Origin: an uncultured Alphaproteobacteria bacterium
Lineage (GTDB): Bacteria > Pseudomonadota > Alphaproteobacteria > HIMB59
NCBI GenBank assembly: GCA_902521465.1
Contig: CABYRL010000009.1
Location: 1 to 38,986, forward strand
Length of the DNA: 38,986 nucleotides
Direction: 5' to 3'
Below the pieces are notes generated by a model. It worked only from the letters and a program-made list of their open reading frames with translations. It did not search any database and had not been told where the DNA came from. Made by a program: the position numbers and the translations under genes. Of the stretch, positions 1-38,986 are shown in pieces (positions within the stretch are counted from its first letter, which is position 1; each line of letters begins with the position of its first letter).

Positions 1-254
1 AAACATCAATAATGCTCCACCTTTATCCAGAATTGATAAAATTAAATAAAATTAAAAGAAATAAACTCTCATCTGACTTTAAATCTAAAAAAATAATTTC
101 TTATGAAAGGACAATTAAAAGAGCTTGGAATTCAAAAGACTTGTCCAAGACAGGTATAATTGGCAATCCTACAAAATCCTCTGCAGATAAAGGAAAAAGA
201 ATTCTAGATCTTACATCAAGAACCTTAAAAAAAATAATTGATGAAATGAAGTAG
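1..254 (+). CDS. Creatininase-family amidohydrolase, C-terminal end (5' truncated by window)
   Basis: The reading frame is open to the window edge. The codons before the first ATG (position 12) read T-S-I, giving TSIMLHLYPELIKL, which matches the segment of creatininase-family enzymes that follows the metal-binding HAGE-type motif. The end of the protein, with SKTGIIGNPTKSSADKG (residues roughly 45-62 from the ATG), matches the family's conserved C-terminal GxxGDPxxATxEKG pattern. The ATG at 12 is therefore internal and the true start lies outside the window. The family contains creatinine amidohydrolase, FAPy deformylase and the mycofactocin peptidase; the fragment is too short to choose among them. 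The stop codon (252-254) touches the 3' CCA of the tRNA on the opposite strand. The family call rests on remembered motif similarity. Confidence 0.72.
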   Translation, partial: TSIMLHLYPELIKLNKIKRNKLSSDFKSKKIISYERTIKRAWNSKDLSKTGIIGNPTKSSADKGKRILDLTSRTLKKIIDEMK

Positions 255-328
255 TGGAGGCCCACCCCGGAATCGAACCGAGCTACAAGGATTTGCAGTC
301 CTCTGCATAACCAATCTGCCAGCGGGCC
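255..328 (-). tRNA. tRNA-Cys (anticodon GCA)
   Basis: Read on the minus strand, the 74 bases fold as a tRNA. The acceptor stem GGCCCGC pairs with GUGGGCC (one G-U pair), the anticodon loop is CUGCAAA with anticodon GCA, and the T-arm carries GGUUCGAUUCC. The discriminator base is U, as is usual for cysteine tRNA, and the 3' CCA is encoded in the DNA at 257-255. It converges with the creatininase-family gene with no spacer between them. Confidence 0.96.
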
Positions 329-416
329 ATAGAAAGTTGTTTATTTTATACAAAAGTTTTTAAAATAATAAATAACAAACTAATTTGTCAGAAAATAACA
401 TTTTGAACTAATATTT

Positions 417-434
417 ATATATTTTATGAATATG
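417..434. promoter_or_regulatory. Candidate LysR-type operator upstream of the sugar operon
   Basis: The core 419-433 is an inverted repeat ATATT-N5-AATAT, which fits the T-N11-A pattern bound by LysR-type regulators. The whole 18-base string recurs exactly at 9409-9426, in front of a PanB-like gene near a LysR gene. It ends 74 bases before the start of the binding-protein gene. The DNA here is very A+T rich, so chance is a real alternative; no binding evidence exists. Confidence 0.3.
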
Positions 435-508
435 TAATATTCCTAAAATCTATGTGATTATTAACTGAATTATAAGATAAAATAATACTTTAATTTTAAG
501 GAGGGAAT

Positions 509-1768
509 ATGAGGAAATTAAAGTTAGTAATACTTTCTATAGCTCTTATTTTTTCTGCAAATGTTTATGCAAAAGATATTCATACACATATTAATGATTT
601 AATTGCAGAAAATCAAAAGGGTTGGAAAGATTTTAAAAATAAAGAACTAGGTAAGTTTTTTAAAAAAGACGGTTTTAGGGATTACTTGGATGTTTATCCA
701 GTGACTTCATTAACTGGAGGATTTAAGTGGGAACCTGGAATGGGTAGAGAATTTACTGGTCCTTTAAGTGGATTACCAATCAAAGCTCCTTTTAGTGATT
801 ACATTCCACTTCCAGAGGGTCCTGTTTTGGACTCAGGAAAAACCTACAGAATAGGTTTTGTATATCACTGGGGATTCCATCCATGGTTAATAAGCTTAGC
901 TGATACAGCAGTTTATGAAGCAAATCTTCATCCAAATGTAGAAATAGAAGTTTTAGATGCAGAGGGTGACGATAACAAGATGGGTCAAATGATTGATGAC
1001 TTTATTGCTAAGAAAATGGATGCAATTGTAATGTGGCCAGCAAGAGAAGCACCTATGGGTCCTCCTGTTGAAAGAGCAGAGGCAGCTGGTATTCCTGTTG
1101 TTAGCTTGGATAGAAGAGCTGCAGCTCCTAACATTAGCTCAGAGGTTCTCGGAAATTTCTATGCTAATGGTCTCCAACAAGGCTTATACCTGAATGAAGT
1201 AGCTAATGGAGAAGGCAATATCGTTATGAATAGAAAACCTCTAGGAAGTACAGCTGACTCAATGAGATCAGGCGCATTTATGGAAGCTATTGGTGACTTT
1301 GACTACGTCATCTCAGAGTCAATGCATACAAATAGTTCTAGAAAAGCTGCGTTTGAAGCAACTCAAGATGCTCTTCAAGCACACGATGATGTCTCAGTAA
1401 TATTTAATACCGGAGGTGAAGAGGCCCTTGGTGCTTTAGATGCTGTATTAGAAGCTAATAGGCTAAATAGTGCACCAGGAGGTAAGAAGATCATAATACT
1501 TGTCAATGACGACTCTAAAGAGACAGTCAATGAAGTAAGAAAAGGTAATATGGATGTTGTTGTACCTTATACCCCACTTTTAGGTGGAATTGGTGTAAGA
1601 GCTGCATTATTACATATCGGAGCTAAAGAGGGATTAAACGAAAGACCTCCAAAACAAATAGTAACTCCTAATTTACCAATGATCACAAAAGAAAAAATGA
1701 CTATTGCTGGTATTGAAACTATCACTCCAGATGAGTGGCCATACGCTTATGGTCCTGAGGCTGAGTAA
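509..1768 (+). CDS. Periplasmic sugar-binding protein of a ribose/xylose-type ABC transporter
   Basis: The protein is the extracytoplasmic receptor of the downstream ABC transporter. It has a signal peptide (residues 1-21, cleavage expected after ANVYA). A type-1 periplasmic binding fold starts near residue 111 (KTYRIGFVYHWG) and continues with AGIPVVSLDRRA and a hinge-region LVNDDS segment. At 419 residues it is much longer than RbsB-type receptors (about 300); the excess is mostly a segment of about 85 residues between the signal peptide and the binding fold. An unusually strong ribosome binding site (AAGGAGGG, 498-505) precedes the ATG. It is first in an operon with two permeases, a kinase and an ATPase. 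The attached FGGY kinase suggests a pentose, pentitol or similar polyol, but the ligand is not established. Confidence 0.9.
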   Translation: MRKLKLVILSIALIFSANVYAKDIHTHINDLIAENQKGWKDFKNKELGKFFKKDGFRDYLDVYPVTSLTGGFKWEPGMGREFTGPLSGLPIKAPFSDYIPLPEGPVLDSGKTYRIGFVYHWGFHPWLISLADTAVYEANLHPNVEIEVLDAEGDDNKMGQMIDDFIAKKMDAIVMWPAREAPMGPPVERAEAAGIPVVSLDRRAAAPNISSEVLGNFYANGLQQGLYLNEVANGEGNIVMNRKPLGSTADSMRSGAFMEAIGDFDYVISESMHTNSSRKAAFEATQDALQAHDDVSVIFNTGGEEALGALDAVLEANRLNSAPGGKKIIILVNDDSKETVNEVRKGNMDVVVPYTPLLGGIGVRAALLHIGAKEGLNERPPKQIVTPNLPMITKEKMTIAGIETITPDEWPYAYGPEAE

Positions 1769-1792
1769 AAAATAATAGTTATTTCCAATTTA

Positions 1793-1827
1793 AACTTCCC
1801 CCTTTATATTTTAATAGGGGGGGAGTT
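1793..1827 (+). terminator. Intercistronic G+C-rich hairpin between binding-protein and permease genes
   Basis: The arms AACTTCCCCC (1793-1802) and GGGGGGAGTT (1818-1827) can form a 10-base-pair stem with one T-G pair around a 15-base loop. A weak U-rich stretch follows. In binding-protein transport operons such hairpins commonly attenuate transcription or protect the upstream mRNA from 3' exonucleases, so that receptor is made in excess over permease. That role is inferred here. It is the most G+C-rich intergenic structure seen in the window. Confidence 0.6.
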
Positions 1828-1839
1828 AATTTCCTTAAA

Positions 1840-2790
1840 ATGATTTTAGATAAGTTCAAAAACCTTAGTAATAATTCAAATCTTTTAATATTATTTTTTA
1901 TTCTTTGTGCCTTTGCTATTTTTATAAGCCCTGCATTTTTAGATTTCAATAATATTCAAAATATAATCAGAACTGTAATGGTTTTAGGAATAATTGCTTT
2001 TGGCATGACAATGGTAATGATTGTTGGAGAAATTGATTTATCTGTTGGTTCAATAGCAGCTTTTTCATGCGCTTTTGGTGGATTATTTGTTGAAAGCGGA
2101 TCATCTTTTACAGTTATTTCTCTAACCCTGTTAGCTGGACTACTTTGTGGCTTTTTAAATGGATTAGGAGTTACTTTAATTAAAGTACCATCTTTAATAA
2201 TGACTTTAGGTACGATGGCAATAATTAGAAACGCCGGATATATAATGACAAATGGCCAAGCCTCTTATCCAACAAAGCTTGATACGTACATGATGACAGC
2301 AAAGGGTTTTATTGGCATAGTCCCAGTTCCAGTGATGATTTTTATTATTCTTTCAATTATTTGTGCTGTGCTTACTAGATATTCAACTGTTGGAAAAAGT
2401 CTCTATGTTGTAGGATCTAACCCCGTAGCTAGTATTTTATCTGGTATATCTAATAACAGAGCTAAGATTATCGCTTTTACCGTTTGTGGTCTTTGTTGCT
2501 CGATAGCAGGTTTGATTCAAAGCGCTAGACTTGGTCAAATAGATCCTCATATGGGTATAGGATGGGAGTTGACTGTGATAGCTATTGCAGTATTAGGTGG
2601 AGCCTCTTTATATGGTGGAAAGGGATCTATAGAGGGAACTATAATTGCTACTCTTATTATAGGAGTAATAAATAATTTACTCAATTTACTAGGAATGAGT
2701 AACCACTCTCAAGAAGTTGTAATTGCTTTAATCATTATAGGAATGGTGCTACTTCATAATTTTGGAAAGAAAGATAAGTCAACCAAATGA
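1840..2790 (+). CDS. Sugar ABC transporter permease (RbsC/XylH family), first of two
   Basis: This is an inner-membrane permease of the branched-chain amino acid/ribose (BPD_transp_2) family. The family pattern GMTMVMIVGEIDLSVGS lies near residues 48-64, and AIAVLGGASLYGGKGS lies near 248-263. There are about eight to ten hydrophobic segments, and the 316-residue length is normal for the family. Translation is probably coupled to the next gene because its stop codon overlaps the next start (ATGA, 2787-2790). Two non-identical permeases in one operon suggest a heterodimeric channel rather than the homodimer of the ribose system. Confidence 0.92.
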   Translation: MILDKFKNLSNNSNLLILFFILCAFAIFISPAFLDFNNIQNIIRTVMVLGIIAFGMTMVMIVGEIDLSVGSIAAFSCAFGGLFVESGSSFTVISLTLLAGLLCGFLNGLGVTLIKVPSLIMTLGTMAIIRNAGYIMTNGQASYPTKLDTYMMTAKGFIGIVPVPVMIFIILSIICAVLTRYSTVGKSLYVVGSNPVASILSGISNNRAKIIAFTVCGLCCSIAGLIQSARLGQIDPHMGIGWELTVIAIAVLGGASLYGGKGSIEGTIIATLIIGVINNLLNLLGMSNHSQEVVIALIIIGMVLLHNFGKKDKSTK

Positions 2791-3779
2791 ATTATGACTT
2801 CAAAAAATTTTTTTTAAATAATTCACTTTTATTTGTGTTCTTTTTTATTTGTTTAGTTGGAACGTTCACGAGTGAATATTTTTTTACTCTTACTAACCTT
2901 CAAAATATGGTAAGAAATATGGCCGTACCAGGCTTATTGGCTTTAGGTGTGTCATTTGTTTTTTTAGTATCTAGGATCGATTTATCAGTGGGATCTCTCA
3001 CTATATTTGGGCCAATTTTAGCAGTTTCATCCTTAGCTTTTTTTGGAGATATATTTGACTTTAAAGTTTTAGTTAGAGGTAACCAATACGCTAATAGTGC
3101 TGCTTTTATCGTCATAGTATCTTTAATTACAGGTTTAATTGTAGGTTTATTAAACGGTATTGGAGTTATGTATGGCAAGATAACATCATTTATTATGACA
3201 TTAGCCATGATGAAAGCACTTTGGGGACTAAATTATGTGTTAACCCATGGTCATGCCTATTACTTACAAATTCCAACTTATACATGGATGGGTACATTAA
3301 ATTTATTTTATATCCCATTTTCAACTTGGGTTTATATAATTCTAACTATAGTAGCTGCGTGGATTATGAAATTTACTATTGTTGGAAGAAGGATTTATTC
3401 CATAGGCGGCGATGAAAAAACAGCTAGGTTAGCAGGCATAAATGTTACATTTTGGGTAATACTTGCTTTTATGATGAGTAGTTTTTGTGCAGCTGTAGCT
3501 GGAATTTTATTCTCTTCAAGATTACAAACTGTTGATGCTCCTTTAGCTGTAGGTTTCGAGTTAACTGCTATTGCATTCGCGGTAGTTGGCGGTGTTAGTT
3601 TGACTGGTGGAAGAGGTTCACCATATAGGGCTTTTCTTGGAACTATCGTTATGGGTGCACTTTTTAGTCTTTTTTCGATGTGGGGATTAAATACATGGCA
3701 TAGAAACATAGTTGTAGGTATAATAATCATACTTGTGGTTATGCTAGATCAGAGAAAGAACAAATTAGGGAGGTTATAA
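2787..3779 (+). CDS. Sugar ABC transporter permease (RbsC/XylH family), second of two
   Basis: This is a second permease of the same family, 330 residues, with the matching motifs GVSFVFLVSRIDLSVGS (about 58-74) and AFAVVGGVSLTGGRGS (about 258-273). It overlaps the first permease by four bases and stops two bases before the kinase start, so the three genes are almost certainly one transcript. Compared with the first permease it has an extra segment near residues 85-105 (FGDIFDFKVLVRGNQYANS), predicted to lie outside the membrane core. It probably pairs with the first permease. Confidence 0.92.
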   Translation: MNYDFKKFFLNNSLLFVFFFICLVGTFTSEYFFTLTNLQNMVRNMAVPGLLALGVSFVFLVSRIDLSVGSLTIFGPILAVSSLAFFGDIFDFKVLVRGNQYANSAAFIVIVSLITGLIVGLLNGIGVMYGKITSFIMTLAMMKALWGLNYVLTHGHAYYLQIPTYTWMGTLNLFYIPFSTWVYIILTIVAAWIMKFTIVGRRIYSIGGDEKTARLAGINVTFWVILAFMMSSFCAAVAGILFSSRLQTVDAPLAVGFELTAIAFAVVGGVSLTGGRGSPYRAFLGTIVMGALFSLFSMWGLNTWHRNIVVGIIIILVVMLDQRKNKLGRL

Positions 3780-3781
3780 AA

Positions 3782-5359
3782 ATGTCAGATAAATACACAT
3801 TAGGAATAGATATAGGAACAACTGGTGTAAAAGCCTCAGTTTTAGATGTGGATGCAGGTAAAGTAGTAGCTCATTCTTTAAAAGAACATCCTTTATTTCA
3901 CCCAAAACCTGGGTATGCAGAACAAGAGGGGGATAATTATTGGAAAGCTGTAGTTGAAGCAGTTCAACAATGTTTTAAACAAGGTTCTTTTGCAGATAAA
4001 ATTTCTGGAGTTTCCCTATCTGGATTAGTAGGAGTTATGCTTCCAATTGACAAAGATGGCAAACCTGTTAGACCAGGCATGATTTGGATGGACTCAAGAT
4101 CTGAAGAGGAATGTACAGATATTCGTAATACAGTTGGTGAGACTACAATCAATAAGATTAATGGAAATCGTGTTGCACCTTGGTTTGTAGAACCTAAAGC
4201 TCTTTGGATGAAAAAACACGAACCACATAACTTTGAAAAGACTCATAAACTTGTTTCTCCATCTGGTTATTGCACCTATAAAATGTGTGGAGAGTTTACA
4301 ATGAACCATGGTGATGCTCAGTTATTCTATCCATATGAATATCAAAAAGGTGTGTGGAATGAAGAATTAGCAAATGGTTTAGGAATTTCTCTAGACAAAT
4401 ATCCAGATATTTACAATTCACATGAAGTAGTTGGTAAAGTTACAAAACAAGCATCTGAGGAAACTGGAATTAAAGAAGGGGCTGTTGTAGTAGCGGGTGG
4501 AACAGATATAAGTTGTGCTGCGTTAGGATGTGGCGTTGTTGAAGTTGGACAGGCTTTTTACTCAATGGGTACCGGTGCTAATATAGGTGTAATGATACCT
4601 ACATCTCAAGAAATTAATGAATTTAGAATCTTAAAATGGACATCTGTTTTACCAGGCATGACAATGTTTGATGGACCTATGGCGTTTGTTGGAGCTTCAT
4701 TAAACTGGTTTAAAAATAATTTTGCTGAACTTGAAATACAAGAGGCTGAGAAAAATAACCAAAATGTTTTTGAACTTCTTACAAAACAAGCAGAAAAAAT
4801 AAAATCAGGTTCTGATGGTTTGATGTATTTCCCGTACTTAGGTAATACACTTTCACCTAATTGGAATTCTACAGCTACTGGATTATTTTTTGGGGTAAGA
4901 CCAACTACCACAAAGGCACATTTTATTAGATCTGTCATAGAGGGTGTAGCTTTTGATTGTAATTCAAATGTTAAAATCGCAAAAGAAGCTGGAGCAAAAA
5001 TTGATAAATTTACTCTCAATGGTGGCCCAACTAAGAGTAGGCTATGGAATCAAATTACATCTGATGTGACTGGCTTACCTCTAGATCTTCCAGATGTAGG
5101 TAAATCAGAGGAATCTGGTTTCCCTCCAGAAGCTGCACCTCTTGGCGATGCTATATTAGCCGCAGTTGGAGCAGGTTTTTATTCAAATCCTTTAGAAAGC
5201 CTTGGTGATATTATAAAAATTAAAGAAACTTTTGAACCAAACTTAAAAAACCACGAAATGTATAGTGAATTTTTTAGTGTTTGGAGAAGTGTCTATCATA
5301 ACTTAATTGATGATATGAAGAAACACCATGAACTTCTAAACAAATATGATTTTTCATAA
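3782..5359 (+). CDS. FGGY-family carbohydrate kinase (xylulokinase-like)
   Basis: The protein is a cytoplasmic ATP-dependent sugar kinase, expected to phosphorylate the sugar or ketose brought in by the surrounding transporter. The N-terminal actin-like phosphate motif is GIDIGTTGVKASVLD (residues 8-22). IWMDSRSEEEC (near 101-111) matches the xylulokinase substrate-binding stretch, and the second domain carries VVAGGTDISCAALGCG and the C-terminal adenosine motif LNGGPTKSRLWNQI. The length, 525 residues, is slightly above the usual 480-510. It resembles xylulokinase most, but FGGY kinases for ribulose, erythritol and other polyols share these motifs. Its position inside a transporter operon, between permease and ATPase genes, supports action on the imported substrate. 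Confidence 0.85.
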   Translation: MSDKYTLGIDIGTTGVKASVLDVDAGKVVAHSLKEHPLFHPKPGYAEQEGDNYWKAVVEAVQQCFKQGSFADKISGVSLSGLVGVMLPIDKDGKPVRPGMIWMDSRSEEECTDIRNTVGETTINKINGNRVAPWFVEPKALWMKKHEPHNFEKTHKLVSPSGYCTYKMCGEFTMNHGDAQLFYPYEYQKGVWNEELANGLGISLDKYPDIYNSHEVVGKVTKQASEETGIKEGAVVVAGGTDISCAALGCGVVEVGQAFYSMGTGANIGVMIPTSQEINEFRILKWTSVLPGMTMFDGPMAFVGASLNWFKNNFAELEIQEAEKNNQNVFELLTKQAEKIKSGSDGLMYFPYLGNTLSPNWNSTATGLFFGVRPTTTKAHFIRSVIEGVAFDCNSNVKIAKEAGAKIDKFTLNGGPTKSRLWNQITSDVTGLPLDLPDVGKSEESGFPPEAAPLGDAILAAVGAGFYSNPLESLGDIIKIKETFEPNLKNHEMYSEFFSVWRSVYHNLIDDMKKHHELLNKYDFS

Positions 5360-5386
5360 TTCAATTTTATTTTAAAGGACAAAAAT

Positions 5387-6463
5387 ATGGATTTTCTTCA
5401 AATGAATAACATCTCCAAATCTTTTCCTGGAGTTAAAGCTTTAGACGATGTTTCATTTGAAATCAAATCCGGAGAAGTTCATTCATTAATAGGTCAAAAC
5501 GGTGCTGGTAAATCAACACTTATGGGAATCTTAAATGGTATTACCAAACCAGATGAAGGAGAGATATTAATTAATGATTTAGTAGTAAAAATTGATGATC
5601 CAAAAGATGCATTCAATTTGAATTTATCAATTGTTCATCAAGAATTTGCGTTATGTAATAATCTTTCAGTTGCAGAAAATATTTTTTTAGGTAATGAGCC
5701 ATTTAATAAATATGGCTATATAGACAAAAAAAAAATAAATAATGACGCCATAAAGATGTTAAACAGTATAAACGTTAATTTAGATACTGATGAAATAGTT
5801 GGAAATTTAAATACTTCTCAATGGCAAATAATTGAAATTTGTAAAGCACTAGCGAAGAGTCCAAAATTTATAGTTATGGATGAACCAACTGCCTCTCTAG
5901 ATGAAAGTCAAATCGACAATTTATTTGAAATAATAAAATCACTTAAAAACAATGGAATTGGTATTATCTACATATCACATAAATTAAATGAAATTATTAA
6001 AATCTCTGACCGAATAACAGTTTTAAAAGATGGAAAGATTAAAAAAACATTTGGAAAAGAAAACATTACTGAAGGTTTATTAATAGAAACTATGGTTGGA
6101 GAAAATATAGAAAATAAAAATTCTAATAATTTAGAAGATATCAAAGAGCCAATATTAAAATTAAATGAGTTATCTCATTTGAATTCATTTAAAAATATCT
6201 CTTTTGATTTACATAAAGGAGAAATCCTTGGTCTCAGTGGTTTGTTAGGATCAGGGTCTAATGAAATTTTGAGATCCTTATTTGGAATAATTGAATTACA
6301 AACAGGAGAAATAATACTTCAAGATAAATTAATAAATATAAACAATCCAAGAGATGCGATAGAAAATGGAATAGGTTATATTCCTTCTGATAGAAAAAAT
6401 GAGGGTCTTATACAAGATAATTCTATTAAAGATAACAGTATTCTTACCATTTTAAAAAATTGA
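5387..6463 (+). CDS. Sugar ABC transporter ATPase (RbsA/XylG type), N-terminal frame
   Basis: This frame encodes the first nucleotide-binding domain and the first half of the second domain of a duplicated sugar ATPase. Domain 1 has Walker A GQNGAGKST (about 36-44), a degenerate signature LNTSQWQ, and Walker B FIVMDEPTASLD. Domain 2 starts near residue 210 with the typical degenerate Walker A region GLLGSGSNE and continues to IPSDRKNEGLI. A TGA at 6461-6463 stops it at 358 residues, where family members run on to about 500. The missing part continues at once in the -1 frame, giving about 493 residues if joined. Possible explanations are a programmed -1 frameshift, a missing A in the A6 run at 6454-6459, or a real inactivating mutation. 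Confidence 0.85.
   Translation: MDFLQMNNISKSFPGVKALDDVSFEIKSGEVHSLIGQNGAGKSTLMGILNGITKPDEGEILINDLVVKIDDPKDAFNLNLSIVHQEFALCNNLSVAENIFLGNEPFNKYGYIDKKKINNDAIKMLNSINVNLDTDEIVGNLNTSQWQIIEICKALAKSPKFIVMDEPTASLDESQIDNLFEIIKSLKNNGIGIIYISHKLNEIIKISDRITVLKDGKIKKTFGKENITEGLLIETMVGENIENKNSNNLEDIKEPILKLNELSHLNSFKNISFDLHKGEILGLSGLLGSGSNEILRSLFGIIELQTGEIILQDKLININNPRDAIENGIGYIPSDRKNEGLIQDNSIKDNSILTILKN
6451..6460 (+). other. Slippery-type frameshift site in the sugar ATPase gene
   Basis: The bases TTTAAAAAAT contain two overlapping X-XXY-YYZ heptamers in the upstream reading frame: T TTA AAA (6451-6457) and A AAA AAT (6454-6460). The TGA stop follows immediately. A -1 slip here joins the upstream frame exactly to the C-terminal frame. 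No clear downstream stem-loop or upstream Shine-Dalgarno-like stimulator was noticed. A homopolymer sequencing or assembly error (A6 instead of A7) would give the same picture. Confidence 0.5.
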
Positions 6464-6867
6464 CTAATTTAGGTTTCTTCAATGCAATTGAAGCAAGAGA
6501 GACTACAGAAAGTTATATTGAAAAATTAAGTATTAAAATTTCAAATATAAATGATTTTGTAATGAATTTATCAGGTGGCAATCAACAAAAAGTTGTAATT
6601 GCAAAATGGCTAGCAAAAGAGTGCAAAATACTTTTATTTGATGAACCTACAAGAGGAATTGATGTTGCGGCGAAAGCTCAAATATGGAGTTTAATTTTAG
6701 AATATACAATAAATGGTGGTGCAGTAATAGTTGCATCAAATGAAATCCCAGAATTAATTGGTAATTGTCATAGAATCATAACTTTACAAAGAGGTAAAAT
6801 AAATCGAGTATTTGATAATAAAAATTTTGATGAAAAGGAAATTTCTCTAAATATTTCCTCTAACTAA
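6460..6867 (+). CDS. Sugar ABC transporter ATPase (RbsA/XylG type), C-terminal frame
   Basis: This frame carries the end of the second nucleotide-binding domain: the family signature LSGGNQQKVVIAKWLA (about 38-53), Walker B ILLFDEPTRGIDVAAK, and the switch region IVASNEIPELIGNC. The apparent TTG start at 6460 overlaps the upstream stop and has no obvious ribosome binding site, so this is better read as the -1 frame continuation of the preceding ATPase gene than as an independent gene. All motifs that follow the frame break are intact, which argues against a long-dead pseudogene. Its end overlaps the convergent Rieske ferredoxin gene by eight bases. Confidence 0.82.
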   Translation: MTNLGFFNAIEARETTESYIEKLSIKISNINDFVMNLSGGNQQKVVIAKWLAKECKILLFDEPTRGIDVAAKAQIWSLILEYTINGGAVIVASNEIPELIGNCHRIITLQRGKINRVFDNKNFDEKEISLNISSN

Positions 6868-7183
6868 CATTTACAAATATATAGTTCTCTTCAATTTTTG
6901 TTATATAAGTTTTTAAACCTTCAGTGGGTGGTGACTCTAAAACTTCACCTGTTGATATTTTAAATACACCTTGATGAAGGGGACACTCTATACTATCACC
7001 GTCAATAAAACCCTCACATAAGGATACTTTTTCGTGTGTGCAAAATAAATCTGTAGCATAAAATGTGTTATTAATATTATATACAGCTATTTTATTTCCA
7101 TTAGGTAACTGAAACTCTTTAACATCTTCGTCATCAATATCACTCACAGCGTAAGTTTTTATCCAATTTTCATTATCGCTCAT
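6860..7183 (-). CDS. Rieske-type [2Fe-2S] ferredoxin
   Basis: This small soluble electron carrier has 107 residues. The Rieske cluster ligands are Cys48 and His50 in FCTHEKVSLCEG, and Cys67 and His70 in CPLHQGVF, with the G-x-V-L-x-S-P-P continuation typical of oxygenase-associated ferredoxins. No signal peptide or membrane anchor is present, so it is unlike respiratory Rieske proteins. Its start overlaps the end of the reductase gene by four bases (7180-7183), and a desaturase-like oxygenase gene precedes both. The arrangement indicates electron flow from NAD(P)H through the reductase and this ferredoxin to an oxygenase. Confidence 0.92.
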   Translation of the reverse strand: MSDNENWIKTYAVSDIDDEDVKEFQLPNGNKIAVYNINNTFYATDLFCTHEKVSLCEGFIDGDSIECPLHQGVFKISTGEVLESPPTEGLKTYITKIEENYIFVNVS

Positions 7184-8382
7184 AACAATTCTTTTAAATT
7201 AATATCTTTATTTTGTATTTTTTCCATGTTTGGTACAATATTTTTTTTAATAATTTTTCTTATAATTGAAATATCTCTACCATTGTTTACTGCCACTGCA
7301 CCAATAATCTTTTTATTTTTAAAATAAATGATTGTATTCTTATTTTCAGAATAATTTCTTAATATTTTATTATCGAAATTATTAATTTCTCCTAAAATTT
7401 GAAAATTTTGATCAAATTGATCTGTCCAAAACCAAGGAATTTCATCATAAGCAGTTTTTGTACCAGTCAAATTTTTAGCTAAAATATCTGATTGTTTTTC
7501 AGCATTATTCCATGACTCTTCACGAATATGTTTATTTAAAAAATTATTTTTTGATAGAGCCACGTCACCAAGAGCGAAAACATCTTTAACAGCTGTTTCA
7601 CAATACTCATTTACTTTAATACCGTTTTTTTCTTCAAGCATGGTTCCCTTTAAAATATCAGTATTAGGATAGACACCTATGCCAACTACTAACAAATCGC
7701 ATGCTAAAATTTTATTATCATCTAATATTAAGCTTTTAATAGATCCATCTTCATTCCTTATTAATTTTTGAAAAGAAGTGTTAAATAAAAAGTTAACATT
7801 ATTTTTTTTTTGATATTTAAATATAAATTCTCTTAAATCATCATTAGAATTTCTTAGCAAAATTTTTTCAGAATTATCGATAATAGTAACTTCCTTATTT
7901 GGATAATTTTTTTTTATAGTTGAGGAAATCTCTAATGATATATATCCTGCGCCCAATAATATAATATCTTTAGAAATTTCAATACTACTCTTTATTTTAA
8001 CCGAGTCATTTAAAGTTCTTAAATAATTTACTCCTTCAATATTTTCTTCAAAAATTCTTTTAGGACTAGACCCATTTGCAAAGACCAATTTGTCGTATGA
8101 ATAATCATTATTATTTTGGTCGTAAATAATTTTGTTAATAAAATCAATTTTATTAATTTTTGTACTAAAATAGTAATTTACTTTTTCTAAATTGATATCA
8201 ATTTTAAAATCTTCAAATTTTTTTGATCCATACAAAAAATCTTTCGACAAAGGTGGTCTTTCATAAGGTAAGTGTTCCTCTTCGCTGAAAATATTAATAT
8301 TACCTTTAAATTCTAATTTATGGAGATTATTAACTAGTTTACCTGAGGCATGACCCCCGCCAATGATAGAAATATCACTCAT
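7180..8382 (-). CDS. FAD-dependent ferredoxin reductase
   Basis: This is an oxygenase-type ferredoxin reductase of the BphA4/putidaredoxin-reductase class, 400 residues. It shows an N-terminal FAD-binding motif (IIGGGHASGK, residues 6-15), the conserved ERPPLSK segment (41-47), an NAD(P)H-binding motif GAGYIS (144-149), and the second FAD contact VFALGDVAL near 270. It is expected to pass electrons from NAD(P)H to the Rieske ferredoxin encoded directly downstream. The gap from the desaturase-like gene is eleven bases, so the three genes form one operon. Confidence 0.92.
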   Translation of the reverse strand: MSDISIIGGGHASGKLVNNLHKLEFKGNINIFSEEEHLPYERPPLSKDFLYGSKKFEDFKIDINLEKVNYYFSTKINKIDFINKIIYDQNNNDYSYDKLVFANGSSPKRIFEENIEGVNYLRTLNDSVKIKSSIEISKDIILLGAGYISLEISSTIKKNYPNKEVTIIDNSEKILLRNSNDDLREFIFKYQKKNNVNFLFNTSFQKLIRNEDGSIKSLILDDNKILACDLLVVGIGVYPNTDILKGTMLEEKNGIKVNEYCETAVKDVFALGDVALSKNNFLNKHIREESWNNAEKQSDILAKNLTGTKTAYDEIPWFWTDQFDQNFQILGEINNFDNKILRNYSENKNTIIYFKNKKIIGAVAVNNGRDISIIRKIIKKNIVPNMEKIQNKDINLKELL

Positions 8383-8393
8383 TTAGTGTTATT

Positions 8394-9374
8394 TTATTGG
8401 CTAAGAATTGTTTCTTTGTTTTTTGATTTTTTATTTTTCCAAATCTGTTTAATAATATCGTAATGAACACTTAGTATTGAAGGCTCTACTTCATCCGTAT
8501 GTGGTTTGATAATATTATGAAACTTAGGAAGTCTGTGGAAAGGCACATTTGAATATAAATGATGTTCAATATGATATGGCATGTTCCAATATAAAAATTT
8601 TAAAATGGAACTTGGAAAAGATGTTCTAGTGTTATGTATCATATCAGCTGTTTCATCTTTACCAGTATGCTCAACCATTCTAACGAGTCTTACAACAGGC
8701 TCACCCATAATTCTTGGAAGCAGCCAATAAATAAGTAAAAAAGTAGTGCTAAAGTAAATTGAAAAAGCTATAAGAAAAAAATAACCTAAAACCATTAATC
8801 TTGATTCTTTAAAAAGCAATTTTACGTCAGACTCAGGTATATAATCTTTTTCTGATTTATTAAGTTTGCCAATTGAATGTCTGAACAAATTATCGATGAT
8901 TCTCAACCAAATCGCAAAGCTTGTAACGTGTTTAAAATACTCAGTGTAATTGTCTGGAAAATCAACTTTATCAGGATCCTTTTCAGGATGCTGAGTGTAG
9001 GTATGATGAGCAATGTGCCTGTAACGACCATTAAGGAAAGATCTAAGTAAAATGAAACCAATAAAATATCCAACTATTTCATTTAATTTTCTATTTTTAA
9101 AAGCAGTTTTATGGATACATTCGTGTAAACCTGCATAAAGAAAAGCAATAAATGTTCCATGGATAAACATCAAAGGTATGGTTAGGTAAATATTTGGTGA
9201 TAAATAAATAAGCACGCCAGATATAATTATGAGCAAAATGTGCAAAAACAGATGTTTAAGCCCACTTAAGTTATCTCTTTTTAGAAAAGGTTTAAGCTCT
9301 TCCTTAGGAATCAATTTTGATCCGTGGTAAGGCCAATTATTATTGATATTTGATGTATTTTCAGTTGTTTCCAT
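8394..9374 (-). CDS. Histidine-box membrane oxygenase/desaturase (fatty acid desaturase family), paralogue 1
   Basis: This is an integral membrane non-haem di-iron enzyme of the fatty-acid-desaturase superfamily, 326 residues from the ATG at 9374. A TTG seven codons upstream (9395) is possible but less likely. The histidine boxes are HECIH (84-88), HIAHH (120-124) and HIEHH (268-272), with an extra EHTG (235-238). Hydrophobic segments lie near 42-82 and 192-220. The superfamily includes desaturases, alkane hydroxylases and other C-H hydroxylases, so the substrate is open. Unlike most lipid desaturases it is co-transcribed with its own Rieske ferredoxin and reductase, which favours a hydroxylase with a dedicated electron chain. 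A paralogue lies at 14163-15155. Confidence 0.85.
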   Translation of the reverse strand: METTENTSNINNNWPYHGSKLIPKEELKPFLKRDNLSGLKHLFLHILLIIISGVLIYLSPNIYLTIPLMFIHGTFIAFLYAGLHECIHKTAFKNRKLNEIVGYFIGFILLRSFLNGRYRHIAHHTYTQHPEKDPDKVDFPDNYTEYFKHVTSFAIWLRIIDNLFRHSIGKLNKSEKDYIPESDVKLLFKESRLMVLGYFFLIAFSIYFSTTFLLIYWLLPRIMGEPVVRLVRMVEHTGKDETADMIHNTRTSFPSSILKFLYWNMPYHIEHHLYSNVPFHRLPKFHNIIKPHTDEVEPSILSVHYDIIKQIWKNKKSKNKETILSQ

Positions 9375-9408
9375 ATAATAAATATATTTGAGCAAAAATT
9401 CTGATCAA

Positions 9409-9426
9409 ATATATTTTATGAATATG
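9409..9426. promoter_or_regulatory. Candidate LysR-type operator between divergent desaturase-like and PanB-like genes
   Basis: This is an exact copy of the 18 bases at 417-434, with core ATATT-N5-AATAT (9411-9425, T-N11-A pattern). It lies 36 bases from the desaturase-like start and 60 bases from the PanB-like start, a typical place for a LysR-type site controlling both sides. A LysR gene lies about 0.9 kb downstream. It is inferred only from pattern and position. Confidence 0.38.
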
Positions 9427-9485
9427 ACATATGCTTATTTTCTATAAATGTTTAATGCCATGTCCAAAAATGATATTATTTATAA

Positions 9486-10298
9486 ATGAAAAAACTTTAC
9501 ACATGGGGTGGAAAATTTTCAAATAGGAATATTACAGTCTACGATTTAGTAAAAAATAAAGGAAAGAAAAAATATATACAAACAACTGCTACTAATTCAG
9601 ACGAGTCATCTGCTGCAATGGAGGCTGGTTTTGATATGATTTTATGTAAATCACCTAATATTTCTGAAGTTAGAAAAGGAGCTCCAGATTTATTTTTAAC
9701 AGCAACAATAGATTTAGCACTTTTTCCGTTAAAGGACGATGTATTAAGAGAAGCTTTTAATTCACTTAAAAATGGAGCAGATCAAATTTATACCGCAAGA
9801 GGTCCGCACATTGTTGAGTATCTCTCAAAGGAAGATATTCCTGTAATGTGTCATTTAGGGTTGGTTCCAAGAAAATCCTCTTGGAAAGGAGGTCTAAGAG
9901 CTGTAGGAAAAACTGTTGAAGAGGCCATGAAGCTCTATGATGACTTTAAAACCATGGAGAGTGCTGGAGCATTATCAGCAGAGTGTGAGATAATTGCATC
10001 AAATGTTATGGATGAAATCTATAAAAAAACTAATTTAATTATAAGCTCTTTGGGCTCTGGAATGAGTGGAGATATTATTTATTTATTTCAAAATGATATT
10101 TGTGGAGAACATAATGATATTCCAAAACACGCAAGTGCTTTTGGAAATTTATTAAAATTAAAACAAAACCTTTATAATGAAAGAGTAAATTCTTTAAAAA
10201 AATATAAAGAAGCAGTTGAAAATCAATCTTTTCCAACAGCTGATACTACAATTAAAATGAGTGATAAAGACTTTGAAAAGTTTAAGTCGAAAATATAA
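9486..10298 (+). CDS. PanB-like protein (ketopantoate hydroxymethyltransferase superfamily), paralogue 1
   Basis: The 270-residue protein follows the PanB TIM-barrel pattern: IPVMCHLGLVP (118-128), GGLRAVGKT (near 135-143) and AGALSAECEII (160-170) match PanB's VPVxGHLGLTP, GGYKVQGR and AGAxxxxLECVP. The glutamate at about 166 corresponds to the PanB catalytic base. The usual metal and substrate ligands are not visible: the GDS, ADxPF and VKIEGG motifs are replaced by LCKSPN, LTATIDLA and IYTARG. The segment between the first two is also shortened. It is therefore unlikely to make ketopantoate. It is transcribed away from desaturase-like paralogue 1, while its own paralogue (13385-14170) is operonic with desaturase-like paralogue 2. 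The actual reaction is unknown. Confidence 0.75.
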   Translation: MKKLYTWGGKFSNRNITVYDLVKNKGKKKYIQTTATNSDESSAAMEAGFDMILCKSPNISEVRKGAPDLFLTATIDLALFPLKDDVLREAFNSLKNGADQIYTARGPHIVEYLSKEDIPVMCHLGLVPRKSSWKGGLRAVGKTVEEAMKLYDDFKTMESAGALSAECEIIASNVMDEIYKKTNLIISSLGSGMSGDIIYLFQNDICGEHNDIPKHASAFGNLLKLKQNLYNERVNSLKKYKEAVENQSFPTADTTIKMSDKDFEKFKSKI

Positions 10299-10307
10299 GA
10301 TATAAAT

Positions 10308-10349
10308 ATTATCTATATAAAAACATTTATGTTATAAATTATCTATATA
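10308..10349. repeat. Two direct repeats of a 12-base motif overlapping the LysR start
   Basis: The 12-mer ATTATCTATATA occurs at 10308-10319 and again at 10338-10349, each preceded by TATAAAT. The repeat distance is 30 bases, close to three turns of B-DNA, so two bound proteins would sit on the same face. The second copy runs into the LysR start codon at 10349. It could be an autoregulatory operator; chance is possible in such A+T-rich DNA. Confidence 0.45.
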
Positions 10350-11227
10350 TGAAATATATCAATTTTAGTCAATTACGGTCTTTTCATGCTGTTTCTAAAA
10401 CAGGAAGTATTACTCAAGCTTCAAAACTTTTAAAGGTTAGTCAACCTACTATAACCAAACAAATTCAATTATTAGAAGAATTCTATTCTATAAATCTTAT
10501 TAATAGGCATGCGAGAGGAATTTCTCTTACAGACCTTGGAATAAAGTTATATGAAATCACCACTAATATCCTAGAATTAGAAGAAAACGCACTAGATCTT
10601 TTCTCATCAAATTTAAATGTTCATGAGGGAAATTTAATTACTGGTACATCAGGATCTTACTACATAATTAAACTTATAAAAGAGTTTAAAAAGAACCATC
10701 CTAAAATTAAACTAGATATTATCTCAAGCAACTCTAATGATATTTTAGACAAAATTTATAATTATGAGATTGATATTGGTGTAATTGGAAAACCTTTAAA
10801 TAAGAATTTTAAATCAAATATTTTTTCAATACCTTACCTAAAACAAAACATAGTTATAATAGCTGGAAAAGGTCATAAATTTTATGGAAAAAAAAGCTTA
10901 AATATAAATGAACTAAATGGTTGTGATTTTATAAATAGAGAACCTGGATCTGAAACAAGAAGAGTTTTAGAAAATGTATTAAACAAAACAAATAATAAAA
11001 TTAATTCAGTTATGGAAGTAGGTAGGGTTACAATGATACAAGCTGTTAAGGAAAATATGGGCTTAGGTTATATATCCGAACCAGAGTTTGAAAATTACAA
11101 AGATGTTAAAAAAATTTTTATCAATAATACAGATATGTTTACTCAAGCATATGTGGTTTGTTTAAAAAAGAAAAAGTCAGATAATTTAATTAACGCATTT
11201 ATAAACACTGCAAAAAAAATAATCTAA
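10349..11227 (+). CDS. LysR-family transcriptional regulator
   Basis: This is a DNA-binding regulator of 292 residues. The N-terminal winged helix-turn-helix (residues 1-65) has the family pattern FHAVSKTGSITQASKLLKVS followed by QPTITKQIQLLEE. The rest is a type-2 periplasmic-binding-like effector domain beginning near residue 90. It sits 50 bases after a PanB-like gene on the same strand and is the only transcription factor recognised in the accessory region, so it is the natural candidate controller of the desaturase-like/PanB-like genes. Candidate sites are the T-N11-A palindrome at 9409-9426 and the direct repeats across its own start. The inducer is unknown. Confidence 0.93.
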   Translation: MKYINFSQLRSFHAVSKTGSITQASKLLKVSQPTITKQIQLLEEFYSINLINRHARGISLTDLGIKLYEITTNILELEENALDLFSSNLNVHEGNLITGTSGSYYIIKLIKEFKKNHPKIKLDIISSNSNDILDKIYNYEIDIGVIGKPLNKNFKSNIFSIPYLKQNIVIIAGKGHKFYGKKSLNINELNGCDFINREPGSETRRVLENVLNKTNNKINSVMEVGRVTMIQAVKENMGLGYISEPEFENYKDVKKIFINNTDMFTQAYVVCLKKKKSDNLINAFINTAKKII

Positions 11228-11268
11228 CCACTTTTTTCATACTAATGATGAGAGCTCTTAATATTTTT

Positions 11269-11967
11269 TTATTTATATTTGTAATCGGGATTAGTGCCAG
11301 ATGTGTATTCTATACCATCAATTACTACTTTTGGCCAAGTACCAATACCAATAAGTTTGGGTCTTGACTCCAGATAATCTAAAATACCTTGAATCTTTTC
11401 AAAATCGTTCATAAATTTTCTTAACTTTGGAAAGTTATCTAAAATTTTATCATCTAATAGCAATGCTAGTGAAACATGATGATAAACATTAAAATCACAA
11501 TAAAATGCTCTTTCTCCTAAAAAAAAATTACCTTCATATTTACTTAGTAACTTTTCAAAATTTGTAAAAGCTTTGGGTAAAATTTCATCTAAAAGATTTT
11601 TTTTATTCTTTAAGTGCATTTCACCAACCCAAACATTTATTGTTGGATTTAAAGGAAAAAATAAATCATGGGCTGATTCAAATATAGAGTCAGCATATGC
11701 CGCCATTTCCTCATTATTGGGGATATTGTTTGTAAGTTTAGCTATATATCTTGAGATAGTATTGCTTTGCCATATTTCAATTTTCTCATCTATAACAAGC
11801 AAAGGTAATTTATGAAAAATCACCTCTTTTTTGACATCACCCCATGGTTTTTTAAAATAATCCCATGCCATTTCATATGAATATTCGATACCCGCAGTAT
11901 GTAGCATCATCCTTGGAGCCTCACACAAAGCTCTAAGATTGAAATAGATTAACTGTAGTTTAGACAT
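11269..11967 (-). CDS. Glutathione S-transferase family protein
   Basis: The 232-residue protein has the cytosolic glutathione S-transferase layout. An N-terminal thioredoxin-like domain (residues 1-80) has the tyrosine motif LIYFNLRALCEAPRMMLHTA (about 6-25), the cis-proline stretch KLPLLVIDEK, and the QSNTISRYIA glutathione-contact motif. A helical C-terminal domain follows. The sequence most resembles the sigma/pi type with catalytic Tyr. It is divergent from the glutamine-synthetase-like gene across 39 bases and converges with the LysR gene. It may conjugate or isomerise an intermediate of the neighbouring pathway, or simply detoxify; nothing in the sequence decides. Confidence 0.88.
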   Translation of the reverse strand: MSKLQLIYFNLRALCEAPRMMLHTAGIEYSYEMAWDYFKKPWGDVKKEVIFHKLPLLVIDEKIEIWQSNTISRYIAKLTNNIPNNEEMAAYADSIFESAHDLFFPLNPTINVWVGEMHLKNKKNLLDEILPKAFTNFEKLLSKYEGNFFLGERAFYCDFNVYHHVSLALLLDDKILDNFPKLRKFMNDFEKIQGILDYLESRPKLIGIGTWPKVVIDGIEYTSGTNPDYKYK

Positions 11968-12006
11968 AAAGTTTATATTAATATTTTTATATTATAAATA
12001 TTTGTC

Positions 12007-13392
12007 ATGAAAACTAAAAATTACTTATCAGAAGCACAAAATTTTCTTAAGAGAAATACACAAGTAAAATCATTCGATATTGTAATGCATGATTGTAATG
12101 GTGTAGGTCGTGGAAAAATAATTAGAAGAAATGAGTTATTAAATTTGTATAAGTCAGGTAGGCAATTTCCTCTTTCATTACTTGGAATGGATATTACTGG
12201 TGAGGATACACCTGAAACTGGATTGATTTTAGAGCAAGGTGATGGTGACATAAAAGCTTGGCCTATACCATCATCACTAAAGTTATTGCATAACAGCAAA
12301 CCACCAAGAGGTGAGTTATTTATGAACATGTACGATATTGATGGAAAAAAATTATTAACAGATCCAAGAAATGTTTTGGAAAATAAAATTCAAGATTTTA
12401 AAAAAAAAGGAATTAATTTTTATGCAGCATTTGAGCTAGAATTTTTTCTTGTTTCAAATGAATTGGATGAGTATGGAAAACTCAAACCAGCAAAATCTAT
12501 ACTTGGAAAAAGAACATCAACTAAAAAGACAGATGTATATTCAGTAGATCATCTCCATGGTATGTTACCTTTAATTGATGATATTTATGAAGCTACAAAA
12601 CTTGCAAAAATTGATGCTGAAACTATTATTTCAGAGTACGCACCCGGTCAATACGAATTAACATTAAAACATCAAAAATCGTTACTAAAAGCTGCTGATG
12701 ATATTTTAAGGTTAAAAAGAATTATAAGAGCACAAGCAAGAAAACATGGAGTCACTGCATGTTTTATGGCAAAACCTATGGAAAATATTTCTGGTTCTGG
12801 AATGCATTTTCATATTTCACTTTATGATCAAAAAGAAAAAAATATTTTTGCCGAAAGAAATAACAAAAAAGTAAATAAAAATCTTAATTATGCACTTGGT
12901 GGTCTTTCAAAAACAATGGGTGAAAGTATGTTGATATTCGCACCAAATGCTAATAGTTGGAGGAGGTTTGTTTCAGGATCTTATGCACCAACAAAGCCTA
13001 ATTGGGGAATAGATAACAGATCAGTTGCTTTTCGAATACCAAGTAGTAATAAAAATAATAGAAGGATAGAACATAGAGTCTCAGGAGTTGATGCAAACCC
13101 ATATTTAGTAGCCTTAACTATAATTTCAGCAATTGAATTAGGAATTAAAAATAAAATTTCTCCAGATAAACAAACAACCGGAAATGCTTATTTAAAGAAA
13201 AATAATCAAAAATACAAAATTCCCTCTGACTGGAATTCATCAATTATGCTATCTAAGAAATCCTCTTTTTTAAAACAAACTTTAGGCCCAGAATTACATA
13301 AGGCGTTTATAGCCATCAAGGAAATGGAATATCATAAATTTTCTAGTACTATATCAGAATTAGATATTGATTTATATTTAGATGCTATTTAA
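12007..13392 (+). CDS. Glutamine-synthetase-like gamma-glutamyl amide ligase
   Basis: This 461-residue enzyme of the glutamine synthetase superfamily resembles the GlnT/PuuA group, which joins glutamate to ammonia or an amine using ATP. Visible elements are the metal-binding AAFELEFFLV (140-149), the SEYAPGQYEL glutamates (about Glu210, Glu218), the SGSGMHFHIS loop (262-271), and the ATP/glutamate region NSWRRFVSGSYAPTKPNWG with RIEHRVSGVDANPYL. The tyrosine adenylylation loop of GlnA is not seen. Catabolic members make gamma-glutamyl amides from methylamine, ethanolamine, isopropylamine or putrescine. Its location between oxygenase-like and betaine-oxidation genes makes an amine product plausible, but ordinary glutamine synthesis is not excluded. 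It overlaps the convergent PanB-like gene by eight bases. Confidence 0.87.
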   Translation: MKTKNYLSEAQNFLKRNTQVKSFDIVMHDCNGVGRGKIIRRNELLNLYKSGRQFPLSLLGMDITGEDTPETGLILEQGDGDIKAWPIPSSLKLLHNSKPPRGELFMNMYDIDGKKLLTDPRNVLENKIQDFKKKGINFYAAFELEFFLVSNELDEYGKLKPAKSILGKRTSTKKTDVYSVDHLHGMLPLIDDIYEATKLAKIDAETIISEYAPGQYELTLKHQKSLLKAADDILRLKRIIRAQARKHGVTACFMAKPMENISGSGMHFHISLYDQKEKNIFAERNNKKVNKNLNYALGGLSKTMGESMLIFAPNANSWRRFVSGSYAPTKPNWGIDNRSVAFRIPSSNKNNRRIEHRVSGVDANPYLVALTIISAIELGIKNKISPDKQTTGNAYLKKNNQKYKIPSDWNSSIMLSKKSSFLKQTLGPELHKAFIAIKEMEYHKFSSTISELDIDLYLDAI

Positions 13393-14170
13393 CTTTATCT
13401 AGAAAATCATTAAGCTCTTTTTCTTCCATTTTAATAAGATGTTTATCTTCAGGGTATGCACCACTATTAAATTCATCAACAAACATCTTAAAACCTTTTA
13501 TTCTTAATTCTTGTAATTCTCTCTCTTTAATTTCTAAATCTACATATTTTTTTGCATGTCGAGGATAATGACCAACGTTTGTACCAAGTATATCATTACA
13601 AAATAAATATTGTGTATCACACACATCACCACAACCCATACCCATAGTTATCATTTTAGTACTCTTTGTTATAAATTCTGCAAGCTCAACTGGTACCACC
13701 TCAACTTCTACGCAAGCTGCTCCAGCATTTTCGAGATCTTTTACTTTTTGATATACTTTAAAAGCTTCGTTTGACGTTTTTCCTACAGCTCTATAATTAG
13801 TCCACGTTGCAATATTTGGGACTAATCCAACGTGTGCAGTTACAGGTATTCCCTCTTTTGCCATAGCCTCAATAAAGTTAATAGAGTGTGAACAATAAAT
13901 AGCATCTGCTCCCATTTCCATTATTTCAAAACCTTTTTTTATTGCCTCTTGAGGCGAACTCAACAACCCATGTTTAAGGCCAACAGATAAAAATGCTGTT
14001 GGAGCAACTTTTCTTACATCCTTGAAATGATGATCGGGCTCACAGGAAATTATTTCAATTCCTGCTTTGTAGGCAGCTTCTGCCTCTTTTGCTGTATCTA
14101 TATGAGTTTGAGGCCATTTTTTTTTTCCTTTTTGACTCCATAAATCAAAAACAGTAGTTCTTTTAGCCAT
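13385..14170 (-). CDS. PanB-like protein (ketopantoate hydroxymethyltransferase superfamily), paralogue 2
   Basis: The 261-residue protein is closer to true PanB than paralogue 1. It has IPVTAHVGLVP (108-118), NYRAVGKT, LENAGAACVEVEVVPVELAEFIT (matching PanB's LExAGAxxxxLECVPVELAxxIT, catalytic Glu at about 157), and MGMGCGDVCDTQYLFCNDILG for the glycine-rich phosphate-side loop. The PanB ligands GDS, ADxPF and VKIEGG are replaced by SCEPDH, LSVGLKHG and IYCSHS, with about 20 residues lost between the first two. Metal binding must differ or be absent. Its start overlaps the end of desaturase-like paralogue 2 by eight bases, indicating translational coupling and probably one pathway. The reaction is unknown. 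Confidence 0.8.
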   Translation of the reverse strand: MAKRTTVFDLWSQKGKKKWPQTHIDTAKEAEAAYKAGIEIISCEPDHHFKDVRKVAPTAFLSVGLKHGLLSSPQEAIKKGFEIMEMGADAIYCSHSINFIEAMAKEGIPVTAHVGLVPNIATWTNYRAVGKTSNEAFKVYQKVKDLENAGAACVEVEVVPVELAEFITKSTKMITMGMGCGDVCDTQYLFCNDILGTNVGHYPRHAKKYVDLEIKERELQELRIKGFKMFVDEFNSGAYPEDKHLIKMEEKELNDFLDKVK

Positions 14171-15155
14171 TGTTATTAGATGGAACAGCTACTTGTAATT
14201 CATATGAAGGGTTCTTGGCTTGTTTTAAAATTGTAGGGATGATTTCAGAGTATGCTCCCCACAAACCTTTCTTAGCTGGTGGCATCTGATCTTTAACTAA
14301 TTGGTGAAGTTTAGGTAAATTATGTGATGGCACAGTAGGGAACATATGGTGTTCAATATGATATTCCATCTGCCAATATAAAAAACTAAAGATCGGGTTT
14401 AAGTGCATTGTTCTAGTACTATATCTATGATCTTTGATATTGTCTTTTAGCCCAGTGTGCTGAGTTAATCCAAACAGTCTTTTGAGTGTTATCCCATAAA
14501 AGTTTGGAAGTAAAAAATATAAAACCGGCAACCAAGACTGAAAAGCAATTGACATAAAAATTAATAAAATCCAAATACCAACATGTAATCTTGAAGAGTT
14601 TATGCATTTTTGATGTTCCCTTTCAGGAATTACTTGTTTCATTACTTCCGTTTTTTTGCCTAAAGCATGAAGAATAGTTTCGTATTGAGTTGTTTTTTTA
14701 AAATTAATTATGTCAAAGAAAGGTATGAATAAACTGAAAAAGTAAAAAACATCAGTTGGTCTTCTAATTGCAATTTCAAAATCAAGAGGATCATCAAAGT
14801 AAGTATAACCATGATGACGAAAATGTGACCATCTCCATCTTACTGGTTCAAATCCATTCATATAACTACCAATTTGATAAAAAAAGTTATTCCAATAGTT
14901 CGTTTTAAAAGCTGTTTTATGTCCAGTTTCGTGCCAAATAGGATCTGCGCAATTCCATATATTTCCATAAATTAAAAAAAATAATAAAGACCACCAAGTC
15001 CCCCATGTTATATAAGCTAAAACACCAAATACAATTAAAGATCCAAAGAAAATAAACATGTGTTTAAAACCTTGAAAATCAGACTTCTTAAGAAGCTTTA
15101 CAAATTCTTCTTTATCAACGTCACAATGATGCCATTTGTCTAAGTCAACTTTCAT
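14163..15155 (-). CDS. Histidine-box membrane oxygenase/desaturase (fatty acid desaturase family), paralogue 2
   Basis: This 330-residue integral membrane di-iron protein has histidine boxes HETGH (75-79), HFRHH (111-115) and HIEHH (266-270), and a QHTG element near 232-235 equivalent to EHTG in paralogue 1. The shared third box (YHIEHH...P..NLPK) and overall spacing show the two are homologues, although they differ considerably. It is coupled by an eight-base overlap to the PanB-like gene and follows a small membrane protein gene by 40 bases. No ferredoxin lies in this operon, so it may draw electrons from the Rieske/reductase pair at 6860-8382. A lipid desaturase role cannot be excluded. 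Confidence 0.85.
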   Translation of the reverse strand: MKVDLDKWHHCDVDKEEFVKLLKKSDFQGFKHMFIFFGSLIVFGVLAYITWGTWWSLLFFLIYGNIWNCADPIWHETGHKTAFKTNYWNNFFYQIGSYMNGFEPVRWRWSHFRHHGYTYFDDPLDFEIAIRRPTDVFYFFSLFIPFFDIINFKKTTQYETILHALGKKTEVMKQVIPEREHQKCINSSRLHVGIWILLIFMSIAFQSWLPVLYFLLPNFYGITLKRLFGLTQHTGLKDNIKDHRYSTRTMHLNPIFSFLYWQMEYHIEHHMFPTVPSHNLPKLHQLVKDQMPPAKKGLWGAYSEIIPTILKQAKNPSYELQVAVPSNNNG

Positions 15156-15195
15156 TTACAAAAAAATACCATAAACTAAAAAAAAATAAATAAGG

Positions 15196-15618
15196 TCAGA
15201 CAAAAGATCCTATTGCACCAGCTATGGCAAGAATCAAGCCTAATCTAGACAAAGACCCAGAATTTTTAATATATTTTTGATTGGGGGATAGGTTTTTTTT
15301 AGCTGATACATATAAATGCATATTTATAAATATGGCTGTAATTAGAATTAAGCTAGCTCCAAATAATTTCATATGAAAAGTCCAACCTAAATTAAATGAG
15401 CCGTATATTACCAATAGCAAAATAATTCCAGTAACCCACATTGTGATGATAGCTAATAAAGATAAAAATGCTAAAACCTTAAAACCTTTAGCCAAATGAG
15501 GCTCAGGCACTTTACCTTCTTTTTTATATATAGATTGTATAACAGCACTACCAATACCTCCTCCTCCAGCAATAAACAGAGATATAAGATGAAGAAACTT
15601 ACAAATGTATATAATCAT
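15196..15618 (-). CDS. Small four-helix membrane protein (HemJ/DUF2269-like layout)
   Basis: The protein has 140 residues and four likely membrane helices (about 4-28, 46-72, 82-103, 120-140). It has a histidine near the N-terminus (His10 in KFLHLIS), then TGIILL, then WTFHMKLFGAS with His82 and Lys84, and His101. This spacing resembles HemJ-type protoporphyrinogen oxidase and related DUF2269 proteins, in which an N-terminal His and a Lys after W-x-x-H/K are functional. The similarity is by pattern only. It heads the operon with desaturase-like paralogue 2 and the PanB-like gene, so it may be a haem or redox membrane partner. Divergent from the carnitine dehydrogenase gene, 51 bases apart. 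Confidence 0.6.
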   Translation of the reverse strand: MIIYICKFLHLISLFIAGGGGIGSAVIQSIYKKEGKVPEPHLAKGFKVLAFLSLLAIITMWVTGIILLLVIYGSFNLGWTFHMKLFGASLILITAIFINMHLYVSAKKNLSPNQKYIKNSGSLSRLGLILAIAGAIGSFV

Positions 15619-15669
15619 ACAAAAAAAATATCATAATTTAATATTTATGAGTTAATATATTTTTAAAAT

Positions 15670-16641
15670 TTGATTAAAAAAAAGATTGTCACAATAGTCG
15701 GTGCTGGCGTCATTGGCGCTGGATGGGCTGCTAGAATGCTAGCATGTGGTCTAAAAGTTAATGCTTATGACCCAAGTGTTAAAGCAAGAAAGCAACTATT
15801 ATCAAATACCAAAACAGCTTTAAAGAGCCTTCAAAGATTAGGTTTAAACAAAAATGCAAAACTTAGTAATTTAAACATTTATTCCAATCTCAGAGAGTCT
15901 CTTCATTCAACAACCTTTGTCCAAGAAAATGCTCCAGAGAATGAAAAGTTAAAGAAGAAACTTCTCAAAGACATAGATAAATTATTGCCAAAAAATATAA
16001 TCATTGCGTCTAGTTCATCGGGACTTTTGCCTACAAGAATTCAATCTTTATGTAATTATCCAGAAAGAGTTTGTATAGGACATCCATTTAACCCTGTATA
16101 TTTATTACCTCTTGTTGAGTTGGTATCAGGAAAGCAAACAAAGAAAAACACAATTACCAGAGCTAAGAAGTTTTACGAGTTAATAGGAATGAAGCCTTTG
16201 ATTGTAAAAAAAGAAATTGAGGGATATATATCTGATCGCTTACAGGAGGCTCTTTGGAGGGAGGCACTTCACATAATTAAAGATGGCATTGCTTCGACTC
16301 AAGATGTTGACGATGCGATTATTTATGGACCTGGATTACGATGGTCTTTTATGGGTGTTTGTCTAACTTTTCATCTTGCAGGAGGGCAGACAGGCATGAA
16401 ACACATGTTAGAGCAGTTTGGACCTGCTCTAAAGTTACCTTGGACTAAATTAAAGGCTCCAAAACTAGACGCGAAACTAAAAAAATTAATGATTTCAGGC
16501 ACAAAAAAACAGTCAGGAAGATACAGTATTAAAGATCTAGAGGTGCAAAGAGATATTTTTTTGATTGAAATTATGAAAACTTTGAATAAATATCAAAGAA
16601 ATAATTTTCCTAATTGGGATAAAACATTTAATAAATTTTAA
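15670..16641 (+). CDS. lcdH: L-carnitine 3-dehydrogenase (3-hydroxyacyl-CoA dehydrogenase family)
   Basis: The enzyme is predicted to oxidise L-carnitine to 3-dehydrocarnitine with NAD+. The Rossmann motif is VGAGVIGAGWAARML (10-24). Segments typical of carnitine dehydrogenases follow: SSSGLLPT, GHPFNPVYLLPLVELV, DRLQEALWREALHI and YGPGLRWSFMG, then HLAGGQTGMKHMLEQFGPAL. The 323-residue length is normal. The start is TTG at 15670: an in-frame TAA lies at 15664-15666 and the first ATG would remove the nucleotide-binding motif. The next gene starts one base after the stop. The partner oxygenase makes carnitine from gamma-butyrobetaine, so the two genes form consecutive steps. No 3-dehydrocarnitine-cleaving enzyme (BKACE family) was seen in the window. 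Confidence 0.9.
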   Translation: MIKKKIVTIVGAGVIGAGWAARMLACGLKVNAYDPSVKARKQLLSNTKTALKSLQRLGLNKNAKLSNLNIYSNLRESLHSTTFVQENAPENEKLKKKLLKDIDKLLPKNIIIASSSSGLLPTRIQSLCNYPERVCIGHPFNPVYLLPLVELVSGKQTKKNTITRAKKFYELIGMKPLIVKKEIEGYISDRLQEALWREALHIIKDGIASTQDVDDAIIYGPGLRWSFMGVCLTFHLAGGQTGMKHMLEQFGPALKLPWTKLKAPKLDAKLKKLMISGTKKQSGRYSIKDLEVQRDIFLIEIMKTLNKYQRNNFPNWDKTFNKF

Positions 16642-16642
16642 T

Positions 16643-17785
16643 ATGAGTGAAAACCTTTCAATTAAAACAATTGATAAAAATAACAAGTCTATTTTAGTCG
16701 ATTGGAGTGATGGTTTTAAAAGTAAATATAATTTCCTATGGTTGAGAGATAATTGTCCTTCAGAAGTGCATCCAACAGCTCGTGAACGAACTTTTAATTT
16801 GCTTGATGTATCTGAAGATATTCACCCTAAAAATTACTCTCTAAATAGCGAGGGTAATCTTGAGATTGAATGGAGTGAGGGAGAGCATAAAAGTGTTTAT
16901 GATAGAGATTGGTTGAGACATAATTGTTATTCTTTAAAACACAGTCGAGAGTACGTCTCACCATATAGGATTTGGGATAAATCCATTCAAGATACATTTG
17001 CAGATATTCAAATAGATTACAGCGAAATAACTAGTAGTGATGATGGTTTAAAAAAGTGGTTACAACAACTACATTTTTTTGGTATTTCAATTGTTAAAAA
17101 TGCTCCAACAGAACTAAATTCTGGTTTTGATATCCTGAAAAATATAAGTCACACTCGAGAAACTTTTTTTAAAACACCATTCGAGGTCATTGATATACCT
17201 AACCCTAATAATTCAGCTTACACTGCTGCAGGTCTAAGAAATCATATTGATTTACCATATTATGAGATAGCTCCAGGATATCAGTTTCTCCACTGCTTAA
17301 TAAATAATGCGATTGGGGGTGAGTCAGTTGCTGTAGATGGTTTTAAGGTAATTGATTATTTAAAAAATAATCACTCAAATGATTATGAGGTACTACTTAA
17401 TACGTCTGTAAAATTTGTAAACAGAGACTACACAACCAATACAATCAGAGTAATGCATAAACCAATAATTACTCTCGATCACAATAATGATTATAATGAT
17501 ATTAGGTTCAGTGTTGCCTATATGGGAGTTATGGACTGCCATCCTGATCAGATGGATCATTTTTACTCAGCATATAGAAAGCTTTTAAGCTTACTTCATG
17601 ACCAGAGGTTTGAAATTAATTTTCGTATGCAAGCCGGAGATATTTTTAGTTTTAATAATCGAAGAGTGTTACATGGTAGAAAAGAATATGATGCCAATTC
17701 TGGAGAAAGGCACCTTCAAGGTTATTATATGGATAGAGATGAAATCTTGGGTCGCTTAAATTATATTGAAAATTTAAATCCTTAA
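16643..17785 (+). CDS. Gamma-butyrobetaine dioxygenase-like Fe(II)/2-oxoglutarate oxygenase
   Basis: The 380-residue enzyme has an N-terminal DUF971-like domain (about 1-110) and a TauD/BBOX catalytic domain. The iron ligands are His201 and Asp203 in NHIDLPYYE and the distal His344 in RRVLHGRKEY; GERHLQGYYMDRDE near the end matches gamma-butyrobetaine and trimethyllysine hydroxylases. The expected reaction is gamma-butyrobetaine plus 2-oxoglutarate plus oxygen to L-carnitine. In the zinc site known from human BBOX (Cys38, Cys40, Cys43, His82) only Cys38 and His82 are kept, with Ser at 40 and His at 43. It is co-transcribed with carnitine dehydrogenase. A trimethyllysine dioxygenase or another betaine hydroxylase is possible. 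Confidence 0.88.
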   Translation: MSENLSIKTIDKNNKSILVDWSDGFKSKYNFLWLRDNCPSEVHPTARERTFNLLDVSEDIHPKNYSLNSEGNLEIEWSEGEHKSVYDRDWLRHNCYSLKHSREYVSPYRIWDKSIQDTFADIQIDYSEITSSDDGLKKWLQQLHFFGISIVKNAPTELNSGFDILKNISHTRETFFKTPFEVIDIPNPNNSAYTAAGLRNHIDLPYYEIAPGYQFLHCLINNAIGGESVAVDGFKVIDYLKNNHSNDYEVLLNTSVKFVNRDYTTNTIRVMHKPIITLDHNNDYNDIRFSVAYMGVMDCHPDQMDHFYSAYRKLLSLLHDQRFEINFRMQAGDIFSFNNRRVLHGRKEYDANSGERHLQGYYMDRDEILGRLNYIENLNP

Positions 17786-18048
17786 ATTTAATAAAATTAA
17801 AAATTAAAAACCAAGTGTTGTTCAAAGATTACAGCAATATAATTAGAAAAAATTTATTAGGATTAGTTATCTTAAAAGGTAAAAGAAGCAATTGATAATG
17901 AAAAAATTTTGTAAAGTAATGTTTTAAATTACTTACTTTGGTGGCTTCATCTTTTTAACCTCCATCCTTAAACCTATCCTCTAGGTGATTCTATCTTATC
18001 AAATAAATTGGATTTTGTATTTTTTAATTTATGAATATTATAAAAACT
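17786..18048. other. Longest intergenic stretch (263 bases), with one weak hairpin
   Basis: No gene, tRNA or recognisable regulatory RNA was seen. At 17911-17936 the arms GTAAAGTAA and TTACTTAC can pair with one bulged A. Read on the minus strand the hairpin is followed by AAAATTTTTT, so it could end transcription of the secreted-protein gene, although it lies about 110 bases past that stop. For its size and slightly higher C content near 17950-17990 it stands out from the otherwise minimal spacers. Confidence 0.35.
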
Positions 18049-18627
18049 TTATTTTACACAATGTTCATTGTCCCAAAATTTATTAACTTTTGGCATTATT
18101 AATGGCAGTTTAGCAATAACAGTAGGCCCAAATTTTTCTATATCTCCAGTTGCAAGAACGTAATTACCCATATTAATTTCATTGAAAACTTTAATGTAGT
18201 ATGAACCTGGTTCGTAAGTTACTGTACTTTTAAAATCTTCACCTATTTGCGGTCCTATCCAATACCATTTTTTACCATAGGGCTCATACCATTCCCACCA
18301 CTCAAAATTTTGACCATCAACTTCCTCGATGACACTTAACTCAAGGTCTTTACCTTCTAAAATACTAAATGAGAACTTTCTAAATGTGTTACAATCATCA
18401 ATTTTTGGAACAGTAATACCAACATAAAAATTAAATTTCTGATCAGAATTTATTAAGTAATAATGTGGATCACCATTTAATTTAGAGTATATTGCTTTTG
18501 ATATTTCTGGTTTTTCTATTAGATATGCCTCATTAGGTTTATTAGGGTTTGAGTCATTAATTACAGGTTGATGAGCATAGGATAATGAACAAAAGATAAT
18601 TAAAATAAAAACACTAAAAAATTTCAT
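18049..18627 (-). CDS. Secreted protein of unknown function with predicted N-terminal histidine
   Basis: I do not recognise a named family. The protein has 192 residues with a clear signal peptide (1-18; cleavage expected after SLSYA). The mature protein would begin HQPVIND. It is rich in aromatic residues, notably EWWEWYEPYGKKWYW (about 108-122), followed by GPQIG and a beta-rich stretch EPGSYYIKVFNE. This suggests a beta-sandwich domain. Two cysteines remain after cleavage (in DDCNTF and at EHCVK near the end) and could form a disulfide. It stands alone, divergent from the PIMT-family gene, with no operon partner. Confidence 0.75.
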   Translation of the reverse strand: MKFFSVFILIIFCSLSYAHQPVINDSNPNKPNEAYLIEKPEISKAIYSKLNGDPHYYLINSDQKFNFYVGITVPKIDDCNTFRKFSFSILEGKDLELSVIEEVDGQNFEWWEWYEPYGKKWYWIGPQIGEDFKSTVTYEPGSYYIKVFNEINMGNYVLATGDIEKFGPTVIAKLPLIMPKVNKFWDNEHCVK

Positions 18628-18709
18628 AGTTTAATTTACACTATTATTATATATGAGGCGAATATGATCTATGAAAAACAATTAATTTTGTTATAAATCA
18701 AACTTTATC

Positions 18710-19372
18710 ATGAATTTTGAACAAGCAAGATCAAATATGGTTCTTAATCAATTAAGAGCTAATCGTATTAAAAACTCATCTTTAATTGAAAAAATTGAAT
18801 TATTTCCAAGAGAAAACTTGTATCCAAAACCTTATAAACATTTAGCTTACTCTGATAAAATTATATTTTTAGACGATGGTCGCTTTATTCTACCTCCTTT
18901 AACATCATTTCATTTATTGCAAGCTTTGGGAGAGATTGATGACGAGAGTATTTTAGAAATTGGCTCTGGTTTTGGTACATCAACATCAATTATAAATAAA
19001 TTTTCCTCTAATATTGACTGTATAGAGACTTCTATGCAAATGACCGAAGTTTTTAAAGATAGTATTAAAGAAGGTTTGTTCAATGCCTCTTTATTAGATT
19101 TAACGATAGAGGAATTTTTTAATAACAAAAAACCAAATATTAAAAAATACCAAAAGATTATTATTAATGGTTCACTTGATGAAGAGCCAATAAATATTAT
19201 TAAAAATGCATCAGATAACGCAGAAATAGTTTGTATAATTGATAACCAAGAATTTAAACATAAGATTGTTAAATATATAAAAGTAGGAGGCAAATCGAAT
19301 AAGTTTGTTATAGATGAAGCTTCTTCTTCTTATATTTATAAATATGTTCAATCCGAACCATTTGTTTTTTAG
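18710..19372 (+). CDS. pcm: Protein-L-isoaspartate O-methyltransferase family protein
   Basis: The 220-residue protein matches the divergent alphaproteobacterial PIMT branch. Its N-terminus NFEQARSNMVLNQLRANRI corresponds to the family's MVxxQLRxxxI pattern, followed by FPRENLYP and the RFILPPLTSFHLLQAL segment. The S-adenosylmethionine motif is ILEIGSGFGTSTSII (about 82-96). The C-terminal half is less conserved than in PIMT proper, so repair of isoaspartyl residues is plausible but not certain. It precedes valS by three bases; in other alphaproteobacteria a PIMT-family gene often sits upstream of valS with tolC between them, and tolC is absent here. Confidence 0.8.
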   Translation: MNFEQARSNMVLNQLRANRIKNSSLIEKIELFPRENLYPKPYKHLAYSDKIIFLDDGRFILPPLTSFHLLQALGEIDDESILEIGSGFGTSTSIINKFSSNIDCIETSMQMTEVFKDSIKEGLFNASLLDLTIEEFFNNKKPNIKKYQKIIINGSLDEEPINIIKNASDNAEIVCIIDNQEFKHKIVKYIKVGGKSNKFVIDEASSSYIYKYVQSEPFVF

Positions 19373-19375
19373 CAA

Positions 19376-21973
19376 ATGGATGAATTTCAAAATAAAAAAG
19401 AATATGAAAATGAAATTTATCAGCTTTGGTTAGATAAAGAATGTTTTAAACCTAAGTACAATTTTGATAAAAACTTTTCTATTTGTATCCCTCCCCCAAA
19501 TGTAACAGGGTCGCTGCATATGGGACATGCACTTAATAACACTATTCAGGATATTTTAACAAGATATCACCGTATGAATGGCTTTAATACTCTATGGCAA
19601 CCAGGAACAGACCATGCAGGCATAGCGACACAAATGGTTGTAGAAAGAAACTTAGCTGAGAAAAATATTTATCGTAAAGATCTTACTAGAGAGGAGTTCA
19701 TTAAAAAAATATGGGAATGGAAAGAATATTCGGGTTCCACAATTATAAATCAATTAAAAAGGCTTGGTAGTTCATGTGATTGGTCAAGGGAAAGATTTAC
19801 GATGGATGATGGATTGTCATCTGCAGTTAGAAAGGTCTTTGTTAAATTATATACAGAGGGGTTAATATATAAAGATCAAGCTCTTGTTAATTGGGATACC
19901 AAATTTAAAACAGCTATTTCTGATCTAGAGGTTGTTCCTACAGATGTTAGCACCCAAATTTACTATATTAAATATCCAAGCTCTAATTCTGAGAGCATAA
20001 CTGTTGCAACAGTCAGGCCAGAAACAATTTTTGGTGATGTTGCCATAGCAGTTAACCCCAATGACAGTAGATATACTTTATTAAAAAAAGAAACTTTTAC
20101 TATTCCTTTAACCTCAAGATCTATTCCACTTATATTTGATGAATATTCTGATCCCGAAATGGGAAGTGGTGCAGTTAAAATTACCCCAGCACACGATTTT
20201 AACGATTTTGAAATCGGAAAAAGGCACAACTTAGAACTATTAAATATTCTAAACGAGGATGGATCATTGAACGAAAATTGTCCAAAAGAATTTCAGGGTT
20301 TAGATCGATTTGAGGCAAGAAAAAAAGTTGTTAATTTACTGAAAGAAAAAGGTTTTATAGAAAAAATTGAAGATTATAAAACCACAATACCATATGGTGA
20401 TCGCTCGAACACTGTTGTCGAACCTTTTTTAACTCATCAGTGGTTTTGTAATGCTGAAGAATTAGCGAAACAGGCAATGAAAGTTGTCAAAGACGGTGAT
20501 ACAAAATTTTTTCCCTCAAATTGGGAGAAAACATACTTTCAATGGATGGAAAATATTAGACCTTGGTGTATTTCTCGACAAATATGGTGGGGACATCAAA
20601 TTCCAGTTTGGTATGGTCCTGATGGAAAAGAATTTTGTGCAGAAACTGAAGAAGAAGCAAAAAATTTAGCCGTAGACTTTTATAAAGCGGATAAAATAAT
20701 TTTAAAAAGAGATCAAGACGTCTTGGACACCTGGTTCTCCTCAGCTCTTTGGCCTTTCTCTACTTTAGGATGGCCTAATAAAGAACAAACATTAGATACA
20801 TTTTACCCTAATTCTGTACTAGTTACGGGTTTTGATATCATCTTTTTCTGGGTTGCTCGCATGATGATGATGGGAAATAAATTTATGTCAGAAACACCTT
20901 TTAATACTGTTTATGTTCATGCTCTTGTTCGTGATGAAAAAGGTCAAAAAATGTCAAAATCAAAAGGTAATGTCATTGATCCTTTAGAAATAATTGACAA
21001 GTATGGCGCAGATACACTTCGCTTTACTTTAACATCATTAAATACACCTGGAAGGGATGTAAGGTTAAGTGAGCAACGTATAGCTGGTTATAGAAACTTT
21101 GTTACTAAAATCACTAATGCCTATAAGTTTGCAGAATTTAAAGGAATTTATCCATTTACAGATAGTGATAAAGTTAACCCTAAACATATTTTTAATATTT
21201 GGATTATAAATGAGTTTCAAGAGTTATATAAAAAAGTTCAAGTTAATTATGAAAAATACTATTTTCATGAAGTAGCTAATCAATTATACCATTTCACATG
21301 GCATACTTTTTGTGACTGGTATATTGAACTTTCTAAAAATCTTTTAGACGACAGTCAATTTAGTGATGAGACCAAAAAAACTTTTCATTTAGTATTTAAT
21401 TCTTTATTACAACTTTTACATCCAGTTATTCCTTTTATCACTGAAAAATTGTGGGGTAAAAATAATAAAGATATTTTGATGAATCATCAGTGGGACTATG
21501 TTGATCTAAAAACCGAGAGTGAAGATGTATCTAAAACAAAGTTATTTATAGATTTTATAGAGGAATACAGGTCAATAGAAAAACTTTTTGAAATTAAAAA
21601 AGAAGATACTGTAGAAATTTTTTCTAAAAATCAATCTATTCAATCAATTTTAGGAGATAATAAAAAAACATTCGAGTTTTTAACAAGAAAAAAACTTTCA
21701 TCGTCCCATAAAGACAATAGTGTTACTTTACCTTTTCAAGAGTTTGATTTCGAAATTTCTACTAGCCAAATCGATAAATCTAAAATTAAAGAAAAACTTC
21801 AAGAAAATAAAAGCTCTTTGGAAAAAGAAAAAAATACAATTGATAAAAATTTATCAAATGAAAATTTTGTATCAAAAGCTCCAAAAGATCTCATTGATCA
21901 AAATAAAGAAAGGCAAAGTTCAATTAATATGGAATTGTCTAAAATTGATAGTATATTAATTAATATTCAATAA
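19376..21973 (+). CDS. valS: Valyl-tRNA synthetase
   Basis: This is a class I aminoacyl-tRNA synthetase that charges tRNA-Val. PPPNVTGSLHMGHALNN (39-55) holds the HIGH-type motif. The editing domain follows, then the RPWCISRQIWWGHQIPVWYG segment and the KMSKSKGNVIDP signature (about 524-535). The C-terminal 70 residues are strongly charged and helical, the coiled-coil arm typical of ValS. The 865-residue length fits. Its stop codon shares one base with the ilvD start (21973), so the two are probably co-expressed. Confidence 0.98.
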   Translation: MDEFQNKKEYENEIYQLWLDKECFKPKYNFDKNFSICIPPPNVTGSLHMGHALNNTIQDILTRYHRMNGFNTLWQPGTDHAGIATQMVVERNLAEKNIYRKDLTREEFIKKIWEWKEYSGSTIINQLKRLGSSCDWSRERFTMDDGLSSAVRKVFVKLYTEGLIYKDQALVNWDTKFKTAISDLEVVPTDVSTQIYYIKYPSSNSESITVATVRPETIFGDVAIAVNPNDSRYTLLKKETFTIPLTSRSIPLIFDEYSDPEMGSGAVKITPAHDFNDFEIGKRHNLELLNILNEDGSLNENCPKEFQGLDRFEARKKVVNLLKEKGFIEKIEDYKTTIPYGDRSNTVVEPFLTHQWFCNAEELAKQAMKVVKDGDTKFFPSNWEKTYFQWMENIRPWCISRQIWWGHQIPVWYGPDGKEFCAETEEEAKNLAVDFYKADKIILKRDQDVLDTWFSSALWPFSTLGWPNKEQTLDTFYPNSVLVTGFDIIFFWVARMMMMGNKFMSETPFNTVYVHALVRDEKGQKMSKSKGNVIDPLEIIDKYGADTLRFTLTSLNTPGRDVRLSEQRIAGYRNFVTKITNAYKFAEFKGIYPFTDSDKVNPKHIFNIWIINEFQELYKKVQVNYEKYYFHEVANQLYHFTWHTFCDWYIELSKNLLDDSQFSDETKKTFHLVFNSLLQLLHPVIPFITEKLWGKNNKDILMNHQWDYVDLKTESEDVSKTKLFIDFIEEYRSIEKLFEIKKEDTVEIFSKNQSIQSILGDNKKTFEFLTRKKLSSSHKDNSVTLPFQEFDFEISTSQIDKSKIKEKLQENKSSLEKEKNTIDKNLSNENFVSKAPKDLIDQNKERQSSINMELSKIDSILINIQ

Positions 21974-23685
21974 TGGTTGATAAAAGCAAATTACCAAGTA
22001 GACATGTTTCTGTAGGTCCTAAAAGTGCACCACATAGAGCTTTTTATTATGCTATGGGTATTACCGAAGAACAGATTAAACAACCTTTTGTCGGTGTAGT
22101 AACCACATGGAATGAGTCTGCCCCTTGTAATATTTCACTTTCTCGCCAAGCTCAATCAGCCAAAAAAGGTGTGTGGGATGCAAAAGGTACACCTAGAGAA
22201 TTTACCACCATTACTGTTACTGATGGTATAGCTATGGGTCATGAGGGAATGAAATCTTCTTTAACTAGTAGGGAGATTATAGCAGACTCAACTGAACTTT
22301 CTGTTAGAGGGCACTGTTATGATGCCTTAGTTGGTTTAGCTGGGTGTGATAAATCTTTGCCAGGTTTAATGATGGCAATGCTAAGACTTAATGTGCCATC
22401 TGTATTTATGTACGGTGGATCTATATTACCAGGTGTTTATAAGGATAAGGACGTAACTATAGTAGATGTTTTTGAAGCTGTTGGAAAACATTCAACAGGA
22501 AAGATTTCAGACCAAGAACTCCATGACATTGAGTGTGTTGCCTGTCCATCTGCTGGATCCTGTGGCGGACAGTTCACCGCAAATACCATGGCATGCGTTT
22601 CAGAGACTATTGGTTTAGCACTTCCAGGTTCTGCTATGACACCTGCACCCTATGAAAGTAGAGATAAATATGCTTATGAAAGTGGAAGAGTGGTTATGGA
22701 ATTAATTGAAAAAAACTTGAGACCTAGAGATATTGTTACAAAACAATCACTAATTAATGCGGCTGTGGTTGTTTCAGCATCAGGTGGATCAACAAACGCA
22801 GGTTTACATCTACCTGCTATGGCTCATGAAGCTGGTATTGAATTTACTTTGGAAGATGTCTGTAATATTTTTCAATCAACACCTTATATAGGTAATTTAG
22901 CCCCAGGGGGGAAATATGTAGCTAAAGATTTATACGAAGTTGGTGGAGTTCCTGTTCTAATTAAAGCACTCATTGATGGAGGTTTGATTGATGGATCATG
23001 CATGACTGTTACTGGAAAAACGTTAGCTGAAAATGTAAAAGATGTGGAGTTACCAAAAAATCAAGATGTTGTTTATCCTGTCAGTAGCCCAATTACTAAA
23101 ACAGGTGGCGTGGTAGGTTTGAAAGGTTCACTTGCTCCAGATGGTGCGATCGTAAAAATAGCTGGACTAAAAAAATTACAGTTCAAAGGAAAGGCAATTT
23201 GCTTTGATAGAGAAGAACATGCTCTAGACGCTGTATTAAATGGTAAAATTAAACCTGGTCATGTTGTAATCATAAGATACGAGGGTCCAAAAGGAGGTCC
23301 AGGTATGAGAGAAATGCTTTCTACTACGAGTGCCCTATACGGACAAGATCTTGGCGAAGAGGTAGCTTTAATTACTGACGGAAGGTTCTCTGGAGGTACA
23401 CGTGGTTTTTGTATTGGCCATGTAGGTCCAGAGGCTTATGATTGCGGACCTATAGCGTTAGTTGAAGATGGTGATGAAATAGAAATTGATGCAGAGAAAA
23501 ATTTATTAAATTTGCATGTAGACGAAAAAACGTTATCCGATAGAAAAACTAAATGGGTTAATAAAGAACCAGAGTTTATGTCAGGTACTTTATGGAAATA
23601 CATGAAAACTGTTGGACCTGCAAGCCTAGGGGCAGTTACACACCCTGGCGGTAAATTAGAAAAAAAGACTTATTCAGATATTTAA
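21973..23685 (+). CDS. ilvD: Dihydroxy-acid dehydratase
   Basis: The enzyme dehydrates 2,3-dihydroxy-isovalerate and its methyl homologue in valine, isoleucine and leucine synthesis, and its keto-isovalerate product also feeds pantothenate synthesis. Fe-S cluster and active-site segments are visible: LAGCDKSLPGLMMA (about 118-131), CPSAGSCGGQFTANTM (about 191-206), and the C-terminal TDGRFSGGTRGFCIGHVGPEA. The length, 570 residues, is normal. It is linked to valS by a one-base overlap and its 3' end overlaps convergent xthA by twelve bases. Coupling valyl-tRNA synthetase with valine synthesis is functionally sensible. Confidence 0.98.
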   Translation: MVDKSKLPSRHVSVGPKSAPHRAFYYAMGITEEQIKQPFVGVVTTWNESAPCNISLSRQAQSAKKGVWDAKGTPREFTTITVTDGIAMGHEGMKSSLTSREIIADSTELSVRGHCYDALVGLAGCDKSLPGLMMAMLRLNVPSVFMYGGSILPGVYKDKDVTIVDVFEAVGKHSTGKISDQELHDIECVACPSAGSCGGQFTANTMACVSETIGLALPGSAMTPAPYESRDKYAYESGRVVMELIEKNLRPRDIVTKQSLINAAVVVSASGGSTNAGLHLPAMAHEAGIEFTLEDVCNIFQSTPYIGNLAPGGKYVAKDLYEVGGVPVLIKALIDGGLIDGSCMTVTGKTLAENVKDVELPKNQDVVYPVSSPITKTGGVVGLKGSLAPDGAIVKIAGLKKLQFKGKAICFDREEHALDAVLNGKIKPGHVVIIRYEGPKGGPGMREMLSTTSALYGQDLGEEVALITDGRFSGGTRGFCIGHVGPEAYDCGPIALVEDGDEIEIDAEKNLLNLHVDEKTLSDRKTKWVNKEPEFMSGTLWKYMKTVGPASLGAVTHPGGKLEKKTYSDI

Positions 23686-24441
23686 TTCTATAAGAATAGG
23701 GCAGTGATCAGAGGGTCTATCCATATCACGGTATTCTTTTAATACTTTTAATTTCATAATTTTACTTTTTAGAAATGGAGATAAAAGAAAAAAGTCTATT
23801 CTTATTCCTTCCTCTTTTCCAAATTTGTAAGTTTTATAATCAAAAAAAGTATAACTATGTTTTTTTGGAGTAGTCTTGAACACATCAATTAGATCTAGAT
23901 TTATTAATTTATAGAATTCTTTTCTAGATTGAGGTTGTGCTAAAGCATCATTTTTATATTTTTTAATATCATGAGCATCTTCATCATCTGGAATAACATT
24001 AAAATCTCCCATTAATAAAACATCATATTCTTTTTTAAGTATTTCTATTTCTTTATAAAGTAATTTCATCCATTCAAGCTTATTTGTAAATTTATCTGTA
24101 TCTATAGGATTTCCATTAGGAAAATAACAATTGAGGATTGCTAAATTTTTATCTTTTATAATGACTGTATTGTTTCTTGCTTGTGTCATATTTAACTTCT
24201 TTAAGGGATTTTCACTTAATGCTATCTCTCTTTTACAAGAAACACTTACCCCATTATAGCTTTTTTGAGTTTCAGCCACTGTTTTCAATGAAAATTGATT
24301 AAAAAAATTTTCTACGTATTCTTTATCTAATATCTTCAGTTCTTGTAAGCAAATTATATCTGGAGCTTCTGATTTTACTATTTGTTCTATTAGTGGTTCT
24401 CGTGCTCTTAAAGAATTTACATTCCAACTAATAATTTTCAC
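23674..24441 (-). CDS. xthA: Exodeoxyribonuclease III
   Basis: This AP endonuclease / 3'-5' exonuclease for base-excision repair has 255 residues. Exonuclease-endonuclease-phosphatase motifs are seen: ISWNVNSLRAR (4-14), CLQELK (the metal-binding Glu), NCYFPNG, LLMGDFNVIPDDEDAHD, RIDFFLLS and SDHCPILIEL near the end. It lies two bases downstream of erpA on the same strand and probably shares its transcript. The tail overlaps ilvD. Confidence 0.96.
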   Translation of the reverse strand: MKIISWNVNSLRAREPLIEQIVKSEAPDIICLQELKILDKEYVENFFNQFSLKTVAETQKSYNGVSVSCKREIALSENPLKKLNMTQARNNTVIIKDKNLAILNCYFPNGNPIDTDKFTNKLEWMKLLYKEIEILKKEYDVLLMGDFNVIPDDEDAHDIKKYKNDALAQPQSRKEFYKLINLDLIDVFKTTPKKHSYTFFDYKTYKFGKEEGIRIDFFLLSPFLKSKIMKLKVLKEYRDMDRPSDHCPILIELNI

Positions 24442-24443
24442 AA

Positions 24444-24770
24444 TTAAACGCTAAATGATGTGCCACAGCCACAAGAATTTTTAGCATTAGGATTTGAAAT
24501 AGAAAAACTAGAACCTATTAATTCATCTTTATAATCTAATTCAGACTCATTTATGAAAGTCATAGAATTCTTATCAATCAAAATTTGTAAATCTTTAAAA
24601 TTAAATACATGATCTTTGGTTTCATTAATTACATTTTCACTTTTAAATACGTACTGAAAGCCAGAACATCCACCACCTTTGACTCTGATTCTAAAATATT
24701 TCATATTTTGATCTTTTAGAACTTCTTGAATTTTATTTATAGCTTTATCTGTTATATTAATACTTCCCAT
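24444..24770 (-). CDS. erpA: ErpA/IscA-type iron-sulfur cluster insertion protein
   Basis: This 108-residue A-type Fe-S carrier has the three conserved cysteines: GGGCSGFQY (about 32-40) and NSCGCGTSF at the C-terminus. It delivers clusters to apo-proteins. Its ATG (24770-24768) is directly back-to-back with the dgt ATG (24771-24773), so its promoter must lie inside dgt. The erpA-xthA and dgt-argS neighbours agree with alphaproteobacterial gene order. ErpA and IscA cannot be separated firmly by motif; the context favours ErpA. Confidence 0.92.
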   Translation of the reverse strand: MGSINITDKAINKIQEVLKDQNMKYFRIRVKGGGCSGFQYVFKSENVINETKDHVFNFKDLQILIDKNSMTFINESELDYKDELIGSSFSISNPNAKNSCGCGTSFSV

Positions 24771-25880
24771 ATGTTCAATAATTTATCAGCTTTACCAGAA
24801 AATTCAAAAGGAAGACTTCACGATGAAATAAATGATCATCGATCACTCTACGAGAGAGATAGAGACAGAATTTATCATTCAACAGCCTTTAGAAAACTAA
24901 AAGATAAAACACAAGTATTTATGTTCGAAAAAGGTGACTATTATAGAAATAGACTAACACATACTCTTGAGGTATCTCAAATAGCAAGATCCATAAGTAG
25001 AAAATTGTCCTTAAATGAAGATCTCACAGAATGTATAGCGCTATCTCATGATTTAGGTCATAGTCCTTTTGGTCATGTGGGCGAAGAAATAATTACTCAA
25101 GAATTAGATGCAAATTTTAACCATAATTATCAATCATTTAGACAAATTACATTATTAGAAAAGAGATATATAAATTTTGATGGTTTAAATTTAACTTGGG
25201 AAACAATAGATGGCTTAATAAAGCATAATGGAAAAATTGAAGAAACAAATAGAAACTATGACTTATCAAAAAATTTTAAATTTGATTTAAATAAGAATCC
25301 CTCATTAGAGGCTCAAATCGCATCCTTGTCTGATGATATAGCTTACATAGCTCATGATTTCGATGATGCTTTAAGATCAGGTATTTTGACAATATCTAGT
25401 TTAGCTGAAAATAAAGAACAATTTAATTTTATAGATTTTTCATACATTGCAAACTTAGATAAAAGTATTGCAAGAAATTACTTTTCAAGGTCCATTATGA
25501 ACTACTTAATTTTGGATCTTCTTAACGAAACTGAAAATACTCTTTCTAATAATTCACAAATACGATCAATTGAAGATGTTATAATAAACACAAATTTTTT
25601 GGTTAAGTTTAGTCCTCCAGTATTAGATAAAGTAAAATTTCTTAAAAACTTTCTATTCGAATTTTTTTACACATCTGATTTTGTATATAAAAATAGAATG
25701 CAAGCAGAAAAAATTTTAGTATCTATAATAAAATTATTAAATAATGATACCTCTATGCTTCCATCTAAATGGAAAGAAAAATTACAATCTGATACAGATA
25801 AGCAACAAATTATAGTCGATTATGTATGTGGTATGACAGATCAGTATGCTATAAATTTCTATAAAAAATATGCTACATAA
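24771..25880 (+). CDS. dgt: dGTP triphosphohydrolase-like HD-domain protein
   Basis: The 369-residue nucleotide hydrolase is expected to cleave dNTPs to nucleoside and triphosphate. RDRDRIYHSTAFRKLKDKTQVF, RLTHTLEVSQIARSI and ALSHDLGHSPFGHVGEE give the HD metal-binding pattern, and SLSDDIAYIAHDFDDAL supplies the distal Asp. The ATG at 24771 was chosen because homologues begin with a short leader before S-x-GRLH; an upstream in-frame ATG at 24726 would add 15 residues inside erpA. It overlaps argS by eleven bases. Confidence 0.94.
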   Translation: MFNNLSALPENSKGRLHDEINDHRSLYERDRDRIYHSTAFRKLKDKTQVFMFEKGDYYRNRLTHTLEVSQIARSISRKLSLNEDLTECIALSHDLGHSPFGHVGEEIITQELDANFNHNYQSFRQITLLEKRYINFDGLNLTWETIDGLIKHNGKIEETNRNYDLSKNFKFDLNKNPSLEAQIASLSDDIAYIAHDFDDALRSGILTISSLAENKEQFNFIDFSYIANLDKSIARNYFSRSIMNYLILDLLNETENTLSNNSQIRSIEDVIINTNFLVKFSPPVLDKVKFLKNFLFEFFYTSDFVYKNRMQAEKILVSIIKLLNNDTSMLPSKWKEKLQSDTDKQQIIVDYVCGMTDQYAINFYKKYAT

Positions 25881-27519
25881 TTTAAAAAAATCTCTTTTTG
25901 AAATATTAATTAAAATTGATAAAAACGTTAGTATTAATTTTGAAGATGTTGAAGTTGAAACACTTTTTGACAAAAAAGGTGATTTTACAACTAATGCTGC
26001 ACTAAAATTTTCAAAAATATTTGGAAAAAATCCAAATCAATTAGCAGATATTATTTTAAAGAGTATTAACTTAAATAATTTTGAAAAAGTAGAAATTGCT
26101 GGACCTGGTTTTATAAATTTTTTTCTCAAGGATGAAAGTTTTAATCCTCAATTATTCAATAATAAAAAAGAATTTACTGAAAATGAAAAGGTAAATATCG
26201 AATTCGTATCTGCAAATCCAACAGGCCCGTTACATCTAGCACATGGAAGAGGTGCAGTTGTTGGTGATATTTTATCTAATTTATTTGAGTATTTTGGACA
26301 TCCTGTAACTCGAGAATATTATGTAAATAACACAGGTAATCAAATTAATGAATTTCTATCTTCAATACTTTATTCGATTTCACACACTTATAATCTCAAT
26401 CTTAATGAAAAACAATTTTACAAAGGTGATTACATTAATGGTATAGCAAAGAACTGTTACGAAAAATTTAAACCTTTATTTGATAATAAGCTAAGTTCCG
26501 ATGAGAAAAACAATATAGTAAATTATGCTATAGAAAATCTTGTCAATCAGACGCTTCAAACACTTGGCACAGCAGGGATTAAATTCGATCAAATTTCATA
26601 TGAAACAACCATTATGGGCAAGGGTCATCTCCCATTAATTCTTGAAAAATTTAAGCAAAAAGATCTAACTTACGAAGGTCAATTAAATGCACCTAAAGAT
26701 TTTACGGGCACTTTAAAGGATAATCAGCTAACAATATTTAAATCAACTCTTTTTGAGGATGATGAAGATAGAGCATTAACTAAAAATGATGGCACTCCCA
26801 CTTATTTTGCAAATGATATAGCTTATCATGAAGATAAATTTCAAAGAGGATTTAATAAATTAATAAATATATGGGGCGCTGATCATTTAGGATATCTCAA
26901 AAGATTGTCATCAGCGATAACTTCTTTACACCCAAAAATTGATTTTTCAGTTGTTTTTTGCCAAATTGTCAATTTAAAACGCGATAATAAAATACAAAAA
27001 CTCTCAAAAAGAGAGGGTAACATTTTTGAACTTAAAAATTTAATAGATGAAATAGGAATTGATAATTTTAGATATTTTATGTCTTACAGAAAAAATGATA
27101 CTCACATGGATTTAGACATAGATTTAATAAAGAGAGAGAATAAAGAAAATCCTATTTATTATATTCAGTATTCATATGCTAGAACACAATCCATTTTAAA
27201 TAAGGTAAATAAAGTTGTTGATACACCCGTTACAATTACTTCAGAATTAAAAAATTTATATAAAAAATTATTGGAGTGGGATAATGTAGTAAAATCTGCA
27301 TATTTAAAAAAAGAAGTTCATTTAATAGCACACTACTTAGAGAGTTTGTCTTCATATTTCCACACATTATGGTCCTCCTCAAAAAATAAACCATCAGTAA
27401 AATTTTTAGATAATGAGAATAATATTTCTTATAATATAATTAAGTTATTACATAATTATCAAAATGTCTTAGACGAAGGATTAAAAATTTTAGGTATAAA
27501 GCCTAAATTAAAGATGTGA
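25870..27519 (+). CDS. argS: Arginyl-tRNA synthetase
   Basis: This 549-residue class I synthetase for arginine has the N-terminal ArgS domain (1-85), FVSANPTGPLHLAHGRGAVVGD with the HIGH-type motif (about 119-122), and YYVNNTGNQI. The KLSKREGN segment stands at the KMSKS position (about 378-385), and a C-terminal DALR anticodon-binding domain ends in LKILGIKPKLKM. It starts within dgt and ends in a GTGA overlap with a small membrane gene. The whole run from dgt to tatC is a chain of overlapping or nearly abutting genes. Confidence 0.98.
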   Translation: MLHNLKKSLFEILIKIDKNVSINFEDVEVETLFDKKGDFTTNAALKFSKIFGKNPNQLADIILKSINLNNFEKVEIAGPGFINFFLKDESFNPQLFNNKKEFTENEKVNIEFVSANPTGPLHLAHGRGAVVGDILSNLFEYFGHPVTREYYVNNTGNQINEFLSSILYSISHTYNLNLNEKQFYKGDYINGIAKNCYEKFKPLFDNKLSSDEKNNIVNYAIENLVNQTLQTLGTAGIKFDQISYETTIMGKGHLPLILEKFKQKDLTYEGQLNAPKDFTGTLKDNQLTIFKSTLFEDDEDRALTKNDGTPTYFANDIAYHEDKFQRGFNKLINIWGADHLGYLKRLSSAITSLHPKIDFSVVFCQIVNLKRDNKIQKLSKREGNIFELKNLIDEIGIDNFRYFMSYRKNDTHMDLDIDLIKRENKENPIYYIQYSYARTQSILNKVNKVVDTPVTITSELKNLYKKLLEWDNVVKSAYLKKEVHLIAHYLESLSSYFHTLWSSSKNKPSVKFLDNENNISYNIIKLLHNYQNVLDEGLKILGIKPKLKM

Positions 27520-27662
27520 AAAATCTAAAAATAGTAATAATAATTTTTTTTCTAATACTGACTTTATTATTTTCCTATCTATTTTTTGATAATTACTTGA
27601 AGTATATTTTTTTTGATAATTTTATAACTATTACTGCTGATGAATTTGATTTTATAAAATGA
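27516..27662 (+). CDS. Small single-span membrane protein (48 residues), possible remnant of the SPOR-domain gene
   Basis: This ORF begins with GTG, overlaps the argS stop by four bases (GTGA) and overlaps the nagZ start by four bases (ATGA, 27659-27662). It fills the gap exactly, which is unlikely by chance. The product, beginning MKNLKIVIIIFFLILTLLF, has one membrane helix (about 5-24) with a basic N-terminus and an acidic 24-residue tail ending TADEFDFIK. In many alphaproteobacteria a SPOR-domain cell-division protein with one N-terminal membrane helix sits between argS and nagZ. This may be that gene reduced to its membrane anchor. No functional domain is visible. Confidence 0.6.
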   Translation: MKNLKIVIIIFFLILTLLFSYLFFDNYLKYIFFDNFITITADEFDFIK

Positions 27663-28675
27663 ACTTTCCAATAATTATATCCATAAAAAGTATTGCTTTA
27701 TCTAAACAAGAAAAAAATTTTATTTATAAGATAAAACCTTTTGGGGTAATAATTTTCGCAAGAAATATCAGTAATATTTCTCAAATTTCAAAGTTAAATC
27801 AATCAATTAAATCGTTGAGTAAAAATACATTAATATTTATTGATCAAGAGGGTGGTATTGTAAATAGATTTAAAAAATTCAAAGAATTTAATTTTTTAGA
27901 TAATTTTGAGTTATATAAGATTTATTTAAAATACCCCTCTTTATCCAAACAGTTAGTTTTTTTAAAGTCTTTCATAACATCGTATTATCTAAAAAAACTA
28001 AATTTTGATGTTAACACTGTTCCAGTCCTAGATTTACCAATTAAAAATACAATCCTAATGATTAAAAAAAGAACTTTTGGACCCAATATTAATATCAATA
28101 TAATTTTGCAGAAAATATTACTAGATAACTTGAGTTACTTTGGACTAATTCCAATAATGAAACATATCCCAGGTCATGGTGTAACAAATAAAGACTCACA
28201 TTTAACTTTGCCAATAACAAAATTAAGTAAATCTTCTCTTCAAGACCACATTAAAATATTTAAATATTTTAATAAAATACCTTTAGCAATGACTGCACAT
28301 ATTAAATATCTGTCGTGGGATAAAAATAACATCGCTACTTTTTCAAGTTATATTATTGATAATATCATTAGAAAAAAAATTGGGTTCAAAGGTTTAATTA
28401 TATCTGATGATCTAGAAATGAATGCAAATATTTATCATATTAAGGATGCTATTAAGTTAGCTAACTTTTCTAAATTAGATGTTATTTTAGATTGTAGTTC
28501 TGATTTGGCTAAATATAGTGAAATTATAAATTCGTTTAATGTTTCAAATAATTATGTAAATGTTCATAAATCCAATAAACTTCAGCAATATAAGAAAAAA
28601 TTAGACTTTAAATCTATTAATATTAATCACTATCATGAATTGTATAATCAATTGTTAAAAATTAATGGATTCTAA
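27659..28675 (+). CDS. nagZ: Beta-N-acetylhexosaminidase, family 3 glycoside hydrolase
   Basis: The cytoplasmic enzyme removes N-acetylglucosamine from muropeptides during peptidoglycan recycling. FIDQEGGIVNRFK (about 60-72), KHIPGHGVTNKDSHLTLP (about 167-184; loop with the catalytic His/Asp pair) and GLIISDDLEMNA (nucleophile Asp near 250) match NagZ. At 338 residues it is normal in size. It is coupled to the preceding small gene by ATGA and overlaps scpA by eleven bases. The sequence is lysine- and asparagine-rich, as expected from the base composition. Confidence 0.93.
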   Translation: MNFPIIISIKSIALSKQEKNFIYKIKPFGVIIFARNISNISQISKLNQSIKSLSKNTLIFIDQEGGIVNRFKKFKEFNFLDNFELYKIYLKYPSLSKQLVFLKSFITSYYLKKLNFDVNTVPVLDLPIKNTILMIKKRTFGPNININIILQKILLDNLSYFGLIPIMKHIPGHGVTNKDSHLTLPITKLSKSSLQDHIKIFKYFNKIPLAMTAHIKYLSWDKNNIATFSSYIIDNIIRKKIGFKGLIISDDLEMNANIYHIKDAIKLANFSKLDVILDCSSDLAKYSEIINSFNVSNNYVNVHKSNKLQQYKKKLDFKSININHYHELYNQLLKINGF

Positions 28676-29399
28676 CCTAAATATAGACATTAAAGACTAC
28701 AATGGACCTTTAGATGTTCTTTTAGAACTTGTTCATAAAAATAAATTTGATTTAAAAAATCTACCAATACTTAGTCTTTGTAACCAATATATTGCTTTTA
28801 TTGTAGATTTAAAAAAGGTTAGCATAGAGATAGCATCTGAATATTTACTAATGGCTGCTATTATGGTCTTTTTAAAATCTAAATACCTTGTAAATAAAGA
28901 TAAAGAAGAGGATGTTAAAAAAGTAACAAGATTTCTTACAAACCGATTAACAATACTAGAACTTGTGAATAAAAATAGTATTAAGTTATTCGAGCTTCCT
29001 AAATTCAAACAAGAATTTTTTCCAAATACACAAAAACATAAATTAAAAATTGAAAAAAACTTTGTAATTAAAGATAAGCTAATTGATCTTCTAAAGGCTT
29101 ATGCAAATATTCATAAAAGAAATCAGCAATATACTTTAAAGTTTAGCTCTACCAAATTATTTACAATCAAGGATGGTCAAAATGTTATCTCTAAGGAAAT
29201 TTTATTTAACCAAGATTGGTTTACATTGCAGAGTTTATTACCTGGTAATTTAAAATCTGATATTTTGAATAAATCATTTTTTTCTAGCACATTTAATGCT
29301 AGCCTTCACATGGCAAAAGAAGATAAAAATGAAGAAAAAAAAATAGTAATTAAGCAATCTTTTCCATTTTCTGATATATATTTAAAAAAAGATGAGTGA
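28665..29399 (+). CDS. scpA: Segregation and condensation protein A
   Basis: This 244-residue kleisin subunit works with ScpB and SMC in chromosome condensation. The N-terminal pattern YNGPLDVLLELVHKNKFDLKNLPI (about 12-35) and EYLLMAAIMVFLKSKYLV (about 60-77) are ScpA hallmarks. It overlaps nagZ by eleven bases and scpB by eight. The order nagZ-scpA-scpB is typical of Alphaproteobacteria. Confidence 0.95.
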   Translation: MDSNLNIDIKDYNGPLDVLLELVHKNKFDLKNLPILSLCNQYIAFIVDLKKVSIEIASEYLLMAAIMVFLKSKYLVNKDKEEDVKKVTRFLTNRLTILELVNKNSIKLFELPKFKQEFFPNTQKHKLKIEKNFVIKDKLIDLLKAYANIHKRNQQYTLKFSSTKLFTIKDGQNVISKEILFNQDWFTLQSLLPGNLKSDILNKSFFSSTFNASLHMAKEDKNEEKKIVIKQSFPFSDIYLKKDE

Positions 29400-30042
29400 A
29401 ACTTCACAAAAAATAGAAGCTTTAATATTTGCTTCAAGCAAGCCAGTTTCAGAAAATGAAATAAAAAAAAGACTAGATATTCATGAAGATATATCTGAAG
29501 TCATGTCCAACTTAGAAACTGCTTATCAACATAGAGGTATAAATTTAAAAAAAATATCCAATAAATGGATTTTCTTAACAAATACAGAAGTCAGTGAGAT
29601 CTTTCATGAAAAAAAAGAAATTCAAAAAAGACTTTCAAAACAAGCAATAGAGACATTAGCAATAGTTGTTTATCATCAACCTATAACAAAATCAGAAATC
29701 GAAAGTATTAGAGGAGTTGTTATAGGGCAAGGAATATTTGATCAATTAATGGAGTTTGGATGGATAGCTCCAGGAGGTCGAAAAGAGGTTCCAGGTAGAC
29801 CTATTCTTTGGGGTACCACTGAAGACTTTCTTTTACATTTTGGCTTAGGTACTCTAGACAATCTTCCTGGAATTGAGGAAATGAAAAACTCAGGAATATT
29901 AGATGAAAATTTTGCTTCAATGAATATTCAAGAGGTTTCAGATGATTTAAACAAGGATGAAGCATTTATAGATGATGACGATGAAGCAGAAACTCTTGAT
30001 GAGTTCTCAAAAAGCCAATTGACTCAAAATAATGATACTTGA
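29392..30042 (+). CDS. scpB: Segregation and condensation protein B
   Basis: The 216-residue ScpA/SMC partner is made of winged-helix domains. KIEALIFASSKPVSENEIKKRL (6-27), AIETLAIVVYHQPITKSEIESIRG (about 84-107) and GRPILWGTTEDFLLHFGL (about 136-153) fit the family. The last 50 residues are acidic and low in complexity. It overlaps scpA and the following ABC ATPase gene. Confidence 0.96.
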   Translation: MSETSQKIEALIFASSKPVSENEIKKRLDIHEDISEVMSNLETAYQHRGINLKKISNKWIFLTNTEVSEIFHEKKEIQKRLSKQAIETLAIVVYHQPITKSEIESIRGVVIGQGIFDQLMEFGWIAPGGRKEVPGRPILWGTTEDFLLHFGLGTLDNLPGIEEMKNSGILDENFASMNIQEVSDDLNKDEAFIDDDDEAETLDEFSKSQLTQNNDT

Positions 30043-31078
30043 TGTGAAAGATCTTCACCACTCTTTCGGTGAGGTGAATGCTATAAATAAACTAAGTTTT
30101 TCAATAGAGCACAATTCGATTGTTTCTATTTTGGGTCCCTCCGGCTGCGGAAAAACTACTTTAATTCGATTAATAGCTGGTTTGGAAGAAATTCAAAAGG
30201 GACAAATATCTTTTGAGGGTAAATTAGTTGCAAACGAAAAATTTAATACTCCCCCTGAGCAAAGATCAATCTCTTACGTTTTCCAAGACTTTGCATTATT
30301 CCCTCACATGAATGTAAAAGAAAATATTAGTTTTGCAGCAAGTTCTAAAGTGAATAAAAAACAGTTGATTGATCAAGTTATACAATTAGCAAAAGTTGAA
30401 AATTTTCTTGATAAATATCCTCATACTCTCAGTGGAGGAGAGCAGCAAAGAGTAGCATTAGCAAGGTCAATAGCTGTTCAACCACGACTATTACTTTTAG
30501 ATGAACCTTTTTCTGATTTAGATACTAATTTAAAAAAGGAAATTATTGATGACACGCTTCACTTAATAAATAGCTTGGACTCTTCTGCTATTGTTGTAAC
30601 ACACAATGCCGAAGAAGCTATGTTTCTTAGCAATGTTATTGTTGTGATGGAAAATGGAAGAATAGTTCAGATAGGAAAACCTCGTGAAATCTACTTTAAT
30701 CCTTCTAATGTTTATGTTGCCTCTTTGTTTGGAGAGGTTAATATTTTTCAGACGAAAGTTCTAAATAATAAATGCGAAACCCCTTTAGGCTTACTAGATA
30801 CAAAAAACTTTAAAGATAACCAACAAGTTAATGTAGTAGTTAGACCTGAGGCTATTAAATTGAATGTTGAAAAATCTCCTTTGACAAGTCCTAACTCTGG
30901 AGTTGTAGTTGACTCTAAATTTTTAGGAAATAGTGCTATAATTCATATGACAGTTAATGATAGAAATAATAATAAACATCACATTCATAGCAAATTGATT
31001 GGAGAATTTTTGCCTGCTCCTGCAAGTTCAGTATCTTTTTCTTTAGATCTTAATCACGTATTCATTTTCCCTAGATAA
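30032..31078 (+). CDS. Orphan ABC transporter ATPase (FbpC/PotA-like)
   Basis: This 348-residue import-type ATPase has Walker A GPSGCGKTT (about 35-43), Q-loop VFQDFALFPHM, signature LSGGEQQRVALARS (about 136-149) and Walker B LLLLDEPFSDLD. A C-terminal TOBE-like domain (from about 250) has VVRPEAIKL. The sequence is closest in style to ferric-iron (FbpC/AfuC) ATPases, with polyamine-type ATPases as an alternative. No permease or binding-protein gene is nearby, so it must serve a transporter encoded elsewhere. It overlaps scpB by eleven bases and lies 28 bases before tatA, an unusual insertion in an otherwise conserved gene block. Confidence 0.88.
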   Translation: MILDVKDLHHSFGEVNAINKLSFSIEHNSIVSILGPSGCGKTTLIRLIAGLEEIQKGQISFEGKLVANEKFNTPPEQRSISYVFQDFALFPHMNVKENISFAASSKVNKKQLIDQVIQLAKVENFLDKYPHTLSGGEQQRVALARSIAVQPRLLLLDEPFSDLDTNLKKEIIDDTLHLINSLDSSAIVVTHNAEEAMFLSNVIVVMENGRIVQIGKPREIYFNPSNVYVASLFGEVNIFQTKVLNNKCETPLGLLDTKNFKDNQQVNVVVRPEAIKLNVEKSPLTSPNSGVVVDSKFLGNSAIIHMTVNDRNNNKHHIHSKLIGEFLPAPASSVSFSLDLNHVFIFPR

Positions 31079-31106
31079 GATATCAATAATATAGTAAAGT
31101 TTATTA

Positions 31107-31301
31107 ATGGGTGCTTTTAGCATATGGCATTGGATAATTGTTTTAATTATTGTTCTTTTATTGTTTGGTAAAGGAAAAATACCCACTTTGATGGCAGATA
31201 TGGCAAAAGGTATTAAGTCATTCAAGAGCAATATGGCCGAGGATGATAAACCAACTAATCCAGATAAAGACGATCAAGACAATCAAAATAAGGACCAGTA
31301 A
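31107..31301 (+). CDS. tatA: Twin-arginine translocase subunit TatA
   Basis: This 64-residue membrane protein has one N-terminal helix (about 4-20: [17 protein letters not shown]), the conserved hinge FGKGKIP, an amphipathic helix [16 protein letters not shown], and an acidic tail. It forms the pore-like oligomer for export of folded proteins. It shares one base with the tatB start. Confidence 0.96.
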
Positions 31302-31603
31302 TGTTTTCTTTAGGTTGGATGGAGATATCCATCATCCTAATTATTACAGTAATAGTTGTAGGCCCTAAAGAAATACCAACTGTTATTAAATTCTTAAAAA
31401 GTATAACTTCAGGTTTTGGAAAACTCTCCAGAGAATTTAAATCAACTGTAAATGAGATATCACATATAGAGGAAGTAAAAGATATCAAAAAGGAAATTTT
31501 AGACACTAAAGAGTCAATAGTAAAAGAGGGAAAAGAATTAGACGAATTTATCGAAAAAAGTAATGATCAAATTATGAGAGATGAAAATAATGACCGAAGC
31601 TGA
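31301..31603 (+). CDS. tatB: Twin-arginine translocase subunit TatB
   Basis: This 100-residue TatB has the helix-hinge-amphipathic layout: [26 protein letters not shown] with the conserved early Glu (residue 8) and GP hinge, then a long charged helical tail. It works with TatC as substrate receptor. It is short compared with E. coli TatB (171 residues) but usual for reduced genomes. It overlaps the start of tatC. Confidence 0.94.
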   Translation: MFSLGWMEISIILIITVIVVGPKEIPTVIKFLKSITSGFGKLSREFKSTVNEISHIEEVKDIKKEILDTKESIVKEGKELDEFIEKSNDQIMRDENNDRS

Positions 31604-32342
31604 TAGCTCTATGAATTTCTTCGATCATATAAAAGAACTAAGACAAAAACTTTTATATGTCATAATTTTCTTTATTGTTACATTTATAATTTCTTTTTAT
31701 TTCTCTCAATCAATATTTGAATTTCTAGCTAAACCTCTCACATCAATTTTGGGAGATGGTAATGGATTAATTTATACAGCCTTACAAGAGGCTTTTTTAA
31801 CAAATGTCAAAGTAGCTTTTTTTACAGCAGCTTTTATTTCTTTCCCATTTTTATCAATACAGATTTGGTCTTTTGTTTCACCAGGATTACTTAAAAAAGA
31901 AAAACAAATTTCATTACCAACTTTAGTAGCTATCCCTTTTTTGTTCGTCCTAGGCGCTGCTGTTGTTTACTATGTTATATCACCGGTAGCATGGAAGTTT
32001 TTTTTAAGTTTCCAAACTTCACAAGCAGACGGTATCAATATTACACTTCAAGCTAAAATGAACGAATATTTGTCCTTGATGATGACATTTATTTTTGCTT
32101 TTGGGTTAGCTTTTCAATTACCTGTTATTTTACTATTACTTGTGAAATTTGGTATTCTTACTATCGCTCAATTAGTTTCATTTAGAAAATATGCAATTGT
32201 ATTATCATTTGTATTTGCTGCAATTGTAACACCACCTGATCCATTCTCACAAATTTCTCTAGCGTTACCCGTAATAATTTTATATGAAATATCTATTCTT
32301 GTTTCTAAATTTATGGCTAAACGTCATAATAAAAAAGAATGA
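31590..32342 (+). CDS. tatC: Twin-arginine translocase subunit TatC
   Basis: The six-helix integral membrane receptor recognises twin-arginine signal peptides. FFDHIKELRQKLLYVI near the N-terminus holds the conserved E-LR pair; SPGLLKKEK, FAFGLAFQLPVI and SFVFAAIVTPPDP are TatC motifs. I chose the ATG at 31590 (250 residues) because GAGAG (31576-31580) is correctly spaced before it; the ATG at 31581 would add three residues. The start lies within tatB, so translation is likely coupled. The C-terminus is positively charged. Confidence 0.97.
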   Translation: MTEADSSMNFFDHIKELRQKLLYVIIFFIVTFIISFYFSQSIFEFLAKPLTSILGDGNGLIYTALQEAFLTNVKVAFFTAAFISFPFLSIQIWSFVSPGLLKKEKQISLPTLVAIPFLFVLGAAVVYYVISPVAWKFFLSFQTSQADGINITLQAKMNEYLSLMMTFIFAFGLAFQLPVILLLLVKFGILTIAQLVSFRKYAIVLSFVFAAIVTPPDPFSQISLALPVIILYEISILVSKFMAKRHNKKE

Positions 32343-32363
32343 AAATATTAATAAAAGATAGTT

Positions 32364-33623
32364 ATGCACGATATTAATTTTATAAGAGATAATCCAGATT
32401 TATTTGATGAATTATTAAATAAGAGATTTATTGACCCAAAGTCTAATGAAATTATCTTACTTGATAAAAACAAAAGAGATATGTTAACTAAATCTCAAGA
32501 ACTACGAGCAAAAAGAAAGAATTTATCATCTTCTTTTGCAAATCTTAACGACGGTGATAAAGCCGAATTACAAAAAAAAGTACAATTAATTAAAAATAAG
32601 ATTGATGAACTAGAAAATGATATTTCAATAATAGATGAGCAAATAAAAAACAATTTATCTAGTTTGCCAAACCTCCCACATAATGATGTACCTGTTGGAA
32701 AAGACGAAAATTCAAACAAATTAATTAAACAAGTGGGAAAAATTCCTTCTTTTAGTTTTACACCAAAGTCTCATTATGAACTTGGAGAAAACTTGGAAAT
32801 GATTGATTTTGAACAAGCGGGGAAAGTCTCAGGTACTAGGTTTGTGTATTTAAAGAAAAAAATTGCCCAATTAGAGAGAGCTATAGCTAATTTTATGTTG
32901 GATAAACACACAAATGAATTTGACTATACAGAAATTAATCCTCCTAATTTAGTTAGAGACGCTGCAGCCTATGGAACTGGACAATTGCCAAAATTTTCAG
33001 AGGATTTATTCAAAACTAACACAAAACATTGGTTAATACCAACAGCAGAGGTCCCTTTGACTAATTTAGTATTAGATACAATCGTATCTGATAAGGATTT
33101 GCCCCTGAGGTTCACAGCTTGGACACCATGTTATAGATCCGAAGCTGGAGCAGCTGGAAGAGATACAAGGGGAATGATAAGACAGCATCAATTTTCTAAG
33201 GTCGAATTAGTTAGCATAACTAAAGAGGATGAGTCGGAAAAAGAGTTGGAAAGAATGTTAAGTTGTGCAACTTCAATACTAGATGATTTAAAAATTCCTT
33301 ACCAAGTTATTTTATTATCTTCTGGTGATATGGGTTTTTCTGCAGAAAAAACTTATGATATTGAAGTGTGGTTACCTGGTGAGGGAAAATATAGAGAAAT
33401 ATCTTCTTGTAGTAATTGTAATTCTTTTCAAGCTAGGAGAATGAATGCTCGTTATAAAGACTCAGATCAAAATAAATTTGTTCACACTTTAAATGGATCT
33501 GGTCTAGCAGTAGGGAGGACATTAATAGCAATTTTGGAAAACTATCAAAATGAGGATGGTAGTATTAGTATTCCACAGGTCCTGAAACCGTATATGGGGA
33601 ATTTAGATAAAATCTCTAAATAA
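32364..33623 (+). CDS. serS: Seryl-tRNA synthetase
   Basis: The class II synthetase charges serine and selenocysteine tRNAs. MHDINFIRDNPDLFDELLNKR starts the N-terminal tRNA-binding coiled-coil arm (to about 105). Motif 2 is FTAWTPCYRSEAGAAGRDTRGMIRQHQF (about 250-277), with EISSCSNCNSFQARRMN, and motif 3 is NGSGLAVGRTLIAILENYQ. The length of 419 residues is normal. It follows tatC by 21 bases and overlaps the convergent ATPase gene by eight. Confidence 0.98.
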   Translation: MHDINFIRDNPDLFDELLNKRFIDPKSNEIILLDKNKRDMLTKSQELRAKRKNLSSSFANLNDGDKAELQKKVQLIKNKIDELENDISIIDEQIKNNLSSLPNLPHNDVPVGKDENSNKLIKQVGKIPSFSFTPKSHYELGENLEMIDFEQAGKVSGTRFVYLKKKIAQLERAIANFMLDKHTNEFDYTEINPPNLVRDAAAYGTGQLPKFSEDLFKTNTKHWLIPTAEVPLTNLVLDTIVSDKDLPLRFTAWTPCYRSEAGAAGRDTRGMIRQHQFSKVELVSITKEDESEKELERMLSCATSILDDLKIPYQVILLSSGDMGFSAEKTYDIEVWLPGEGKYREISSCSNCNSFQARRMNARYKDSDQNKFVHTLNGSGLAVGRTLIAILENYQNEDGSISIPQVLKPYMGNLDKISK

Positions 33624-34374
33624 TTATATTCTTACTTGAACAATAATATTTAAAAAATTGATAAGCAGACCTGCCTGTTCTATTTCCTCTTGAAAAGATC
33701 CATTTGAGTGCACTATTTTCAATCTCATTATCAAATTCTACTTTATAAAATTTACAATAATTTTTAATTATTAAGATGAAGTCTTTCTTACTTAAGTTAT
33801 GAAAACTAATCCATAATCCAAATCGATCAGATAAAGATAATTTTTCTTCAATCCCTTCATCTTGAGATATTGCAGATGATCTCTCATTATCTAACATATC
33901 TCTCTTCATTAAATGCCTTCTGTTACTTGTGACATATATAAGAAATTCGTAGTTTGAGTTGTAAAAAGACCCTTCAAGAAAAGATTTAAATTGAATGTAT
34001 CTTCTATCATTTTGTTCAAATGATAGATCGTCAATAAATATTATGATTTTTTTATCGAACTTATAATTTAAAAAAATATTTGGTAAATCTGATAAATCTT
34101 CACTATTAATTTCTAATGTTTCAAACTTATCATATTTATGTGCATAGTTTTTTAATATACCTCTAATAATACTGCTTTTGCCACTTCCTCGCACACCCCA
34201 TAAAAGACCATGATTAAACGCTAAACCTTCTAAAAAGTTTTTTGTATTTTCCTCTATTTTTTTTATTTGTTGATCAACACCGTACAAAAGCTTTAAATCA
34301 AGGACTTTATTGAATGGTATTTTATCTAAAGAATTTTTTGATCTATTCCAGCAGAGTAAATATTTATTTTTCAA
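33616..34374 (-). CDS. DUF815-family AAA+ ATPase
   Basis: The 252-residue protein matches the DUF815 family of P-loop ATPases: HGLLWGVRGSGKSSIIRGIL (Walker A, about 55-74), KIIIFIDDLSFEQND (Walker B), YVTSNRRHLMKRD, LSLSDRFGLWISF and a C-terminal GNRTGRSAYQF. The family's cellular role is undetermined. It is divergent from yajC across 69 bases, a neighbourhood seen in other alphaproteobacteria. Confidence 0.9.
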   Translation of the reverse strand: MKNKYLLCWNRSKNSLDKIPFNKVLDLKLLYGVDQQIKKIEENTKNFLEGLAFNHGLLWGVRGSGKSSIIRGILKNYAHKYDKFETLEINSEDLSDLPNIFLNYKFDKKIIIFIDDLSFEQNDRRYIQFKSFLEGSFYNSNYEFLIYVTSNRRHLMKRDMLDNERSSAISQDEGIEEKLSLSDRFGLWISFHNLSKKDFILIIKNYCKFYKVEFDNEIENSALKWIFSRGNRTGRSAYQFFKYYCSSKNIII

Positions 34375-34381
34375 TTTTATG

Positions 34382-34411
34382 TTGACTTCATTGATGATTG
34401 TGAGATTTTAG
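34382..34411 (+). promoter_or_regulatory. Possible sigma-70 promoter for yajC-secD-secF
   Basis: A good -35-like hexamer TTGACT (34382-34387) is followed after 18 bases by a weak -10-like TTTTAG (34406-34411), upstream of an AAAGGA ribosome binding site (34430-34435) and the yajC ATG. The -10 match is poor, so the exact element is doubtful even though a promoter must lie in this 69-base divergent spacer. Confidence 0.25.
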
Positions 34412-34443
34412 TGCTTATTTTATTAATTTAAAGGATTTAAATC

Positions 34444-34707
34444 ATGGAACAACTTGCAGGAATTCTACCACTTATATTAATTTTTGTCGTTTTCTACTTT
34501 TTACTTATTAGGCCCCAACAAAAGAAATTAAAAGATCACAAAAATATGATCGCAAATTTAAAAAAAGGTGATCGAGTCGTGACCCAAGGCGGAATTATAG
34601 GCAACATCCATTATGTAAATGATGATGGTACTCTTTCTGTAGAAATAGCAGATAACGTTCAAGTCAAAGTAGCTAAGGGTATGATAGCTGATATAGCAGC
34701 TAAATAG
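34444..34707 (+). CDS. yajC: Sec translocon accessory subunit YajC
   Basis: This 87-residue single-span membrane protein has a helix at about 5-23, then the signature RPQQKKLKDHKNMIANLKKGDRVVTQGGIIGNI. It associates with SecDF-SecYEG. It is preceded by a clear ribosome binding site with spacing of eight bases and followed by secD after 22 bases. Confidence 0.96.
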   Translation: MEQLAGILPLILIFVVFYFLLIRPQQKKLKDHKNMIANLKKGDRVVTQGGIIGNIHYVNDDGTLSVEIADNVQVKVAKGMIADIAAK

Positions 34708-34729
34708 CTTAATAAACTAAATTAACATA

Positions 34730-36187
34730 ATGATTATTTTTAAACAGTGGAGATTATGGGTATCTTTATTACTGTTAATAGGAAGTTATATATTAATTAA
34801 ACCTAATTTTGAAAGTCAAACATCTGATAGCAAAATAAATTTTGGATTAGATATTCAGGGAGGTTTTTCATATTTACTGGAATTGAATGAGGAAGAATAT
34901 CTTAACAATCTTTTAGTTAAAACATCTCAATATATTGAAAATACTTATTCTATTTCATCCGATATAGATAATGGTGAAATTGTAATATCTAAAAACCAAA
35001 ATTTAGATGCTCTTACAAATATTGTTATACAAAATTTAGGTTTAGAAATTAATGAAAAATCAGATAAGCAAAATAGTTATATTTTTTCTAAACAAAGTTT
35101 TAATAAATCATTGTCAGATATGACTTTAAATGCAGTTGAAATCGTCAGGTCAAGAGTTGATTTTCTTGGTAATAAAGAATTATCTATACAAAAAGTAGGA
35201 TTAAATAAAATTTTATTAGAAATACCTGGTGATTTGGATAATAACGTTAAAGAAGTAATCTCCAAAACGGCTAAATTAACATTGCACCTTGAAAAGAATA
35301 ATATAGTTGGTTCTAAGACTTTTATAAATGAAGAAACTGGCGAACAAGTTAGAGTTCAAGAAATTCCAAATATAACAGGTGACTTTATTCAAGATGCATC
35401 ACTTCAATATAATCAAAATGAACCAGTCGTTGCTTTTTCTTTTAATAAAGAGGGTTCAGATCTTTTTGCGAAAATGACTTCTGAAAATGTTGGTTCTAGA
35501 TTTGCAATAGTTCTTGATGGTTCTTTAATCACTGCTCCAGTTATAAGAGAGTCAATTACTGGCGGCAGTGGTCAAATATCTGGAGGTTTTACAAATGAAA
35601 CTGCTAATAATCTTGCAATCATTTTAAAGTCTGGATCTTTACCAACTCAAATAAAAATAATTCAAGAAAAACAAATAGGCCCAACTCTCGGACAAGAGGG
35701 CGTAGAGAAAGGAGTTATAGCATCAATAATAGCTCTTATAGCTATTACTCTTTTTATGATTATTTATTATAAAATTTCAGGATTTTTTACAGTTATCACA
35801 ATTATTAGCTGTCTGTCTCTACTTTTTGCAATGATGTCCTTATTAAATACAACATTAACACTACCTGGTGTTATTGGAATAGTATTAACAATAGGAATGT
35901 GTGTAGATGCAAATGTTTTAATATTTGAAAGAATTCGAGAAAATTTTAAACATAATATTGAAGACCCTAAAAACCATGGTTTCAATTCTGCTTATGTAAC
36001 TATTCTTGACTCTAATTTAACAACATTATTTGCTGCTGTTTTTTTATTTGCTTTTGGTTTTGGGCCTATTAGAGGTTTTTCAATTTCATTAATTATTGGT
36101 ATTATATCCTCTCTAATAGTTACTTACATAATACTAAAATTATTTATTAATATAACTTCAATAAAATACCTTGGACTTCAAAGATGA
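34730..36187 (+). CDS. secD: Protein translocase subunit SecD
   Basis: SecD uses the proton gradient to help complete secretion through SecYEG. It has an N-terminal membrane helix (about 8-24), then the FGLDIQGGFSYLLEL motif, a periplasmic domain with VEIVRSRVDFLGNKELSIQKVG and VLDGSLITAPVI, and a C-terminal membrane bundle with GIVLTIGMCVDANVLIFERIRE. At 485 residues it is shorter than the E. coli protein (615) but all core motifs are kept. Its stop overlaps the secF ATG by four bases (36184-36187). Confidence 0.97.
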   Translation: MIIFKQWRLWVSLLLLIGSYILIKPNFESQTSDSKINFGLDIQGGFSYLLELNEEEYLNNLLVKTSQYIENTYSISSDIDNGEIVISKNQNLDALTNIVIQNLGLEINEKSDKQNSYIFSKQSFNKSLSDMTLNAVEIVRSRVDFLGNKELSIQKVGLNKILLEIPGDLDNNVKEVISKTAKLTLHLEKNNIVGSKTFINEETGEQVRVQEIPNITGDFIQDASLQYNQNEPVVAFSFNKEGSDLFAKMTSENVGSRFAIVLDGSLITAPVIRESITGGSGQISGGFTNETANNLAIILKSGSLPTQIKIIQEKQIGPTLGQEGVEKGVIASIIALIAITLFMIIYYKISGFFTVITIISCLSLLFAMMSLLNTTLTLPGVIGIVLTIGMCVDANVLIFERIRENFKHNIEDPKNHGFNSAYVTILDSNLTTLFAAVFLFAFGFGPIRGFSISLIIGIISSLIVTYIILKLFINITSIKYLGLQR

Positions 36188-37056
36188 TTAATTTTTACTC
36201 TTTTAAAAATAAATCTTATTTAGTCTCCCTTACTCTTATAATTCTAACAATTACAATTATTTTTTTTAAAGGATTAAATTTGGGAATTGATTTCAAAGGT
36301 GGATTGAACTTTGAGGTAAAATCAAACTTAACAACTAATCAGCTTAATGAATACTTTGATTTTATAGACTCTGATAGAGAAGTTTTAATTAAAAGAGAGG
36401 TTGGCAGTGATGTTTTCAGTATCAGAATAGAGTCAGGTGATAATAATCCTGTTTTTATTGAAGAAATAAAAAATATAATTGATCAAAACCCGGATATTGA
36501 AATTTTACTCTCTGAGTATATAGAACCAACTTTTAGTGAAGAACTCATAAAAAATTCTATTTATGCTTTAGCATCTTCTTTGTTGGTAATAGCCGTTTAT
36601 GTTTGGATAAGGTTTGATTGGCAGTTTGCAGCATCAGGTATATTTGCATTATTACATGACGTTTTTGTAGCTATAGGCTTTATGTCATTATTTAATATTG
36701 AATTTAATTTAACAATGATCGCAGCTTTGCTACTAATTGCGGGATACAGCATAAACGATACTATAGTTTTATTTGATCGACTTAGAAGTTTAACTTCAAA
36801 CGAGGAAAATAAAGATAATTTTGAAACTAATGTTAACAACTCAATTAAATTAAATCTTCGAAGAACTATATTGACAAGTTTCACAACTATATTGGCATTA
36901 TTATGTCTAGTTTTTCTTGCACCTGTTAATTTAACTGAAATGCCAATAGTTTTTATTTTTGGGGTTTTGATTGGAACTTTTTCTTCTTTATTTCTTGTGC
37001 TTGGAATAGTGGGGGATTTGAATTATGAAGCAGTGCTTAAAGCAAGAGACTCTTGA
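36184..37056 (+). CDS. secF: Protein translocase subunit SecF
   Basis: This 290-residue partner of SecD has LGIDFKGGLNFEV (about 33-45), a short periplasmic domain, and six membrane helices with AALLLIAGYSINDTIVLFDRLR (about 180-201), the conserved functional motif. Coupled to secD by ATGA. Its last 34 bases overlap the 3' end of the convergent uvrA, the longest overlap in the window. Confidence 0.97.
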   Translation: MINFYSFKNKSYLVSLTLIILTITIIFFKGLNLGIDFKGGLNFEVKSNLTTNQLNEYFDFIDSDREVLIKREVGSDVFSIRIESGDNNPVFIEEIKNIIDQNPDIEILLSEYIEPTFSEELIKNSIYALASSLLVIAVYVWIRFDWQFAASGIFALLHDVFVAIGFMSLFNIEFNLTMIAALLLIAGYSINDTIVLFDRLRSLTSNEENKDNFETNVNNSIKLNLRRTILTSFTTILALLCLVFLAPVNLTEMPIVFIFGVLIGTFSSLFLVLGIVGDLNYEAVLKARDS

Positions 37057-38986
37057 TATTTTTTTAAATAAATACCTGTTTGATTATTTTTATTCTTAAT
37101 TAGATCCTTTGGTTTACCTTCAAACAAAATATTCCCACCTTTTTCTCCACCTTCAGGTCCTAGATCTATAATCCAATCACTCGTGTTAATAACATCTAAG
37201 TTGTGTTCTATTACGATTACAGTATTTCCGTAAGACACTAATTTATGAAGTATCTCTAAAAGTTTCTTTATATCATCAAAGTGAAGTCCAGTTGTAGGTT
37301 CGTCTAATATATAAAGTGTTTTGCCAGTTTGACGTTTTGATAATTCTTTAGAGAGTTTAATCCTTTGAGCTTCTCCACCGGATAGTGTTGTTGCTGATTG
37401 ACCAATAGAAATATACCCTAAACCAACATCTTTTAGTGTTTTAAGCTTTGAATATACTTGTGGATTATTAATAAAAAATTCTTCAGCATCATCTACTGTC
37501 ATTGATAAAATATCATTAATATTTTTTTTATTGTACTGAATACTTAACGTTTCCTTATTATATCTTCTTCCGTTACAAACTTCACATTTAACATATACAG
37601 GAGCTAAAAAATGCATTTCAATTTTTTTTAATCCATCACCCTCACAACTCTCACACCTACCTCCTTTAACATTAAATGAAAATCTGCCAGGTTTAAAACC
37701 TTTAACTTTAGCCTCTGGTAAATTTGCAAACCATTCTCTTATTGGTGTAAAAAGCCCAACATAGGTAGCTGGGTTTGATCTAGGTGTTCTTCCAATCGGT
37801 GATTGATCGATATTTATAACTTTATCAATATTTTCTATACCTTTAATGTCCTCATAGGGGAGTGTTTTTATAATTTTTTCATAAATTCTGTTATTAGTAG
37901 CTCCATACAAAGTCTCATTAATTAATGTTGACTTTCCACTTCCAGATACACCAGTAATAGTTATAAACTTACTTAAAGGAAATTTTACACTCACATCTTT
38001 TAAATTATTCCCATTTGCCTTTTTAATTTCAATAAATTGTTTTGATGGAATTTTATTATGAGTGGGTGGATACCTACCAATTAAACCTCTTATATAGCTG
38101 CTAGTTAAACTATCTTTACTATTTAGTATTTTGTTAAATTCTCCGTTAGCTACAATAGATCCACCATTGATACCCGCATGCTTACCGATATCAACTACAT
38201 AATCTGCCTCTCTAATAATATCCTCATCATGCTCAACGACTATTATTGTGTTTCCTAAATCTCTTAAATTCTTAAGAGTGTTTATTAGTTTTTGATTATC
38301 TCTTTGATGAAGTCCTATTGAAGGTTCATCTAATACATATGTAACTCCAGTTAAACCAGACCCAATTTGACTTGCTAATCGAATTCTTTGAGATTCTCCA
38401 CCAGATAGAGTAGAACTTTTTCTCGATAAACTTAAGTAATTCAAACCAACTTCGTTTAAAAAATTTAATCTAGAAAAGATTTCTTTTTTTAATGGAGCTG
38501 CTATTAGTTTTTCCTGATTATTTAATTCATTTTCAAATTCATTAATCCACTTCAAAGAATTAGAAATGCTTAAAGAAGTAAAGTCAGAAATGGTTATATT
38601 ATTAATTTTAACACATAGTGCTTTTTCATTTAGTCTTTTTCCATTACAGTCATGACAAGTTTTTGAGTTTCTAAATTTTTCAAGCTCCCATTGCCTCCAC
38701 CAACTTGAAGAGCCATCATAGATATCATCCATAATATTTATTAAACCATCAAATTGTCTTCCACCAAAAAGAACCTCATTTTGAAAAGATTTAGGTATTT
38801 TAGACCAAATAACATTTTCTAATCTTTTTGCATTAAACATTTTTTTTAGCTTTGGAAATATTCTTGATTTTGATCTTTCTGACCAAAAATTTATTGCTCC
38901 ATCATTAAATGATAAATTTTTATCTGGTATCAATATATCTTCATCAAATGTATCTATCTCACCAAGACCGTCACATGTTTTACAAG
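37023..38986 (-). CDS. uvrA: UvrABC excinuclease subunit A, C-terminal two-thirds (5' end outside window)
   Basis: UvrA is the damage-sensing ATPase of nucleotide excision repair. The frame stays open to the window end: upstream of a TTG at 38933 the codons read CKTCDGLGEIDTFDED, the first zinc-finger end of UvrA, so that TTG is not the start. Downstream are CHDCNGKRL, the first ABC signature LSGGESQRIRLASQI, the second Walker A GVSGSGKST and a zinc module CESCEGDGLKK...CEVCNGRRYN. The second signature LSGGEAQRIKLSKEL and Walker B LYILDEPTTGLH follow. About 653 residues are inside the window of an expected 940 or so. Confidence 0.97.
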   Translation of the reverse strand, partial: CKTCDGLGEIDTFDEDILIPDKNLSFNDGAINFWSERSKSRIFPKLKKMFNAKRLENVIWSKIPKSFQNEVLFGGRQFDGLINIMDDIYDGSSSWWRQWELEKFRNSKTCHDCNGKRLNEKALCVKINNITISDFTSLSISNSLKWINEFENELNNQEKLIAAPLKKEIFSRLNFLNEVGLNYLSLSRKSSTLSGGESQRIRLASQIGSGLTGVTYVLDEPSIGLHQRDNQKLINTLKNLRDLGNTIIVVEHDEDIIREADYVVDIGKHAGINGGSIVANGEFNKILNSKDSLTSSYIRGLIGRYPPTHNKIPSKQFIEIKKANGNNLKDVSVKFPLSKFITITGVSGSGKSTLINETLYGATNNRIYEKIIKTLPYEDIKGIENIDKVINIDQSPIGRTPRSNPATYVGLFTPIREWFANLPEAKVKGFKPGRFSFNVKGGRCESCEGDGLKKIEMHFLAPVYVKCEVCNGRRYNKETLSIQYNKKNINDILSMTVDDAEEFFINNPQVYSKLKTLKDVGLGYISIGQSATTLSGGEAQRIKLSKELSKRQTGKTLYILDEPTTGLHFDDIKKLLEILHKLVSYGNTVIVIEHNLDVINTSDWIIDLGPEGGEKGGNILFEGKPKDLIKNKNNQTGIYLKKYQESLALSTAS

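Follow-up and report, generated by a model that had tools for sequence, protein, structure and literature searches.

Candidate MocDEF-type oxidative demethylation modules with PanB-like partners in an alphaproteobacterium of the HIMB59 lineage

What could be the function of two histidine-box membrane oxygenases, each standing beside a protein related to PanB, at a single locus of an uncultured alphaproteobacterium of the HIMB59 lineage? The stretch of DNA analysed, called the window below, comprises 38,986 nucleotides. The original prediction read the locus as one oxidative pathway, in which two oxygenations fed by one Rieske electron chain are each followed by a carbon–carbon step of a PanB-like protein. 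In our opinion, it probably contains two MocDEF-type oxidative demethylation modules, with the PanB-like proteins passing a one-carbon (C1) unit to tetrahydrofolate (THF), and we assign this reading a probability of about 0.58. Judging from sequence comparisons, the two modules appear to differ in origin, and they are separable.

Layout of the locus and its distribution in the genus

The predicted gene set and its coordinates, with two PF00487 genes, two PF02548 genes, a Rieske ferredoxin and a reductase, were all confirmed by open reading frames and family profiles.

509–6867, + strand: ribose-type ABC transporter and FGGY kinase, upstream part of the putative accessory cassette
3782–5359, + strand: FGGY kinase (NCBIfam)
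6860–7183, − strand: MocE-like Rieske [2Fe-2S] ferredoxin (PF00355, 60.4 bits)
7180–8382, − strand: FAD/NAD(P)H ferredoxin reductase, MocF-like (Pyr_redox_2 PF07992 and Reductase_C PF14759)
8394–9374, − strand: DES1, histidine-box membrane oxygenase of the FA_desaturase superfamily (PF00487, 134 bits)
9486–10298, + strand: PANB1, PanB-like protein, copy of the putative accessory cassette (PF02548, 93 bits)
10349–11227, + strand: LysR-type regulator of the DES1–PANB1 cassette (PF03466/PF00126; adjoins PANB1 in L034, L035, L036, L037 and L038)
11269–11967, − strand: glutathione S-transferase, on the apparent genus-core side (PF14497/PF02798)
12007–13392, + strand: glutamine-synthetase-like ligase (PF00120, 318 bits)
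13385–14170, − strand: PANB2, PanB-like protein of the apparent genus-core pair (PF02548, 127 bits)
14163–15155, − strand: DES2, MocD-like histidine-box oxygenase (PF00487, 125 bits)
15196–15618, − strand: small membrane protein, DUF2269-like (PF10027, 22.6 bits, under the cut-off of 28)
15670–16641: carnitine-dehydrogenase-like gene (356 bits, cut-off 414)
16643–17785: gamma-butyrobetaine-dioxygenase-like gene (309 bits, cut-off 415)

The geometry of both pairs was also as predicted: the start of PANB2 and the stop of DES2 overlap by 8 bases, and the ATGs of DES1 and PANB1 are divergent with 111 bases between them, an alternative start of DES1 being possible at TTG 9395. The transporter includes a binding protein, two permeases and an ATPase split over two frames (5387–6463 and 6460–6867); the binding protein, the first permease and the kinase were recognized with NCBIfam, the second permease and the ATPase by eye. 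This transporter/kinase stretch is syntenic with PANB1/DES1 in L034–L038, and the DUF2269-like gene keeps its position beside DES2 in L034, L035, L047 and L048. Two genes described earlier as those of betaine oxidation do adjoin the locus, but the term denotes family resemblance alone, since both score under their cut-offs. The ligase is below the NCBIfam cut-offs for GlnA, PuuA (185 vs. 650 bits) and type III enzymes (181 vs. 469.6 bits). An Rfam search over positions 5000–18000 gave no match, and companions of the moc type (MocR, purU and inositol genes) were not seen at the window locus.

PANB1 was found at 70% identity or more in just 4 of 52 genus genomes, and DES2–PANB2 occurs without the DES1–PANB1 cassette in L047 and L048, which argues against the single two-step pathway. 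In L047, the glutathione S-transferase, the glutamine-synthetase-like gene and PANB2–DES2 are present, and the cassette is absent from the stretch compared. A PanB-like gene is located within about 12 bases of the DES2 orthologue in 17 of 18 genus cases; G010 carries DES2 with no close PanB-like match. From these comparisons, DES1, PANB1, the Rieske ferredoxin, the reductase and the LysR regulator look like an accessory cassette, with DES2–PANB2 as a genus-core unit beside it. L037 and L098, where one Rieske and one reductase gene occur among PANB1–DES1 and a second PanB-like/desaturase pair, favour the earlier idea. One gene of L037 is presumably lactonase-like.

Oxygenases and their electron supply

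No PF00487 genes other than DES1 and DES2 (32% identity over 317 columns) turned up in their own assembly (1.34 Mb, 92% complete), and a separate true panB is situated elsewhere in this genome (G000:C5, 264.6 bits), so their pairing with PanB-like genes goes beyond chance. Both proteins contain all three histidine boxes; DES2 shares about 40% identity over 320 residues with MocD of the rhizopine (moc) loci, and DES1 shares 29%. The curated desaturase models DesA and DesB (cut-off 500) gave 51 and 40 bits with DES1, and DesB gave 30 bits with DES2; in view of these scores and of the catabolic context, a role as membrane fatty-acid desaturases was rejected. The best NCBIfam match of DES1 is GntB, the arginine hydroxylase of the guanitoxin pathway and also a histidine-box hydroxylase, but its 77 bits are far under the cut-off of 380. 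DES1 is likely a hydroxylase/demethylase.

DES1, the reductase and the Rieske ferredoxin are contiguous (6860–9374) in an arrangement of the MocDEF type. The ferredoxin shares 40% identity with MocE from the moc locus of Phyllobacterium and scores 79.5 bits with the MocE model TIGR02377, under its cut-off of 136.15, and the reductase shows 27% identity with MocF of L174 over 417 columns. This ferredoxin would serve as the electron donor for DES1. The likeness to the MocDEF system extends to the adjoining PanB-like gene; however, the ferredoxin and reductase sit with DES1, the more distant relative of MocD, whereas DES2 has no pair of its own. An electron chain common to both oxygenases, as proposed originally, fares poorly: of the 18 genomes of the genus that carry a DES2 orthologue (own genome counted), 15 gave neither a ferredoxin nor a reductase homologue at the limits used. 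A shared chain as a necessity was rejected on this ground, and its serving both pairs is doubtful.

PanB-like proteins and their recurrent partners

PANB1 and PANB2 (34% identity over 259 columns) pass the PF02548 cut-off of 28.7 but remain under the curated PanB cut-offs (71 and 104 vs. 207.55 bits for TIGR00222; 75 and 116 vs. 272 for NF001452). The AF2 model of PANB2 (pLDDT 91.5) has PanB 1m3u as its top fold match in the PDB. In PanB, Asp45, Asp84, Lys112 and Glu114 bind Mg2+ and the keto acid, and Glu181 is the enolising base. In the alignment, His136 and Glu181 are each retained in 104/104 PanB-like proteins, PANB1 included, whereas Asp84, Lys112 and Glu114 occur in none of the 104 and Asp45, whose column falls in a gappy stretch, in one; PANB1 and PANB2 both lack all four. 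Glu at PanB position 179 (104/104) and His at 229 (103/104) are specific to the clade, which is separated from three true PanBs at 100/100 on the tree. Since Asp84, Lys112 and Glu114 are missing throughout, the PanB-like proteins are not ketopantoate enzymes; as Glu181 is the enolising base, its retention means that carbonyl chemistry could persist. Their interpretation as redundant panB was rejected, given the true panB elsewhere and the lost residues. No panC was found near 60 PanB-like loci, which is a weak argument, because the true panB of this genome likewise showed no panC within 1.5 kb.

These 60 loci were found by sequence and are biased toward clades resembling the seeds. A DES, FA_hydroxylase or PhyH gene is present within 4 kb in 48 of them, and in 29 of 39 clusters after near copies were merged at 85% identity; 48 desaturase-like genes were counted within 3 kb vs. 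1 at 3–9 kb. The linkage of PanB-like genes with desaturase-like, Rieske and reductase genes, which the original prediction proposed to check, does recur, and PanB-like/oxygenase adjacency spans Rhizobiales, Rhodobacterales, SAR11-type and HIMB59-type genomes. No gene of the three oxygenase families was found within 4 kb in 12 of the 60 loci; 8 of these are truncated at one side inside this distance, L092, L096 and L100 are not, and all four Verrucomicrobia are also without one. Outside the order, a less biased class sample showed an oxygenase nearby in 6 of 15 genomes, and a subclade of PanB-like proteins of about 300 residues was mostly without one. Of 150 genomes searched, 132 gave a PanB-like match that reached E 1e-30 or better, and a further 8 gave weak matches only, possibly to true PanB.

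Label changes on the PanB-like tree number at least 10 for desaturase alone, 9 for PhyH and 4 for FA_hydroxylase, some of them inflated by contig ends and the 3-kb limit. The sister rows of PANB2 (L054, L055 and L059) adjoin FA_hydroxylase genes, in L055 and L059 together with reductase and purU genes, and Rieske oxygenases of VanA or GbcA type, families of O- and N-demethylation, adjoin L075, L160 and L048. Many PanB-like clusters also hold genes of sugar/inositol transport and catabolism; iolD is present in L101. As the oxygenases found with one PanB-like clade belong to unrelated families, a role in processing a common C1 product fits better than PanB-type carbon–carbon chemistry on the substrate, the role suggested earlier, against which the residue losses in the 104 relatives also speak.

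Rhizopine loci, proposed mechanism and alternatives

Four moc loci were examined among 14 plasmid records with a MocR match at 80% or more, those of R. lentis (reached first through its PanB-like protein), S. meliloti RCAM1115, Phyllobacterium zundukense and R. indicum (reached through MocR). In all four, ferredoxin and reductase genes are followed by the PanB-like gene and then by purU; mocD is annotated in three, and the S. meliloti record shows only a MocD-like reading. These loci contain iolE and Gfo/Idh/MocA genes, and PANB2 is 43% identical to the PanB-like protein of a moc operon. The mocDEF genes are assigned to demethylation; PurU hydrolyses formyl-THF. The mocD operon is needed to catabolise 3-O-methyl-scyllo-inosamine (PMC3538637). 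S. meliloti 1021 carries a PanB-like gene on pSymB although it does not break down rhizopine (PMC8343143), and pSymB of strain ABS7 has a desaturase–Rieske–reductase–PanB-like set without purU; therefore, this set also serves other substrates. The moc-type operon of Sphaerotilus (L120) includes purU, but just two pieces of the PanB-like gene are present (about residues 5–25 and 169–263).

DES1 and DES2 would act on imported compounds resembling sugars, cyclitols or osmolytes and hydroxylate an ether or amine methyl group in them, so that a hemiacetal or carbinolamine results. In the next step, the PanB-like partner may take the C1 unit (hydroxymethyl or formaldehyde) and load it onto THF, forming methylene-THF and sparing the cell free formaldehyde, and PurU or other folate enzymes would lead it to formate or biosynthesis. 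THF use is a candidate role suggested by the adjacency of purU in moc-type loci; we infer demethylation as the reaction here, as well as the THF acceptor, the nature of the substrates and the source of electrons for DES2. In known folate-coupled demethylation, by GcvT-type O-demethylases and in sarcosine oxidase operons with purU, the methyl carbon passes to THF. The proposed likeness consists in methyl removal, C1 transfer onto THF and purU in the operon, but a PanB-fold protein and a separate oxygenase would act here instead of a GcvT-fold methyltransferase.

The moc gene order, recurrent pairing, partner switching, the pattern of residue loss and retention and the inositol surroundings count for the demethylation reading with its C1 transfer. 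Against it count purU within 1 kb of the PanB-like gene in only 3 of 60 loci, the finding of no GcvT, FolD or GlyA within 9 kb of the 60 loci (single E. coli seeds, E 1e-8; the FolD seed a fragment), the 12 loci without an oxygenase and the own genome, where no PurU exceeded the cut-off; a formate–THF ligase is present there. The Sphaerotilus fragments, G010, the pSymB genes of S. meliloti, Glu181 retention, the Verrucomicrobia, the class sample and the seed bias of the 60 loci are counted on the same side. It is conceivable, albeit at less than even odds, that the whole clade is a widespread, undescribed relay, in which a PanB fold deprived of its keto-acid site receives hydroxymethyl straight from what various oxidative demethylases (of the MocD, FA_hydroxylase, PhyH and VanA/GbcA types) produce and hands it to THF without free formaldehyde, as a general module with which soil and SAR11-like ocean bacteria break down methyl ethers and methylamines.

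Among the alternatives, a folate-independent role of the PanB-like protein, as lyase or isomerase of the oxidised carbon skeleton or as a factor opening the hemiacetal produced by the oxygenase, is unlikely: the new Glu 179 and His 229 indicate a remodelled pocket, and the loci without the three oxygenase families and the scarcity of purU agree with it, but one clade serves more oxygenase families than a skeleton-specific reaction should. We consider improbable an aldol addition of formaldehyde to a keto acid (e.g., pyruvate to 4-hydroxy-2-oxobutanoate); the PanB fold, Glu181 and His136 are kept and the partner oxygenases could yield formaldehyde, but the Mg2+/keto-acid holders are missing and purU in moc loci indicates folate. 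A low probability likewise falls to the single pathway with two oxygenations on one Rieske chain, two PanB-like carbon–carbon steps and perhaps an amine trapped by the glutamine-synthetase-like ligase. Both pairs adjoin the sole ferredoxin and reductase, His136 and Glu181 persist and L037/L098 show a similar grouping; however, the genus counts for PANB1 and the electron chain and the lost metal and keto-acid residues oppose it, and the skeleton in moc loci should enter inositol catabolism, which is not known to include a PanB-type step. Chance linkage of ordinary fatty-acid desaturases with a redundant panB, compatible with the generic annotation (PF00487, PF02548), is contradicted by the neighbourhood counts, the recurrence in four groups of genomes, the true panB elsewhere and the unreached NCBIfam desaturase and PanB cut-offs, and may be dismissed as highly improbable.

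If the demethylation reading is true, the family that database records label 3-methyl-2-oxobutanoate hydroxymethyltransferase is misnamed and represents the C1-handling partner of oxidative demethylases, the PanB-like gene completes the rhizopine operon, described as mocDEF in the parts of the literature available, and methylated sugars, cyclitols or osmolytes may form part of the diet of streamlined ocean bacteria of this order. In the accessible portions of the open-access literature searched, no description of a PanB-like role in oxidative demethylation was found, and the part of PMC5320631 available mentions no panB, purU or desaturase. Term searches of two HIMB59/AEGEAN-169 papers gave no desaturase, rhizopine, carnitine, inositol, one-carbon or hydroxymethyltransferase in PMC10308909, and no desaturase, rhizopine, carnitine, Rieske or hydroxymethyltransferase in PMC10734472, with 'demethyl' in a reference only. 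As a lead only, a region listed in PMC4433239 combines genes of methanesulfonate monooxygenase with a '3-methyl-2-oxobutanoate hydroxymethyltransferase' and a T protein of glycine cleavage.

Two modules within one stretch

All of the genes named in the original prediction were found at its coordinates in the window (G+C 29.7%), which lies on contig C9 of a 1.34-Mb assembly. The following genes are considered:

6860-7183, minus strand: Rieske ferredoxin
7180-8382, minus strand: reductase
8394-9374, minus strand: DES1, histidine-box oxygenase
9486-10298, plus strand: PANB1, PanB-like protein
10349-11227, plus strand: LysR regulator
12007-13392, plus strand: glutamine synthetase (GS)-like ligase
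13385-14170, minus strand: PANB2, PanB-like protein
14163-15155, minus strand: DES2, histidine-box oxygenase

Identity is 32% between DES1 and DES2, the only PF00487 genes found in the whole assembly, and 34% between PANB1 and PANB2. A normal panB (264.6 bits) is situated on another contig.

Judged from same-genus relatives, this stretch is composite. In two relatives (L047, L048) the corresponding stretch holds DES2-PANB2, the GS-like gene and a small membrane protein, and DES1, PANB1, Rieske ferredoxin and reductase are missing from it. In L034-L036 the transporter, FGGY kinase, Rieske ferredoxin, DES1, PANB1 and LysR stand together as a block, the reductase being called in L034 and L035 and not in L036. 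A transporter-LysR-PANB1-DES1 block also occurs in the other family of the order (L037-L038). A PANB1 of at least 73% identity is present in 4 of the 52 genomes of the genus. In a survey of 20 genus genomes (completeness 81-99%, the window's own included), DES2 was present at 72% identity or more in 18, and by coordinates a PanB-like gene lies within about 12 bases of it in 17 of these, the exception, G010, having only a weak PanB match. Neither reductase (E 1e-10) nor ferredoxin (E 1e-5) homologues were found in 15 of the 18, including G002, a single-contig genome of 1,410,127 bases. Therefore, DES2 need not rely on the window's ferredoxin chain, homologues of that ferredoxin and reductase being what the search covered. 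In place of the single pathway and the shared electron chain proposed originally for both pairs, two modules are the preferred reading.

The window splits an ABC-transporter ATPase (5387-6867) over two frames that overlap, versus a single 493-residue frame in L034 and L035, which is either an assembly error or a broken gene. The small DUF2269-like membrane protein (15196-15618) adjoins DES2 in L034, L035, L047 and L048 and is a conceivable partner of it. In some members of the genus, DUF1501 and DUF1800 genes (families assigned on L035) separate the GS-like gene from PANB2 (L035:11829-14425, L047:4786-7382); the window has no such genes there.

Recurrence of PanB-like genes near oxygenases

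The scanning of species genomes with a five-sequence PanB-like alignment gave at least 62 loci; L121, whose best score marks it as a true PanB, and L120, with PanB-like pieces only, were left out of the counts. The association with oxygenases is true and recurring. Among the matches listed, a desaturase-like, FA_hydroxylase-like or PhyH-like gene lies within 4 kb in 48 of 60 loci, and the linkage whose recurrence the original prediction had proposed to check is thereby borne out. In these 60 listed loci, desaturase-like genes number 21, 5 and 22 in the first three 1-kb bins from the PanB-like gene, with a single further one across the six bins that follow; all Rieske (32) and reductase (24) genes lie within 2 kb, and panC was found near none. 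Merging of loci with 85%-identical PanB-likes left 39 clusters, 29 with an oxygenase among the matches listed, related clades (mostly Alphaproteobacteria) being over-represented since the seeds were themselves taken from gene clusters of this kind. Examples of neighbouring oxygenases were confirmed as PF04116 and PF05721.

Within the order, 18 of 20 stretches hand-picked for diversity, several from one genome, have an oxygenase within 4 kb. In a class sample of 385 genomes, matches turned up in 15 from other orders, six with an oxygenase close by (desaturase-like in L156, L159 and L170, PhyH in L165 and L167, GbcA-like Rieske oxygenase in L160); L158 shows a Rieske ferredoxin and purU amid Gfo/Idh/MocA genes, and eight show none, L157 and L169 among them having the match near a contig end. 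Among the few loci of the species scan that come from other phyla, PhyH was found in a Trueperaceae MAG and a VanA-type oxygenase in an Acidimicrobiia MAG; at the loci of four Verrucomicrobia, two other Actinomycetota and one Marinimicrobia MAG no oxygenase of the scanned kinds was seen. A description of this association was not found in an open-access literature search.

A subclade of PanB-likes of about 300 residues from other alphaproteobacteria (L102, L161, L162, L163, L166) has none of the scanned oxygenase kinds nearby; L165 and L167, on the same branch, do have PhyH. The record titled Euryarchaeota archaeon ARS96 (L119) carries a PanB-like nearly identical on the tree to those of this bacterial order and is probably a mis-binned contig.

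Origin of the PanB-like proteins and the rhizopine loci

In an alignment of 104 PanB-likes (near copies included) with E. coli PanB, Asp84, Lys112 and Glu114 are kept in none and Asp45 in one; in PanB these four hold Mg2+ and the keto acid. His136 and Glu181, the latter the base of PanB, are kept in all 104. The clade has also gained residues of its own: Glu at PanB position 179 (104/104) and His at 229 (103/104). The best 28 PDB matches of the AlphaFold model of PANB2 (mean pLDDT 91.5; residues 119-124 below 50) are all PanB chains, and in the tree 100/100 support and long branches divide the clade from three true PanBs. These proteins are therefore rejected as PanB enzymes, and it is evident that they derive from the PanB fold.

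Rhizobial plasmids, those with rhizopine (moc) loci among them, have the order desaturase-like, Rieske, FAD reductase, PanB-like. The R. lentis locus was first reached via its PanB-like; its MocR, beside MocD, has counterparts of at least 80% in 14 plasmid records, and in all four examined (R. lentis, S. meliloti RCAM1115, Phyllobacterium zundukense, R. indicum) the PanB-like and purU come after the reductase gene. RCAM1115 has no annotated desaturase gene in its position, where the DNA gives an extended MocD-like reading. Over 320 residues, DES2 and MocD share about 40% identity and all three histidine boxes; between PANB2 and a moc-operon PanB-like the identity is 43%. According to the accessible parts of the sources, the mocD operon is needed for L-3-O-methyl-scyllo-inosamine catabolism (PMC3538637) and mocDEF is a rhizopine-inducible unit (PMC10107442); pantoate, formaldehyde and demethyl do not occur in those parts of the latter. 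S. meliloti 1021, a non-degrader of rhizopine according to PMC8343143, carries a PanB-like on pSymB, and strain ABS7 has a desaturase-Rieske-reductase-PanB-like set on pSymB without purU, so such sets also have other substrates. In Sphaerotilus hippei (L120:8986-10109), a moc-type operon with purU has its PanB-like in two pieces, the middle (about residues 26-168) missing.

Proposed one-carbon handling and candidate substrates

On the PanB-like tree, the neighbouring oxygenase changes at least 10 times for desaturase alone, 9 for PhyH and 4 for FA_hydroxylase, part of these changes coming merely from contig ends or the 3-kb limit. VanA-/GbcA-like Rieske oxygenases are also neighbours (L075, L160, L048), and L064 has another Rieske-oxygenase match 1.1 kb off. 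Oxidative demethylation, with its C1 product, is the feature which such varied oxygenases can share. In our opinion, the most fitting interpretation is an oxidative demethylase of the MocDEF type that would work with a PanB-derived one-carbon partner, in place of the PanB-like step originally suggested to follow each oxygenation; we give C1 handling of some kind a probability of about 0.7.

Folate is somewhat favoured as the C1 acceptor because of this shared product and the presence of purU in the moc loci and in two of the loci (L055, L059) that hold the closest outside relatives of PANB2. Against it, purU lies within 1 kb in just 3 of 60 listed PanB-like loci, in which no other folate genes were found nearby, and L120 retains the operon and purU though its PanB-like lacks the middle. 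The window's genome has formate-THF ligase and no PurU above its cut-off. Direct C1 transfer without free formaldehyde, a narrower version of one-carbon handling, is rated somewhat below even odds.

The substrate clues are contexts, not identifications. A ribose-type importer and FGGY kinase accompany PANB1/DES1, joined in L037 by an IlvD-like gene and one that looks lactonase-like by eye; this setting suggests that the substrate may be a methylated sugar or polyol. DES2/PANB2 adjoin carnitine-dehydrogenase-like and butyrobetaine-dioxygenase-like genes. The GS-like ligase accompanies PANB2-DES2 in L034, L035, L047 and L048, which makes an amine substrate conceivable. In Pelagibacteraceae L101, iolD lies 2.3 kb from the PanB-like gene. 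SAR11-type PanB-like genes occur near an HpcH/HpaI aldolase, aldehyde dehydrogenase and iolD (L101:8965-13956, where the families were tested; similar ORFs in L103 and L117), hinting at the use of inositol or O-methyl-inositol.
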